NCBI RefSeq assembly: GCF_036250735.1
Contig: NZ_CP109430.1
Span: 3,720,001 to 3,784,000 of the forward strand
Source of the DNA: Streptosporangium sp. NBC_01495
GTDB lineage: Bacteria; Actinomycetota; Actinomycetes; Streptosporangiales; Streptosporangiaceae
Reading direction: 5' to 3'
Length of the DNA stretch: 64,000 bases
This document shows positions 1 to 64,000 of the stretch, piece by piece. Each line of letters starts with the position of its first letter. Position 1 is the first letter of the stretch. A program made the translations under genes and the position numbers. The notes under the pieces are model-generated. The model was not told where the DNA came from and did no database searches. It saw only the letters and a program-made list of their open reading frames with translations.

Positions 1-1005
1 GTGCGAGCCCTCTTCCAGGGCAGCGTGGCCGACTGGACGGCCTGGACCTCCACCCTGCTGTACGCGGCGCCGCTGCTGCTCGTCGCCGTGGGCGCGTGCG
101 TCAGCGCCAGGTCCGGCGTGTTCAACATCGGGCAGGAGGGCCAGGTGCTCGTCGGCGCCCTCTTCGCCGCCTGGGTGGGGTTGCGCCTGGCGGTCACCGG
201 TCCGGCGCTGCTGGTGGTCGTGCTGACGATCGCCGCGCTGGCCGGGGGGGCGTGGGCCGGTCTCAGCTCGCTGATGTACCGGCTGCGCGGCGTCAACGTC
301 GTGGTCAGCACGCTGCTGATGACCTTCGTCGCCCAGCAGCTCGTCGCGTTCGCGGTGAACACGCCGTGGCTGCTGCAGGAGTCGCGGGTCGGTGACGCCG
401 TCGTCGCGCCGCAGTCCAACCCGCTGCCGGAGAGCGCCCTGCTCGGCTCGATCGGGGAGTACCCGGACCTGCAGGTCAACGGGGGCCTGCTGATCGCGGT
501 GACCGGAGCCGTGGTCGTCGCGACGGCGATCGCCCGCACCCGGTGGGGGTTCCGGCTCACCATGCTCGGACTCAACCCGCTCGCCGCCAGGCACGCGGGG
601 GTACGCGTCGGCGCGCTGGGCGGCGCGGCGCTGGCCGTCTCCGGCGCCTTCGCCGGGCTGGCCGGGGCCGTGCTGCTGACCAGCCCGGTCGGCGTCCACC
701 GGCTGCAGCCCGGTATGGCGATGAACATCGGCTGGGACGGCCTGCTGGTCGCCCTGGTCGCCCGCAACCGGCCGGTGCCGGCCGTGCTCTTCGCCCTGCT
801 GTTCGGCGTGCTGCGTTCCGGCGGCGGTTTCCTCGCCGCGACCGGCGTGCCCCCGTTCATCGTGGACGTGGTCAAGGTCCTGCTGGTGCTGGCCTTCGTC
901 GCCCCGCCCGCCGTCATCGCCGTGATCCGCCGCCGTGAGACCGGTGCCCGCGTCGCGCACGCGGGGCACCGGTCCGTGCCCGTCGCCGAGGGGGCCGCCC
1001 TGTGA
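1..1005 (+). CDS. Nucleoside-type ABC transporter permease (YufP-like), 5' end probably outside the window
   Basis: This is an integral membrane permease of the BmpA/nucleoside-type ABC importer family. The visible 334 residues are almost all hydrophobic segments and include the family motif N-I-G-Q-E-G-Q near residue 42, close to the typical N-I-G-x-E-G-Q. The frame opens with GTG at base 1, but relatives usually carry one or two more N-terminal membrane segments before this point, so the true start probably lies upstream and this is a partial gene. Its stop overlaps the next permease by 4 bases (GTGA), so the two are translationally coupled and likely form a heterodimer. The ATPase and binding protein are presumably upstream. 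The substrate cannot be told from the sequence; nucleosides are usual for the family. Confidence 0.82.
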   Translation: MRALFQGSVADWTAWTSTLLYAAPLLLVAVGACVSARSGVFNIGQEGQVLVGALFAAWVGLRLAVTGPALLVVVLTIAALAGGAWAGLSSLMYRLRGVNVVVSTLLMTFVAQQLVAFAVNTPWLLQESRVGDAVVAPQSNPLPESALLGSIGEYPDLQVNGGLLIAVTGAVVVATAIARTRWGFRLTMLGLNPLAARHAGVRVGALGGAALAVSGAFAGLAGAVLLTSPVGVHRLQPGMAMNIGWDGLLVALVARNRPVPAVLFALLFGVLRSGGGFLAATGVPPFIVDVVKVLLVLAFVAPPAVIAVIRRRETGARVAHAGHRSVPVAEGAAL

Positions 1006-1916
1006 TCGCCGCGGACGACGTCTCCACCATCCTGTCCAGCGGGGTACGGCTCACCGTGCCCCTGGCCTTCGCGGCGTGCGGGGAGTATCTCGCCGAGCGG
1101 GCCGGTGCCATGAACATCTCCGTCGAGGCGATGATGCTGGGCGCCGCGTTCGGCTCCGTCGCCACGGCCAGCGCCACCGGCAGTGCCGCCATCGGACTGG
1201 CCGCCGGTGTGCTGATCGGGCTCCTGACCGGTCTCGTCCACGGCAACCTCTCCCACCGGCTGGAGATCAACACCTTTGTGGTCGGCCTGGTGCTCAACGC
1301 CCTCGTCCTCGGGCTGACCGGCTATCTGATCACGATCGGTGACTTCGACTCCCACCAGGTGGCGCAGGTCAGTGTTCCCTGGCTGCGCGACATCCCGCTG
1401 ATCGGGCCCCCGCTGTTCGTCGAGCGCTGGCCGGTCTACCTGCTGGTCGTCATCATCCCGCTGACCTGGTGGCTGGTCGAGCGCAGCAGGTGGGGCCTGG
1501 AGCTGCGGGCGGTCGGCGAGCGGCCGCAGGCCGCCGACGTCACCGGCATCCGGGTCAACGCGCGCCGCCGCCAGGCCCTGCTGTGGTGCGGTGCGTTGGC
1601 CGGGCTGGGCGGCGCGTACCTCGCGGTCGGCGAAGTCGGCTCGTTCAACCAGAACATGACGGCCGGACGTGGGTACATCGTCATCGCGGCGGTGATTTTC
1701 GGCGGCTGGCGGCTGGGACGCACCCTGCTCGGCTGCGTGATCTTCGGCCTGGCCGACGCCATGCGCCTGGCGCTGCCCGCGCTGGGCCTGACGCTGAACT
1801 CGCAACTGCTCATAGTGGCGCCGTACCTGCTCGCCCTGCTCGCGATGCTGCTTTTCACGAACCGGCGCCGCGAGCCGGGGGCGCTGGGACGGCCCTTCGA
1901 ACGGGGCTCCACCTGA
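1002..1916 (+). CDS. Nucleoside-type ABC transporter permease (YufQ-like)
   Basis: This is the second permease of the importer, 304 residues with about eight to ten hydrophobic segments. The motif A-M-N-I-S-V-E-A-M-M near residue 37 is the YufQ counterpart of the N-I-G-x-E-G-Q motif in its partner. The GTG start overlaps the upstream stop by 4 bases. The C-terminus is short and charged (R-R-R-E-P-G). Its role is the second half of the membrane channel for nucleoside-like solute import, by family knowledge. A gap of about 40 bases separates it from a VOC-family gene that need not belong to the transporter. Confidence 0.85.
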   Translation: MIAADDVSTILSSGVRLTVPLAFAACGEYLAERAGAMNISVEAMMLGAAFGSVATASATGSAAIGLAAGVLIGLLTGLVHGNLSHRLEINTFVVGLVLNALVLGLTGYLITIGDFDSHQVAQVSVPWLRDIPLIGPPLFVERWPVYLLVVIIPLTWWLVERSRWGLELRAVGERPQAADVTGIRVNARRRQALLWCGALAGLGGAYLAVGEVGSFNQNMTAGRGYIVIAAVIFGGWRLGRTLLGCVIFGLADAMRLALPALGLTLNSQLLIVAPYLLALLAMLLFTNRRREPGALGRPFERGST

Positions 1917-1957
1917 GGCTCCCGGAGACCGAGGGGGGGAGGAAGTGGAGGATCTTC

Positions 1958-2410
1958 ATGAGTGATCTGACCCGGGCACGGTGGACGCACGTCGCCCTGC
2001 CCACGGGCGATCTCGACAAGGCGATCGCCTTCTACACGTCGCTGACGCCGCTGGTGGTCGTCGAGCGCTTCCGGGACGCCGACGGCGAGAGCGCCTGGCT
2101 CTCCAACGACGGGCAGGCCGAGACCCCGATGGTCCTGGTGCTCGTCTCCTTCGACAAGGACAGGGGCGGGAGGCTGGGGCTGCTGACGCCGTTCGCGCAC
2201 ATCGGCATCGAGGTGCCCGAGCGCGCCGACGTGGAGGAGATCGCCGAGCGGGCGCGCGAGCTGGGCAGCCTGCACTGGGAGCCCCGTGACATGCCCGGCC
2301 CGGTCGGCTACATCTGCGCCCTGAAGGACCCGGACGGGAACGTCGTCGAGATCTCCCACAACCAGCGGGTCTTCGCCACGGTACGCAAACTGTGGGCGGC
2401 CCCCTCCTGA
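1958..2410 (+). CDS. VOC/glyoxalase-family protein
   Basis: A 150-residue single-domain protein of the vicinal oxygen chelate superfamily. It begins W-T-H-V-A-L-P-T-G-D-L-D-K-A-I-A-F-Y, the usual first beta-alpha unit with the metal-ligand-type His, and ends with the family signature L-K-D-P-D-G-N-V-V-E-I, whose Glu is the usual second-half ligand. An internal F-A-H-I-G-I-E-V gives the second-half His. These positions fit a divalent-metal enzyme such as a dioxygenase, a lyase or a thiol-transferase-type resistance protein. The ATG at 1958 was chosen because a purine-rich GGAAGTGGAGG stretch precedes it, although the open frame runs further upstream inside the permease gene. Substrate unknown. 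Confidence 0.85.
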   Translation: MSDLTRARWTHVALPTGDLDKAIAFYTSLTPLVVVERFRDADGESAWLSNDGQAETPMVLVLVSFDKDRGGRLGLLTPFAHIGIEVPERADVEEIAERARELGSLHWEPRDMPGPVGYICALKDPDGNVVEISHNQRVFATVRKLWAAPS

Positions 2411-2436
2411 GCGGGAGTCCACCTGCGGGGAGAGGC

Positions 2437-2748
2437 TCAACCCCGCGCGATCTCGGTGCCCAGGGCGTCGAGGTGCTGGTTCCAGAAGTGCCGGTAGCGG
2501 TCGAGCCACCTGTCCACCTCCCGCAGCGGGGCGGGGTCGACGGCGTACAGCCGCCGGGTTCCCTGGGCGCGTACGGTCGCGAAACCGTTGTCGCGCAGCA
2601 CGCGCAGGTGCTGCGAGACGCCGGGCTGTGAGATCCCGAACTCCTCCTGCACCACGGCGCCGATCTCACCGGCCGCCCGCTCGCCGTCGGCGAGCAGCTC
2701 CAGGATCCGGCGCCGGACCGGATCGCCGAGAACGTCAAGCGCGTGCAT
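2437..2748 (-). CDS. ArsR/SmtB-family winged-helix repressor
   Basis: A 103-residue compact winged-helix protein. D-P-V-R-R-R-I-L-E-L-L followed by G-I-S-Q-P-G-V-S-Q-H-L-R-V-L is the ArsR helix-turn-helix. R-R-L-Y-A-V-D-P fits the wing and following strand, and the tail W-L-D-R-Y-R-H-F-W resembles the sub-branch often encoded next to SRPBCC or VOC genes. There is no cysteine pair, so it is unlikely to sense metals through thiolates. It converges on the VOC gene (26-base gap) and is divergent from the DUF1918 gene. A perfect palindrome at 2770-2781, 22 bases upstream of its start, is a good candidate for its operator. Confidence 0.88.
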   Translation of the reverse strand: MHALDVLGDPVRRRILELLADGERAAGEIGAVVQEEFGISQPGVSQHLRVLRDNGFATVRAQGTRRLYAVDPAPLREVDRWLDRYRHFWNQHLDALGTEIARG

Positions 2749-2769
2749 GGCCTCACTGTCTCAGTATCG

Positions 2770-2781
2770 ACTTATATAAGT
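2770..2781. promoter_or_regulatory. Perfect 12-bp AT-rich palindrome upstream of the ArsR-type gene
   Basis: ACTTATATAAGT is a perfect palindrome in otherwise very GC-rich DNA, and its core also resembles a -10 element. It sits 22-33 bases upstream of the ArsR-type start codon, where autoregulatory ArsR operators usually lie. Assignment as an operator or overlapping promoter is inference from position and symmetry. Confidence 0.5.
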
Positions 2782-2913
2782 AAAGTCTGAAGCCGACGAG
2801 GCCTTCCGGCCGGCCTTACTGCGCCTCCCACCTGGACGAATACGCCGCAGGGTGATGCCATGGAAGGGGAGGATGGCCGGAGAACCGGCACCCTGTTGAT
2901 CCGGGAGGCCACC

Positions 2914-3108
2914 ATGAAGGCAACCGTAGGCGACAAGCTGATCGTGGAGAGCGCCCACGACGGCGCTCCCCGCAAGATCGGATTCATCATCGAGCTGCGC
3001 AACGAGGACGGAAGCCCGCCCTACGTGGTCCGCTGGGAGGGCGACGAGCACGAAAGCCTCGTCTTCCCCGGTCCCGACGCCCACATCGTGCCGGGCGTTC
3101 CGAGGTAG
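2914..3108 (+). CDS. DUF1918 small protein
   Basis: A 64-residue protein beginning M-K-A-T-V-G-D-K-L-I-V-E-S and containing G-F-I-I-E-L and P-P-Y-V-V-R-W-E-G-D-E-H. This is the complete DUF1918 pattern common in actinomycetes, a small SH3-like beta-barrel of unknown function. The ATG at 2914 follows GGGAGG at good spacing; an in-frame ATG at 2860 would add 18 residues with no family match. It stands alone between an ArsR-type regulator and an aldo/keto reductase. Confidence 0.85.
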   Translation: MKATVGDKLIVESAHDGAPRKIGFIIELRNEDGSPPYVVRWEGDEHESLVFPGPDAHIVPGVPR

Positions 3109-3162
3109 GCCGGACCCCGCGCGGTACCGTCCCGCCGGCCTGCCGCCCCCGGGTGCCGGTGG

Positions 3163-3190
3163 TTCCCGACCGTGCGGTGCGGGCTACGAT
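3163..3190 (+). promoter_or_regulatory. Candidate promoter for a leaderless aldo/keto reductase mRNA
   Basis: TTCCCG at 3163-3168 and TACGAT at 3185-3190 are separated by 16 bases and resemble -35 and -10 elements. The -10 element ends 7 bases before the GTG at 3198, so transcription would start at or next to the start codon. No Shine-Dalgarno sequence is visible in that gap. This fits a leaderless transcript, common in actinomycetes, but it is a prediction. Confidence 0.45.
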
Positions 3191-3197
3191 CGCTGAT

Positions 3198-4175
3198 GTG
3201 GAACAGCGCGAATTGGGCAGAACAGGCAGGCAGGTCGGCGTCGTCGGGCTCGGCGCGTGGCAGCTGGGGGCCGACTGGGGTGAGGTCGGCGAGGACGAGG
3301 CCCTGGCCACCCTCAACGCCGCCGTGGACGCCGGAGTCACCTTCGTCGACACCGCCGACGTGTACGGCGACGGGCGCAGCGAGCAGATCGTCTCGCGGCT
3401 GATCAAGGACAGGCCGGGGCTGACCGTGGCCACCAAGATGGGCCGCCGCGTCGCCCAGGAGCCGTCGGCCTACACCCTGGACAACTTCCGGGCGTGGACC
3501 GACCGCTCCCGCGCCAACCTCGGCGTCGACACCCTCGACCTGGTGCAGTTGCACTGCCCGCCCACCCCGGTCTACGCGACGGACAGGGTCTTCGACGACC
3601 TCGACACGCTCGTCGAGGAGGGCCGGGCGGCCGCCTACGGGGTGAGTGTGGAGACCTGCGACGAGGCACTGACCGCGATCGCCCGGCCGGGCGTGGCCAC
3701 CGTGCAGATCATCCTCAACGCCTTCCGGCTCAAGCCGCTGGAGAAGGTGCTCCCGGCGGCGGCCGAGGCCGGGGTCGGCATCATCGCCCGCGTCCCGCTG
3801 GCCAGCGGCCTGCTGTCCGGCAAGTACGACGAGTCCACCGTCTTCACCGCCGACGACCACCGCACCTACAACCGGCACGGTGAGGCCTTCGACGTCGGCG
3901 AGACCTTCTCCGGGGTCGACTTCGCCACCGGCCTGGAGGCGGTCCGCCGCCTGGCCCCGCTGGTGCCGCCGGAGACCACCATGGCGCAGTTCGCGCTGCG
4001 CTGGATCATCGACCAGCCCGGCGTCTCCGTGGTCATCCCCGGTGCCCGCAACCCCGGGCAGGCCCGCGCCAACGCGGCCGCCGCCGCCGTGGACCCGCTG
4101 CCCGAGGCCACCCTCGCGGGCGTGCGGGAGATCTACGACGAGCTGATCCGCCCGCAGGTCCACCAGCGCTGGTAG
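3198..4175 (+). CDS. Aldo/keto reductase
   Basis: A 325-residue NADPH-dependent oxidoreductase with a TIM-barrel fold. It starts E-Q-R-E-L-G-R-T-G-R-Q-V-G-V-V-G-L-G, the standard N-terminus of the family. F-V-D-T-A-D-V-Y-G-D-G-R-S-E carries the catalytic Asp and Tyr, V-A-T-K-M-G the Lys, and L-D-L-V-Q-L-H-C the His of the tetrad. The C-terminal V-V-I-P-G-A-R-N-P-G-Q-A segment fits the cofactor-binding loop. GTG 3198 was chosen because it puts the family N-terminus at residue 1; an upstream ATG at 3153 would add 15 unrelated residues. Likely monocistronic; substrate unknown. Confidence 0.9.
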   Translation: MEQRELGRTGRQVGVVGLGAWQLGADWGEVGEDEALATLNAAVDAGVTFVDTADVYGDGRSEQIVSRLIKDRPGLTVATKMGRRVAQEPSAYTLDNFRAWTDRSRANLGVDTLDLVQLHCPPTPVYATDRVFDDLDTLVEEGRAAAYGVSVETCDEALTAIARPGVATVQIILNAFRLKPLEKVLPAAAEAGVGIIARVPLASGLLSGKYDESTVFTADDHRTYNRHGEAFDVGETFSGVDFATGLEAVRRLAPLVPPETTMAQFALRWIIDQPGVSVVIPGARNPGQARANAAAAAVDPLPEATLAGVREIYDELIRPQVHQRW

Positions 4176-4211
4176 CCGACCGGCGGCCGGAACGGCTCGG
4201 AACAGGCCGGA

Positions 4212-7200
4212 TCAGCTCAGGCGGGCCAGCAGCCGCAGGCTCCGCTCCTCCAGGTGGGCCAGGCCGAGCCGCCGGTGCGTCTCGGCCGCCTCGCGGGCGT
4301 GCTCACGAGCCCGGCCGGCGCGGCCCAGCCGCGCCGCCAGCTCGGCGAGGACCAGGTGGGTGGAACCCCACGCCGCGCTGCCCGTCCCGGCGACGATCAG
4401 CTGGTCGGCGTGCGGGGCGAGCCTGTCGTACAGCTCCCCGGGGTCGGGGACACCGAGCTCGGCGGCGACCAGGCCCCAGACGGGGATGAGGAAGTCGGCG
4501 ATCCAGTCGTCCGCGACCTCGGTGCCCCAGCGGGCGATCAGCTCGCGGGCGAGATCCGGACGGCCGGAGTCGAGGGCGGCCAGCACCGCGATCGGGCGCA
4601 GCGGCGCCAGCGACGGGTCCTCCGCCGAGGCCAGCAGCCCGTCGAGGGTCTCCGCGACCCGGCCGCGCCCCCGATCGCAGGTGAACGTCGTCAACAGCAG
4701 CCGGAACTCCTGCCCCCAGACGCTGGAGCCGTACCCCATCTTCCCGAAACGGGTGGCGAGCGACTCCGCGTCCGCCCAGCGGCCTTCGAGGGTGCGCCTG
4801 CCGGTCTGGGCGATGCGGACCATGGCCTCCAGCTCGGGGCGGCGTACCTCCTCGACCAGTCGCTCGCAGCGGGCCAGGTCGAGATCCCAGCCGGTCAGGT
4901 CACCGGCGCGCATCAGGCAGGCCATCCGGAACACCCGGGCCACCAGCTCGGTGGCGCGCGGCAGGCGCGGCAGGGCCAGCATCTCCTCCGCGGCCCGCAG
5001 CCGCTCGGGGTTGCGGCCCGGCACCCAGCAGGAGAGCAGGTAGTTGTTCAGGGTCCGCGCCAGCAGCGCGGGGTCGCCCAGGCCGCGGGCGATCTCCACG
5101 GCCCGCGCCGCGTGCCGCTCGCCCTCGGCGCGGCGCGGACCCCCGTAGTGCAGCTCCACGGCCAGGGTGCCCAGCAGCGCGGCCCGGTCGCGGTCGTCGA
5201 GCGGCCCGGCCAGCAGATCCTCCAGCACGGCGACCATCGCGGCGTCGACCACCCCGTACGGGCGCCACAGCCACAGGGCGAGCCCGCCGGCGACGGTGAT
5301 CGCGGAGATCAGGGCCTTTCTGTCGCCCAGCCGCAGGGCCAGCTCGATCGCCTCGTCCAGGTCCCGGCGGGCCGCCGTGGCGTCTCCCACCGTACGGCGG
5401 GCCTGCCCCAGCTCGGTCAGCAGCGCGCACCTGGTCCTGCCGTCGCCGCCGTCGGCCGGCAGCGAGTTCAGGGCCAGCTCCCACAGCTCGACGGCCTCGG
5501 TGTACGCGAGCTGGGCCGCCTCCCGCCCGGCCGCGCGGGAGGCGTGCTCCACCGCCCTGGACGCGCCGCCGACCCTGGCGGCCGAGGCGAAGTGATGGGC
5601 CAGCGTGGCGGGCTCGGTGCCCGGCCTGGCCTCCAGGCACTCGCCCGTACGCAGGTGCAGCCGGGCCCGCGCCAGGCGGCCGAGCCCGGCCAGCAGCGCG
5701 TCGCGCACCAGGGCGTGGGAGAAGCGGTAGTCGGGGCCGCCGGGCGGCTCGGTCAGCAGCCCGCTCGCCACCGCCGGCTCCAGCAGGGCCATCACCCGCT
5801 CGGCGGGGATGCCCGTGACGGCCTCGAGCACGTCGATCTCCACCTCGCGCCCGGTGACCGCCGCCGCCCGCAGCAGCTCCCGCGTCTCCTCGGGAAGCCT
5901 GGCCGCCCGGCGTTCGATGACGTCGCGCGCCCCGGCGGGCAGTCCGGCCGCCAGGCAGCCCTCGCCCTCGCCCTCACGCAGGCGCAGCAGCTCGCCCAGG
6001 TAGAAGGGGTTGCCGCCGGTCCGCTCCAGCAGCACGCCGACCAGCCCGGGATCCTCGGGGACCCGCCGCAGGCGCAGGTACGACGACACGTCCCGGGCGC
6101 CGAACGGGGCCAGCTCCACGCGCTCGGTCCCCCGCTCCCTGGACAGCGCGCCGAGGGTGTCGCGCAGCTGCGCGGGGTGGTCGCCCGGCTCGGGACGCAG
6201 GGTCGCCACCACGAGCACCGGGTGGCGGGCCAGCTCGCCCGCGACGAAGGCCAGCAGCCGCAGCGAGGAGGCGTCGGCCCAGTGCAGGTCCTCCAGGACC
6301 ACCAGGAGCGGGCCGCCGGTGGAGGTCAGTGTCGCCGCCACCCGCTCGTACAGCTCGAACAGCGCGGCGTCGGGGTCGGGGCCGCCGTCTGCTGACGCCG
6401 CCCTGCCGGGGAACGGGTTCGTCCCGCCGCACTCGCGCAGCACCTGGGTCCAGGGCCAGAACGCGGGAGCCGCGCCGTCCACGCAGCGTCCCCAGGCGAC
6501 CCGGAACCCCCGGCCCGCGGCCTCGTCGGCCGCGGCCAGCGCGAGCCGGGTCTTGCCGATCCCGGCCTCCCCGGTCACCAGCAGCACCCCGCCGTCCCCG
6601 CGCCGCGCCGCGGCCAGCCGCTCGGCCACCAGGCGCAGCTGCGCCTCCCTGGCGACCAGGGTCTCACCGGCCACAAGCTCCCCGGTCGCGGTCGCGGTCG
6701 CGGTCCCGGCCGGGGCCGGGGCGGAGGGTGGGGCCGGTGCGAGCGGGGCGGGTGCGACGAGGGACCGCCGGTGACCGGGAAGCGGCGCGGGGACGGCGGG
6801 GTGCCGCCATTGACCGGGAGGCGGGCCGGGTGCGGTGGGGGGCCGCCGGTGACCGGGGAGGCCGGGATCGGCGTCGGAGATCTCCAGCTCGGTGGCCTGC
6901 TCGAACACCGCCCGCTCCAGGCGCCGCAACTGTGGCCCCGGCTCGATGCCGAGCTCGTCGGCGAGCAGGGCGCGAACCCGGCGTAGCGCGGCGAGCGCGT
7001 CGGCCTGCCGGCCGGCCCGGTACAGCGCCAGCACCAGCAGCCCCCAGAGCCGCTCCCGGTAGGGGTGGGCCTCGGCGAGGGCCTCCAGATCCGGCACGCA
7101 GGCGCCGCCATCGCCCAGCGCCAGCCGTGCCTCGAACCGGTCCTCCACGGCGGTGTCGCGCAGCTCGCGCAGCCGCGCGACGGCGGGCCGGACGAACTCC

Positions 7201-7658
7201 TGACCGGCGAACTCACCCAGCGGCTCACCCCGCCACAGCCCCAGCGTCTCCTCCAGCACCCGGCGCGCCTCGCCGTGGTCGCCGCGCGCCAGCGCCCTGC
7301 GGCCCTCCTCCGCGCCCGCCGCGAAGCGCGCCAGGTCGACCTGGCCCGGGGTAACGGCCAGCAGGTATCCCGGCTCGCGCGTGAGCAGCACCCTCGGCGG
7401 CGTACGCGGCCTGCGGCCGGGCTCCAGCACCCTGCGCAGGTGCGCGATATAGGCCTGCAGGGTCCTCGTCGCGCCGGAGGGCGGCTCACCCGCCCACAGC
7501 TCGTCGATCAGGCGGTCCAGCGAGACCACCCTGCCCGGCTCCAGCGCCAGCATCGCCACCAGGGCACGCTGCTTCCTGGTGCCGAGGTCAAGCGGGTGAC
7601 CGGCCTCGTCGGCGACCTCCAGCGGGCCGAACAGCCGGAAGGTCAGGCTCGTCGGCAT
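4212..7658 (-). CDS. SARP-type regulator with BTAD and AAA-ATPase domains (AfsR/DnrI family)
   Basis: A 1148-residue signal-integrating transcription factor. Residues 1-95 form an OmpR-type DNA-binding domain (L-T-F-R-L-F-G-P-L-E-V, then R-K-Q-R-A-L-V-A-M-L-A-L). A bacterial transcriptional activation (BTAD) domain follows to about residue 250, with E-L-G-I-E-P-G-P-Q-L. A Pro/Ala-rich linker containing three 13-residue repeats (nt 6738-6854) comes next. The ATPase has Walker A G-E-A-G-I-G-K-T and Walker B L-L-V-V-L-E-D-L-H-W-A-D. The rest is a helical TPR-like region with no C-terminal LuxR helix-turn-helix. The ATG at 7658 follows AGAGGA. It is divergent from the flavoenzyme gene at 7864, a plausible target. 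The signal is unknown. Confidence 0.88.
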   Translation of the reverse strand: MPTSLTFRLFGPLEVADEAGHPLDLGTRKQRALVAMLALEPGRVVSLDRLIDELWAGEPPSGATRTLQAYIAHLRRVLEPGRRPRTPPRVLLTREPGYLLAVTPGQVDLARFAAGAEEGRRALARGDHGEARRVLEETLGLWRGEPLGEFAGQEFVRPAVARLRELRDTAVEDRFEARLALGDGGACVPDLEALAEAHPYRERLWGLLVLALYRAGRQADALAALRRVRALLADELGIEPGPQLRRLERAVFEQATELEISDADPGLPGHRRPPTAPGPPPGQWRHPAVPAPLPGHRRSLVAPAPLAPAPPSAPAPAGTATATATGELVAGETLVAREAQLRLVAERLAAARRGDGGVLLVTGEAGIGKTRLALAAADEAAGRGFRVAWGRCVDGAAPAFWPWTQVLRECGGTNPFPGRAASADGGPDPDAALFELYERVAATLTSTGGPLLVVLEDLHWADASSLRLLAFVAGELARHPVLVVATLRPEPGDHPAQLRDTLGALSRERGTERVELAPFGARDVSSYLRLRRVPEDPGLVGVLLERTGGNPFYLGELLRLREGEGEGCLAAGLPAGARDVIERRAARLPEETRELLRAAAVTGREVEIDVLEAVTGIPAERVMALLEPAVASGLLTEPPGGPDYRFSHALVRDALLAGLGRLARARLHLRTGECLEARPGTEPATLAHHFASAARVGGASRAVEHASRAAGREAAQLAYTEAVELWELALNSLPADGGDGRTRCALLTELGQARRTVGDATAARRDLDEAIELALRLGDRKALISAITVAGGLALWLWRPYGVVDAAMVAVLEDLLAGPLDDRDRAALLGTLAVELHYGGPRRAEGERHAARAVEIARGLGDPALLARTLNNYLLSCWVPGRNPERLRAAEEMLALPRLPRATELVARVFRMACLMRAGDLTGWDLDLARCERLVEEVRRPELEAMVRIAQTGRRTLEGRWADAESLATRFGKMGYGSSVWGQEFRLLLTTFTCDRGRGRVAETLDGLLASAEDPSLAPLRPIAVLAALDSGRPDLARELIARWGTEVADDWIADFLIPVWGLVAAELGVPDPGELYDRLAPHADQLIVAGTGSAAWGSTHLVLAELAARLGRAGRAREHAREAAETHRRLGLAHLEERSLRLLARLS
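6738..6854 (-). repeat. Three 39-bp in-frame repeats in the regulator linker
   Basis: Three adjacent 39-bp units (6816-6854, 6777-6815 and 6738-6776, in reading order) each encode 13 residues beginning G-[HQ]-[RW]-R and continuing Pro/Ala-rich. They lie exactly between the BTAD and ATPase domains. Keeping the frame with a period of 13 codons suggests slippage or unequal exchange tolerated in a flexible linker. Copy number may vary between strains. Confidence 0.85.
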
Positions 7659-7863
7659 GCGTCCTCTTTCCATGGCAGCCGGAAGCCTACGTTCTCCCAC
7701 CGTCAATTCCGTGGCCGGTGGATCCGGCGACCGAGGCCTGTCCGGCGCGACCACCTTCCACGCCGTGGTGGCCGACGGTCCATGCCCGGATCCCAGCTCG
7801 ACCTCAGCTCGATCCCAGCCCGGTCGTTCGACAGTGGGTCCGGCGAAAGGGAGAAAAACAATC

Positions 7864-9180
7864 ATGACGATCGGGAACGACCTGCGGCGCGCGGTCAGGG
7901 GGCCGGTGCTGGCGGCCGGTGACGAGGGGTTCGAGCGGGCCGGGCGGCCGTGGAACATGGCGGTCGACCAGCCGGTGCTGGCGGTGGTCGAGGCGGAGGA
8001 CGCCGACGACGTGGCCGCCCTGGTCGCCTGGGCCCGCCTGGCCGGGCTGAGCGTGACCGCCCAGCCCCTGGGACACGGCGCGAGCGGCGACGTGGAGGGC
8101 GTGATCCTGCTGCGCACCGGGCGGCTGGGCGGGGTGGACGTGCGGCCGGAACGGCGCACCGCACGGGTCGGGGCGGGGGTGAGGTGGAACGAGGTGCTCG
8201 CCGCCGCCGGACCGCACGGGCTGACCGGGCTGGCCGGCAGTTCCCCGGGACCCAGCGTGGTGGGCTACACCCTGGGCGGGGGCCTGAGCTGGTTCGGCCG
8301 CCGCCACGGCTTCGCCGCCGACAGCGTGCGCGCCTTCGACGTGGTCGGCGCCGACGGCGTGCGGGCCACGGTCAGCGCCACCTCCGACGCCGAACTGTTC
8401 TGGGCGCTGCGCGGCGGAGGCGGCGACTTCGCCCTGGTGACCGCCGTCGAGTTCGACCTGCACCCGGCGCCGCACCTGTACGGGGGACGCGTCCTGTGGC
8501 CCGGCGAGAGCGCCCCGCGCGTGCTCCAGGCGTTCCGGGAGATCACCGCCGACGCCCCCGAGGAACTGAGCGTCTGGTTCGACCTGCTGAACTTCCCCGG
8601 GGCGGCGCCCATGGTCGCCGTGGACGTGACGTTCCTGGGCGAGACGGGGGAGGCCCAGGACCTGCTGCGCAGCCTGGACAAGATCGACGGAGTGATCTCC
8701 GACAGCCGGGGCCCGCTGCCGGTGGCCGAGCTGGGCTCCGTCTGCGCCGAGCCCCTCGCCCCCGGAGCCGGGGTGAACCGGGGAGAACTGCTGACCGGCC
8801 TGGACGACGCGGTCGCGGCGGCGCTGCTGGCCGCGCCGATCGCCCCGCTGCTGAGCGTGCAGATCCGCCACCTCGGCGGCGCCCTGTCCCGCCCGGCCCG
8901 GGACGGCGGCGCCTGCGGGCACCTGGCCGAGCCCTACATGCTGGGCATGTTCGGCCTCGCGCCCTCGCCCGAGGCCGCCGCCGCCGTACGGGCCCGTCAG
9001 GAAGAGATCTCCACGGCCCTGGTCCCGTTGACCAGCGGACGCAAGCCCTACACCTCTCTGAGCCCCGGTGAGCGGGCCGCGGCCGCGTTCCCCGTCGACG
9101 TGCTGGCCCGGCTCCGCGACCTCAAGCGCTCCCGCGACCCGCACGGCCTCATCCGCGCCAACTACCCGGTGCTGCGCTGA
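7864..9180 (+). CDS. FAD-binding oxidoreductase, berberine-bridge/PCMH type
   Basis: A 438-residue flavoprotein of the vanillyl-alcohol-oxidase fold. An N-terminal FAD-binding PCMH domain (about residues 30-200) contains Q-P-L-G-H-G-A-S-G, whose His is the usual covalent FAD attachment site, and G-S-S-P-G-P-S-V-V-G-Y-T-L-G-G-G with L-R-G-G-G-G-D-F. The C-terminal N-Y-P-V-L-R resembles the berberine-bridge end motif. The second flavin-linking Cys of bicovalent members is not apparent. The ATG at 7864 follows GAAAGGGAG. The gene is divergent from the SARP regulator with a 205-bp shared control region, so the regulator may control it. Substrate unknown. Confidence 0.87.
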   Translation: MTIGNDLRRAVRGPVLAAGDEGFERAGRPWNMAVDQPVLAVVEAEDADDVAALVAWARLAGLSVTAQPLGHGASGDVEGVILLRTGRLGGVDVRPERRTARVGAGVRWNEVLAAAGPHGLTGLAGSSPGPSVVGYTLGGGLSWFGRRHGFAADSVRAFDVVGADGVRATVSATSDAELFWALRGGGGDFALVTAVEFDLHPAPHLYGGRVLWPGESAPRVLQAFREITADAPEELSVWFDLLNFPGAAPMVAVDVTFLGETGEAQDLLRSLDKIDGVISDSRGPLPVAELGSVCAEPLAPGAGVNRGELLTGLDDAVAAALLAAPIAPLLSVQIRHLGGALSRPARDGGACGHLAEPYMLGMFGLAPSPEAAAAVRARQEEISTALVPLTSGRKPYTSLSPGERAAAAFPVDVLARLRDLKRSRDPHGLIRANYPVLR

Positions 9181-9275
9181 GCGGGCCGTCCGATCCGTCA
9201 CCCGGTGCGCGCTGTCTGGGGTGCGCTGTTCCGGCCGGGAATGCGGGCGGCGACCTGGCGACCTAGTGTGGAGCC

Positions 9276-10421
9276 GTGCAGGGACTACTGCTGCGACTGT
9301 CGGCGCTGGACTCCGACGCGGAGAGCGCCGTCCGCGTCATCGCCTACTTCGACGTGCTGGTGCGGAACCACGCCGGCGTCCCGGTGCTGCTCCAGGCCAC
9401 CGCACGCCTGGCGCAGTGCCCGGTCGGCCTCGTCGACGCGGTCACCGGCAGGCGGACGCGGGTCGCTCCCGGCGGGGCGCCCGAGCCGTGCGAGGAGCCG
9501 CCGGGCCCGGCGATCCACCGCCGGCTCGGCTCGGAGCTCGGCGCCGTATGGATGGAGCGTGAGGGGCCGGCGCACGGCCTCGACGAGATCGTCCTGGAGC
9601 GCTTCGCGGGCGCGGCGGAGGTCATCCTGGAGCGGGCCGCAGCCCAGGCCCAGGCCGGCACCGACCCCGCCCTGGTGGAGCTGGTCCTGTCGGCCGACGC
9701 CGGGGAGGCCGAACGGGCGCGCGCCCTGCGGCTGCTCGGCTTCGGCCCCGCCACCCCGCTGCAGGTGCTCGCCGTTCTCGCCGACGACGATCGGGAGGGC
9801 CGCGACGGGGCCGACGTGGCCGGCCGGCTGCGGGTCGCCGACCGCCACGTTCGCGCCGCCCGGCTCGGTGACACCGTGGCGCTGCTGGTCAGCCCCGCGA
9901 TCGGCGGGCCCGGAGAGCTGCCAGGGGTGCCGGACACCTGGCGCGTCGGCATCGGGCCGGAGACGCGCGGTGCCGGTGCCGCCGAATCCTGGGCGGCGGC
10001 CCGCACCGCCCTGCGCTTCACCGGCCCGCACCCGGCGGACCGGGTGGTCGACTGGGCCGGTCTCGGTGCGCTGGCCCTGTTCGCCACCCACGTGCCGGAC
10101 GAGGAGATCGCCGCCCTGGCCGACGTGCGGGCCGTCGAGGAGCTCTCCCGGCGGCCGTACGGCACCGAGGCGCTGGAGGCGGTGCGCGCCCTGTGCGCCG
10201 AGGGCACGGTCCGCAGGGCCGCCGTCGCCGTGCACCTGCACCACAGCTCGCTGGCCGCGCGCATCGCGCGGGCGGAGGCCGTTCTCGGCTTCTCCCTCGC
10301 CGACTCCGCGGGCAGGCTCCGGGCTCACCTGGCCATGCGGCTGGTACGCCTGCGTCCCGCCGTCAGCGAAGCAGGGCCCGGCGCAGCGCGACCACCCGCT
10401 CGGCGGCGGCCCGGCGGCTGA
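9276..10421 (+). CDS. PucR-family-type helix-turn-helix regulator
   Basis: A 381-residue protein whose last 70 residues match the PucR C-terminal DNA-binding domain: V-R-R-A-A-V-A-V-H-L-H-H-S-S-L-A-A-R-I, followed by A-E-A-V-L-G-F-S-L. The central part resembles the GGDEF-like CdaR segment, and the N-terminus is an unassigned alpha/beta region. The GTG at 9276 has a TAGTGT -10-like element only 6 bases upstream (9264-9269) and no Shine-Dalgarno, so a leaderless message is possible. The last 20 codons overlap the 3' end of the convergent esterase gene by 59 bases. Target genes are unknown. Confidence 0.78.
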   Translation: MQGLLLRLSALDSDAESAVRVIAYFDVLVRNHAGVPVLLQATARLAQCPVGLVDAVTGRRTRVAPGGAPEPCEEPPGPAIHRRLGSELGAVWMEREGPAHGLDEIVLERFAGAAEVILERAAAQAQAGTDPALVELVLSADAGEAERARALRLLGFGPATPLQVLAVLADDDREGRDGADVAGRLRVADRHVRAARLGDTVALLVSPAIGGPGELPGVPDTWRVGIGPETRGAGAAESWAAARTALRFTGPHPADRVVDWAGLGALALFATHVPDEEIAALADVRAVEELSRRPYGTEALEAVRALCAEGTVRRAAVAVHLHHSSLAARIARAEAVLGFSLADSAGRLRAHLAMRLVRLRPAVSEAGPGAARPPARRRPGG

Positions 10422-11337
10422 TCTCCGCCTCGGGGATCATCCCGTCGAAGCCGTGGAAGGCCCCCGGGTAGAGATGGAACTCGGTGGAGACGCCCGCCCG
10501 CACCAGCCGCAGGGCGTAGTCGAAGCACTCGTCCCTGAAGACCTCCAGCTCGCCGACGTCGATGTACGCCGGGGGCAGGCCCGACAGGTCGGCCACCCTG
10601 GCCGGGGCCGCGTACGGGGAGACGTCGTCGCCGCCCGCCCGCTCACCCAGCAGTGCCTTCCAGCCCAGGAGATTCGCCCCCCGGTTCCACACGACCGCCT
10701 CGACGAACTCGTGGCTGGAGGGGGTGGTGTTGCGGTCGTCCAGCATCGGGCAGATCAGGAGCTGGAACGCCAGGGCCGGGCCGCCGCGGTCGCGCGCGAG
10801 CAACACGGTTCCCGCGGCGAGACCGCCTCCCGCGCTGATCCCGCCCACCGCGATGCGCTCCGGGTCGATGCCCAGCTCGGCGGCGTTCTTGGCGGTCCAG
10901 ACCAGGCCCGCGTAGCAGTCCTCGACCGGCGCCGGGTCCGGGTTCTCCGGCGCGAGGCGGTAGTTGACCGAGACGATCACGCATCCCAGCTCGGCGACGT
11001 ACTCGTTGAGGCGCGTGTCCTCCATCTCGACATCGCCGATGACCATCCCGCCGCCGTGGATCCAGTACAGGCCGGGGACGGCCCCCTCCTGCCCGGCGGC
11101 CGGGCGATAGATCCGCAGCCGGATGTCGGGATCGCCGTCGGGGCCGGGGACCATACGGTCCTCGATCGTGACCCGCTCGTCCGGAGCGAGCGGGGCCATC
11201 GCCGCACGCGCCGCGTCCATCTGGAGACGGATGCCGGGCAGGTCCTCCACTCGCAGGGAGCCCATGTCCACGGCGGGCAGGGGTGTCGCCTCGAGGGCGG
11301 CGGCCAGTCCGGGATCGATATTCGGATGAAGTGCCAT
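10363..11337 (-). CDS. Alpha/beta hydrolase, hormone-sensitive-lipase-type esterase
   Basis: A 324-residue esterase. Y-W-I-H-G-G-G-M-V supplies the H-G-G-G oxyanion-hole motif and G-G-I-S-A-G-G the nucleophile Ser in a G-x-S-x-G elbow. The Asp is likely in D-V-G-E-L-E-V-F-R-D, and the His in F-H-G-F-D-G-M near the C-terminus. This fits the bacterial HSL (family IV) carboxylesterases acting on short- to medium-chain esters. ATG 11337 was preferred because AGGTGAG precedes it; an in-frame GTG three codons upstream is the alternative. Its 3' end overlaps the PucR-like gene on the other strand. Confidence 0.9.
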   Translation of the reverse strand: MALHPNIDPGLAAALEATPLPAVDMGSLRVEDLPGIRLQMDAARAAMAPLAPDERVTIEDRMVPGPDGDPDIRLRIYRPAAGQEGAVPGLYWIHGGGMVIGDVEMEDTRLNEYVAELGCVIVSVNYRLAPENPDPAPVEDCYAGLVWTAKNAAELGIDPERIAVGGISAGGGLAAGTVLLARDRGGPALAFQLLICPMLDDRNTTPSSHEFVEAVVWNRGANLLGWKALLGERAGGDDVSPYAAPARVADLSGLPPAYIDVGELEVFRDECFDYALRLVRAGVSTEFHLYPGAFHGFDGMIPEAEISRRAAAERVVALRRALLR

Positions 11338-12100
11338 GTCACTCACCTAATCAGAAGACGGGGACGCCGGTTCGCGCGATCGGCTCTTTCCATCGATCAT
11401 GCGTGAGCCCGCGCCGCCCCACAACCGAAAGGTGGCCGCGATGAGGGGCCCGCCACCCGCCAACCGGCGGTCTGCCGCCCGCGCGGGTGGGGCCGGTGAC
11501 TCCGCTCCGACCGCAGAGCCGCTCGAAGTCACTCGGAGCGGCCCGAGACCGTGGGCGCCCGCGCGGGTGGGGGCCGGTGAGACGGGCCCGTGGCGGGGAG
11601 ATCGCAGAGACGGCCCGGCCTTGCGCGCGGGAAATCGACGGCAGGTGAATTCCACATCGGCCGGCCGCGGAAAACACCGCCCAGGGAAACACGGATAAAA
11701 CCATTGGCCTCGGAGACCACCTTTGCCCTTCAATGGAGAAAAGGCCGGGGCAACCGCTCCACACCTTGGAAAGGACCGACGATGAAGCACGGCGCATCAC
11801 CGGTGTGGCGGGGAAGTCTTGAGACGTTTCCGCTGATCAGAGGCGGTGTCCGGTTCCCGGACGGCCAGGTGGATAACCCTTACGAGGGAAACCGCCGAGC
11901 CGCCCGAGACACTGGTCCAGGCGGCTTCTCCATTTCCAGAGCATTTCCGGAACCATGTGAGACCGCTTCGGCCGCCGTTCGCGGGAGCCCGTTTCCCGCT
12001 CTCCACAAATCCACAGTGCAGCACATTGAACGCGAATCCGTTCACGCCTCCTTCCGGGAAGGCGCGAAAGGATTCACCTCCGGGAGATCCCGGGAGACAC
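11338..12100. other. Non-coding stretch before the tRNA-like cluster
   Basis: I find no convincing gene in these 763 bases. Open frames exist on both strands but lack family motifs and run into the tRNA genes. The visible structure is a direct repeat, GCCCGCGCGGGTGGGG(G)CCGGTGA, at 11477-11499 and 11557-11580. One TTATCCAC-like DnaA-box match on the minus strand near 11868-11878 is isolated and does not make an origin. Confidence 0.6.
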
Positions 12101-12172
12101 GCCGCAGAGGCCGAATCGGTAAGGCAGCCGGCTTCCACCCGGCAGGACGGGGTTCGAACCCCCGCTGCGGCT
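12101..12172 (+). tRNA. tRNA-Gly (anticodon UCC), divergent form
   Basis: A full cloverleaf can be drawn: acceptor GCCGCAG/CTGCGGC, three-pair D stem GCC/GGC with A14 and a GG pair in the loop, anticodon stem GCCGG/CCGGC with loop CTTCCAC, T arm CGGGG-TTCGAAC-CCCCG, and discriminator T73. The anticodon is TCC, reading GGA. The 3' CCA is not encoded. The body is unlike the usual actinomycete tRNA-Gly(UCC), so it may be an accessory copy. Confidence 0.8.
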
Positions 12173-12293
12173 CTGCCCTCGCAGGAGAGGGGCAATGGGA
12201 CTGGGACTCGGCGAGGGGAGTGGCGACCCCCGCCCGGTCGGCAGGCCCGCGGCGCGTCCGGTACGGCCCACGCCAACCGGCCCGGACGCGTGA

Positions 12294-12366
12294 CGGAGCG
12301 TAGCTCAGCAGGAAGAGCATCCGGCCAGGGACCGGAAGGCCGCAGGTTCGAGCCCTGCCGTTCCGA
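12294..12366 (+). tRNA. tRNA-like gene, Pro (anticodon AGG), with C33
   Basis: Cloverleaf: acceptor CGGAGCG/CGTTCCG (one G-U pair), D arm GCTC/GAGC, anticodon stem TCCGG/CCGGA, T arm GCAGG-TTCGAGC-CCTGC, discriminator A73. The anticodon loop CCAGGGA gives anticodon AGG and G37. C1-G72, G35, G36 and A73 fit tRNA-Pro. Position 33, almost universally U, is C here, and A34 is rare in bacterial tRNA-Pro. No CCA is encoded. It may be a degenerate or specialised tRNA. Confidence 0.65.
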
Positions 12367-12417
12367 CGACACGACGACACGACGACACAAGGAGCAGCGA
12401 CACGGCCACACGGCCAC
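12365..12417. repeat. Short 8-bp tandem repeats between tRNA-like genes
   Basis: GACGACAC is repeated exactly three times at 12365-12388, beginning at the last base of the preceding acceptor stem. ACGGCCAC is repeated twice at 12402-12417. The whole spacer to 12478 is a low-complexity series of ACAC, GACA and AAGCAC blocks. It reads as spacer DNA grown by replication slippage. Confidence 0.8.
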
Positions 12418-12478
12418 ACGAGAAGCACGGGACACGGCGACACAAGAAGCACAGCGACGCAGGCGACATCGTGACACC

Positions 12479-12498
12479 GGCGTGCCGTACGGCACGCC
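12479..12498. promoter_or_regulatory. Perfect 20-bp palindrome just before the third tRNA-like gene
   Basis: Bases 12479-12498 form a perfect palindrome centred on GTAC, with arms GGCGTGCCGT/ACGGCACGCC. It ends two bases before the third tRNA-like gene. It could form a cruciform or hairpin, bind a dimeric protein, or be a processing or recombination site. Only the symmetry is observed; the role is unknown. Confidence 0.5.
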
Positions 12499-12500
12499 CG

Positions 12501-12573
12501 GCCGCTCTGGCCCAACGGCAGAGGCACCAGGTTCAGGACCTGGGTGATCAGGGTTCGAATCCCTGGGGCGGCA
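12501..12573 (+). tRNA. tRNA-like gene with Leu anticodon (CAG) but a short variable arm
   Basis: Cloverleaf: acceptor GCCGCTC/GGGCGGC (one U-G pair), D stem GCC/GGC, anticodon stem CCAGG/CCTGG with loop TTCAGGA, T arm CAGGG-TTCGAAT-CCCTG, discriminator A73. The anticodon is CAG (Leu). Bacterial tRNA-Leu carries a long class II variable arm, but only GTGAT (5 nt) is present here. It is therefore a class I body with a Leu anticodon, which a standard leucyl-tRNA synthetase may not charge well. No CCA is encoded. Confidence 0.7.
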
Positions 12574-12618
12574 CGTGACACGGCGGTGGGCGGGCACCCG
12601 CCCGCCGTCGGCCGGGCA

Positions 12619-13122
12619 CTACTCGTCGAGGTGCCAGGGCAGCGGGATGGGCTCGGCGGGGAGGTCACCGGCGAGGAAACCGGGCAGCAGGGCCCCCAGA
12701 TTCAGGGGGAAGACCGTTTCACGGGTGGTCAGGAGGTCGTGCCGGGACCACCAGCGGTGCGCCGAGATCACCGAGCGCTCCAGCTCCTCCTGTCCAGAGG
12801 CGTCAACGGTGTGGCCGTCGACGCGCAGGAAGAAGAACGAGTCGACGGCGGCGATCCGGACGTCGCCGAACCAGGTGAGGCCGGAGGAGCGGGCCACGAC
12901 GGACCCCATGCGCTCTTCGGTGACGTCCAGTCCCGTCTCCTCGCGCAGCTCGCGGACCGCTGCGGCGACCAGCGTCTCGCCGTCGTCCACCCCTCCGCCC
13001 GGCGTGATCCAGTAGTGCTCGACGGGCCAGCTCGCGGGTGCCGGATACCGGAACAGCAGGAGGCGGTCGTCGGCGTCGACCAGCAGGATCCGGGCAGTGG
13101 AACGTGAGATCGGGGAGGTCAC
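12619..13122 (-). CDS. Nudix hydrolase
   Basis: A 167-residue hydrolase of nucleoside diphosphates linked to another moiety. The Nudix box is complete: G-G-G-V-D-D-G-E-T-L followed by V-R-E-L-R-E-E-T-G-L-D, giving the G-x5-E-x7-R-E-x-x-E-E-x-G spacing with all metal-binding glutamates. The N-terminal A-R-I-L-L-V-D-A-D-D-R-L-L-L is the usual first strand. An R-Y-P-x-P segment before the box is seen in MutT-like actinomycete proteins with unknown substrate. It stands alone, facing the tRNA-like cluster. Confidence 0.9.
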   Translation of the reverse strand: MTSPISRSTARILLVDADDRLLLFRYPAPASWPVEHYWITPGGGVDDGETLVAAAVRELREETGLDVTEERMGSVVARSSGLTWFGDVRIAAVDSFFFLRVDGHTVDASGQEELERSVISAHRWWSRHDLLTTRETVFPLNLGALLPGFLAGDLPAEPIPLPWHLDE

Positions 13123-13200
13123 GTCCCCGATCGTAGAAGAGGTCGCCCCCGTCTCGCGGCCCGGCCCCTCGCACGCCGGTCCTCAGCCGGTCCGTTCGGC

Positions 13201-13389
13201 GTGATCCCCCCGGTGGTTTACCGGAGCTCGATCGAGCTGTACGGTCCGGCCGGCATCCTGCCCACCGTGATCACCGACGGCGGCGCGTTCTTTCTCGCCC
13301 TCGCTCTCGTGGCCGGCTTCGCCCGATACCGCACCCCTTGGGCTCGGCTGCGCCGGTCGGCCACGGATCCATCCTCAACACCTCGTTGA
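13201..13389 (+). CDS. Possible small membrane protein or gene fragment
   Basis: A GTG-initiated frame of 62 codons with one strongly hydrophobic segment (A-F-F-L-A-L-A-L-V-A-G-F-A) followed by basic residues. It could be a single-span membrane peptide or the remains of a longer permease. No ribosome binding site and no family motif are visible. It is the only candidate in the 372-base gap between the Nudix gene and the secreted-protein gene, and it may not be a real gene. Confidence 0.2.
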   Translation: MIPPVVYRSSIELYGPAGILPTVITDGGAFFLALALVAGFARYRTPWARLRRSATDPSSTPR

Positions 13390-13494
13390 TACGACGGAGC
13401 CTCTGGACGGGATCACATCGCCGCCGCCCATGCGTTGACAAAGCCACTCATGGGGTACGGCCGGAACGCGGGGGCCGTGCCGGCCGTACCCCTC

Positions 13495-13947
13495 CTAGAA
13501 GCCCGCAGGCTTGGTGACGGACCAGCCGATCGTCCGGAGCGAGGAGCCCTGCAGATTCGGGTTGGTGTAGAGGTAGAGGTAGACGGAGGACTGCTCATGG
13601 GTCCTCAGGGTCCGGGTGGTCCACACTCCGTTGCACTCTTTCGCGGTCGGGTCGGTGTCCCCGAGGACGTCCGTGCTCAGCCTGGCGCAGTGGCCGTCGC
13701 CCGGACCGGTGTCGATGATCTGAGCCTTGATCGTCACCCAGCGGAACCCGTCGGCGGTGTTCTTGTGCCAGGTGACGACCCCGTTCCTCAGCCTGGCCCG
13801 CACCTGCCCGTTCACCGTGAAGGTCTTGGCGGAAAAGGCCACGCTCTTGGACACCACGGCGCTCCGCGCCGACGCGGCCGGAGCGGTCACCCCCATGGAA
13901 ACGAGTACGGCCCCGGCGGCGAGCGCGACACCCAACGTTCTCTTCAC
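13495..13947 (-). CDS. Small secreted protein
   Basis: A 150-residue protein with a Sec signal peptide: M-K-R-T, a hydrophobic core L-G-V-A-L-A-A-G-A-V-L-V-S-M, and a likely A-x-A cleavage near A-A-S-A-R (about residue 27). The mature part is beta-rich with two cysteines (H-C-A-R and K-E-C-N-G) that could form a disulfide, and aromatic-rich strands (S-V-Y-L-Y-L-Y). It looks like a small extracellular beta-sandwich of unknown function. The GTG at 13947 is preceded by GGAGGAAG. It lies alone with no operon partner. Confidence 0.75.
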   Translation of the reverse strand: MKRTLGVALAAGAVLVSMGVTAPAASARSAVVSKSVAFSAKTFTVNGQVRARLRNGVVTWHKNTADGFRWVTIKAQIIDTGPGDGHCARLSTDVLGDTDPTAKECNGVWTTRTLRTHEQSSVYLYLYTNPNLQGSSLRTIGWSVTKPAGF

Positions 13948-14509
13948 AGACTTCCTCCAGCGTGTTCGCGTGTCGGACCCCGTCAGGCGGCCGCCGCCGG
14001 CCGCTTCTCACCGTGAGACGAGCCGGATCGACGCCCTCCAAGGGATCATGTTCCGCGTGATTAGATGCGGGATGCGGCCCGCAAGTTCGCGCGGCGTTGA
14101 TGATGATTTATGCGGGTAATTCAGGCGGCCCGGAGCCGTGGTGCTTTCCGGAGCATCCGGTGACACCACTCCAGCCGACGGCTGGCACGTCCCGCGGGAT
14201 CCGTCCGATGATGTGCCTGGTGAGCGGGGGCCGGCCTGGTCGGGGTGTGTTCGGTGCGGTCGATCTCGCAGGTGAACGCCACGAACCAGCGGCCCTCCGC
14301 ACAGCCCTCGCTGCCCTCGCGGGAGGTCGCCGGCGGCGGCCGTGCCCGCTGGGACGGCCAGGACCTGCGCGCCCTCACCGGAACCTACGGCTTCACCGGA
14401 ACCTACGGCGAATGTCTCCTGGCCAAGGTCTCCAAGGTCTTCCCGCGACTGCGGGAGGACGTGCTCTGACCTTTCCCGGGGAGAGCACGTCCCGAGGGGA
14501 CCGCGAGCC
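13948..14509. other. Intergenic stretch with an 18-bp tandem repeat and no assigned gene
   Basis: No family-supported gene is seen. A plus-strand frame ending at 14469 contains an 18-bp tandem duplication (14375-14392 and 14393-14410, one mismatch) that would encode T-G-T-Y-G-F/T-G-T-Y-G-E. This could be the tail of a decayed gene, but no start, ribosome site or homology can be claimed. Confidence 0.5.
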
Positions 14510-15793
14510 TCAGGACCCGGAGGGCTGCGGTACGGGCCACATGATCGCGGTGGGGTCGTTCACGATCTGGTTGATCACCACGTTCGCGGCACCCCGGGAG
14601 GCCGCGCCGAAGCCGTGGTCGGAGGCGACGAAACGGCAGCGGGCCGCGGGGCCCGCGACGACCAGGCGCTCCAGCTCGGCCTGGGCGAAGGGGAGCAGCC
14701 ATCCGGCCAGGGTGGCGAAGTAACCGCCCACGACGATCACACGTGGGTTGAAGAGGTTGACCAGGATCGAGCCGCCGAGCCCGAGCCAGCGGCCGACCTC
14801 CGCGACCGCGACCAGCGTCTGCTGGTCGCCGGCGGCCAGGTCGCGGGCGATCTCGGCCACCCGCTCCTCGGGGTCGGGCACCGGGCCCGAGCCCGGTCCG
14901 TACGCCCGCTCGGGGGTCGCCATGCGCACCAGCGCGGCCAGGCCGACCTTCGTCTCCCAGCAGCCGAACCGCCCGCAGCCGCAGCGCCCGCCGCTCGGGT
15001 CGACCGGCAGGTGCCCGACCTCGCCGGAGAAGCCGTCCGCCCCGCGCAGCAGCCTGCCGTCCACGATGATGCCGCCGCCCACGCCGACCTCGCCGGTGAG
15101 GTAGACCATGTCGGCCGTACCGGCCGCGACCCCCGAGGTGTACTCGGCCAGGGCGGCGAGGTTGGCGTCGTTGTCGACCGTCACCGGCACGCGCAGCGGG
15201 CCGAGGGCGGAGGACAGCCGGGCGGCCAGCGGCACGTCGTGCCAGTCGAGGTTGGGGGCGAAGGCCACCACCCCGTGGTCGACGTCGACCAGGCCGGGGA
15301 CCGCCACCCCGATGCCCGCGGGGGTGGCCCCGGCGCGTGTCATCTCCTCGATGGCCTCGCGGGCCGTCAGGCCGAGCTCGCGGAGCGAGCGGCTGGGGCC
15401 GCTGCCCGCCGCGTCGAAGCCCAGGCGGCGGTCGACCAGGACGTTGCCTCCGAGGTCGACGCCGTGGGCGGCGACGTAGTCGACGTTGATCTCCAGCCCG
15501 AGGGCGCCGATGTGCGCGCCGTGCAGCGCCACCGCCCGCCTGGGGCGGCCGACCGCGCCCGCGTGGTCGACGCCCACCTCCTGGACCAGCCGCCGGTCGA
15601 GGAGCTCGACCATCAGGTTGGAGACGGTGGCCCGGTGCAGGCCCGTGGCCTCCGCGATGTCGGACCGGGAGGTGGAGCCGTGCTCACGCAGGTGGCGCAG
15701 GACCAGAGAGAGGTTCGTCCGGCGGAGCGAGGCGTGGCCCGCGGCCTGGGGCGTGCCGCCCACCGTACGGGCCTGGTGCTGCTCCTGGATCAC
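14510..15793 (-). CDS. ROK-family transcriptional regulator (NagC/XylR type)
   Basis: A 427-residue repressor-type protein. Residues about 25-80 form a MarR-like winged helix (R-R-T-N-L-S-L-V-L-R-H-L, then S-R-S-D-I-A-E-A-T-G-L-H-R-A-T-V-S-N). A ROK sugar-kinase-like domain follows, with G-L-E-I-N-V-D-Y, D-N-D-A-N-L-A-A-L-A-E, and the zinc motif G-R-C-G-C-G-R-F-G-C-W-E. It probably senses a sugar or sugar derivative. The GTG at 15793 has AGGTGG upstream. It is divergent from a close paralogue at 16037; the shared control region and the ABC operon beyond are the likely targets. Confidence 0.9.
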   Translation of the reverse strand: MIQEQHQARTVGGTPQAAGHASLRRTNLSLVLRHLREHGSTSRSDIAEATGLHRATVSNLMVELLDRRLVQEVGVDHAGAVGRPRRAVALHGAHIGALGLEINVDYVAAHGVDLGGNVLVDRRLGFDAAGSGPSRSLRELGLTAREAIEEMTRAGATPAGIGVAVPGLVDVDHGVVAFAPNLDWHDVPLAARLSSALGPLRVPVTVDNDANLAALAEYTSGVAAGTADMVYLTGEVGVGGGIIVDGRLLRGADGFSGEVGHLPVDPSGGRCGCGRFGCWETKVGLAALVRMATPERAYGPGSGPVPDPEERVAEIARDLAAGDQQTLVAVAEVGRWLGLGGSILVNLFNPRVIVVGGYFATLAGWLLPFAQAELERLVVAGPAARCRFVASDHGFGAASRGAANVVINQIVNDPTAIMWPVPQPSGS

Positions 15794-15825
15794 GCGGCCA
15801 CCTGGTTTTTATTTGTATCGGATAG

Positions 15826-15835
15826 AAATTAATTG
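15826..15835. promoter_or_regulatory. AT-rich decamer, copy 1 (near the first ROK gene)
   Basis: AAATTAATTG with palindromic core AATTAATT lies 33 bases upstream of the minus-strand ROK start. The identical decamer occurs at 16016-16025 beside the other ROK gene. In DNA this GC-rich, two exact copies placed next to the two divergent starts suggest a binding site for one or both ROK proteins. Function inferred. Confidence 0.45.
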
Positions 15836-15900
15836 GATTTGTAACACAGAGGTGTCCCGTCGCGCACTACGGAGCCGGTAACAACTCGGTATCTGTCGTT

Positions 15901-15917
15901 CACGTGACATACACGTG
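15901..15917. promoter_or_regulatory. Two CACGTG boxes spaced 11 bp in the ROK intergenic region
   Basis: CACGTG occurs at 15901-15906 and 15912-15917, start to start exactly 11 bp or about one helical turn. Both are perfect 6-bp palindromes. This phasing on one DNA face is typical of cooperative operator half-sites, but the binding protein is unknown. Confidence 0.4.
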
Positions 15918-15956
15918 CTAAACGCGCGACCGTGTTACGAAAACGTTACGTAGATT

Positions 15957-15966
15957 GAAACGTTTC
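15957..15966. promoter_or_regulatory. GAAACGTTTC palindrome, LacI-type operator-like
   Basis: GAAACGTTTC at 15957-15966 is a perfect palindrome matching the core of LacI/GalR-family operators (TGAAACGTTTCA; T is present on the left side). A related AAAACGTTAC precedes it at about 15940. No LacI-family gene is visible in the window, so either a distant LacI protein or one of the ROK regulators may use it. Confidence 0.45.
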
Positions 15967-16015
15967 GGACCTTGCGCCCCCGTCGCAACTGAGCCTTTAA
16001 TTCGGCCAGTCATGC

Positions 16016-16025
16016 AAATTAATTG
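16016..16025. promoter_or_regulatory. AT-rich decamer, copy 2 (near the second ROK gene)
   Basis: This is the second exact copy of AAATTAATTG, ending 11 bases before the GTG start of the plus-strand ROK gene. Binding here would overlap the ribosome binding site region and could block expression. The role is inferred from the duplication at 15826-15835. Confidence 0.4.
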
Positions 16026-16036
16026 AGGGGAGTGAC

Positions 16037-17350
16037 GTGCACCGTAGCTGGACCGGCAGTCGCAACGGCGGTTCGACGAGTTCGAACAGGTCGGCCGGCA
16101 CCCCCGCCGACCAGGCCACGGTGCGCCGGTCCAACCTGTCCCTGGTGCTGCGTCACGTCAGCGAGTACGGCCCGCGCTCCAGGTCGGTCGTCGCCATGGA
16201 GACCGGGCTGAACAAGACCACGGTCACCAGCCTCGTCAGCGAGCTGCAGGCCCGAGGCCTCCTCAAGGAGATCGGGCCGCAGCACGCGGGCGCCGTCGGC
16301 CGCCCCGGGCTCGCCCTCGCCCTGGACGGGTCCGGTGTCGGTGCCCTCGGCCTCGAGGTCAACGTCGACTACATCGCCGCCTTCGCCACCGACCTGGGTG
16401 GCCGGGTGTTGATCGACCGGCGGGTGAGCTTCGACGCCATGGGGTGCGACTCCGACCGCTCCCTGACGGAGCTGGCCCGGGTGATCGGGGAGGCCATGGC
16501 CGAGCTCGACCTCCTGGAGGTCAGGGTCGCCGGGATCACCGTGGCCGTTCCCGGTCTCGTCGACACCGCCACCGGCACCGTGGACGTCGCCCCCAACCTC
16601 GGTTGGTACGGCGTCCCCGTGGCCGAGTGGCTGGTACGCGCCGGCGTTCCCCCGAACGTGCCGATCAGTGTGGACAACGACGCGAACCTCGCGGCCCTCG
16701 CCGAGTTCACCGGCGGCGTCGCCTCCGGCACGTCCGATCTCGTCTACCTCACCGGCGAGGTGGGCATCGGCGGCGGCGTGATCTCCGGAGGGCGCCTGTT
16801 GAGCGGCGCCGACGGTTTCGCGGGAGAGGTGGGCCACGTCATGGTCGACCCCTCCGGCGAGCGCTGCGGCTGCGGCCGGATCGGCTGCTGGGAGACGAAG
16901 GTCGGCCTGGCCGCGCTGGTCCGGATGGCCACCCCCGACCACGCCTACGGCATGCACGACGGAGTGATGCGCGACCCGGAGGAGCGGCTGGCCGAGATCG
17001 AGCTGCGCTGGGCCGCCGGCGATCCCCGGGTCGACCTGGCGATCGGCGAGGTGGGCCGCTGGCTCGGGCGAGGCTCGGCCACACTGGTCAACCTCTTCAA
17101 CCCGCGCGTCATCGTCATCGGCGGCTACTTCGCCAAGCTCGCCGACCGGCTCATCCCCGTGGCGCAGGCGGAGCTGAAGCGGCTGGGCGTGGAGGGATCC
17201 GTCGCCCGCTGCGACTTCGTCGCCTCCGACCTCGGCTTCGGCGCGGCCTCGCGCGGCGCCGCCGGGATCGTCACGGAGAGGGTGCTCTCCAACCCCACTG
17301 CCATCGATGTCCGCCTGGCGGCACCGGCACCCGAGAAGGAGCGCGAATGA
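16037..17350 (+). CDS. ROK-family transcriptional regulator, paralogue of the divergent one
   Basis: A 437-residue protein closely similar to its divergent neighbour: winged helix R-R-S-N-L-S-L-V-L-R-H-V with T-G-L-N-K-T-T-V-T-S, then G-L-E-V-N-V-D-Y, D-N-D-A-N-L-A-A-L-A-E, and the zinc motif R-C-G-C-G-R-I-G-C-W-E. The two look like products of one duplication, with recognition helices that differ (L-H-R-A-T-V-S-N versus L-N-K-T-T-V-T-S). The GTG at 16037 follows GAGGGGAG. It is followed after 221 bases by a sugar ABC operon on the same strand, its most likely target, perhaps with the sugar as inducer. Confidence 0.9.
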   Translation: MHRSWTGSRNGGSTSSNRSAGTPADQATVRRSNLSLVLRHVSEYGPRSRSVVAMETGLNKTTVTSLVSELQARGLLKEIGPQHAGAVGRPGLALALDGSGVGALGLEVNVDYIAAFATDLGGRVLIDRRVSFDAMGCDSDRSLTELARVIGEAMAELDLLEVRVAGITVAVPGLVDTATGTVDVAPNLGWYGVPVAEWLVRAGVPPNVPISVDNDANLAALAEFTGGVASGTSDLVYLTGEVGIGGGVISGGRLLSGADGFAGEVGHVMVDPSGERCGCGRIGCWETKVGLAALVRMATPDHAYGMHDGVMRDPEERLAEIELRWAAGDPRVDLAIGEVGRWLGRGSATLVNLFNPRVIVIGGYFAKLADRLIPVAQAELKRLGVEGSVARCDFVASDLGFGAASRGAAGIVTERVLSNPTAIDVRLAAPAPEKERE

Positions 17351-17512
17351 GACGCCATACCTCGTGAGAACCCGGTATCGCCCCCCAAACATCCCGTCCG
17401 TCCGACCGGAGAACCGGATTCGTGACGCCGTCGTTCACGCCGACCTCGGCGGCGCCACGCTGGTGCTGTCCGGCCCGGCCGGACGGGCGGGATCCCCTTC
17501 ACTCTCTTTCAT

Positions 17513-17535
17513 CGAAGTTTCCAGCGAAGTTCCCA
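17513..17535. promoter_or_regulatory. Direct repeat upstream of the sugar ABC operon
   Basis: CGAAGTTTCCA (17513-17523) and CGAAGTTCCCA (17525-17535) are near-identical 11-mers with a 12-bp period, ending 36 bases before the ATPase start codon. They could be half-sites for a regulator. The 221-base gap upstream of the ATPase shows no gene. Confidence 0.35.
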
Positions 17536-17571
17536 TCGAGATTCTGTCGTAAAGATCCACGGAGGCCCCCC

Positions 17572-19101
17572 ATGCCGGAGCCGTCAACCGACTCGGCACC
17601 CCTCCTCGTGATGCGAGGAATCGTCAAGCAGTTCCCCGGAGTGCGCGCCCTCGACGGCGTCGACCTGGAGGTCCGCGCGGGCGAGGTGCACTGCCTGCTC
17701 GGCCAGAACGGTGCCGGGAAGTCCACTTTGATCAAGACCTTGGCGGGCGCTCACCAGCCCGACGAGGGGACGATCACGTTGAACGGTGAGGATGTGCGGC
17801 TGTCGAGCCCGATCACGGCGATCAGGCTCGGGATCTCCACGATGTATCAGGAGCTTGACCTGGTGGACGGGTTGAGTGTGGCCGAGAACGTGTTCTTGGG
17901 TCATGAGCCGTCCCGGATGGGGTTCGTGGGCCGGGGTGAGGCGGCGCGGGCGACGCGGGAGTTGCTGGCCAGGTTGGGGCACGGGGAGATCCGCCCGTCG
18001 ACGGAGGTGGGGCGACTGTCTCCGGCGGCCAAGCAGGTGGTGAGCATGGCGCGGGCGTTGTCGCACGACACCCGGTTGATCATCATGGACGAGCCGTCGG
18101 CGGCGCTGGCCCATGACGAGGTGGGCAACCTGTTCCGGATCATCCGGGAGTTGACCGCCCAAGGGGTGGCGGTGGTCTACATCTCGCATCGGCTGGAGGA
18201 GATCCGCGAGATCGGGGATCGGGTGACGGTGCTCAAGGACGGCCGGACGGTCGCGGTGGGCCTGCCGGCGAAGGAGACGCCGACCTCGCAGGTGGTGTCG
18301 CTGATGACCGGCCGCAACGTCGAGTACGTCTTCCCCAAGCGACCCGCCCCCGGCAGCCACGAGGGCAAGGCGGAGGTGCTGCAGGTCCGTGACCTGAGCA
18401 TCCCCGGTCGCGTCTCGGACGTGTCGTTCTCGGTGCGGGCGGGGGAGATCGTGGGGTTGGCCGGTCTGGTCGGCTCGGGCCGTTCGGAGATCATCGAGGC
18501 GGTGTACGGGGCGCGGCGGTTCTCCGGTCAGGTGGTTTTGGAGGGTAAGCCGGTGCGCCGGGGTGGTGGCACGACGGGTGCGGTGCGGCTGGGTATGGGT
18601 CTGGCGCCGGAGGAGCGTAAGGCTCAGGCGTTGCTGCTGGACCAGAGCGTGTCGCGCAACATCAGCCTGGCGAGTCTGGGCCGGTATTCGCGGCTGGGCT
18701 GGATGGACCGGCGCCGGGAGGCGGCCGACGCGCGGGAGATGGTGCAGGCCCTCGATATCCGGCCCGCTGATCCGGAGCGGCCGATCAAGACGTTGTCGGG
18801 CGGTAACCAGCAGAAGGCGGTGCTGGCCCGGTGGTTGCTGAACAACCGCAAGTTGTTGCTGTTGGACGAGCCGACCCGCGGGGTGGACGTGGGGGCTCGG
18901 GCGGAGTTGTACGCGGTGGTGCGGCGGCTGGCCGATGAGGGGATCGGGGTGTTGCTGGTCTCCAGCGAGGTTCCCGAGGTGCTGGGGCTGGCCGATCGGG
19001 TGCTGGTTCTGCGGGAGGGCCGGGTCATTCGTGAGGCCGGTGCCGGTGAGCTGGACGAGCACGCCGTCCTCGACATGATCATGGAAGGAAGTCCGGTATG
19101 A
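17572..19101 (+). CDS. Sugar ABC importer ATPase, tandem-domain (RbsA/XylG family)
   Basis: A 509-residue fused double ATPase that powers uptake of a monosaccharide or cyclitol. The first half has Walker A G-Q-N-G-A-G-K-S-T and Walker B L-I-I-M-D-E-P, but its signature is the degenerate V-G-R-L-S-P-A-A-K-Q. The second half has the degenerate P-loop G-L-V-G-S-G-R-S-E, signature L-S-G-G-N-Q-Q-K and Walker B L-L-L-L-D-E-P-T-R-G-V-D-V-G. This asymmetry is normal for the family. The ATG at 17572 follows GGAGG. It overlaps the permease by 4 bases. The substrate is not fixed by sequence; the neighbouring dehydrogenase and isomerase point to a polyol or inositol-like sugar. Confidence 0.92.
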   Translation: MPEPSTDSAPLLVMRGIVKQFPGVRALDGVDLEVRAGEVHCLLGQNGAGKSTLIKTLAGAHQPDEGTITLNGEDVRLSSPITAIRLGISTMYQELDLVDGLSVAENVFLGHEPSRMGFVGRGEAARATRELLARLGHGEIRPSTEVGRLSPAAKQVVSMARALSHDTRLIIMDEPSAALAHDEVGNLFRIIRELTAQGVAVVYISHRLEEIREIGDRVTVLKDGRTVAVGLPAKETPTSQVVSLMTGRNVEYVFPKRPAPGSHEGKAEVLQVRDLSIPGRVSDVSFSVRAGEIVGLAGLVGSGRSEIIEAVYGARRFSGQVVLEGKPVRRGGGTTGAVRLGMGLAPEERKAQALLLDQSVSRNISLASLGRYSRLGWMDRRREAADAREMVQALDIRPADPERPIKTLSGGNQQKAVLARWLLNNRKLLLLDEPTRGVDVGARAELYAVVRRLADEGIGVLLVSSEVPEVLGLADRVLVLREGRVIREAGAGELDEHAVLDMIMEGSPV

Positions 19102-20126
19102 GCGAGCCTCGGCTGCCGTCTGTGGACGAGCAGGTGCGAGTTGACAAGCAGGCCCGTAAACCCGTCGCGGGGGAGGGGCCGCTGGCCAGGCTGGGCAACG
19201 TCCCGCACCTGGGCCTGGTGGTCGCGCTGGTGTTGCTGGCGGCGGTGGGCCTTTTCACGGTGCCCGACACCTTCGCCACGACCTCCAACATGGTGAGCAT
19301 CCTGTCGCTGGCCGCGACCATCGGGGTGATCACCGTCGGCGCGACGTTCGTGATCATCGGCGGGGGTATCGACCTGTCGGTGGGCGCGATCATGGCGTTG
19401 GCGTCGGTGTGGGCGACCACGCTGGCCACCCAGTCCTACGGCCCGTTCGTGATGATCGTGTGCGCGGTGCTGGTCGGTACCGGTGCGGGCCTGGTCAACG
19501 GGTTGCTGATCTCCTACGGGCGGATGGTGCCGTTCATCGCCACTTTGGCGATGCTGGTGGCCGCCCGAGGGCTGGCGCAGCGGATGTCGGACCGGCGGAC
19601 CCAGCTGGTGCAGCAGGGCAACGAGATGATCGTGGAGCTGTCGACCAGCCGGGTGCTGGGCATTCCGCTGCTGGTCTACATCTTCGCGCTGGTGGTGATC
19701 GCCGGGTGGGTGCTGTTGAACCGCACCACGTTCGGCCGGCGCACCTACGCGGTGGGCGGTAACCCCGAGGCGGCCCGGCTGGCCGGTATCGACGTGCGCC
19801 GGCACACCGTGATGTTGTACGGGCTGTCGGGGTTGTGCTGCGGTATCGCGGCGGTGTTGATTATGGCCAGGACGACGACGGGTTCCTCCACCCACGGGGA
19901 CCTGTACGAGCTGGACGCGATCGCCGCGGTCATCATCGGCGGCACGCTGCTGACCGGCGGCCGGGGATCGATCATCGGGTCGATCCTGGGTCTGCTGATC
20001 TTCACCGTGATCACGAACCTGTTCATCCTCAACGGGCTCAACACCAGCGACCAGCTGGTGGCCAAGGGCCTGATCATCGTGGCGGCCGTGCTGCTCCAGC
20101 GACGTTCCCTACGTTCCCCTACCTGA
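19098..20126 (+). CDS. Sugar ABC importer permease (RbsC/XylH family)
   Basis: A 342-residue membrane permease that forms the homodimeric channel of the importer. Its N-terminal 35 residues are cytoplasmic, then eight or more hydrophobic segments follow. Motifs include F-V-I-I-G-G-G-I-D-L-S-V-G-A-I-M and G-G-N-P-E-A-A-R-L-A-G-I, the typical ATPase-contact loop. I-I-G-G-T-L-L-T-G-G-R-G-S-I is the conserved C-terminal motif. It overlaps the ATPase stop by 4 bases and is followed by the binding-protein gene after 32 bases. Confidence 0.92.
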   Translation: MSEPRLPSVDEQVRVDKQARKPVAGEGPLARLGNVPHLGLVVALVLLAAVGLFTVPDTFATTSNMVSILSLAATIGVITVGATFVIIGGGIDLSVGAIMALASVWATTLATQSYGPFVMIVCAVLVGTGAGLVNGLLISYGRMVPFIATLAMLVAARGLAQRMSDRRTQLVQQGNEMIVELSTSRVLGIPLLVYIFALVVIAGWVLLNRTTFGRRTYAVGGNPEAARLAGIDVRRHTVMLYGLSGLCCGIAAVLIMARTTTGSSTHGDLYELDAIAAVIIGGTLLTGGRGSIIGSILGLLIFTVITNLFILNGLNTSDQLVAKGLIIVAAVLLQRRSLRSPT

Positions 20127-20158
20127 TCGTCATCCCTTAAATATCAAGGAGAAATCAC

Positions 20159-21220
20159 ATGTCCAACCCATTAGCTCGTAGGGGTTTCCTCGTCGGCGGT
20201 GCGGTTATCGGTGCGGGTGCGCTGGTGACGGCGTGCACGGGTAACGAGGCGGCGGCTCCGGCGGCGGCTTCGGCTCCGGCGCCGGCTCCGGCCGCGACCG
20301 GCGGGAACGACGCCCCCGGTGAGAAGGTCGTCATCGGTTTCTCGGCGCCCGCGGCCGACCACGGCTGGATCGCCGCGATCGCGAAGAACGCCGAGGCCGC
20401 GGCCAAGGAGTACTCCGACATCGAGTTCAAGCCGGTCGAGCCGACCAACGACATCAACGCGCAGATCTCCGCGGTGGAGTCGCTGATCGCGGCCAAGGTC
20501 GCCGCGCTGGTGATCCTGCCCAACGACGGCCAGCAGCTCAACCAGATCGCCCGCCAGGCCTCGGATGCCGGTATTCCGGTGATCAACCTGGACCGGGTCT
20601 TCCCCGACAAGCTCTCCTACCGGACCTGGATCGGTGGCGACAACTACGGCATGGGGGTCGCGGCCGGTCACTACATCGGTAAGAAGCTCAAGGACAAGGG
20701 CGTCGCGTCCCCGGTGATCCTGGAGATCCAGGGCATCGCGACCCTGCCGCTGACCCAGGACCGCAGCAAGGGGTTCGAGGACGCGCTGAAGACGTATGGG
20801 TTCAGTGTGACGGCCAAGCAGGACGCGCAGTTCACCGTGGAGTCGGGTACCAAGGTGGCCGCGAACCTGATGCAGGCGCACAAGAAGATCGACGCGATCT
20901 GGAACCACGACGACGACCAGGGGATCGGGGTGCTGGCCGCGATCAAGGAGGCCGGGCGCAGCGAGTTCTTCATGGTCGGCGGCGCCGGGTCGGCGAACGC
21001 GATGCGCGACATTCAGGCCGGGTCGGGGGTGCTGGAGGCGACGGTGACCTACAGCCCGACGATGGCGTCCTCGGCGATCAAGCTGGCGCGTCTGATCGCC
21101 CAGGGCAAGGGCATGAGTGACCTGCTGGAGAACCAGGTGCCCCAATCGATCACGTTGGCGTCGGAGACGATCACCAAGGAGAACGTGGCCGAGTACCTGC
21201 CGCTGGGATTCGAGTCCTGA
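20159..21220 (+). CDS. Sugar ABC importer substrate-binding lipoprotein (Tat-type)
   Basis: A 353-residue periplasmic-binding-protein-like (RbsB/type I) solute receptor. The leader has a twin-arginine A-R-R-G-F-L-V and a lipobox L-V-T-A-C with lipidation at Cys26, so the folded protein is probably exported by Tat and anchored outside the membrane. An Ala/Pro-rich tether (about residues 30-50) precedes the mature fold, which begins V-V-I-G-F-S-A-P-A-A-D-H-G-W and shows the two-lobe pattern of the family. AAGGAG precedes the ATG. The ligand is probably a monosaccharide or cyclitol, inferred from neighbours. Confidence 0.92.
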   Translation: MSNPLARRGFLVGGAVIGAGALVTACTGNEAAAPAAASAPAPAPAATGGNDAPGEKVVIGFSAPAADHGWIAAIAKNAEAAAKEYSDIEFKPVEPTNDINAQISAVESLIAAKVAALVILPNDGQQLNQIARQASDAGIPVINLDRVFPDKLSYRTWIGGDNYGMGVAAGHYIGKKLKDKGVASPVILEIQGIATLPLTQDRSKGFEDALKTYGFSVTAKQDAQFTVESGTKVAANLMQAHKKIDAIWNHDDDQGIGVLAAIKEAGRSEFFMVGGAGSANAMRDIQAGSGVLEATVTYSPTMASSAIKLARLIAQGKGMSDLLENQVPQSITLASETITKENVAEYLPLGFES

Positions 21221-22416
21221 TGAGTCAATCCGATGGGCCGACGCTGGGGATCGGCATGGTCGGGTACGCCTTCATGGGCCGGGTGCATTCCCAGGCCTGG
21301 CGCAGTGTGTCGGCGTTCTTCGATCTGCCGGCCCGGCCGGTGATGGCCGCGTTGTGCGGCCGGTCGGCGGACGGGACGGCGGCGGCGGCCGAGCAGATGG
21401 GCTGGGCGGCGACCGAGACCGACTGGCGCAAGCTGATCGCCCGCGACGACGTGGCTGTGGTGGACATCTGCACGCCGGGTGACTCGCATGCCGAGATCGC
21501 GATCGCCGCGTTGGAGGCCGGTAAGCACGTGTTGTGTGAGAAGCCTCTGGCCAACACGGTCGCCGAGGCTGAGGCGATGGCGGCGGCGGCGCGCTCAGCG
21601 GCCGAGCGGGGGGTGTATGCGATGGTGGCGTTCAACTACCGTCGGGTGCCGGCCATCGCTCAGGCCGCCCGCTGGGTGGCCGAGGGCCGGCTGGGCGCCA
21701 TCCGGCACGTGCGGGCGCAGTACTTGCAGGACTGGATCGTCGATCCGGAGTTCCCGCTGGTGTGGCGGCTGCGAAAGGAGCTGGCCGGCTCGGGGGCGCT
21801 GGGTGACATCGGCGCGCACATCATCGACACCGCGCAGTTCATCACCGGTCAGAGGTTGACGCAGGTGTCGGGGTTGACCGAGACGTTCATCACGCACCGC
21901 CCGCTGGCCGGGGTGTCGGCCGGGTTGTCGGCCGATACCGGCAACGGAAGCGGCGCGGAGATGGGTGAGGTCGACGTCGATGACGCGGCGTTGTTCGTGG
22001 GCCGGCTCAGTGGCGGCGCCTTGGCGTCGTTCGAGGCGACCCGGTTCGCCACGGGGCGTAAGAACGCGTTGCGGATCGAGGTCAACGGCTCGAAGGCGAG
22101 TGTGGCGTTCGATTTCGAGGCGATGAACGAGTTGTGGTTCCACGATCACGCGTTGCCCGCCGAGGAGGCGGGTTTCCGCCGGGTGCTGGTCACCGAGGCG
22201 GGGCATCCGTACGCGGGGGCGTGGTGGCCGCCGGGTCATGGCCTGGGTTATGAGCACACCTTCACTCACGAGGTGAAGGACTTCGTCGAGGCGATCGCGT
22301 CGGGTATCGCTCCGGCGCCGTCGTTCGACGACGGGTTGAACGTTCAGCGTGTGCTGGCCGCGGTCGAGCGCAGCGCCGCCGACCAGAGCCGGTTGACGGC
22401 GATCGAGGAGGTATGA
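21220..22416 (+). CDS. Gfo/Idh/MocA-family dehydrogenase
   Basis: A 398-residue NAD(P)-dependent sugar or inositol dehydrogenase-like enzyme. The Rossmann start is G-I-G-M-V-G-Y-A-F-M-G, with C-T-P-G-D-S-H-A-E-I next to the cofactor and the catalytic-type motif C-E-K-P-L-A-N-T (Lys). G-D-I-G-A-H-I-I-D holds the usual Asp and His. The ATG shares one base with the stop of the binding-protein gene, so it is part of the importer operon and probably oxidises the imported compound. Codon choice is rich in TTG/GTG like the ABC genes and unlike the next gene. Confidence 0.9.
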   Translation: MSQSDGPTLGIGMVGYAFMGRVHSQAWRSVSAFFDLPARPVMAALCGRSADGTAAAAEQMGWAATETDWRKLIARDDVAVVDICTPGDSHAEIAIAALEAGKHVLCEKPLANTVAEAEAMAAAARSAAERGVYAMVAFNYRRVPAIAQAARWVAEGRLGAIRHVRAQYLQDWIVDPEFPLVWRLRKELAGSGALGDIGAHIIDTAQFITGQRLTQVSGLTETFITHRPLAGVSAGLSADTGNGSGAEMGEVDVDDAALFVGRLSGGALASFEATRFATGRKNALRIEVNGSKASVAFDFEAMNELWFHDHALPAEEAGFRRVLVTEAGHPYAGAWWPPGHGLGYEHTFTHEVKDFVEAIASGIAPAPSFDDGLNVQRVLAAVERSAADQSRLTAIEEV

Positions 22417-22465
22417 CGGAGCCCGCCCCCCGTGGGGCGCACACCCCATGAGCGGGTCCCGTCAC

Positions 22466-22506
22466 CCGCGTGGTGCGCGCGCGAACTGAGCTCGCGCACC
22501 ACGCGG
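22466..22506. promoter_or_regulatory. Strong intercistronic hairpin between dehydrogenase and isomerase genes
   Basis: A perfect 14-bp inverted repeat (22466-22479 with 22493-22506, arms CCGCGTGGTGCGCG/CGCGCACCACGCGG) encloses a 13-base loop, starting 50 bases after the dehydrogenase stop. No U-tract follows, so it is not a classic terminator. It lies just before the isomerase ribosome site and may act as an mRNA-stability element, an attenuator or a partial terminator. The fold is seen; the role is inferred. Confidence 0.6.
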
Positions 22507-22532
22507 CCCACAATCTGTGACATGGAGGACAT

Positions 22533-23540
22533 ATGAGCAGGCCGATCACCTTGTTCACCGGCCAGTGGGCCGACCTGCCGTTCGAGGAGGTCTGCCGCCT
22601 GGCCTCGGGCTGGGGATACGACGGCTTGGAGATCGCCTGCTGGGGCGATCACTTCGAGGTCGACAAGGCCCTCAGCGACGACGACTACATCCCCCGCAAG
22701 CAGGAACTGCTCGCCAAGCACAACCTGTCGGTGTACACCATCTCCAACCACCTGGTCGGCCAGGCCGTCTGCGACAACCCCATCGACGCCCGCCACCAGG
22801 GCATCCTGCCCGCCCGCCTCTGGGGCAACGGCGACCCCGAGCAGGTCCGCCGCAACGCCGCCGAAGAGATCAAGAACACCGCCCGCGCCGCCGCCAAACT
22901 CGGCGTCGACACCGTGGTCGGCTTCACCGGCTCCTCCATCTGGCACACCCTGGCCATGTTCCCCCCGGTCCCGCCCCAGATGATCGAGGACGGCTACGCC
23001 GACTTCGCCGACCGGTGGAACCCGATCCTCGACGTCTTCGACGAGGTCGGCGTCCGCTTCGCCCACGAGGTCCACCCCAGCGAGATCGCCTACGACTACC
23101 ACACCACCGTGCGCACCCTGGAGGCCATCGGCCACCGCCCCGCGTTCGGCCTGAACTGGGACCCCTCCCACATGGTGTGGCAGGAGATCGACCCGGTCGC
23201 CTTCATCCTGGACTTCGCCGACCGCATCTACCACGTCGACTGCAAGGACGCCAAGGTCCGCACCGGCGACGGCCGCCGCGGCCGCCTCGCCTCCCACCTG
23301 CCCTGGGCCGACCTACGCCGCGGATGGGACTTCGTCTCCACCGGCCGCGGCGACGTCCCCTGGGAGGACTGCTTCCGCGCCCTCAACGCGATCGGCTACG
23401 CCGGACCGATCTCCATCGAGTGGGAGGACGCCGGCATGGACCGCCTCGACGGCGCCCCCGACGCCCTGGCCGTCATCCGCAAACTCAACGCCATCACCCC
23501 GCCCTCCACCGCCTTCGACGCCGCCTTCTCCTCGGACTGA
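22533..23540 (+). CDS. TIM-barrel sugar isomerase/epimerase (AP-endonuclease-2 fold)
   Basis: A 335-residue member of the xylose-isomerase-like TIM-barrel family. Likely metal ligands are seen in F-A-H-E-V-H-P (Glu), L-N-W-D-P-S-H (Asp/His), H-V-D-C-K-D (His/Asp) and I-E-W-E-D-A-G (Glu). Such enzymes act as isomerases, epimerases or inosose dehydratases (IolE/IolI-like). After the dehydrogenase it could process a keto-sugar or keto-inositol. The ATG at 22533 follows GGAGG. Codon usage is C-ended, unlike the four upstream genes, so it may have joined the operon separately. Confidence 0.88.
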
Positions 23541-23933
23541 AACCCCCCGGAGCGAATCTCTGACCGTACTCCGCAGACCGGACTCGGACCGGAGCCCAGA
23601 CTGAAATTCCCAGGCCGAACTCCTCGGACTGAACTTTCTGACGGGACTCTCTGACTGAATTTCGCAGGTTGAGCTGGTCTGACGGAAACATATAGCGCTG
23701 AGACATATATCCGTAATATCCGCATAACGTACGATTCCTTGCACAAGCGGGTCGGACTACCCGGTCCGGCCCGCCGCGGGGTCGTCTCCTCCGTTTTAAC
23801 GACCACGTAATACCCGCCGTGACATCCCCTCCGACCGGACGGCCGCAATGGTGATGTCATCGGCGCCGTCCGGTCTCGGCCGGGCGGATGAAAACCGTCA
23901 TCCCCCAGGAGTCGACTCACCACAGGAGGCCAG
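23541..23933. other. Promoter region upstream of the ebo-type operon, with degenerate repeats
   Basis: This 393-base gap has no gene. Its first 130 bases contain GACTGAA four times (starting at 23535, 23599, 23627 and 23653) within imperfect units such as CTGAATTTC and CTGAAATTC. An AT-rich part (about 23687-23735, with ATATATCCGTAATATCC) is the likely promoter zone of the downstream seven-gene operon. Confidence 0.5.
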
Positions 23934-25082
23934 ATGCGTACGGGAGTGTGGCTGGTAGGAGCACGAGGGTCCGTCGCCGTCACGAGCATCATCGGAGCGC
24001 TAGCGGTGCGCGCCGGTCTCGCCCAGCCGACGGGCTGCGTGACGGAACTCCCCGAGTTCCGCGGCGCCGGACTGCCAGGTCTGGGAGACCTGGTGTTCGG
24101 CGGGCACGACATCGTGCCGACCCCGCTGGAGAAGAAGGCGGCCGCGCTGGCCGGAGCCGGGATCATACCGGCCCGGCTGCTCGAGCCCCTGCGCGACGAG
24201 CTCGCCCGGGTCGAGGAGAACCTGAGGCAGGTGCCGCTCGCCGAGAACCAGGCCGCGACCGCGGAGCTGATCGGCGCCGACATCACCGAGTTCCGGCTGC
24301 GGCACGGCCTGGAACGGGTCGTCGTCATCAACGTCTCGACCACCGAGCCGTTCCCAGCGCCCCATCCGGCCCACGCCGACCTGGAGCTGCTGGAGGCCGA
24401 GCTGGCGACCTCGCGGGACCTGCTGCCGCCCAGCGCCCTGACGGCGTACGCCGCCTTACGCGCGGGCTGTCCCTACGTGGACTTCACCCCGTCGACGGGC
24501 GCCCGGCTGCCCGCCCTGGACCGGCTCGCCGGCCTGATGGGGCTGCCGTACGGAGGCCACGACGGCAAGACCGGTGAGACGCTGGTCAAGTCGGTGCTCG
24601 CCCCGATGTTCGCCCAGCGCAACCTCCGGGTCCGCACCTGGTCGGGGATGAACCTCCTCGGCGGGGGAGACGGCGCCAACCTCGCCGATCCCGCCGCCAA
24701 CGCCGCCAAGGCCGCGAGCAAGCAGCGGGTGCTGGGCGAGACGCTCGGCTACACCCCGCAGGGCGAGACCCGCATCGAATACGTGGAGGACATCGGCGAC
24801 TTCAAGACCGCCTGGGACCTCGTCACCTTCGAGGGTTTCCTCGGTACGCCCATGCGCATGGAGTTCACCTGGCACGGCTGCGACTCCGCCCTCGCCGCGC
24901 CCCTGGTCCTGGACCTGGCGAGGCTCACGTCGGCGGCGCACCGCTCCGGCCGCACCGGGCCGCTGGGCGAGCTGGCCTTCTTCTTCAAGGACCCGCTCGG
25001 GGCGGTGCCGCACGCGCTGGCCGACCAGTGGCGGGTGCTCCGCGAGTTCGCCGGCACCCTCGGCGGAGAGGAACCGGTCTGA
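23934..25082 (+). CDS. Inositol-1-phosphate-synthase-like enzyme of an ebo-type cluster
   Basis: A 382-residue NAD-dependent sugar-phosphate cyclase-like protein. V-G-A-R-G-S-V-A is the Rossmann loop. V-V-I-N-V-S-T-T-E-P, G-G-H-D-G-K-T-G-E-T-L-V-K and G-M-N-L-L-G-G-G-D-G-A-N-L parallel the conserved inositol-1-phosphate synthase blocks, and F-F-F-K-D-P resembles the distal lysine motif. It is shorter than eukaryotic INO1, as bacterial forms are. It leads a coupled operon with EboC, EboA, EboB, EboE and EboF-like genes, where a dehydroquinate-synthase-like EboD is usual. The product is probably a cyclitol phosphate. It has a rare TTA codon at 24456. Confidence 0.82.
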   Translation: MRTGVWLVGARGSVAVTSIIGALAVRAGLAQPTGCVTELPEFRGAGLPGLGDLVFGGHDIVPTPLEKKAAALAGAGIIPARLLEPLRDELARVEENLRQVPLAENQAATAELIGADITEFRLRHGLERVVVINVSTTEPFPAPHPAHADLELLEAELATSRDLLPPSALTAYAALRAGCPYVDFTPSTGARLPALDRLAGLMGLPYGGHDGKTGETLVKSVLAPMFAQRNLRVRTWSGMNLLGGGDGANLADPAANAAKAASKQRVLGETLGYTPQGETRIEYVEDIGDFKTAWDLVTFEGFLGTPMRMEFTWHGCDSALAAPLVLDLARLTSAAHRSGRTGPLGELAFFFKDPLGAVPHALADQWRVLREFAGTLGGEEPV

Positions 25083-25975
25083 TGCCGTCGCTGCGCGACC
25101 TCGCCGAGCTCGTGCGTGCCCCCGCCGCCCTGTCCGTACCCGGTGACGTCGTCGCCGGGGCCGCCGCCGGGCAGGTGCTCGGCGGCAGGACCCTCGGCCT
25201 GGCCTGCTCCTCGGTCTGCCTGTACTGGGCGGGAATGGCCGCCAACGACTGGGCCGACCGCCACCTGGACGCGGTGGAACGCCCGGAGCGGCCGATCCCG
25301 TCCGGCCGGGTGTCGCCGGACGCCGCGCTCAAGGTGGCCGCGGGTCTCACCGTCGCCGGTCTGGCGGCCGCAGGGCTCTCCGGCGGTCGCCGGGCCCTGG
25401 CGGTCGCCGTCCCGCTCGCCGCCGCCGTCTGGTCGTACGACCTGGTGGCCAAGAACACGGCGGCGGGGCCGCTGGCGATGGCGCTCTGCCGCGGCCTCGA
25501 CGTGCTGCTGGGCGCGACCCCGGGCCGGAGCGTCGCGGACGCGCTGCCCTCGGCCCTCACCGTCGCCGCCCACACCTACCTGCTCACCGCGCTGTCGCGC
25601 GCCGAGGTGTCCGGCTCCGACCGCAGCCTCCCCGCGGCGACCCTGGCGGGCACCGTCGCGCTCGCCGTGGCCACCGCGCTGGGGCGCGGCGACGCCTCGC
25701 GCGAGCCGCAGACCGCGCGCGCGGCACAGGTGGTGCGGACCGTGCAGGCGGGGCTCACCGGCTGGTACGCCGCCAGGTTCGGCCTGTCCCAGGCCCAGGC
25801 GGTCGCCGAGCCGTCGGCCTCCCGGCTGCGGGCCGCCGTCGGTACCGGCATCGTCGCGCTGCCCGCCCTGCAGGGCGCGCTCGTCGCCCGCAGCGGCGCC
25901 ATCCGCGAGGGCATCGCGGTCGCGGCGGCCGTCCCGCTCGGCCGGGCCCTCGCCAGGAAGGTGTCCCCCACATGA
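25082..25975 (+). CDS. eboC: UbiA-superfamily prenyltransferase-like membrane protein (EboC)
   Basis: A 297-residue polytopic membrane protein of the UbiA superfamily. The first Asp-rich motif is clear: A-A-N-D-W-A-D-R-H-L-D-A-V-E-R followed by P-I-P-S-G-R. The canonical second D-x-x-x-D motif is not obvious; G-R-G-D-A-S-R-E-P stands near that place, as expected for the divergent EboC branch. It may join a prenyl group to a small metabolite in the membrane. The ATG shares one base with the upstream stop. The chain starts at 25082 although the frame is open further upstream inside the previous gene. Confidence 0.82.
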   Translation: MPSLRDLAELVRAPAALSVPGDVVAGAAAGQVLGGRTLGLACSSVCLYWAGMAANDWADRHLDAVERPERPIPSGRVSPDAALKVAAGLTVAGLAAAGLSGGRRALAVAVPLAAAVWSYDLVAKNTAAGPLAMALCRGLDVLLGATPGRSVADALPSALTVAAHTYLLTALSRAEVSGSDRSLPAATLAGTVALAVATALGRGDASREPQTARAAQVVRTVQAGLTGWYAARFGLSQAQAVAEPSASRLRAAVGTGIVALPALQGALVARSGAIREGIAVAAAVPLGRALARKVSPT

Positions 25976-26847
25976 GCCCCGGCAGCACCGAAACGAGCAC
26001 GGGTGCCGGGCCGAGGTTCGGCTACGGCACCAACGGGTTCGCCAACCACCGGCTGGCCGACGCGCTCCGGGTCATCGCGGACCTCGGCTACCAGGGGGTC
26101 GCCCTCACGCTCGACCACGACCACCTGGACCCGTACGAGGAGGGGGTGGCGCGCAGGGTCGCGGCCGTGGCCGACCTGCTGCGCGACCTCGGCCTCGGCG
26201 TGGTCGTCGAGACCGGGGCCCGCTACCTGCTGGACCCGTGGCGCAAGCACGCCCCCACGCTGCTGCACGACGAGCGCGAGACGCGCCTGGACTTCCTGAG
26301 CCGGGCGGTCGCGATGGGCGCCGACCTGGGAGCCGAGGCGGTGTCGTTCTGGGCGGGCGTCCGCCCGGAGACGGTCGACGAGGCCACGGCCTGGGCCAGG
26401 CTCGTCGACGGCTGCGCCCGGATCGCCGAGAAGGCCGACACCGCCGGTGTGCCGCTGGGCTTCGAGCCCGAGCCCGGCATGCTCGTCGAGACGATCGCCG
26501 GATGGCGGAAGCTCCACGCCGAACTCGGCGAACCGCCGGGGTTCGGCATCACGCTGGACATCGGCCACTGCCGCTGTCTCGAACCGGACCCGGTCCCCGA
26601 CTGCGTCACGGCCGTCGCCGGCCACCTGGTCAACGTGCAGATCGACGACATGCGCCGCGGGGTGCACGAGCACCTGGAGTTCGGGGAAGGGGAGATCGAC
26701 TTCCCTCCCGTGCTGCGCGCCCTGGCCGAGTGCGGCTATCGGGGCCTGGTCGCGGTCGAGCTGCCCCGCCACTCGCACGCCGCGCCGCAGGTGGCCGCCC
26801 GATCCCTGGACTTCCTGCGCGCCGCCGCCGAAGGGACGAACGCATGA
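25972..26847 (+). CDS. TIM-barrel isomerase/epimerase within the ebo-type operon
   Basis: A 291-residue xylose-isomerase-like TIM-barrel protein. Likely metal ligands lie in L-G-F-E-P-E-P-G (Glu), L-D-I-G-H-C (Asp, His), V-Q-I-D-D-M (Asp) and A-V-E-L-P-R-H (Glu). It overlaps the EboC stop by 4 bases and the EboA start by 4. Standard ebo clusters have one TIM-barrel member (EboE); this operon has two, so this is an accessory step, perhaps isomerising the substrate or product of the cyclase. Reaction unknown. Confidence 0.83.
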   Translation: MSPGSTETSTGAGPRFGYGTNGFANHRLADALRVIADLGYQGVALTLDHDHLDPYEEGVARRVAAVADLLRDLGLGVVVETGARYLLDPWRKHAPTLLHDERETRLDFLSRAVAMGADLGAEAVSFWAGVRPETVDEATAWARLVDGCARIAEKADTAGVPLGFEPEPGMLVETIAGWRKLHAELGEPPGFGITLDIGHCRCLEPDPVPDCVTAVAGHLVNVQIDDMRRGVHEHLEFGEGEIDFPPVLRALAECGYRGLVAVELPRHSHAAPQVAARSLDFLRAAAEGTNA

Positions 26848-27455
26848 CACCGGAACCGAGCACCCGGACGGACAGCCTGCTGGCGGCCCTCGACCAGGAG
26901 TGGCTCGCCGCCGCCCGGGAGGGCGTCGCCGCCGAACCCGGGAGCGTCACGCGGCACTTCGCCTCCGCGGGACGGCGCGCCGGACGGGCACCGCTGCCGG
27001 ACGCCCCCGGCTGGACCGCCGACGAGGCGGCCAGGGCGGTCCTCCTCGCCGCGCTGCCGCCGGACGCGGTGGCCGGGCAGGTCGCGGACCTCTACCGGTA
27101 CGGCGACGCCGACGAGAAGCGCGCCGTCCTCAAGGCCCTGCCGATGCTGCCCGTCGGCGCGGAGGCGGTGCCGCTCCTGCACGACGCGATCCGCACCAAC
27201 GACACCCGCCTCGTGGCCGCCGCCCTCGGCCCGTACGCCGGCCACCTCGACCAGACCATGTGGCGGCAGGCGGTGCTCAAGTGCGTGTTCATGGGCGTGC
27301 CGCTCGCCGCCGTGGACCGGCTGGAGGAGCGGGCCGACGCCGAGCTGGCCGGGATGCTCGCCGCGTTCGCCGAGGAACGCGCGGCGGCCGGGCGGCACAC
27401 CCCCGACGACGCGATCGCACTGCTCGACCGTCTGACCAGCGAGAAGGAGGCCTGA
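26844..27455 (+). CDS. eboA: EboA domain protein
   Basis: A 203-residue soluble, helical, Ala-rich protein. The block L-Y-R-Y-G-D-A-D-E-K-R-A-V-L-K-A-L followed by A-I-R-T-N-D-T-R-L-V-A-A-A-L-G-P-Y-A and W-R-Q-A-V-L-K-C-V-F-M-G-V-P-L is the conserved EboA core, with HEAT-like helical pairs. EboA is a diagnostic member of ebo clusters; its biochemical role is unknown. It is translationally coupled on both sides (4-base overlap upstream, one shared base downstream). Confidence 0.82.
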   Translation: MTPEPSTRTDSLLAALDQEWLAAAREGVAAEPGSVTRHFASAGRRAGRAPLPDAPGWTADEAARAVLLAALPPDAVAGQVADLYRYGDADEKRAVLKALPMLPVGAEAVPLLHDAIRTNDTRLVAAALGPYAGHLDQTMWRQAVLKCVFMGVPLAAVDRLEERADAELAGMLAAFAEERAAAGRHTPDDAIALLDRLTSEKEA

Positions 27456-28312
27456 TGCGGATCTTCGACCCGCACATCCACATGACGTCGCGCACCACCG
27501 ACGACTACGCCAGGATGGCCGCCGCCGGGGTGCTCGCCATCGTGGAGCCCGCCTTCTGGCTGGGCCAGCCCCGGACCAACCCCGGCTCGTTCACCGACTA
27601 CTTCGACTCGCTGATCGGCTGGGAGCCGTACCGCGCGGGGCAGTTCGGCATCCTGCACCACGCCACCATCGCGCTGAACCCCAAGGAGGCCGGAGACCCG
27701 CGCTGCCGGCCCGTGCTCGACCTGCTCCCGCGCTACCTGGAGAAGGACCGCGTCGTCGCGGTCGGCGAGATCGGCTACGACTCGATGACCCCCGACGAGG
27801 ACGACGCCTTCGAACGGCAGCTCGCGATGGCCGTCGACCACGAGCTGCCCGCGCTCGTGCACACCCCGCACCGCGACAAGGCCAAGGGCACCCAGCGCAC
27901 CCTCGACGTCGTCGCCGCGTCCGGCATCGCGCCCGGACGGGTCGCCGTCGACCACCTCAACGAGGTCACCGCGGGGATCGTGCACGACTCGGGCTGCTGG
28001 ATGGGCTTCTCCATCTACCCCGAGACCAAGATGTCGCCGCCCCGCATGGTGGAGATCCTGCGCGAGCACGGCCTGGAGCGGGTGCTGGTCAACTCCGCCG
28101 CCGACTGGGGCGTGTCCGACCCGCTGCTCACCCTGGAGACCGGCAGGGCGATGCTGGAGGCCGGGTTCAGCGAGGACGACGTCGACCGGGTGCTGTGGCG
28201 CAACCCCGTGGAGTTCTACGCCCAGTCGGGCCGCCTCGACCTGTCGGGCGTCGGTGCCGGGGCGGCGGAACCCACCTTCGAGGGCAGCTCCATCAAGCGC
28301 GGAGGGTCTTGA
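27455..28312 (+). CDS. eboB: TatD-family metal hydrolase (EboB)
   Basis: A 285-residue amidohydrolase-fold protein. F-D-P-H-I-H-M gives the H-x-H metal site, G-E-I-G-Y-D the bridging Glu, L-V-H-T-P-H a His ligand, V-D-H-L-N-E another His, and N-S-A-A-D-W-G the final Asp. All metal ligands are present, so it should be active as a hydrolase. TatD-like EboB is a core member of ebo clusters. The ATG shares one base with the EboA stop, and AAGGAGG lies just before it. Confidence 0.86.
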   Translation: MRIFDPHIHMTSRTTDDYARMAAAGVLAIVEPAFWLGQPRTNPGSFTDYFDSLIGWEPYRAGQFGILHHATIALNPKEAGDPRCRPVLDLLPRYLEKDRVVAVGEIGYDSMTPDEDDAFERQLAMAVDHELPALVHTPHRDKAKGTQRTLDVVAASGIAPGRVAVDHLNEVTAGIVHDSGCWMGFSIYPETKMSPPRMVEILREHGLERVLVNSAADWGVSDPLLTLETGRAMLEAGFSEDDVDRVLWRNPVEFYAQSGRLDLSGVGAGAAEPTFEGSSIKRGGS

Positions 28313-29439
28313 TGCGGCTACGCCACCCCGGTGGACGGGCGCTGCACCTGAGCTACTGCACCAACGTGCACCCGGCCGAGGACCTCGACGGCATCGTCGA
28401 GCAGCTCGACACGTACGCGGTGCCGATCCGCGCCCGCCTCGGCACCGAGGTGCTGGGGCTCGGGCTCTGGCTGGCCGCGCCCGTCGCCGCCGCGCTCGCC
28501 GCCGACCCCGCGCTGCTGGCCGGGTTCCGCCGCGAGCTGGACGCGCGGGAGCTGGAGGTCGTGACGCTCAACGGCTTCCCCTACCGCTCGTTCCAGGACC
28601 CGGTCGTCAAGCACGCGGTCTACCACCCCGACTGGACGACTTCCGAACGGCTCACCTACACCCTCGACCTGGCGCGGATCCTCGCCGTCCTCCTGCCGGA
28701 CGACGCCGCCAGGGGATCGATCTCCACGCTCCCGCTCGCCTGGCGCGACCCCTGGGACGAGGACATGTCCCACCGTGCCACGCGCAGGCTCGACGAGCTC
28801 GCCACCGGGCTCGCCGCCGTCGAGTCCGCCACCGGCCGCGTCATCCGGGTGGCGTTCGAACCCGAGCCCGGCTGCGTGGTGGAGACCACCGATCAGGCCG
28901 TGCGCGCCCTGTCCGGCGTCGACACCGACCGGCTCGGCATCTGCCTGGACCTAGCCCACCTGGCGTGCGCCTGGGAGCGGCCCGCCGACGCGCTGCGCCG
29001 GTACGCCGAGGCGGGCCTGCCCATCGTCAAGGTCCAGGTCTCCGCGGCCCTGGAGAGCGACGACCCGGAGACCCTGCGCGAGTACGTCGAGCCGCGCTTC
29101 CTGCACCAGACCCGCAACGCGGCCGGCGACGACGCCGACGACCTCGACGAGGCGTTCGAGCGGAAGCTGCCAGGACCGTGGCGGGTCCACTACCACGTAC
29201 CGTTGCACGTCGCACCGGAGGCGCCGCTCGGCACCACCGTTCCGGTGCTCCGCGAGGCCCTCGCGGAGCTGGTCGGCGGCTCCGAGCCGCTCTGCGACCA
29301 CTTCGACGTGGAGACCTACACCTGGGGCGTGCTGCCACCCGCGCTGCGCCCGCAGACCCCCGGCCAGCTCGCGGCCGGCATCGCCGACGAGCTGGACTTC
29401 GCCCGCGCCGAGATGCGCGACCTTGGAGTGAAAGCATGA
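28312..29439 (+). CDS. eboE: Metabolite-traffic protein EboE (TIM-barrel)
   Basis: A 375-residue protein of the EboE branch of xylose-isomerase-like TIM barrels. It starts L-H-L-S-Y-C-T-N-V-H-P, and T-L-N-G-F-P-Y-R-S-F-Q is highly characteristic, as is S-T-L-P-L-A-W-R. Likely ligands are in F-E-P-E-P-G-C (Glu), C-L-D-L-A-H-L (Asp, His), H-Y-H-V-P-L-H (His) and V-E-T-Y-T-W (Glu). It shares one base with the EboB stop, and GGAGG precedes it. Ebo clusters have been linked to delivering a precursor to the periplasm in scytonemin-making cyanobacteria; the exact reaction is unknown. Confidence 0.86.
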   Translation: MRLRHPGGRALHLSYCTNVHPAEDLDGIVEQLDTYAVPIRARLGTEVLGLGLWLAAPVAAALAADPALLAGFRRELDARELEVVTLNGFPYRSFQDPVVKHAVYHPDWTTSERLTYTLDLARILAVLLPDDAARGSISTLPLAWRDPWDEDMSHRATRRLDELATGLAAVESATGRVIRVAFEPEPGCVVETTDQAVRALSGVDTDRLGICLDLAHLACAWERPADALRRYAEAGLPIVKVQVSAALESDDPETLREYVEPRFLHQTRNAAGDDADDLDEAFERKLPGPWRVHYHVPLHVAPEAPLGTTVPVLREALAELVGGSEPLCDHFDVETYTWGVLPPALRPQTPGQLAAGIADELDFARAEMRDLGVKA

Positions 29440-30812
29440 CATCGTTGCTGGTCCTCGACGTAGTGGGGCTGACCCCGAGGCTGCTGGCGCACATGCCGAG
29501 GCTGCGCGCCGTCGCCGACGGCGGTTTCCAGGCCGAACTCGGCACCGTGCTGCCCGCCGTCACCTGCTCGGCCCAGTCGACCTTCCTCACCGGCGTCGCC
29601 CCCACCGAGCACGGCGTCGTCGGCAACGGCTGGTACTTCCGCGAGCTCGGCGAGGTCTTCCTGTGGCGCCAGCACAACGCGCTGGTCGGCGGGGACAAGC
29701 TGTGGCACGCCGCCCGGCGCGAGCGGCCCGGTTTCACCGTGGCCAACGTGTGCTGGTGGTACGCGATGGGCGCCGACGTCGACTGGACGGTCACCCCCCG
29801 GCCCATCTACCGGGCCGACGGGCGCAAGGACCCCGACTGCTACACCTACCCGCCGGGCCTGCACGATGAGCTCACCGGAAAGCTGGGCACCTTCCCCCTG
29901 TTCACCTACTGGGGCCCGGGGGCGGGAATCGCCTCGTCCACCTGGATCTGCCGCGCCACCGAGCAGATCATGAAGGACCACAACCCCGACCTCACCCTGG
30001 CGTACGTGCCGCACCTGGACTACGACCTGCAGAGGTTCGGCCCGTCCGACCCGCGCTCGGCCGCCGCCGCCTCCGAGCTCGACACCGTGCTGGCCCCCCT
30101 GCTGGACGCCGCCGCCGCGCGCGGGACCACCGTGGTGGCACTGTCGGAGTACGGCATCACCGACGTCTCCCGCCCGGTCGACATCAACCGGCTGCTGCGG
30201 ACCGAGGGACTGCTGGAGGTCTACACCCAGGACGGCATGGAGTATCTCGACCCCTGGACGTCCCGCGCGTTCGCCGTCGCCGACCACCAGGTGGCCCACG
30301 TCTACGTCGCCGACCCCGCCGACATCCCGGCCGTCGCCAAGCTCTGCGCCGGCCTGCCCGGGGTCGCCGAGGTGCTCGACGAGGAGGGCAAGGCGAGGAA
30401 CGGGCTGGCGCACTCCCGCGCCGGAGAGCTGGTTCTCGTCTCCGAGCCCGACGCCTGGTTCACCTACTACTACTGGCTCGACGACGCCCACGCCCCCGAC
30501 TTCGCCAACCTGGTGGAGATCCACCGCAAGCCGGGCTACGATCCCGCCGAGTTGCTCTTCGACCCCGCGGACCCCGGTGCCGCCAAGCGCAGGGCGGGTA
30601 TGGCGCTGCTGCGCAAGAAGACCGGCATGCGCTACACGATGAACGTGGTCGGCCTCGACGCGGGCGCCCGCGCCATCCGGGGTTCGCACGGCCGGCTGCC
30701 CGACAATCCCCTCGACGGCCCGGTGCTGCTCTGCTCGGACCCGTCCGTGGCCGCCGACCGGATCGCCGCCACCGAGGTCAAGGATCTGCTGCTCCGGCTC
30801 TCCCTGAGCTGA
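29436..30812 (+). CDS. Nucleotide pyrophosphatase/phosphodiesterase-type protein (EboF-like)
   Basis: A 458-residue protein of the alkaline-phosphatase/NPP superfamily. V-T-C-S-A-Q-S-T-F-L-T-G carries the likely Thr nucleophile, and T-E-H-G-V-V-G-N follows as in type I phosphodiesterases. Two metal sites look altered: S-E-Y-G-I stands where the superfamily has S-D-H-G-M, and L-D-Y-D-L-Q-R-F-G-P where D-x-x-G-H-x-x-G-P is usual. It may therefore bind metal differently or be specialised for a phosphonate or phospholipid-like substrate. It ends the operon, overlapping EboE by 4 bases, before a hairpin terminator. Confidence 0.82.
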   Translation: MTSLLVLDVVGLTPRLLAHMPRLRAVADGGFQAELGTVLPAVTCSAQSTFLTGVAPTEHGVVGNGWYFRELGEVFLWRQHNALVGGDKLWHAARRERPGFTVANVCWWYAMGADVDWTVTPRPIYRADGRKDPDCYTYPPGLHDELTGKLGTFPLFTYWGPGAGIASSTWICRATEQIMKDHNPDLTLAYVPHLDYDLQRFGPSDPRSAAAASELDTVLAPLLDAAAARGTTVVALSEYGITDVSRPVDINRLLRTEGLLEVYTQDGMEYLDPWTSRAFAVADHQVAHVYVADPADIPAVAKLCAGLPGVAEVLDEEGKARNGLAHSRAGELVLVSEPDAWFTYYYWLDDAHAPDFANLVEIHRKPGYDPAELLFDPADPGAAKRRAGMALLRKKTGMRYTMNVVGLDAGARAIRGSHGRLPDNPLDGPVLLCSDPSVAADRIAATEVKDLLLRLSLS

Positions 30813-30826
30813 GCCGCCCCTGAACG

Positions 30827-30890
30827 GCGCCGCCCGCCTGTGCCTTTCACCCCCCGCCGGGCGGGCGGCGCTCTCCACCTCGCTTTTTTT
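30827..30890 (+). terminator. Hairpin terminator after the ebo-type operon
   Basis: A perfect 12-bp inverted repeat (30827-30838 with 30860-30871, arms GCGCCGCCCGCC/GGCGGGCGGCGC) with a 21-base loop is followed by CTCCACCTCGC and seven T residues (30884-30890). It lies between two converging genes. The 12-base gap between stem and T-tract is long, so efficiency is uncertain. Confidence 0.6.
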
Positions 30891-30895
30891 CGGGC

Positions 30896-31981
30896 CTACC
30901 GTGCCCAGGCCTCGCGGCCGGTGGTGACACCGGTCGCGGTACGCAGTGACTCCTCGATCGCCAGGCCGATCAGATGGTCCTGGCAGCCGTCGGCCAGGGA
31001 GTAGGGCTCCGGGGCCTCACCCCGGCACCAGGACGTCATCCGGCACAGGAGCGAGACGACGGCCAGGTCGTCCTCGGAGAAGTGCGCGCCCCGGTGGTCG
31101 TTGCGGTAGACCACGCGCCCGTCGAAGCTGATGTGGTCCAGCTCGCGGCCCTCCAGGTTCAGGTCGATCCCGGTCTGGCGCCGTGTGAGCTGCGACTCCA
31201 CCGGGGTCCTCGGGTCGGCCAGGCGCACCACGCGGTCGTCCACGATCTCGCCCAGCGATCCCCGGACGACGACGCGCCGGGCGCGCAGCGGGTTCCACCA
31301 CTGGTTGTCGGTGAAGTCGTAGAGTCCCATCCCCTCGGCGAACTCCAGGGTGGCGATCGTGGTGGCCGCCTCCTTCGGCGTGGAGTCGCCCGTCCAGCCG
31401 TCCCTGGACAGCGGGTCGGCCAGTGGGGCGGTGAACGACCTGGCCGTCACCGTGGTCTCGCCGAAACCGGCCCCGAGCAGGTGCCGGATCAGGGACACGG
31501 CGTGGTAGAGGTGCGTCGAGGAGATCTGCACGGAGGTCACCTGCCCGATGACCCCCTCGCGGACGAGCGCCAGCCTCGCCGCGTGCCCCGGCATGTACGA
31601 GTACTGCTCGGCGACCTGCACCAAGCCGCTGGACCCGACGACCGACCACAGGTCGCGCAGCCCGTCCAGGTCGGCCGCCGGGGGCGTCTCCGCCAGCACC
31701 GGCATGCCGAGTTCCACCAGTTCCTTCGTCACTTCGGGGGTGACCGGCCACGGCACCGAGGGAATGACGAACTCGGGACGTCCGGCCGCGAGCATCTCCC
31801 CGACGGAACGGAACGTCGGCACCCCCCAGGCGGCCTCGACCTCGGCGCCGCGCTCACGCGACCTGGTCACCACGCCGGACACCGACAACCGCTCCGGCAA
31901 CTGCCTGGCCAGGCGCACGAAGAACTCCGAACGCCACCCGCTGCCGACCAGACCGAAACGGCCCGCTGACTGTGAACTCAT
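30896..31981 (-). CDS. Gfo/Idh/MocA-family oxidoreductase
   Basis: A 361-residue NAD(P)-binding dehydrogenase-like protein with Rossmann start G-R-F-G-L-V-G-S-G-W-R-S-E and the segment V-L-A-E-T-P-P-A in place of the usual E-K-P, so the catalytic-type Lys is replaced and the activity may be altered. V-A-E-Q-Y-S-Y-M-P and L-Y-H-A-V-S-L-I-R-H-L-L-G fit the C-terminal sheet. ATG 31981 with AAGGAAG upstream was chosen over the GTG one codon earlier. It converges on the ebo-type operon from the other side of the terminator and may act on a related polyol. Confidence 0.82.
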   Translation of the reverse strand: MSSQSAGRFGLVGSGWRSEFFVRLARQLPERLSVSGVVTRSRERGAEVEAAWGVPTFRSVGEMLAAGRPEFVIPSVPWPVTPEVTKELVELGMPVLAETPPAADLDGLRDLWSVVGSSGLVQVAEQYSYMPGHAARLALVREGVIGQVTSVQISSTHLYHAVSLIRHLLGAGFGETTVTARSFTAPLADPLSRDGWTGDSTPKEAATTIATLEFAEGMGLYDFTDNQWWNPLRARRVVVRGSLGEIVDDRVVRLADPRTPVESQLTRRQTGIDLNLEGRELDHISFDGRVVYRNDHRGAHFSEDDLAVVSLLCRMTSWCRGEAPEPYSLADGCQDHLIGLAIEESLRTATGVTTGREAWAR

Positions 31982-32633
31982 CACACTTCCTTGAAAAAGG
32001 GGTGTCCACGTCGCGACCTGGCCGGACGAGTCGTCAGGCCCCGCGCGTCACGATGTGGGTATCGAACAGGAGACTACTTGGATCGTTCACGCACCTCCGG
32101 AGCGGTTCGGTCCACCGCTCCGGCTCCGGTCTCGATGTACGCCGTGTGGGGGTTGAATTTCTCGACGCGGAAACCAGGTGAATACCAGCTTTGCCGCCAA
32201 TGACGGTGTTTTCTGATCGGATGCCTTGACCTGCGGCTTCAGGATGAAACGGCGCCCTCCCCGGCGTCGCCTATCTCCGTCGCACGACTTACGAGGTCCT
32301 GAAATCGTGCGACGTCAAGAGTGTCCGGAGTCGCCTCGAGGCCTTACCCGTGATCACGAGTCTGGACCGGGGAGCGACCTTCGAGGCCGGCCTGGAGGGT
32401 GCTATGCATATGTCCGCGTGTCTCCCTATAACTTTAGTCTTGATCCCTCAACTACCCGAATGACCGAAATGACGTGCTGAGAAAACCGTGCCGATTCCGT
32501 ACTCTCGCCATATGGGCAGTTCGGGGAATCGGCGGGGAGTGCGCCCCCGGTCCTTGATCCTCGACATGGCGCAACGGTGCGCAACGTTGCTATTGTTCGG
32601 CGAAGACGCGCACGACGACAACGGAGAGTGATT
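31982..32633. other. 652-base intergenic region at the left edge of the polyketide locus
   Basis: No gene is supported. It contains promoters for two divergent genes and an inverted repeat at 32278-32314. GC content falls toward 32400-32480, where CTATAACTTTAG and TTGATCCCTC stand out. It is the first visible change in composition before the polyketide region. Confidence 0.5.
32278..32314. promoter_or_regulatory. 10-bp inverted repeat upstream of the RidA-like gene
   Basis: CGTCGCACGA (32278-32287) and TCGTGCGACG (32305-32314) are perfect inverted copies separated by 17 bases. This is either an RNA hairpin or a dimer binding site, about 320 bases before the RidA-like start. No U-tract follows. 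Role unknown. Confidence 0.4.
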
Positions 32634-33041
32634 ATGGCCATTAAGCTGTTCAATCCGGATGGGCTGCCGAAACCAGATGTATATCGGCAGCTTTCGATCG
32701 CGGAGGGATCCAGGATCGTGTTCCTGGCCGGCCAAGTGGCCCGCGATGCCGAAGGTCGTCCGGTGGGCGCCGGTGACTTCGCCGCGCAGGTGGAGCAGGC
32801 CTATCTGAACATCGGCAGGGCGATGACCGAGATCGGTGGATCGTTCGACGATGTGGCGAAGCTGACGATCTATGTCGTCGACTGGAGCCCCGAGAAGTAC
32901 CCGCTGCTGGGCGAGGGGGTCGCCCGTGCCGCCGAGAAGCTGGGGGTGGACCCGGTGAAACCCATCACGCTGCTCGGTGTTTCGGCGTTGGGCGAGCCGG
33001 ACATCATGGTCGAGGTTGAGGCCATCGCGGTGCTGGACTAG
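32634..33041 (+). CDS. RidA/YjgF-family protein lacking the catalytic arginine
   Basis: A 135-residue trimer-type Rid protein (I-V-F-L-A-G-Q-V-A-R-D, then V-V-D-W-S-P-E). In active RidA imine deaminases a P-A-R-S segment supplies the catalytic Arg; here the equivalent is V-K-P-I-T-L-L-G-V-S, with no Arg. It is thus more like the non-deaminase Rid subgroups. It resembles the Rid protein at 56413 (shared T-L-x-G-V and V-V-[DN]-W), so the two probably belong to one pathway and this gene may mark the left side of the polyketide cluster. ATG 32634 follows GGAGAG. Confidence 0.82.
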   Translation: MAIKLFNPDGLPKPDVYRQLSIAEGSRIVFLAGQVARDAEGRPVGAGDFAAQVEQAYLNIGRAMTEIGGSFDDVAKLTIYVVDWSPEKYPLLGEGVARAAEKLGVDPVKPITLLGVSALGEPDIMVEVEAIAVLD

Positions 33042-33049
33042 CCGGAGAC

Positions 33050-33274
33050 ACGACGCGTCTCGCGACTCCTCTTGCGGCGGTGCGGGCCGGTCGACGCGAC
33101 AGGCCGCTGAGTCGGGCGAAGGTGCCTTCCTTCTGCCGGAGGGCGAAGTAGTCGTAGACCGTGGCCCATGGCGGGAGGTCGTGCGGCGAGTAGCGCCGGG
33201 ATGCCGGCGCGGTCGGCGCACAGAGTCGCGTCCATGACGGAGCGCAGCCTTTTCAAAGGGGTAAACCGCTTCAT
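33050..33274 (-). pseudogene. Frameshifted IS5-family transposase N-terminal fragment
   Basis: On the minus strand one frame reads L-R-S-V-M-D-A-T-L-C-A-D-R-A-G-I-P, and after a frame shift near 33192 a second frame reads R-R-Y-S-P-H-D-L-P-P-W-A-T-V-Y-D-Y-F-A, then K-E-G-T-F-A-R-L-S-G-L. The P-H-D-[FL]-P-P-W-x-T-V-Y-x-Y-F block is the hallmark of IS5-family transposases (DUF4096-like region). Only about 70 residues of the N-terminal part remain, and the catalytic DDE domain is absent. No terminal inverted repeats were found. It is a dead insertion sequence relic. Confidence 0.75.
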
Positions 33275-33751
33275 ACGTCACATGAATGGATCAAGCCCTC
33301 CCTTGGGGGCGGATCGATCGGCCGGGCGTGCGGCTCCCCGGCCGGTCCAGGCAGCCGGCGCCCGGCGCCCGTCGGCCACGGCCGCTCCAGATGGCCGCCC
33401 TTGAGCAGCGCCGCGGCCACATCGGCACGGGCCTCGCCGCGAACACGAGCGCCCGCCGGACATGTGAAGGGCTCGGACAGGTGGTGTTTGTGCCCTGTCC
33501 GTGCCCTGTGAGTGCCCTCTGCGCGCCGTTGGGAGCCGCGCGGGGCCGACATGAAGTCAGGTCTCGGCCGCGAGCACCTGCTTGAGGACGAACAGGCCGC
33601 CCGAACTCGCGGCTACCCTCTGTCAGAGGCACCGCGAGCCGAGGCGCGAAAAGCCCTCGGCAGACCGAAGGTCCTTGGCGCGGGTCATCTCGCGGCTGAC
33701 GTCGACGCCGCCGCCCGCGCTCACCTCCTGCCCGCCACCTGTCCCTGTGCC

Positions 33752-33896
33752 TGGACCGTGCACCCCGCCGATCCCCTGCCCGGACCGTGCGCCCTGCCGA
33801 TCCCCTGTGCCCGGACCGTGCGCCCTGCCGATCCCCTGCCCGGACCGTGCGCCCCGCCGATCCCCTGTGCCCGCACCGTGCGCCCCGCCGATCCTC
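33752..33896. repeat. Minisatellite of alternating 29/31-bp units
   Basis: Five tandem units: 33752-33780 (29), 33781-33811 (31), 33812-33840 (29), 33841-33871 (31) and 33872-33896 (partial). Each begins with CGGACCGTGCGCCC or a close variant and ends GCCGATCCCCTG. Lengths alternate through a CTGCC versus CTGTGCC end, so the true higher-order unit is 60 bp. Neither strand shows convincing coding use. Confidence 0.88.
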
Positions 33897-34575
33897 GCCG
33901 ATCCCGGTTGCCAGGGCACAGGTCACGGCGTGCACACATCGTTCACGCGGCCGGCCGACGGCAACGTCCTCGGCATCGGGAGCGCATCCGCAACCATCCG
34001 TTACGCGCCCCGCGCCGCCTCGGCGAACGTGGATTCGCGCTACTCGCCGAACGCTGGACCGTTTCGTGGCGCACTCTCCCGGCCTCAGCCGAAACCGGAC
34101 GCTGGACCGCCCCGCGGACACCCTCCGGCCCCAGCCGAATCAGCGACCTCGCCTGCGCTGCCCCCGTTTCTCGCTCATTTCGCATGCGTAAACATCAGCT
34201 GAAAATCAGTGAGAAAAATTGTTTCATGGTGAATCGGTGATCGGCGATCGGTGATTTCCGTGCCGACTGCAGAGAGTAATTTTCCACGCAGTGTCATGAC
34301 TATTATCGGGAACTTCCTGTCACGGCGCCGGCCACAGGAGCCTTGTCATGGCGGGGCAGATGATTCCAAAGGGGGTACTTGCGTTGCTTCGACGGTCCTG
34401 GCAATGTAGTAGGACAGTTCTCCACATCGCGTCACGAGGGGCAGGCTCGATGTCATGTAGCTTGTTGTATGTGTTCTCCGAATCGCTGCACTTATCTTGC
34501 GGTTCTTCCTGTGCTCGTCCTGTGAATGATCAGGCCGCCTGACTTGATTCCTTGATCGTCAGGAAGGAAGAATCG

Positions 34576-35622
34576 ATGGATCCAGTTTATGCAGCCGCAA
34601 AAAAATTGATACCGCTCGACGTGGTCCACCCTGACTCATGCCATGGTGGACTTCTATCTGAGATCGTTAAAGTTCCGATAAGCCGAATCCGCGTCTCGGG
34701 TTCGCCGAGAACGACTGGCGAGAACCTACGGCACATCAGTGCACTCGCTGAGATTTCCTCCGATCTGCCGCCGATAGTGGTTCACCGAAGAACAATGACG
34801 GTCATCGATGGCGTGCATCGGCTCAGAGCCGCTGAGCGCGGCGGCGCCTCGTTCATGAGTGTCGTGTTCTTCAACGGCGATGAGCGGGAAGCCTTCGTGC
34901 TGGCGGTCCGGCTGAACAGTGGCCACGGTCTGCCGCTCTCCCTGGCCGACCGCAAGGCCGCGGCCATCCGCATGCTCACCGACTTCCCGGACTGGTCCAA
35001 CCGGCGGCTGGGTGAGGTCGCGGGCCTGTCGGACAAGACGATCGCCGCGCTCCGGAGAAGGCCGGGTGCGGAAATTCCGCACCCGACCTCAGTGAGACTG
35101 GGGCGTGACGGGGTGGCCTACCCGATCGCGGCGGCCGAAGGTCGTAGTCGTGCGCTGGCTTTCCTCGAAGCGAATCCTGAGACATCGGCGCGGGAGGTGG
35201 CGCTCGCCGCGAGCATCTCGCTCACCACGGCGAAGGACGTGCGAAGACAGCTGCGCGGTGCCGAAGAGGAACAGGGGAAGGCGACGGGGCCGGACGACGG
35301 ACGGACCCGGGACGGTGAGTCCGGCGGCCGCGCGGTCGAGAAACGTTCCAGCGGGGTGCGCCCGGAGCTCCCGGACCTGTCGGTCGTGGTCCAGCGGCTG
35401 CGAGCCGATCCTTCGCTCAGGTTCACCGAGGTGGGCCGAAAAATGCTGCGGATGCTGGATGTCTCGACATCACATCCGGCGGACTGGACGTCGATGGCGA
35501 CCAACCTTCCGATCCACTGCGCACCGATGCTCGCGGAGCTGGCGCGGCACCAGGCCAAGGGCTGGCAGATCCTGGCGGAGTCACTGACCGAACGTGTCAA
35601 TTCCCGGGACGTCGGCGCTTAA
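34576..35622 (+). CDS. StrR-type pathway-specific activator (ParB-like N-terminus)
   Basis: A 348-residue regulator of the StrR/NovG/Bbr type. The ParB/sulfiredoxin-like part has G-S-P-R-T-T-G-E-N-L-R-H-I, L-P-P-I-V-V-H and V-I-D-G-V-H-R-L-R-A-A. F-V-L-A-V-R-L-N-S-G-H-G-L-P-L-S-L-A-D-R-K-A-A-A follows, and the central helix-turn-helix is near L-G-E-V-A-G-L-S-D-K-T-I. The C-terminal block A-D-P-S-L-R-F-T-E-V-G-R matches the StrR end (D-P-S-L-R-F-T-E). Such proteins activate antibiotic clusters. ATG 34576 follows AGGAAGGAAG. It is the first gene before the amidotransferase and PKS, its likely targets. Confidence 0.87.
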   Translation: MDPVYAAAKKLIPLDVVHPDSCHGGLLSEIVKVPISRIRVSGSPRTTGENLRHISALAEISSDLPPIVVHRRTMTVIDGVHRLRAAERGGASFMSVVFFNGDEREAFVLAVRLNSGHGLPLSLADRKAAAIRMLTDFPDWSNRRLGEVAGLSDKTIAALRRRPGAEIPHPTSVRLGRDGVAYPIAAAEGRSRALAFLEANPETSAREVALAASISLTTAKDVRRQLRGAEEEQGKATGPDDGRTRDGESGGRAVEKRSSGVRPELPDLSVVVQRLRADPSLRFTEVGRKMLRMLDVSTSHPADWTSMATNLPIHCAPMLAELARHQAKGWQILAESLTERVNSRDVGA

Positions 35623-36237
35623 CCGGATTCGACTCGCAGGTGTCCAAGCCGCCGGGCCGGAACGGCTGGTCGGTGCGGGTGCCGGCGCACCTGGCCGCGC
35701 ATCGTCCAGCCGCCCGCCTGCGCCCCCCGAGCTCAATTCCGCCGAGGTCATCGGTCGCTTCCGAAACGTGCCATGACCAATTTCGTCAACCCGGATGTGA
35801 CCGGCCCGCCCGGAATAATCAAACGCGGACTCAAGAAGATTCGATGCCGGCCCCACCTGATTAACGACTGCCCGGCCAAGGCCGGCCTCGCTTTCGAGTC
35901 ATCCTGGCAGGCGGATCCGCTGGTTAAATCTGGGTTAAGCATTCGGTTCGCCCGATGGTGGCGTGGCCGTATTGTCGACACCTGAGCCGAGATGAGCTTT
36001 GGTGTATCTGGTATGGGATAGATGGCGCGCGAAATCGCTCGTGCCGCTCTGAATCGAGTCGAGTGCGCCCGCGCAAACAGCTGAACGGCTACGCGGACTC
36101 CTGTTCCGGCCGGTGTTACTCGGGTAGTTTCTGGAGTGAACCGTTTGCCGCCGGGGGCGTTTCGAAGAATCTCGCTGCTCGAATAAATGTCGTTGCGTCG
36201 AATGCTGGGCGTGGCTCGATTGTCGGAAGGTTTAATC
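35623..36237. other. 615-base regulatory gap before the amidotransferase gene
   Basis: No supported gene. It should hold the promoter of the long operon that runs from 36238 toward the window end. A StrR-operator-like inverted repeat lies at 36057-36086. A frame at 35773-35985 has no family match or ribosome site. Confidence 0.5.
36057..36086. promoter_or_regulatory. StrR-operator-like inverted repeat
   Basis: AGTCGAGTG (36057-36065) and CAGCTGAAC (36078-36086), separated by 12 bases, match 6 of 9 and 7 of 9 positions of the StrR consensus GTTCGActG-N11-CagTcGAAc. The spacer is one base longer than consensus. It is 151 bases upstream of the amidotransferase start, a suitable activator position. 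Candidate only. Confidence 0.35.
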
Positions 36238-38082
36238 ATGTGTGGAATAACCGGCTTCGTGGATTTCGAGTCGGATCTTCGCCTGCACCGCGCGACAATC
36301 GAGGCGATGACGGAGACGATGGCACTGCGCGGGCCCGACGACGGCGGCACGTGGATAGCGCCGCACGCGGCGCTCGGCCATCGGCGGCTCGCCGTCATCG
36401 ACCCCGCCGGCGGGGCACAACCGATGGTGCGGGGCAACGCGGTCCTGGTCTACAGCGGTGAGGTGTACAACTTCCGCGAGCTGCGACGTGAGCTCACGGC
36501 CAAGGGACACAGGTTCACGACGAACAGCGACACGGAGGTTGTCGCCATCGCCTATCTCGAATGGGGCGAGGACTTCGTGAACCGCCTCAACGGGATGTTC
36601 GGGTTCGCCATCTGGGACACGGAAAAGGAGCAGTTGCTGCTGGTCAGGGACCGGGTCGGCGTGAAGCCCGTCTACTACTACCCGACGAAACACGGCATCG
36701 CCTTCGGCTCCGAGCCGAAGGCGATTCTCGCCAACCCCGCGGTACCCCGGAAGGTGAACCCGGACGGGTTCAGTAGTTTCCTCATGCTCCAGGCGAACAT
36801 GAGCGGGCAGACGCTGTTCGACGGGATGTACGAACTGCAGCCCGGTGAGTATCTGCGGGTGAGCAGGAACGGGATCGACAAGCGGCGTTACTGGCGGCTG
36901 GAGGCCCGGCCCCACGAAGACGACCTGGAGACGACCGTCGCGAAGGTGCGGTCGCTCATGGAGGACATCGTCGAGCGACAGCTGGTGTCCGATGTCCCGC
37001 TCGGCATGCTCCTGTCGGGAGGTGTCGACTCCAGCCTGCTCACCGCGCTCGCCGCCCAGGTGAACGGCGATGACGTCCTGCATTCGTTCTCGATCGACTT
37101 CGTGGGGTACTCGGACTCCTTCAACGCCGCCGCGGACGGGTTGCGCACCACCGATGACGGCCCGTTCATCCAGCAGGTGGTGGACTACGTCGGCTGCCTG
37201 CACAAGTCCGTGGCCGTCGACACACATGGGCTCAGCGACCGGGATGTCCGTCGCGAGGTGCTCGCGTCATGGGATCTGCCCAACCATCTCGGCGATATGG
37301 ACGTCTCGCTCTATCTGCTGTTCCGCGCCGTGCGTGAGTACTGCACCGTCGCGATATCCGGCGAAGGCGCCGACGAGGTCTTCGGGGGCTACCCGTGGGT
37401 GCACGACGACAAGGTTCTCGACATTCCGATATACCCCTGGATGGCTTTCCAGGTGCTGCGGGGGACACCGGGCCCGTTCAGTCTGTTCAGCTCCGACGTG
37501 ATTGAGCGGACGGGCATGATGGAGCGGCTCGGCGGCATGTACGCCGAGGGGCTGGCCGAGGTTCCCCGGCTCGACGGCGAATCACCTCGGGACGCACGCA
37601 TGCGTGAGGTGAACTACCTGGACCTCACCCGGTTCATGCGGGCACTGCTCGACCGGAAAGACCGCATGAGCATGGCCCTGGGGCTTGAGGTCCGGGTCCC
37701 CTTCTGCGACCACCGGCTGATCGAGTACATGTTCAACGTTCCGTGGTCGATGAAGAGCCGGAACGGCGTCGGAAAGTGGCTGCTGCGTGAGGCCGCGGGC
37801 GATCTTCTGCCGGAGTCGGTGCTCCAGCGTCCGAAATCGGCCTTCCCGGCGACGCTCGACACCGGATATGACGAAATGCTCCGCAAGGGCCTGAAGAGCA
37901 TTGTGGACAACGGAGACGACGAACCGATTCGTCCCTTCATCAACCCCGAGGCGGCACAGCAGATCATCGACGGCACCGATTCGGCCGGCGGTGGAACCTG
38001 GAACCGCCTGCGCACCGAAAGCGTGCTTCGAGCCAACGCCTGGATCAAGGAATACCAGGTGGATATGAGCCCACTGTCCTGA
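36238..38082 (+). CDS. Asparagine-synthase-type glutamine amidotransferase
   Basis: A 614-residue AsnB-family enzyme. M-C-G-I-T-G-F exposes the Cys2 nucleophile of the glutaminase domain (residues about 2-190), with R-G-P-D-D-G-G and G-H-R-R-L-A-V-I-D. The synthetase domain has the PP-loop L-L-S-G-G-V-D-S-S and G-E-G-A-D-E-V-F-G-G-Y. Both domains look complete. In polyketide clusters such enzymes convert a carboxylate to a carboxamide with glutamine and ATP, as PieD is proposed to do for piericidin. It is 59 bases upstream of the terminal PKS. ATG 36238 follows GGAAGG and puts Cys at position 2. Confidence 0.88.
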   Translation: MCGITGFVDFESDLRLHRATIEAMTETMALRGPDDGGTWIAPHAALGHRRLAVIDPAGGAQPMVRGNAVLVYSGEVYNFRELRRELTAKGHRFTTNSDTEVVAIAYLEWGEDFVNRLNGMFGFAIWDTEKEQLLLVRDRVGVKPVYYYPTKHGIAFGSEPKAILANPAVPRKVNPDGFSSFLMLQANMSGQTLFDGMYELQPGEYLRVSRNGIDKRRYWRLEARPHEDDLETTVAKVRSLMEDIVERQLVSDVPLGMLLSGGVDSSLLTALAAQVNGDDVLHSFSIDFVGYSDSFNAAADGLRTTDDGPFIQQVVDYVGCLHKSVAVDTHGLSDRDVRREVLASWDLPNHLGDMDVSLYLLFRAVREYCTVAISGEGADEVFGGYPWVHDDKVLDIPIYPWMAFQVLRGTPGPFSLFSSDVIERTGMMERLGGMYAEGLAEVPRLDGESPRDARMREVNYLDLTRFMRALLDRKDRMSMALGLEVRVPFCDHRLIEYMFNVPWSMKSRNGVGKWLLREAAGDLLPESVLQRPKSAFPATLDTGYDEMLRKGLKSIVDNGDDEPIRPFINPEAAQQIIDGTDSAGGGTWNRLRTESVLRANAWIKEYQVDMSPLS

Positions 38083-38141
38083 GCACTTCCGGACGGGCAC
38101 GGTCCCAGCGTCGAACTTCGAAGATCAGGTGTGGGTAGGTC

Positions 38142-41100
38142 GTGAACGAAAACGTTGTTGAGGATCAGTCGTCAACCCGGCTTCTGGAATACCTGAAGAA
38201 AGTAACGCTGGAACTTCTTGAGACTCGTGATGGGCTGGAGCGGCTTCAGGCCCGGATGGACGAGCCGATCGCGATCGTGGGCATGAGCTGCCGGTATCCG
38301 GGTGGCGTCGAATCCCCGGACCAGCTGTGGAACCTGGTCGCCTCGGGCCGGGACGCGATTTCGGAGTTCCCGCCGGACCGAGGCTGGGATCTGGACCGGT
38401 TGTTCGATCCGGACCCGGACAAGACAGGCACGTCCTATGCGCGTGAGGGCGGATTCCTGTCGAGCGTGGCGGAGTTCGACGCCGGGTTCTTCGGTATCGG
38501 GCCGCGTGAGGCGTCGGCGATGGATCCGCAGCAGCGTTTGTTGCTGGAGGCGTCGTGGGAGGCGTTGGAGGACGCGGGGATCGACCCGACGTCGTTGCGG
38601 GGGAGCGACACCGGTGTGTTCGCGGGCGTGATGTACCAGGATTACGGATTCGCCGCGCAATCGACTGCCACCGAGGGATATGTCGGCACCGGTTCGGCGG
38701 GCAGTGTGGTGTCGGGGCGGGTGGCGTACAGCCTGGGGCTGGAAGGCCCGGCGGTCACTCTGGACACGGCGTGTTCGTCGTCGCTGGTGGCGTTGCACCT
38801 GGGGTGTCAGGCGTTGCGCCAGGGCGAGGCGTCGCTGGTGCTGGCGGGTGGCGTCACGGTGATGTCGACGCCGTTGCTGTTCGTGGAGTTCTCCCGTCAG
38901 CGGGGGCTGTCGCCGGACGGCCGATGCAAGGCGTTCTCTTCCTCGGCCAACGGTGTCGGCTGGTCCGAGGGTGTCGGCGTGCTGGTGCTGGAGCGTCTGT
39001 CGGACGCGCGGCGGCTTGGGCACGACGTTCTGGCCGTCATCCGTGGTAGCGCGCTGAATCAGGACGGCGCGAGCAACGGGTTGACCGCGCCGAACGGTCC
39101 CTCGCAGGTGCGGGTGATCGGGCAGGCGCTGGCGAGTGCGGGGTTGTCGTCCGCGGATGTGGACGTGGTCGAGGCGCACGGTACCGGGACCACGCTGGGT
39201 GATCCGATCGAGGCGCAGGCGTTGATCGCCGCGTACGGCCAGGATCGCGACGAGCCGTTGCGGATCGGGTCGTTGAAGTCGAACATCGGGCACACGCAGG
39301 CCGCCGCCGGTGTGGCCGGTGTGATCAAGATGGTGCAGGCGCTTCGTCACGAGGTGTTGCCGCAGACGTTGCACGTGGACGAGCCGTCGTCGCATGTGGA
39401 CTGGTCGGCGGGTTCGGTGCGGGTGCTGACCGAGGCCGAGCCGTGGCCGGCGGCCGACCGGGCGCGCCGGGCCGGGGTGTCGTCGTTCGGGATCAGTGGC
39501 ACCAACGCGCATGTGATCCTTGAGGAGGCGCCCGCGAAGCCGGTGGAGCCGGAGGAGTCGGAGGCGCCCGACGGCGATGCGACCGATGCCGGACCGCGTC
39601 CGGGCGAGGCGTCCGCCGAGGCCGCCGCTCCGGTGGCGATCGCCACCGACGTGATGCCGTGGCCCGTGTCGGCCAAGAGCGAGGAAGGGCTGCGGGCGCA
39701 GGCGCAGCGGATGCATCGCTGGCTGCTCGACCATCCGGAGGCGCACCTCGCCGAGGTCGCCTACTCGTTGGTGAACTCGCGGGCGCACCTCAACCATCGC
39801 GGTGCGGCGGTCGCCGCGGACCGGGACGGAATGCTGGCGCGCCTGGCCGAACTGGCCGCCGGTTCGACGTCCTCCGGTGCGGTCGCGGGGGCCGTCGAGG
39901 CGGGGAAGACGGCGCTGTTGTTCACCGGCCAGGGTGCGCAAAGAGCCGGCATGGGGGCCGGTCTGTACGAGGCGTTCCCGGTGTTCGCGTCCGCGCTGGA
40001 CGAGGTCTGCGTCCAGTTCGATCGACTGCTCGGCCGCTCGCTGAAGGACGTGATGTTCGGGGGCGAGGGCGGCGATCTGCTGGATCGGACCGACTTCACC
40101 CAGCCGGCGTTGTTCGCGTTCGAGGTGGCGCTGTTCCGGCTGCTGGAGTCGTTCGGTGTCACCCCGGATGTGGTGATCGGGCATTCCATCGGAGAGCTCG
40201 TCGCCGCCCACATCGCCGGGCTCTGGACGCTTGAGGATGCCTGCGCGCTGGTCGCCGCGCGGGGACGGCTCATGGCGGCGTTGCCCGAGGGGGGTGCGAT
40301 GCTCGCCATCGCGGTCCCGGAGACCGCGGCGGCCGAGGCGATCGCCGGATTCGACGGCCGGGTGTCCATCGCCGCGGTGAACGCGCCCGCGGCCGTGGTG
40401 ATCTCCGGCGACCAGGACGCGGTCGCCGAGATCGAGCGGCGGCTGTCCGCCGAGGGACACAAGACGTCACGGTTGCGGGTCTCCCACGCCTTCCATTCGG
40501 TGCACATGGAACCGATGCTCGACGAGTTCGAGTCGATCGCCCGGAGGATCGCCTACCATCCGCCACGGATACCGGTGGTGTCCAACGTGTCCGGTGCCGT
40601 CGCCGGAGCGGAGCTGCTGGACGCGGCGTACTGGGTGCGGCAGGTGCGGGCGGCGGTGCGGTTCGCCCCGGGTATCGAGACCCTCCGCGACCTGGGCGTG
40701 CGGCGGTTCCTGGAGATGGGGCCCGATGCGGTCCTGTCGGCGCTGACCCGTCTGTGCCTGCCAGGGGAGGCTGAGGCACGGTCGCTCGTCGCGGCGGCCA
40801 CGCGGCGCGGCCAGGACGAGGCCGAGCGGGTTCTGTCCTTACTCGCCGCGGCGCACACGTCCGGTGTGGACGTTGACTGGACGCCGCTGTTCTCCGGGCG
40901 TGAGGTTGCCCGGGTTTCCCTGCCCACTTACGCGTTCCAACGCCGGCGGTACTGGCACGACCCCGCTTTGGCGGACGCCCGGATCGGTGATGTCACCCAG
41001 GCGGGGCTGGTGTTTCCCGACCATCCGCTGCTCGGTGCGGCGGTGCAACTCGCGGGCCGGGACGAGTGGCTGTTCACCGGCCGCGTCTCGCGGCGGAACC

Positions 41101-44100
41101 ACCCCTGGATCGCGGACCACGTGGTCGGCGACACGGTGGTCATGCCGGCGGCGGCTCTGCTGGAGATCGCGTTGTGCGCGGGCAGCATGATCGACTGCTC
41201 GGTGATCGAGGAGCTCACGTTCCAGGCGCCGATGATCCTCGGCGACGACCGCGCGACCGAACTGCAGGTCACCGTCGGCGCCGCGAACGCCCATGGCGCC
41301 CGGCCCGTGGCCGTCCATTCCCGCGTCGAGGGTGACGCGGACGGCGCCGGGTGGACGTCGCACGCCGAGGGTGTCCTGGCCGATTCCGAATCAGGCGCGG
41401 TGGCGCCGCCGGACAGCGAGGATTGGCTGCCCGAGATGGGCGAACCGATCACCGGTGACGCGCTCTACGACCGGCTGACGGAGCTGGGATTCAGGTACGG
41501 GCCCGCATTCCAGGGTGTGACGGCCGCGTGGCGAGACAACGGCGAGATCATCGCCGACATCTCGCTGGACGAGACCACCGCACAGCAGGCCTCGCGGTTC
41601 GGAATCCATCCGTCGCTGCTCGACGCGACCATGCACGCCGCCATCGACATGCTCGTGCGGGACCTCCCCGCCGGACAGCTGCCGTTGCCGTTCTCGTTCT
41701 CCGGCGTGCACGTCCATCGCCGTGGCGCCGACTCGGTCCGGGCACGGATCGTCCGCACCGGCGCGAACAAGATCCTCATCGAGGCCGTCGACGCGACGGG
41801 GGCAGGTGTTCTGACCGTCGAATCGGTGCTCGCGCGGCCGATCGACGTCCGATCGCTCGACGTCGCCCACGGCGATGGGCGCGGCACCGTACTCGGCGTG
41901 CGGTGGATCGAGGCGGCCGCTCCGGACACGTCTTCGACGGTTGAGTCGACGGCCGTGCTGGGCGGCGCCCTGCCCGCGATCGAGCGCCGCTACCCGAACC
42001 TGGCGGACCTTGTCGCCGCCGAGGCGATTCCGGACCGTGTGTTGTGGCCGATCGAGGCCGGCGACGCCGCGGAACGCGTCGATGTCGTGGCGGCAACGCA
42101 TGACCGAGTGCGTGAGGCCCTGAAGACGCTGCGCGCCTGGCTGGCGGAAGACCGGTTGACCGGCACCCGGCTGGTGGTGGTTACCCGAGGGGCGGTCGCG
42201 CTGCCGGGAGAGGAGCCCGACCTCACGGCGGCGGCCGTGTCCGGGCTGGTGCGTAGCGCGCAGTCGGAACATCCCGGCCGGATCGTCCTGCTTGACCACG
42301 ATGGCGGCGAACTCGCGGCGGAGACGGTGTCGGCCGCTCTCGCGCTGAAGGAAACCCACGTGGCCGTGCGCGGGCACCGGCTGTTGGTTCCTCGCGTCGC
42401 CGAAACGAGCTCGGCGCCGGGCGAGGCGGCCGGGGCGTTCGGTTCGGGCACGGTGCTGGTCACCGGTGGTACCGGCGGACTCGGAGCCCGGGTGGCCCGG
42501 CATCTGGTGACCTCCCACGGTGTCCGGCGGCTGTTGCTCGTGTCCCGCCGTGGCGAACAGGCCGACGGGGCCGCGGACCTGGTACGGGAATTGACCGAGC
42601 TCGGGGCCGACGCACGAGTGGCCGCCTGCGACGTCGGTGACCGTGCGGCACTTCGGGATCTGCTCGACACCATCCCGCCGGAGCACGGCCTCACGGGTGT
42701 CGTGCACGCCGCGGGTGTTCTCGACGACGGCACGGTCCAGACCTTGACCGCCGCACAGGTGACTCGCGTACTCGAACCGAAGGTCAACGCGGCCTGGAAC
42801 CTGCACGAACTGACCCGCACGGACGATCTCGCCGCCTTCGTGCTGTTCTCATCGGTCGCCGGGATGCTCGGTGCGGCCGGACAGGGGAACTACGCGGCGG
42901 CGAACGGATTCCTCGACGCGCTGGCACAGCTGCGGCACACCGAAGGGCTTCCTGCGGTGTCGCTCGCCTGGGGCCCGTGGAGCCCGAACAGCGGTATGAC
43001 CGGAAATCTGGACCGCGCGGCACTGGCACGAATGGAGCGGCTGGGGATCCGTCCGCTCGACGACCGGCACGGCCTGGGACTGTTCGACCGGGCCCTGTCG
43101 CCGGGCGACGGCGCCCCGCTGCTCGCCCTCGTCGACCTCGACCGTCCGGCGCTGCTGGCCCAGGCGCGGTCCGGCCTGCTGCCCGCCATCCTGAGTACGC
43201 TCGCGCCCGTTCCCGCACGGCGCACGGCCGCGGACGCGGCTTTGGCGCAGCGGCTGGCGACGATCTCCGATGACCGGCGAGACGCCGCGGTGCTCGACTT
43301 CGTCCGCACACAGGCCGCGGCGGTACTCGGACACGACTCGGCGGAGGCGATCGGCCCCGAGGTGCCGTTCAGCGAGCTCGGATTCGACTCCCTTGGCGCG
43401 GTGGAGTTCCGGAACCGGCTGGCCAAAGCCACTGGACTGACCCTGCCGTCGACCCTGGTGTTCGACTACCCGACCGCGCTGGCGGTGTCCACGTTCGTCC
43501 GATCCCGGATCGAAGGTACGGAGAAGCGGGCGGGCGCCCGGCGTCGGGCGTCCAGGACGCGGATGGACGAGCCGATCGCGATCGTGGGCATGAGCTGCCG
43601 GTATCCGGGCGGTGCCGAATCCCCGGAGCAGCTGTGGGATCTGGTCGCCTCGGGGACGGATGCGATTACGGGATTCCCGTCGGATCGAGGGTGGGACCTG
43701 GATCGGTTGTTCGACCCCGATCCGGACAAGCCCGGCACCGTATACACCCGGGAGGGTGGATTCCTGTCGAGCGCGGCGGAGTTCGACGCCGGGTTCTTCG
43801 GTATCGGGCCGCGTGAGGCGTCGGCGATGGATCCGCAGCAGCGGTTGTTGCTGGAGGCGTCGTGGGAGGCCTTGGAGGACGCGGGGATCGACCCGACGTC
43901 GTTGCGGGGGAGCGACACCGGTGTGTTCGCCGGTGTGATGTACCAGGACTACGGATTCGCGGAACAGCCGGTGGATTCGTCCGCCGAGGGATACCGGGTA
44001 ACCGGTTCGGCGGGCAGTGTGGTGTCGGGGCGGGTGGCGTACAGCCTGGGGCTGGAAGGCCCGGCGGTCACTCTGGACACGGCGTGTTCGTCGTCGTTGG

Positions 44101-47100
44101 TGGCGATGCACATGGCGGCCCAGGCGTTGCGCCAGGGCGAGGCGTCGCTGGTGCTGGCCAGTGGTGTCACGGTGATGTCGACGCCGTTGTTGTTCGTGGA
44201 GTTCTCCCGGCAGCGGGGGCTGTCCCCGGATGGGCGGTGTAAGGCGTTCTCTTCCTCGGCCGATGGTGTGGCGTGGTCCGAGGGTGTCGGTGTGGTGGTG
44301 CTGGAGCGGTTGTCGGACGCGCGGCGGCTTGGGCACGACGTTCTGGCCGTGATTCGTGGTAGCGCGGTGAACCAGGATGGTGCGAGTAATGGTTTGACCG
44401 CGCCGAACGGGCCTTCGCAGGTGCGGGTGATCGGGCAGGCGCTCGCCAACGCCGGTCTGACGCCTGTCGACGTCGATGTGGTCGAGGCGCACGGTACCGG
44501 GACCACGCTGGGTGATCCGATCGAGGCGCAGGCGTTGATCGCCGCGTACGGCCAGGATCGCGGGGGTCGGGAGCCGTTGCGGATCGGGTCGTTGAAGTCG
44601 AACATCGGGCACACACAGGCCGCCGCCGGTGTGGCCGGTGTGATCAAGATGGTGCAGGCGCTTCGTCACGAGGTGTTGCCTCGGACGTTGCACGTGGACG
44701 AGCCGTCGCCGCATGTGGACTGGTCGGCGGGTTCGGTGCGGTTGCTGACCGAGACCGAACCGTGGCCGGTCGGGGACCGGGTACGCCGGGCCGGCGTGTC
44801 CTCGTTCGGGATCAGCGGCACCAACGCGCACCTGATTCTGGAAGAAGCCCCCGCCGAACGGCCGGTCGCCGCGACGTCGCCCGCTGCCCCGGTCACCGTG
44901 GTGCCGTGGCTGGTGTCGGGTAAGGGTGATGCCGGTTTGCGGGCGCAGGCGGCGCGGTTGCGCGCGTGGCTGGTGGATCGGCCTGAGGTCGATCCGGTGG
45001 ATGTGGGTCGTGCGCTTGTCCGGTCACGCGCCCAGCTGGATTCGCGTGGTGCGGTTCTCGGTCGTGATCGTGAGGAGTTGCTGGCGCGTCTGGCGGAGCT
45101 GGCCGCGGGTTCGGTGTCGTCGGGTGTGGTGTCGGGTGTGGTCGGTTCGGGGACGACGGCGTTCTTGTTCACCGGTCAGGGGGCGCAGCGGGCCGGGATG
45201 GGTGCCGGGTTGTATGCGGGGTTCCCGGTGTTCGCGTCCGTGCTGGATGAGGTGTGTGCCGAGTTCGATCCGCTGCTGGGTTGTTCGTTGAAGGATGTGA
45301 TGTTCGGTGGCGGTGATCTTCTGGGGCGGACGGAGTTCACGCAGCCGGCGTTGTTCGCGTTCGAGGTGGCGTTGTTCCGGTTGCTGGAGTCGTTCGGTGT
45401 GGTGCCGGATGTGGTGATCGGGCATTCGATCGGTGAGCTGGTCGCGGCTCATGTGGCGGGGGTGTGGTCGCTGGAGGATGCGTGTCGTCTGGTGGCGGCG
45501 CGGGGCCGGTTGATGGGTGCTTTGCCTGAGGGTGGGGCGATGGTGGCGGTGGCGGCGACCGAGGCGGCGGCAGTGGAGGCTGTCGCGGGGTTCGGTGATC
45601 GGGTGTCGATCGCGGCGGTGAACAGTCCGACCTCGGTGGTGATCTCCGGTGACGAGGATGCCGTCGGTGAGGTTGAGCGGCGGTTCGCGGGCCAGGGTGT
45701 CCGGACGTCGCGGTTGCGGGTGAGCCATGCGTTCCATTCGGCGCGGATGGAGCCGATGTTGGAGGAGTTCGCGGCTGTCGCACGGGGTGTGACGTACAGC
45801 GAGCCGCGGTTTCCGGTGGTGTCCAATGTGTCCGGCGTGGTTGCCGGGGATGAGCTGTTGGAGCCGTCGTACTGGGTGTCGCAGGTGCGGGCCGGGGTGC
45901 GGTTCGCGCCGGGTGTTGATGCTCTGGTGTCGTCGGGGGTGCGGCGGTTTGTGGAGGTCGGGCCGGATGCGGTGCTGGCCGCGATGACCCGGCAGTGCTT
46001 GCCGGAGGAGGTTGAGGGGCGGTCGTTGGTGGCCGCGGCGGCGCGGCGTGGTCATGACGAGGCCGAGCAGTTCATGACCTTCCTGGCGCAGGCGCACACC
46101 TCCGGGGTCGAGGTGGACTGGGCGCGGGTGTTCACCGGTCGTCCCGCGTCGGCGGTGTCTCTGCCCACCTACGCGTTCCAGCACGAGAGGTACTGGCTCG
46201 AACCGGCCGCCGGGGCTCTCGGGGATCTGGGACGAGTGGGTCTGATCTCGCTCGACCACCCGCTGCTTGGTGCGGCAGCGCCGGTGGCCGGTAAGGACGA
46301 GTGGTTGTTCGCCGGCCGGCTGTCCGCGGGGCTGCACGGGTGGGTGACCGACCACGTCGTGTTCGGGTCGGTGCTGCTGCCGGGCACCGGATTCGTGGAA
46401 CTGGCCCTGACCGTCGGAGCTCAGTTGGGGGTTCCGGTAGTCGAGGAGCTGGTGCTGGAGGCGCCGCTGGTGCTCGACGGCGCCGGTCCGGTCGACGTCC
46501 AGCTGACGGTCGGCGAACTCGACGACATGGGCAGGCGCGGCTTTTCGATCCACTCGCGTTCCGTCGCCACCCGCGGTGCCGACGCGGACGCCGTCGGAAC
46601 CGGCTCGGGTGTGTGGGAACTGCACGCGACGGGGCTGCTCGCCGCCGAGAACGAGACCGCCGGCACGACATGGACCGGCGAGGACTGGCCGCCCGCCGGA
46701 GCCACGCCGGTGGAGTCGGAGTCGCTGTACGACCGGCTGGCGGAGTCGGGCTTCGGCTACGGACCGGTGTTCCAAGGAGTGACCTCGGCGTGGACGCGCG
46801 GCGACGAGGTGTTCGCCGAGGTGTCGTTGGACGAGACCTCGGGCGCGCGGGCGTCGAACTTCGGTATTCATCCGGCGCTGCTCGATGCGACGTTCCACGC
46901 GGCCATCGACGGCCTCATCGCGGACCTGCCGGAGGGGCGGCTGCCGTTGCCGTTCTCCTTCGCCGGTGTCCGCCTGTATCGGGGTGGGGCCGATTCGGTC
47001 CGCGCCCGGATCAGGCGCTCCGGGACCGAGACGGTACGTGTCGACCTCGCCGACGACGCCGGTGCGCCGATACTGGCCGTCGACGCCCTGCTCGCCCGCC

Positions 47101-50100
47101 CGGTCGACGCGCGGACACTGGACAGCGCCCGAGTGGGCGGCCGTAGCCCCCTGTTCGCGTTCGAGTGGGTCGCGGCCCCATCGGTAGAGCCGGTGGGCGA
47201 CATCGGCACGCGGTCGGTGAGTATCGGCTCGCCGACCCCCGGGGTCGACGAGCACTACGCGGACTTCGCGGACCTGGCGGCGGCGGAGCATCCCGGCGGT
47301 GCGCCGGATGTGATCGTGTGGTCGGTCGGCGGTTCGAAGCCGTCGAGCGGCGATGTCTCAGAGACCGTTCGCGCCGAGGTGCACTCGGCGTTGGCGACGC
47401 TGCGCGTATGGCTGACCGACGGACGTTTCGCCGAGTCCAGGATGATCGTCGTGACCCGGAACGCCGCGGGTCTGCCCGATGAGGTCCCCGATCTCGCCGC
47501 CGCGGCGGTGTGGGGTCTGGTGCGCAGTGCGCAGTCGGAGAACCCGGGCCGGATCGTGCTGATCGATCGGGACGACGCGGGCTTGCCGGTGGACGCGGTG
47601 CACACCGCGTTGCGGATCGACGAACCACAGGTCGCCGTCCGCGCGGGGAACCTGTTGGTGTCGCGTATGGTTCGCGTCGCACCGGCGCGGGAGTCCGGGC
47701 AGGCACGGTCGAGCTTCGGTGCCGGCACGGTGCTGATCACTGGCGGCACCGGTGGACTCGGCGCGATCGTGGCCCGGCACCTGGCCTCGGCGCACGGGGC
47801 GCGGCATTTGCTGCTCGTGTCCAGGCGTGGTGCGGAGGCTTCCGGTGCCGCCGAACGGGTGACGGAGCTGGCCGCGTACGGGGTGGACACGCGGGTCGCG
47901 GCCTGTGATGTCAGCGACCGCCAGGCACTGCGCGAACTGCTGGAAACGATTCCCGCGGAGCGTCCGCTGACCGCGGTCATTCACGCGGCCGGTGTGCTCG
48001 ACGACGGCACGATCGAGACGTTGACCGTCGAGCAGGTTGACCGTGTGCTGGCGCCGAAGGTGGACGCCGCGTGGAATCTGCACGAGCTGACCCGCGAACT
48101 CGACCTGTCGGCCTTCGTGTTGTTCTCCTCCGCTGCGCCGCTCCTCGGTGGCCAGGGACAGGGCAACTACGCGGCGGCGAACGCTGTTCTGGATGCCCTG
48201 TGCCGTCTGCGCCACAGCGAGGGGCTGCCCGCGCATTCCCTTGCCTGGGGGCTGTGGAAGGTCGGCATGGCCGCGGCTCTCGGGCACGAGGGCAACGAGC
48301 ACCTGGCCCAGCAGATCCGCACGCGCCTCGGGCTGGTCCCACTGTCGGTGGAACAGGGGATGGAGCTGTTCGACAGGGCGGTGACCACGGACCAGCCGTT
48401 GCTCCTGACGGCGGCTGTCGACAACGCCGCACTGGCCTCGCTCGCCCGGATCGGTCTGCTGCCCGCGGTGCTGCGCACCATCATTCACGTTCCGGCACAT
48501 GGACGGCGGACAGAGCACAGTTCGCTGATGCAGCGCCTGGCCGACGTACCCGAGACCGAATGGGACGAGACGGTACTCCACGAGGTTCGGTCGATCGCCG
48601 CGGTGGTGCTCGGGCATCCGGGGCCGGACGCGATCGGTCCGGAGGTGCCGTTCAGCGAGCTCGGATTCGATTCCCTTGGCGCGGTGGAGTTCCGGAATCG
48701 GCTGGCGAAAGCCGCCGGACTGTCGTTGCCGTCGACGCTGGTGTTCGACTACCCCACGGCGATGGCGGTCGCGCAATACGTTCGCTCTCGTGTCGATGGG
48801 GCGGCCACCGGTGGCCGGCGGGTCGTGAGCAGGGCGCGGGTACACGAACCGATCGCGATCGTGGGCATGAGCTGCCGGTATCCGGGCGGTGCCGAATCCC
48901 CGGAGCAGCTGTGGGATCTGGTCGCCTCGGGCACGGATGCGATCACAGGGTTCCCGTCCGACCGCGGCTGGGATCTGCAGCGGTTGTTCGACCCGGATCC
49001 GGACAAGTCTGGCACCGTATACACCCGCGAAGGCGGATTCCTCAGCCGCGCGGGCGATTTCGATACCGCGTTCTTCGGTATCGGGCCGCGTGAGGCGTCG
49101 GCGATGGATCCGCAGCAGCGGTTGTTGCTGGAGGCGTCGTGGGAGGCGCTGGAGGACGCGGGAATCGACCCGACGTCGTTGCGGGGGAGCGACACCGGTG
49201 TGTTCGCGGGCGTGATGTACCAGGACTACGGATACTCGGTGCGGTCGGCTGCGGCGGCGGAGGGATACCTGGCGACCGGCTCGGCGGGCAGCGTGGTGTC
49301 CGGCCGGGTCGCGTACACCCTTGGGCTGCAGGGCCCGGCGGTGACCATCGACACGGCGTGTTCGTCGTCGTTGGTGGCGATGCACATGGCGGCCCAGGCG
49401 TTGCGCCAGGGCGAGGCGTCGCTGGTGTTGGCCAGTGGTGTCACGGTGATGTCGACGCCGTTGCTGTTCGTGGAGTTCTCCCGGCAGCGGGGGCTGTCCC
49501 CGGATGGGCGGTGTAAGGCGTTCTCTTCCTCGGCCGATGGTGTGGCCTGGTCCGAGGGTGTCGGTGTGGTGGTGCTGGAGCGTCTGTCGGACGCCCAGCG
49601 GCGTGGGCACAACGTGCTGGCCGTCATCCGTGGTAGCGCGGTGAACCAGGATGGCGCGAGCAACGGGTTGACCGCGCCGAACGGCCCGTCGCAGGAGAGT
49701 GTGATCGCCAACGCGCTGGCGAGTGCCGGGTTGACGCCCGCGGATGTGGACGTGGTTGAGGCGCACGGTACCGGGACCACGCTGGGTGATCCGATCGAGG
49801 CGCAGGCGTTGATCGCCGCGTACGGGCAGGATCGCGACGAGCCGTTGCGGATCGGGTCGATCAAGTCGAACATCGGACACGCGCAGGCCGCCGCCGGTGT
49901 GGGTGGCGTGATCAAGATGGTGCAGGCGCTTCGTCACGAGGTGTTGCCGCGGACGTTGCACGTGGACGAGCCGTCGCCGCATGTGGACTGGTCGGCCGGT
50001 TCGGTGCGGTTGCTGACCGAGACCGAGCCGTGGCCGGTCGGCCGGAAGGTACGCCGGGCCGGCGTGTCCTCGTTCGGGATCAGCGGCACCAACGCGCATC

Positions 50101-53100
50101 TGATCCTTGAGGAGGCGCCTGCGTCGACGGCACCGGAACCCGATTCGGCCCGTCGGATCGAAACGCCCGCCGTCACCGCCGTAGTGGACTCGGCCGACGA
50201 CGATGTTGCCGTACCGGTGCCGCTGCTGGTGTCGGGTAAGAGTGCGGAGGCGTTGCGTGCTCAGGCGGCGAGGTTGCGTGACTGGTTGTCTCGGCGTTCG
50301 GATGTCGATGTGGTGGATGTGGCGCGTTCGCTGTTGATGTCGCGGGCGCGGCTGGAGTGGCGGGGTGGTGTTGTCGCCGGGGATCGTGAGCGGTTGCTGG
50401 CTGGTTTGTCGGAGTTGGCTGCCGGTTCGGTGTCGTCGGGTGTGGTGTCGGGTGTGGTCGGTTCGGGGAAGACGGCTTTCTTGTTCACCGGTCAGGGGGC
50501 GCAGCGGGCCGGTATGGGGGCTGGGTTGTATGAGGCGTTTCCGGTGTTCGCGGCGGCGTTGGACGAGGTGTGTGCGGGGTTCGATCCGCTGCTGGGTTGT
50601 TCGTTGAAGGAGGTGATGTTCGCCGGTGAGGGCGGGGAGGTGTTGGGGCGGACGGAGTTCACGCAGCCGGCGTTGTTCGCGTTCGAGGTGGCGGTGTTCC
50701 GGTTGCTGGAGTCGTTCGGGGTCTCCCCGGATGTGGTGATCGGGCATTCGATCGGTGAGCTGGTCGCGGCTCATATGGCGGGGGTGTGGTCGTTGGAGGA
50801 TGCGTGTGCTCTGGTGGCGGCGCGGGGTCGGTTGATGGGTGCTCTGCCTGAGGGTGGGGCGATGGTGGCGGTGGCGGCGGCAGAGGGGGAGGTGGTCGCG
50901 GCTGTCGCGGGGTTCGGTGATCGGGTGTCGGTCGCGGCGGTGAACGCGCCGGCTTCGGTGGTGGTGTCGGGTGATGAGGACGCGGTCGTCGAGATCGAGC
51001 GGTGGTTCGCGGGCCGGGGTGTGAAGACGTCGCGGTTGCGGGTGTCGCATGCGTTCCATTCGGCGCGGATGGAGCCGATGCTGGAGGAGTTCGCCGCTAC
51101 GGCTGCGGGTCTCACCTACGGCAGGCCGCGGATTCCGTTGGTGTCCAATCTTTCGGGTGAGGTCGCCGGGGATGAGTTGCTGGAGCCGTCGTACTGGGTG
51201 CGGCAGGTGCGCGCGGCGGTGCGGTTCGCGCCCGGGGTGCGGACCCTCTTCGCGCTGGGAGTGCGCCGATTCCTGGAGGTGGGGCCGGACGCTGTCCTCA
51301 CAGCCATGACCCGTCAGTGCCTGGACGATGACATATCGGCGCGGTCGATGGTGACGGCGGCGGCACGGCGCGACCACGACGAGGCCGAGCAGTTCCTGAC
51401 CTTCCTGGCCCAGGCGCACACGGCGGGTGTCGATATTCGCTGGGATGTGTTGTTCGCCGGTCGTCAGGCGTCACACGTCGCGTTGCCCACCTACGCGTTC
51501 CAGCGTCAGCGGTACTGGCTGCACCCCACCCCCGACGGGGTCGCCGGTGGTTCGTTCGGCCATCCGCTGCTGACCGGTGTGGTACCCGTGGCCGGTAAGG
51601 ACGAGTGGGTGTTCACCGGCCGGTTGTCGCTGCTGACCCATCCGTGGATCGCCGATCACGCGGTGTTCGGGTCGGTGTTGCTGCCGGGCACCGGATTCGT
51701 GGAAATGGCCTTGGCCGCCGGAAACCACCTGGGCCTGGAATCGGTTCAGGAGTTGCTGCTGGAGTCGCCGCTGGTACTCGACGACGAGGGAGCGGTCGAT
51801 ATCCAGGTGACCGTCGGCCCGGTCGATGAGGAGGGGAACCGGCGGTTCTCGCTCCACTCCCGCGCGGTCGACGACTCACCCGCCGAGCCGGGACTCGGCG
51901 CGCATGCCCCGGTGGCATGGGCGTCGCATGCCAGCGGCGTGCTGGTCCCCGCCGATGTGGCCGACAGGCCGGTGTGGGGCGGTGACAGCTGGCCGCCGGC
52001 GGGATCCGATCCGGTGGACCGCGAGTTCCTCTACGACCGGCTGGCGGCCCTGGGATTCGGCTACGGCCCGGTGTTCCAGGGGGTGCTCGCGGCGTGGACA
52101 CGTGGTGACGAGGTGTTCGCCGAGGTCTCGCTCGACGATGCCACGGCCGCGAGCGCGACCGGGTTCGGTATTCACCCGGCCCTGCTCGACGCGACGCTGC
52201 ACGCCGCCATCGACGCGCTCACTCAGGACGCCGGCTCGGGACGGATACCGCTGCCGTTCTCCTTCTCCGGAGTCACGGTGTACCGCCGTGGCACCCATAC
52301 CGTGCGTGCCCGGATACGCCACAGCGGGCAGCAGGTGCGCATCGACGCCGTCGACGACACCGGAGCCCCCATCCTCACGGTCGATTCCCTGCTGGCGCGT
52401 CCGGTCGATGCCGGGATGATCAACAGCGCGCGGGGCGGCGCCGGTCCGGCGCTGTTCGGCATCGAGTGGATCGAGGCTCCCGCCGCGGCGACGGCGCACG
52501 CCATCGCGGCGACGACGGCGGTCCTGGGATCGACCCGGATATCCGGAGTCGACCAGAATTACGCGACCGTGGCGGACCTCGTCGCCGCCCAGACGATTCC
52601 CGGCATCGTGGTCTGGCACGCCGAGGAATCCTGCCCGGTGACCGATGACCTGGCACAGGCCACGCGTGCGCGGGTCAACGCCGTGCTTGAGGTGTTGCGC
52701 GGCTGGCTCGCCGAGGATCGGCTGGCCGGTACCCGGCTCGTGGTCGTGACCCGCAACGCCGCGGGCCTGCCCACGGAAACGCCGGACTTGCCGGACGCCG
52801 CCGTGTGGGGCCTGATGCGCAGCGCACAGTCGGAACACCCCGGCCGATTCGTGGTGGTGGATCAGGTCTCCGGCCTCACGGCGGACGCGGTGGCGACGCT
52901 GACGGGCATCGACGAGGCCCAGGTCGCGGTGCGTCCACGTGGTCTTCTGGTGCCTCGCTTCAGCCGGACCACAAGGTCACGCGATGCCGCCGTGTCGTTC
53001 GGCGGTGGAACGGTACTGATCACGGGCGGTACAGGTGGTCTGGGGGCGGTGGTCGCCCGCCACCTCGCCACCGCGCACGGGGTGCGGCACATACTGCTGG

Positions 53101-54962
53101 TATCGCGGCGCGGCCGGGCCGCCGCCGGCGCGGACGATCTGGTCGCGGAGCTGGCCGAGATGGGCGCCACCGCGCGAGTGACGGCATGCGACGTCACCGA
53201 CCGGGAGGCACTGGGGCGGTTGCTCGGCACCATCGCGGCCGACGCGCCTTTGACCGCGGTCGTGCACGCGGCCGGCGTACTGGACGACGGCACGATCGAG
53301 ACTTTGACGGCCGAGCAGGTGGACCGGGTGCTGGCGCCCAAGGTCGACGCGGCGCTGCATCTGCACGAGCTCACCCGCGATTGCGAGCTGTCGGCTTTCG
53401 TGGTGTTCTCCTCGGCGGCACCACTGCTCGGCGGCCAGGGGCAGGGCAATTACGCCGCGGCGAACTGCGTCCTCGACGCGCTGAGCAGGCGACGCCACAG
53501 CGAGGGCCTGCCCGCCCACTCCCTGGCGTGGGGGCTCTGGAAGGTCGGCATGGCCGAAGTGCTGGGACGGGCGGGCAGCGAGCATCTGGCGCGGCAGATC
53601 CGGACTCGCCTCGGTCTCAATCCGATCGGCGCGGAACAGGGGATGGCCTTGTTCGACGGTGCGCTGGCGACGGACGAGCCGGTCGTCCTGACCGCTCTCC
53701 TCGACAACGCGGCCCTGGCGTCACTCGCCCTCGGCGGGATGCTGCCCAGCATGCTGCGCAGCATCGTCCGGGTGCCGGCACGGGAACACCGGATCGAGAG
53801 CGGTTCGCTGGCGCAGCGCCTGACGAACGTTTCCGACCACGACCGTGAACGCCACGCCCTCGATGAGATCCGTGCTCTGGCGGCCGCGGTGCTCGGACAC
53901 AGCTCGGCCGATGTGATCGATCCTGAGGCGCCGTTCACCGAACTCGGATTCGACTCGCTCGGCGGCATAGAGTTTCGCAACAGGTTGGCCAAGGCCGCCG
54001 GACTCACCTTGCCGTCCACTCTCGTGTTCGACCACCCGACGGTGCGTGAGGTCGCGAAGTTCGTGCTCTCCCGGATCGAGGACGCCGACAGCGGCGGGCA
54101 GGTGACCGGGCAGGTGACACGGCCAACGGCCGGAGCGCGGGGAACCATCACCGAACTGGTTCTCGCCGCTCATCGGCGGGGTGAGGTCAACGCCGCCATG
54201 CCGCTGCTGATCGAGAGTTCCAAACTGGTCCCCTCGTTCGAGACCGTCGACGAACTGAGCCGCCGGCCCGGGGCGATGCCGTTGTCCCGGGGCACCTCCG
54301 CGCCGTCGCTGGTCTGCGTCCCGTCCTTCCTGGCCGGGTCGGGTCCGCACCAGTTCGCCCGCCTGGCCCGTGAGCTCGGCGCCGACCACGCGGTGTCCGT
54401 GCTGCGGCTGCCGGGAACGAGTCCCGGAGAGGCGGTGCCGCGGTCGTGGGACAGCGCGATCGAGTACCTGGCGGCATGCGTCGCCGGTGATCTGGTTCGC
54501 GAGCCGCTGGTACTCGTCGGATATTCGATCGGCGGTGCGATGGCGCATGCGGTGGCACGCCGGCTGGAGGAACAGGGCACCGCGGCGGCCGGGGTGGTGA
54601 TGATCGACACCTACTCGCCGGACGACATGGACCTGAACCACGCGGTGCTCGCCGACGCGCTCGGCGCGCTGCTGGATCACGAACAGGCGATGACGCTGGT
54701 CGACGACCACGGTCTTGTCGCCATGGGAAATTACGTGCGCATCTACGGAGAGCGGAGGCCGCTGCCCATTTCGGCGCCCACGCTGAATCTGCGCGCGACC
54801 GCCGCACTGGGCGGCACCCACATCCCCGAGCCGGTGCCCGCCTGGCAGCACACCGGCTCGGTGGTGGAAATCGACGCGAACCATTTTTCGATCATCGAGG
54901 AGGAATCACCGCTCACGGCGACGCGCATACGAAGCTGGCTCGATTCGACAATCCGCCGATAA
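38142..54962 (+). CDS. Type I modular polyketide synthase, three modules plus thioesterase (chain-terminating subunit)
   Basis: A 5606-residue megasynthase: N-terminal coiled-coil docking segment (residues 1-38, [13 protein letters not shown]), then three KS-AT-DH-KR-ACP modules and a C-terminal thioesterase. All three ATs carry G-H-S-I-G-E and H-A-F-H, the malonyl-CoA signature. All KRs have T-G-G-T-G-G-L-G and L-D-D (B-type), and all DHs keep the catalytic His and Asp. Each module should add C2 and leave a trans double bond, giving a terminal triene. It accepts its chain from another subunit through the docking segment. The GTG start is 59 bases after the amidotransferase gene. A TTA codon lies at 40839. 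Confidence 0.95.
38256..43530 (+). other. PKS module B1: KS-AT-DH-KR-ACP
   Basis: Residues count from the GTG at 38142. KS starts at 39, with Cys211, His346 and His384. AT spans about 590-900, with Ser682 in G-H-S-I-G-E and H-A-F-H at 782-785 (malonyl). DH starts at 961 with His993 and Asp1161; its motif reads [10 protein letters not shown], with Asp in place of the conserved Gly. KR spans about 1434-1620 (L-D-D, Ser-Tyr-Asn present). ACP carries the phosphopantetheine Ser1750 in G-F-D-S-L. Confidence 0.9.
43563..48810 (+). other. PKS module B2: KS-AT-DH-KR-ACP
   Basis: KS starts at residue 1808 with Cys1982. AT spans about 2339-2640, with Ser2429 and H-A-F-H at 2529 (malonyl). DH starts at 2706 with His2738 ([10 protein letters not shown], canonical) and Asp2915. 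KR spans about 3193-3380 with [11 protein letters not shown] and N-Y. ACP Ser3511 lies in G-F-D-S-L. Domain content predicts malonyl extension, reduction and dehydration. Confidence 0.9.
48840..54959 (+). other. PKS module B3 with thioesterase: KS-AT-DH-KR-ACP-TE
   Basis: KS starts at residue 3567 with Cys3740. AT spans about 4109-4410, with Ser4203 and H-A-F-H at 4303 (malonyl). DH starts at 4474 with His4506 and Asp4683. KR spans about 4951-5140. ACP Ser5272 lies in G-F-D-S-L-G-G. The TE spans about 5385-5606 with Ser5462 in G-Y-S-I-G-G, Asp5489 in M-I-D-T-Y and His5581 in N-H-F-S. The TE would release the chain by hydrolysis or lactonisation; the nearby amidotransferase favours a free acid. 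Confidence 0.9.
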
Positions 54963-54983
54963 GATGATTGTGGAACGGAAACC

Positions 54984-55661
54984 ATGACAATTAACCGTGA
55001 TCAGCGCCCGGGACGAGGCGGTGCGGCGCGCCGTTGGCTGAGGCGGAAGTTCGACGACATCCACTTCGTTCGACGCGCATGGGGCACCACGGAAGCCGAG
55101 CGAATCGGAACAGAAGAATGTATGAAATACGTTCCGGCGCCCCTCGATACGTACTATCGGGGTATCACGGTTCACGCGGATCGCGCGATCGTGTGGCGTT
55201 GGCTCTGCCAGATGCGTGTCGCTCCCTACAGTTACGACTGGGTCGACAACTTCGGTCGCACCAGCCCTCGGAAACTCACACCCGGCGCCGACAACCTGGC
55301 GATCGGCCAGCGGATCCTGGTGCTCTTCGAGGTGGTCGGATTCGAGCGCGACCATCACATCACGGTGCAGGTCCGGCCTGGTCTGCGCTGGTTCTGGGGC
55401 AATACGTGCTGCACCTTCCGGGTCGCGGACTCCGATGAGGCGGAGGGGTGCCGGCTCCGGATGATCATGACCGTGCACGACCGGCCCAGCCGGTTCGCGA
55501 AGTCGACCGGGTTGTACCAGGTGCGGAAGTACCTCTTCCCGTGGGTCGAACTGGTGATGGTGCACAAGCAGTTCCGCACCTTCAAGAAGCTCGCCGAGAA
55601 GATGGCGAGCGAAGGTCCGTCGGAGGAGGCCGGAAATGCCCGTATCGATCGTTCTCGCTAG
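54984..55661 (+). CDS. SRPBCC (START-like) fold protein, possible cyclase
   Basis: A 225-residue protein with a helix-grip-type pattern: I-T-V-H-A-D-R-A-I-V-W-R-W-L-C-Q-M, then Y-S-Y-D-W-V-D-N-F-G and I-L-V-L-F-E-V-V-G-F, ending in a long helix. The SRPBCC fold encloses a hydrophobic cavity and is used by polyketide cyclases and aromatases and by lipid-binding proteins. Placement right after the terminal PKS suggests it binds or cyclises the released polyene. GGAACGG precedes the ATG. The next gene starts inside its last 26 bases, so the two are coupled. Confidence 0.7.
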   Translation: MTINRDQRPGRGGAARRWLRRKFDDIHFVRRAWGTTEAERIGTEECMKYVPAPLDTYYRGITVHADRAIVWRWLCQMRVAPYSYDWVDNFGRTSPRKLTPGADNLAIGQRILVLFEVVGFERDHHITVQVRPGLRWFWGNTCCTFRVADSDEAEGCRLRMIMTVHDRPSRFAKSTGLYQVRKYLFPWVELVMVHKQFRTFKKLAEKMASEGPSEEAGNARIDRSR

Positions 55662-56373
55662 TTATCCGCCGCGCGGATGGGCCAGACTGGTAACCCGGAT
55701 ATCGCGCATCAACAAAGATATCCGTGGCGTGCCCGGTTTCGTCGAGGGCCGAGTGTTCGGAACGGGAAACCTGCGACCACCGATCGGTGGCGCGCCCGTC
55801 TTCCGGCGCTGGGCGTTGTTCACGGTATTCGAATCGGATGAGGCGCTGAAAGAATTCGAGCAGTCGCATTCGATGGAGATGTTCACCGACCGGGCTCGCG
55901 AGGTCTGGCGGGCCTCGCTGCGCCCGACCAGGGTCGGGCGCGGCACCTGGCGAGGGTGGCGACCCGAAGTGGATCCGATACCGCACGATGATGCCGAGCC
56001 GGTGCTGTCGATGACCTACAGCCGCGTCCGTACCAGGTATGTGCCGTCGTTCCTGATGAACAACAAACGTGTGGTGGACGAGCAAACCGACGACGACGGG
56101 TTGATCGCGCAGCTCGGCATCGCCGACGACTTCACCGCGACCAGCACCCTGTCGATCTGGCGAAGCCAAGCCGATCTCGTCGACTTCGCCTACCGCAAAT
56201 CGCCCGCGCACAAGGCGGTCATCAAGCCGTCGCTGACGAAATGGCAGACCCAGAACTTCTCGGCGCGATTCCGCATGGTCGAGTCCTCGGGCACATGGGA
56301 CGGTCGTGACCCCGCGGCGGCGGCGAGACTCGCCGCAGAGGAATTGCGCCGGCCCGGCACCCATCATTCGTGA
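55636..56373 (+). CDS. Spheroidene monooxygenase (CrtA)-like protein
   Basis: A 245-residue protein with two ABM-like halves. V-P-G-F-V-E-G-R-V-F-G-T-G, R-R-W-A-L-F-T-V-F-E and A-R-E-V-W-R-A-S-L-R-P-T-R are reminiscent of CrtA, which adds keto groups to the polyene chain of carotenoids. The second half repeats a similar pattern (S-T-L-S-I-W-R-S, then H-K-A-V-I-K-P-S-L). A polyene oxygenase would make sense beside a PKS predicted to make a conjugated polyene, but the family call rests on pattern recognition only. The ATG follows GGAGGAGG and overlaps the SRPBCC gene by 26 bases. Confidence 0.6.
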   Translation: MPVSIVLASYPPRGWARLVTRISRINKDIRGVPGFVEGRVFGTGNLRPPIGGAPVFRRWALFTVFESDEALKEFEQSHSMEMFTDRAREVWRASLRPTRVGRGTWRGWRPEVDPIPHDDAEPVLSMTYSRVRTRYVPSFLMNNKRVVDEQTDDDGLIAQLGIADDFTATSTLSIWRSQADLVDFAYRKSPAHKAVIKPSLTKWQTQNFSARFRMVESSGTWDGRDPAAAARLAAEELRRPGTHHS

Positions 56374-56412
56374 CCACTGTCCCCGACCTAATCGATTCGT
56401 TAGGATTTCGAA

Positions 56413-56826
56413 ATGGCCGTGCTGTCGTTCAACCCCCCGAACACTCCACCGCCTGCGCCCGGTTTCAGCCATGCGACGCGAGCGCGTGGCGACATCGTTC
56501 ATGTTTCCGGTCAGGTCGGCGTCGACGAATCAGGGGCAGTGGTTCCCGGCGGGCTCGCCGCTCAGGCCGAGCAGGCGCTGATCAACCTCTGCCGCGCGGT
56601 CGAGGCGGCAGGTGCACAGGCGGAAGACCTGGTCAGTGTTCGGTTCTACGTCGTGAACTGGAAGGCGGAGCTGTTCAGTGAACTGACCGCGGGCGGTGAG
56701 GCGGCGAGCCGGAAATACTCGTTTCCGGAAATGGCGGTGACACTGGTCGGCGTGGCCAGCCTGTTCACCCCGGAGCATCTGATCGAAGTCGACGGTGTCG
56801 CCGTCGTCGAATCTGCCGATCGATAG
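56413..56826 (+). CDS. RidA/YjgF-family protein lacking the catalytic arginine, cluster copy
   Basis: A 137-residue Rid protein: G-D-I-V-H-V-S-G-Q-V-G-V-D, A-L-I-N-L-C-R-A-V and V-V-N-W-K-A-E-L-F. In place of the catalytic P-A-R-S it has E-M-A-V-T-L-V-G-V, so an imine deaminase activity like that of RidA is doubtful. It lies inside the polyketide operon and resembles the one at 32634. It could instead act as a small binding or chaperone-like protein or catalyse another imine, enamine or ketone step. The ATG is 39 bases after the CrtA-like stop. Confidence 0.83.
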   Translation: MAVLSFNPPNTPPPAPGFSHATRARGDIVHVSGQVGVDESGAVVPGGLAAQAEQALINLCRAVEAAGAQAEDLVSVRFYVVNWKAELFSELTAGGEAASRKYSFPEMAVTLVGVASLFTPEHLIEVDGVAVVESADR

Positions 56827-56992
56827 CCGATAGTCAAGGTAACACCGAGAGCGGACCCGGCGCCGCCGCATTGAGTATCGCTGGTTGTCTTGTGCTGCCC
56901 ATTTTCGACGTCGTCGCCGCTGTTATTCGGCTTCAATCGAAAAGGCCCTGAAAATCCCCATACCAATCTCGACGGATCAGGTGAATTTCGCT

Positions 56993-58255
56993 ATGTACGA
57001 CGTGACGATCGTCGGTGGCAGTCTCGCCGGATGCTCGGCGGCAATTCTGTTGGGCCGCGCCGGCTTTCGCGTGGCGTTGCTGGAAACTCACAAGGACCCC
57101 AACTACTACAAACGTCTCTGCACCGCCACCATCCGGTCGAGCGCCCTGCCGACGTTGCAGCGCCTCGGGCTGGACAAGAAGATCGCAGACGCGGGTGGCA
57201 TGCCGTGTTACGACGCGTTCCACGGCGACTTCGGCTGGATCCTCGACTCGGGCGCGTCCGACCGGCAGGAACACGGTTACAACCTGCAGCGAGCGAAGCT
57301 GGATCCGCTGGTCCGGCAGGCGGCCGCGGAGACACCCGGGGTCGAGATGGTGCTGGGCGCCAAGGCCTTCGAGCTGTCGCGGGGTCCGCACGGACGGGTC
57401 AACGGGGTCGTCGCCAAGGTGCAGGGCAAGGAACAGCTGTTCAGCAGCCGCTTGGTGATCGGCGCGGACGGGCGTTCGTCGACGGTCGCGGACCTGGCCG
57501 GCCTGGAGAGCAAGGAGTCGGAGAACGGCCGCTTCATCTTCTTCGCCCACTACCGGAACGTCGAGATCCGGCCGACCGAGACCCTGCGAGCCTGGTTCGT
57601 CATGCCGGACATCTTTCTCCTGGCCAGCTTCGGTGACGGCACGACGGTCATGGCCGTGGCCCCCGACAAGCGGAGTATCGCGGAATTCGACAAGGACCGG
57701 GAGGAATTCCTGCTCGGCGCCTTCGGTAACCTGCCCGACGCGCCGGACATGTCCAATGCGGAGCGGGTCAGCGACGTCGTCGGAACCCGGGACTATCCGA
57801 ACATGAACCGGCGGCGGACCGTGGCTCCCGGTCTCGCGCTCATCGGCGATGCCGCCATGGTGAACGACCCCGTGAGCGGAGTCGGTTGCGGGTTCGCCTT
57901 CCAGTCCGCGGAGTGGTTGTGCGACGCGGTCACCGGTGCGCTGCGCGCGGGCGACGGTGCCGCGGTGGACAAGGCCCTGCGCGGCTATCAGCGGCGGCAC
58001 CGCCGTCAGCTGTTCGGCCACCACCTGACGATCGCGGACCTCAGCAAGCGAAAGGTACTGCCGCCGGTGATCCGGATGATCCTCGCCGGCGCGGTATCGG
58101 ATGTGAAGGTCGCCGAACGCTACGCCGGAGTGGTGACTCGCAGCCGGTCGCCGTTCTCACTGTTCGCGCCCACGTATCTGGCCCGCGCGGCGATCGCCGC
58201 CCGCAAGACCCGGGCCGCCAGCCCCGACACCTCGGTGGCAGAACTCGCCAAGTGA
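56993..58255 (+). CDS. FAD-dependent monooxygenase (group A, PHBH/geranylgeranyl-reductase-like)
   Basis: A 420-residue flavoprotein. [17 protein letters not shown] is the dinucleotide-binding loop (G-G-S-x-A-G). [10 protein letters not shown] is the D-G motif, and [16 protein letters not shown] the G-D ribityl motif. All three flavin motifs of group A hydroxylases are present. It could hydroxylate or epoxidise the polyketide, as PieE does in piericidin. The chosen ATG at 56993 gives the family N-terminus, though the upstream frame is open; ribosome binding site weak. It is 91 bases before the loading PKS gene. Confidence 0.85.
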
Positions 58256-58346
58256 TCTCGTCGAATTCAGCTCTACCGCACATCGACCGCCCGCTGGACC
58301 TCCCCGGCGGGGCGGCGCGGTGCGCACTGTGGAAAGGAAGCTACAG

Positions 58347-64000
<5,654 letters not shown>

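Follow-up and report, generated by a model that had tools for sequence, protein, structure and literature searches.

What kind of ring does an ebo pathway make when its operon carries a cyclase other than EboD? Clusters of the ebo type are widespread and chemically unexplained; they are required for scytonemin production in Nostoc, and the substrate assigned to EboD is a guess. In the window, that is, the whole 64,000-nucleotide stretch of DNA analysed, seven plus-strand genes (23934-30812) overlap at every junction by 1 or 4 bases, with offsets in gene order of -1, -4, -4, -1, -1 and -4 bases (Table 1). All seven, the first gene and the six inner starts alike, begin with ATG, and no promoter-like site was found in a search at the operon. 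The gene calls and family models bear out the preliminary description of seven stop-to-start overlapping genes of ebo type. With a probability of about one half, we read this operon as the inositol form of ebo, a cyclitol-isoprenoid pathway in which the ring would be inositol phosphate.

Table 1 Genes of the ebo-type operon and of the region upstream of it
Feature	Position	Strand	Basis
Ribose-type sugar ABC importer, recurrent companion	17422..21220	+	same families beside ebo elsewhere
Importer ATPase	17422-19101, start tentative	+	
Importer permease	19098-20126	+	
Importer binding protein	20159-21220	+	
Gfo/Idh/MocA oxidoreductase, recurrent companion	21220..22416	+	NCBIfam
TIM-barrel protein, weakly IolE-like, recurrent companion	22533..23540	+	PF01261, 149 bits
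Predicted Ino1-like inositol-3-phosphate synthase (cyclase), EboD position	23934..25082	+	PF07994/PF01658; A. fulgidus mIPS closest in PDB
Predicted UbiA-superfamily prenyltransferase, SCO3242 subtype of EboC	25082..25975	+	NF045897
Xylose-isomerase-like TIM-barrel enzyme, Ino1 partner	25972..26847	+	PF01261; family profile vs PDB
EboA-domain protein, all-helical HEAT-like model	26844..27455	+	NF035938; model
Predicted EboB, TatD-family metallohydrolase	27455..28312	+	PF01026; motifs
EboE, xylose-isomerase-like TIM barrel	28312..29439	+	NF035939
EboF, alkaline-phosphatase-superfamily protein, metal-site motif altered	29436..30812	+	PF01663

The EboA-domain protein, whose placement in the EboA family had been set beforehand as a refutation test, passed the EboA-domain model NF035938 (162.5 versus 50) and not the narrower EboA family NF035937 (76 versus 320). 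Its predicted structure has a pLDDT of 96.4 and gave no Foldseek match at E <= 0.001; the best VIA match, to HEAT repeats, had a Z of 10.3, which is within the range common for helical repeats, so that "HEAT-like" serves only as a description. The placement of EboE held as well (NF035939, 416 versus a cut-off of 250). EboB matches the TatD family (PF01026, 42.4 versus 27) and carries the HxH, E, H, H and D motifs, which we presume to have metal-ligand roles. EboF matches the phosphodiesterase family PF01663 (218 versus 23) with EY at the DH position of phosphonoacetate hydrolase and Q at its H, the EY motif being common to other EboF; as part of the usual metal site is missing, a hydrolase role is doubtful. 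Profiles of the window EboB and EboF families score 252-446 and 570-658 bits, respectively, on the EboB and EboF of EboD-type loci.

The operon encodes no EboD, and the best match of a 9-sequence EboD profile in the window's genome (153 bits) was taken for AroB; in the control genome G381, which does carry EboD, the profile reached 634 bits. One EboD query sequence used in the searches began upstream of a likely start. Ebo operons without eboD have already been published (PMC5133447), so the operon is filed as an ebo variant rather than a standard member. In EboD's place, as previously described, stands an Ino1-like cyclase with both Ino1 Pfam domains over cut-off (PF07994, 161.9 bits; PF01658, 109.3 bits). 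Its predicted model superposes on the A. fulgidus L-myo-inositol-1-phosphate synthase (1u1i) with a Z of 49 and 1.5 Å over 368 residues, at 41% identity and with a common fold. Residues D225, N255, D261, K274, K278, K306, D332 and K367 (A. fulgidus numbering), which we take to be catalytic, are identical in the aligned window protein, and these eight positions are invariant in alignments of 14 and 36 rows; the active-site lysines presupposed in the preliminary description are thus kept (four of four) along with the other mapped residues. The A. fulgidus mutants K278A, K367A and N255A are named among the structure-comparison records. The window gene differs from the A. fulgidus gene in sitting inside an ebo operon, and its activity is predicted from sequence and model: by fold and active-site residues, it is a putative archaeal-type inositol-phosphate synthase, with inositol phosphate formation as its strongly predicted ring chemistry. 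A mycothiol Ino1 duplicate was rejected as an identity for this protein, since it reaches only 27.7 bits against the cut-off of 638 of the mycothiol INO1 equivalog TIGR03450, and the genome's other Ino1 passes at 690 bits; the operon copy is therefore not needed for mycothiol.

It is rather unlikely that the Ino1-like enzyme uses another sugar phosphate, perhaps that of EboD, giving a cyclitol different from or the same as that of EboD clusters. The presence of a mycothiol Ino1 in the genome and the occurrence of EboB, EboE and EboF in both cluster types would fit such a role, and Ari2 (6k96), a member of the same superfamily named a five-membered-cyclitol-phosphate synthase, indicates by its name a product other than inositol phosphate and hence that the superfamily can change product. 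However, the window Ino1 resembles true inositol-phosphate synthases much more closely (Z 49 versus 29 for Ari2, which scores 48 bits by sequence), and its mapped catalytic residues are unchanged.

In a tabulation of EboD versus Ino1-like partners in actinomycetes, as proposed in the preliminary description, 64 of the 78 complete ebo loci had an Ino1 of full length. Ino1 as a chance neighbour was rejected on this count, and the operon is no isolated oddity but has the usual actinobacterial form. None of the loci inspected has both cyclases (EboD in 0/64 complete Ino1 loci, Ino1 in 0/11 EboD loci). This Ino1 subtype, delimited at 300 bits after a gap between 307 and 209 bits had been seen, occurs in 17 of 396 actinobacterial genomes, all 17 with EboE over cut-off; EboE is over cut-off in one of the 379 genomes without the subtype, and that genome has EboD (Fisher 6e-29, a statistic that ignores kinship among genomes). 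Thirteen genomes have a complete ebo locus lacking Ino1, the EboD locus aside; 12 of them encode the Ino1 subtype elsewhere, and for nine this copy lies in another ebo operon. Genome G402, which has an ebo operon, lacks this type of Ino1. The pairing of Ino1 and ebo is also present in a Gemmatimonadota operon of EboG type (L147) and, among the matches listed, in three haloarchaeal plasmids (L151, L153 and L155), the haloarchaeal clusters being without EboA and EboE. The plasmid records were the best 40 of 44 matching the window Ino1, and eight non-actinobacterial loci were examined, together with Gemmatirosa via its EboE.

The cyclase swap suggested earlier is a real exchange, no inspected locus having both enzymes, but it does not appear to involve the cyclase alone. 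The TIM-barrel protein beside Ino1 (PF01261, 134.8 bits), whose family profile finds MJ1311, UlaE, IolI and ketose 3-epimerases among PDB entries, stands with the cyclase in 63 of the 64 complete Ino1 loci, and none of the 11 EboD loci has it. It is also found in two Ino1 clusters without ebo, is kept in 12 of 14 Ino1-less loci (Ino1-less Streptomyces operons) and forms a single frame with EboA in seven loci of 100. Beside EboD in Ketogulonicigenium lie Gfo/Idh genes and a TIM barrel that belongs to a different family. The TIM-barrel tree includes one meaningless row, from L046, and nothing was concluded from it. The UbiA protein passes the SCO3242 model NF045897 (382 bits versus a cut-off of 260) and fails the EboC model NF035940 (138 versus 250), which is also failed by five of six scanned EboC from EboD-type loci. 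In sequence comparisons, the type of prenyltransferase tends to follow the type of cyclase, which would be expected were EboC's acceptor provided by the cyclase; this split is not decisive, the joining of Gemmatirosa EboC to the EboD side not being rejected by AU tests (p 0.064 and 0.41). Since the isomerase tracks Ino1 and the prenyltransferases tend to split with the cyclase, Ino1, isomerase and EboC together look like the unit of exchange. In favour of a link to isoprenoids, 26 of 64 Ino1 loci, mostly of Micromonosporaceae (21/26), have a polyprenyl synthetase no more than about 9 kb from EboE, and none was seen in the window; a type 2 isopentenyl-diphosphate isomerase gene comes after EboF in the EboD-type locus L030.

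Still less probable is that EboC has an aromatic or some other cargo as its prenyl acceptor and that the Ino1 product serves elsewhere, for example as a head group or osmolyte. Ubi-297, flavobacterial EboC-type enzymes, farnesylate the quinoline 8-hydroxyquinoline-2-carboxylic acid in vitro, and scytonemin-monomer export requires ebo, according to the accessible parts of PMC9235831 and PMC6282210, respectively. On the other side stands the tendency of EboC to split with cyclase type, and the acceptors described as tested in the accessible part of the former paper are aromatic only.

In the inositol pathway favoured here, Ino1 is strongly predicted to convert glucose 6-phosphate to inositol phosphate. 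The TIM-barrel enzyme, which is related to ketose epimerases and to the inosose isomerase IolI, may then modify the ring or an oxidised ring, perhaps together with the neighbouring Gfo/Idh dehydrogenase. EboC would attach an isoprenoid to the ring, an inferred prenylation proposed with reference to its nearest solved relative, DGGGP synthase (a weak match, 27 bits), which prenylates a polyol phosphate. EboB, EboE and EboF, possibly organised by the HEAT-like EboA, would process the conjugate to a membrane-embedded isoprenoid-cyclitol. The ring of EboD-type clusters would come from a different cyclase, which Ino1, its TIM-barrel partner and the matching EboC would replace as a set.

The importer, dehydrogenase and isomerase genes upstream of the operon (17422-23540) are recurrent ebo companions. 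The best NCBIfam match of the oxidoreductase is levoglucosan dehydrogenase (370 bits, below the 650 cut-off), with 112 bits against iolG (below 355); the upstream TIM-barrel protein scores 46 bits against iolE (below 290). ABC importer, Gfo/Idh, TIM-barrel, ThuA/3-keto-disaccharide hydrolase and glucose/sorbosone-dehydrogenase-domain genes recur near actinobacterial Ino1-ebo, and some of them are also found in Gemmatirosa and haloarchaea. This recurrence, and the occurrence of Ino1 with the importer families and other such genes without any ebo gene in L160 and L162, would suit a regulon for sugar or cyclitol catabolism (import, 3-keto oxidation, isomerisation) served by the ebo module; we consider it improbable, as a prenyltransferase and a prenyl-diphosphate synthase fit plain catabolism poorly and the catabolic genes are missing from many loci (importer binding protein in 17/64 Ino1 loci). 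Equally improbable is that the operon serves only to provide inositol for phospholipids or mycothiol, without any joint pathway: its predicted activity is ordinary inositol-phosphate synthesis, but the genome has its own mycothiol Ino1, the subtype is restricted to EboE genomes among the 396, and the gene order is strict with overlapping genes.

Regarding the origin of the inositol form, EboB strongly separates Gemmatirosa from actinobacteria (AU p 4e-43), whereas their joining is not rejected by EboF (p 0.15) or EboE (p 0.47); the case for an independent exchange in Gemmatirosa therefore comes from EboB and the presence of EboG. A starred branch of the EboF tree has the rows of actinobacteria and haloarchaea on the same side, a grouping that is not rejected by EboB (p 0.07), so that Ino1 may have a single origin in the two groups. 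Two of the tree sets, among them that with EboE, contained 10 EboD-type rows, the near-copy L171 being left out. A broader and clearly more doubtful proposal is that ebo is a modular membrane system of bacteria and archaea with an exchangeable ring-making head on an EboA or EboG core, in which Ino1, the isomerase and a matching prenyltransferase stand in for EboD and its prenyltransferase. The inositol form would then make an undescribed class of prenylated inositols common to actinobacteria and haloarchaea, which would work within the membrane alongside extracytoplasmic sugar-oxidising proteins from adjacent genes.

With the ring-former replaced by an apparently competent inositol-phosphate maker, the first step of an ebo pathway becomes testable; it would rank among the ring closures that biochemistry understands best, and glucose and inositol are easily obtained as labelled precursors. 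Moreover, the exchange of one cyclase for an unrelated one, with most other genes retained, points to a cyclitol ring as the thing that ebo requires of its cyclase. A literature search found no paper connecting ebo with inositol and nothing related to prenylated inositol, and database annotation names the genes singly.

The whole operon is presumably present at SCO3242-SCO3243 in Streptomyces coelicolor, and the window UbiA protein passes the NCBIfam model named for SCO3242. In the accessible part of PMC3610822, these neighbouring tags are listed in the CDA cluster, one as a putative transferase and the other as a myo-inositol phosphate synthase, and counted as CDA genes, with no mention of ebo there. 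The isoprenoid-cyclitol idea has been put forward for EboD-type ebo in what is accessible of PMC5133447 and PMC6282210. As described in the same portions of these two papers, the published ebo operon EboA-F has in common with the window an EboA domain, EboB, an EboC-like UbiA protein, EboE, EboF and overlapping genes, and the window operon differs from it in the lack of EboD, the presence of Ino1 with an extra TIM-barrel enzyme and an EboC of the SCO3242 subtype.

Computation shows that the seven genes leading from the inositol-phosphate-synthase-like cyclase (Ino1) to EboF form an operon in the window; all run in the same direction, and neighbouring stop and start codons overlap by 1 or 4 bases. 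The genome is 11.1 Mb on two contigs, and the nearest named relatives of the window genes belong to Streptosporangiaceae and Micromonosporaceae, on which the assignment to the actinobacteria rests. Importer, Gfo/Idh and TIM-barrel genes lie upstream of the operon, and no polyprenyl synthetase, glucose/sorbosone-dehydrogenase-domain (GSDH) or ThuA gene was seen in its immediate neighbourhood. Downstream are two large genes for modular polyketide synthases; the first product was assigned as a type I enzyme from its first 1000 residues, the second gene was read by eye, and four Rfam ASpks matches fall inside these genes on the opposite strand. The lone EboE-like gene found elsewhere in this genome (184 bits, under the cut-off) adjoins a Clp ATPase gene, with a DisA gene and a RadA-like ATPase gene near and no ebo neighbours.

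Positions of the operon and of other genes discussed in the text
Sequence	Positions	Feature
Window	23934-30812	Operon, in order: Ino1-like, UbiA (SCO3242 type), TIM barrel, EboA-domain, TatD (EboB), EboE, phosphodiesterase (EboF)
Window	29436-30812	EboF
Window	38142-54962	Polyketide synthase
Window	58347-64000	Polyketide synthase
L045 (window genome, G000:C1:10378687)	8965-9912	Second, shorter EboE-like gene
L030 (EboD-type locus of genome G381)	12362-13402	Type 2 isopentenyl-diphosphate isomerase
L174 (NZ_CP108489.1)	8989-10167	Lone EboE
L152 (Streptomyces camelliae plasmid)	10689-11891	Gene annotated ScyD/ScyE family

The identity of the cyclase as Ino1 is likewise shown by computation. Its best PDB sequence matches, A. 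fulgidus 1u1i (242 bits) and 7nwr (BT1526, 164 bits), are both inositol-phosphate synthases, and weak matches are the five-membered-cyclitol synthase Ari2 (48 bits) and the mycobacterial enzyme (28 bits). Superposed on 1u1i, the predicted model (mean pLDDT 93.8) gives Z 49.4 and 1.5 Å over 368 residues; for 7nwr, Ari2 and the mycobacterial enzyme, Z is 48.5, 29.0 and 28.0. In the sequence alignment, A. fulgidus D225, N255, D261, K274, K278, K306, D332 and K367, presumably the catalytic residues, correspond to D210, N240, D246, K259, K263, K291, D317 and K352, and none of the eight varies among 14 diverse Ino1 proteins or among 36 actinobacterial ones; PDB titles name the A. fulgidus mutants K278A, K367A and N255A. 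The active-site lysines to which the preliminary description drew attention (K259, K263, K291 and K352) are thus kept. Only one other PF01658 match, the mycothiol Ino1, is present in the genome (690 versus 638 bits). Formation of inositol phosphate from glucose 6-phosphate is strongly predicted for the enzyme.

In the proposed pathway, the TIM-barrel isomerase would act on the inositol ring or its keto form, EboC would add a prenyl group, and EboB, EboE and EboF would finish the prenylated product. The nearest solved relative of EboC is DGGGP synthase (27 bits), and the Asp-rich motif is present. EboF carries EY for the DH of phosphonoacetate hydrolase and Q for its H; since EY is common to all types (48 of 48 rows compared, from actinobacterial, EboD-type, Gemmatirosa and haloarchaeal proteins), EboF may not be an ordinary phosphodiesterase. 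The predicted model of EboA is all-helical (pLDDT 96.4), which would fit the scaffold role that PMC6282210 proposes.

The exchange of EboD, the usual dehydroquinate-synthase-like cyclase, for Ino1, which had been read from the window sequence as a functional swap, is shown by computation. Among 396 genomes of the phylum, EboE was over the cut-off in 18 (any match in 19), and the Ino1 subtype of the window scored 307-846 bits in 17, the next score being 209 bits. These 17 are exactly the genomes with EboE over the cut-off minus G381, whose ebo operon bears EboD. Of 100 loci examined around EboE matches, 20 come from these coded genomes; the other 80 are named and are the best of at least 583 confirmed EboE relatives, taken in order of similarity to the query EboE, which leaves other phyla unsampled. 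Full-length Ino1 was present in 64 of the 78 complete loci (at least 19 kb) and absent from 14, namely the EboD locus and 13 from Streptomycetaceae or coded family f3. The plasmid collection contains 48 records with an EboE match (32 actinobacterial, 16 others). Ino1 lies within about 6 kb, by coordinates, in 28 of the 32; two of the other four hold EboB, EboE and EboF only, one has EboE alone, and the last record is a fragment. Eleven of the 16 others were opened, revealing EboD in ten and Ino1 in one (Gemmatirosa).

The 13 complete loci with neither cyclase come from 13 genomes, 12 of which carry the Ino1 subtype elsewhere, nine in a second ebo operon by coordinates; in G402 it was not found anywhere in the genome despite the ebo operon. 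The second ebo operons of G404 and G407 (L161, L163) hold an Ino1 fragment only, and EboC was not found in them; the intact Ino1 genes of these genomes (L160, L162) lie amid importer, Gfo/Idh, TIM-barrel (family F10) and GSDH-domain genes, with zero ebo genes in either locus and, in L160, also an IolE-like TIM gene. In G405, a 4 kb contig carries one Ino1 copy along with EboC, the TIM barrel and a partial EboA; a second copy is on a 6 kb contig, and the sole EboE is on a third contig. Genes for an inositol-monophosphatase-family protein and a CrtO/CrtI-like FAD enzyme lie upstream in eight of the 14 Ino1-less loci, all Streptomyces (L085, L074, L086, L027, L078, L091, L094 and L100), and a P450 occurs in eight, six of them shared with this set. 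These genes point to a terpenoid product, and in the eight loci ebo seems to have served as the base of a terpenoid gene cluster. In L030, the isopentenyl-diphosphate isomerase gene (320 versus 281 bits) follows EboF, a hint of an isoprenoid product in this EboD-type actinobacterial locus.

Companion genes were counted within about 9 kb of EboE, with thresholds set by us. In the 64 complete Ino1 loci, they encode polyprenyl synthetase (26), a GSDH-domain secreted protein (37) and ThuA/3-keto-disaccharide hydrolase (35), the last two counts overlapping because both profiles may match one long protein, as well as TIM barrel F10 (19), IolE-like TIM (22), Gfo/Idh (16) and importer ATPase (18), permease (18) and binding protein (17); among the 14 Ino1-less loci, one has Gfo/Idh, two have importer ATPase and none has any of the others. 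One family contributes many of the loci, and the counts are therefore not independent. Directly upstream of the S. camelliae Ino1-ebo operon lies the ScyD/ScyE-family gene; ScyD and ScyE are names from the scytonemin cluster. The EboE of L174 is part of a cluster annotated as aromatic polyketide (ketosynthase/chain-length factor), which includes several FAD monooxygenases and no other ebo genes; here EboE may be a stand-alone enzyme.

Beyond actinobacteria, plasmid 2 of Gemmatirosa kalamazoonensis carries EboG-EboB-EboF-EboC-Ino1-TIM with EboE divergent. Its EboG, which PMC5133447 gives as the mark of the second published ebo operon type, shares 57% identity with the EboG of L030. In three haloarchaeal plasmids, TatD-TIM-UbiA-TIM stands beside Ino1-EboF, and EboA and EboE are lacking; a fourth haloarchaeal Ino1 inspected, out of at least five, has no ebo neighbours. 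EboD was not found on the four Ino1-ebo records, that of Gemmatirosa and the three haloarchaeal plasmids. Genes of GSDH-like or 3-keto-hydrolase type also border the loci of Gemmatirosa and Natronococcus, and the Halocatena locus is flanked by one annotated as ThuA.

The TIM barrel accompanies Ino1 in 63 of the 64 complete loci, and at E 1e-4 the profile of this barrel matches nothing in the 11 EboD loci; a barrel of family F10 lies beside EboD in both Ketogulonicigenium loci. The best PDB matches of the profile are MJ1311, UlaE and IolI, followed by ketose 3-epimerases among others. TIM and EboA share one reading frame in seven of the 100 loci, in agreement with fused actinobacterial entries mentioned as data not shown in PMC5133447. 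Two plasmid clusters without ebo genes (L156, Hymenobacter; L157, Roseomonas) combine Ino1, this TIM isomerase and Gfo/Idh with YcaO and a PIG-L deacetylase, apparently a different cyclitol pathway.

In the EboC tree, the EboD-type rows lie on one side of a branch with support 100* without the long-branched Aureibacter row; with it, support is 73/53, and the quick tree lacks the branch. AU tests allow Gemmatirosa EboC to join the EboD-type rows (p 0.41 and 0.064). Its EboB groups with the EboG set, joining actinobacteria being rejected (AU p 4e-43), and its EboF and EboE fall among EboD loci, with the alternative placement unrejected. The Ino1 tree places the actinobacterial ebo proteins in a 98* group with one stand-alone Streptomyces copy inside, and the haloarchaeal proteins, including the non-ebo one, in a 100* group; Gemmatirosa lies outside both. 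The simplest story is that Ino1 entered ebo at least twice, once per core type; an alternative to such separate gains is transfer of a cassette.

Database annotation already gives single-gene names, for example on the S. camelliae plasmid. No literature linking ebo with inositol was found among the open-licence papers searched, and the word inositol is absent from the main texts of PMC5133447, PMC6282210 and PMC9235831. Ino1-ebo is a real, widespread and apparently undescribed form of ebo. Ebo itself is already known, and its Ino1 form has a chemically readable first step, making the open question on ebo testable. Published proposals are that EboD-type ebo makes an isoprenoid-cyclitol (PMC5133447) and that Nostoc has a prenylated-cyclitol carrier with periplasmic traffic (PMC6282210), and flavobacterial EboC-type enzymes farnesylate quinolines (PMC9235831).
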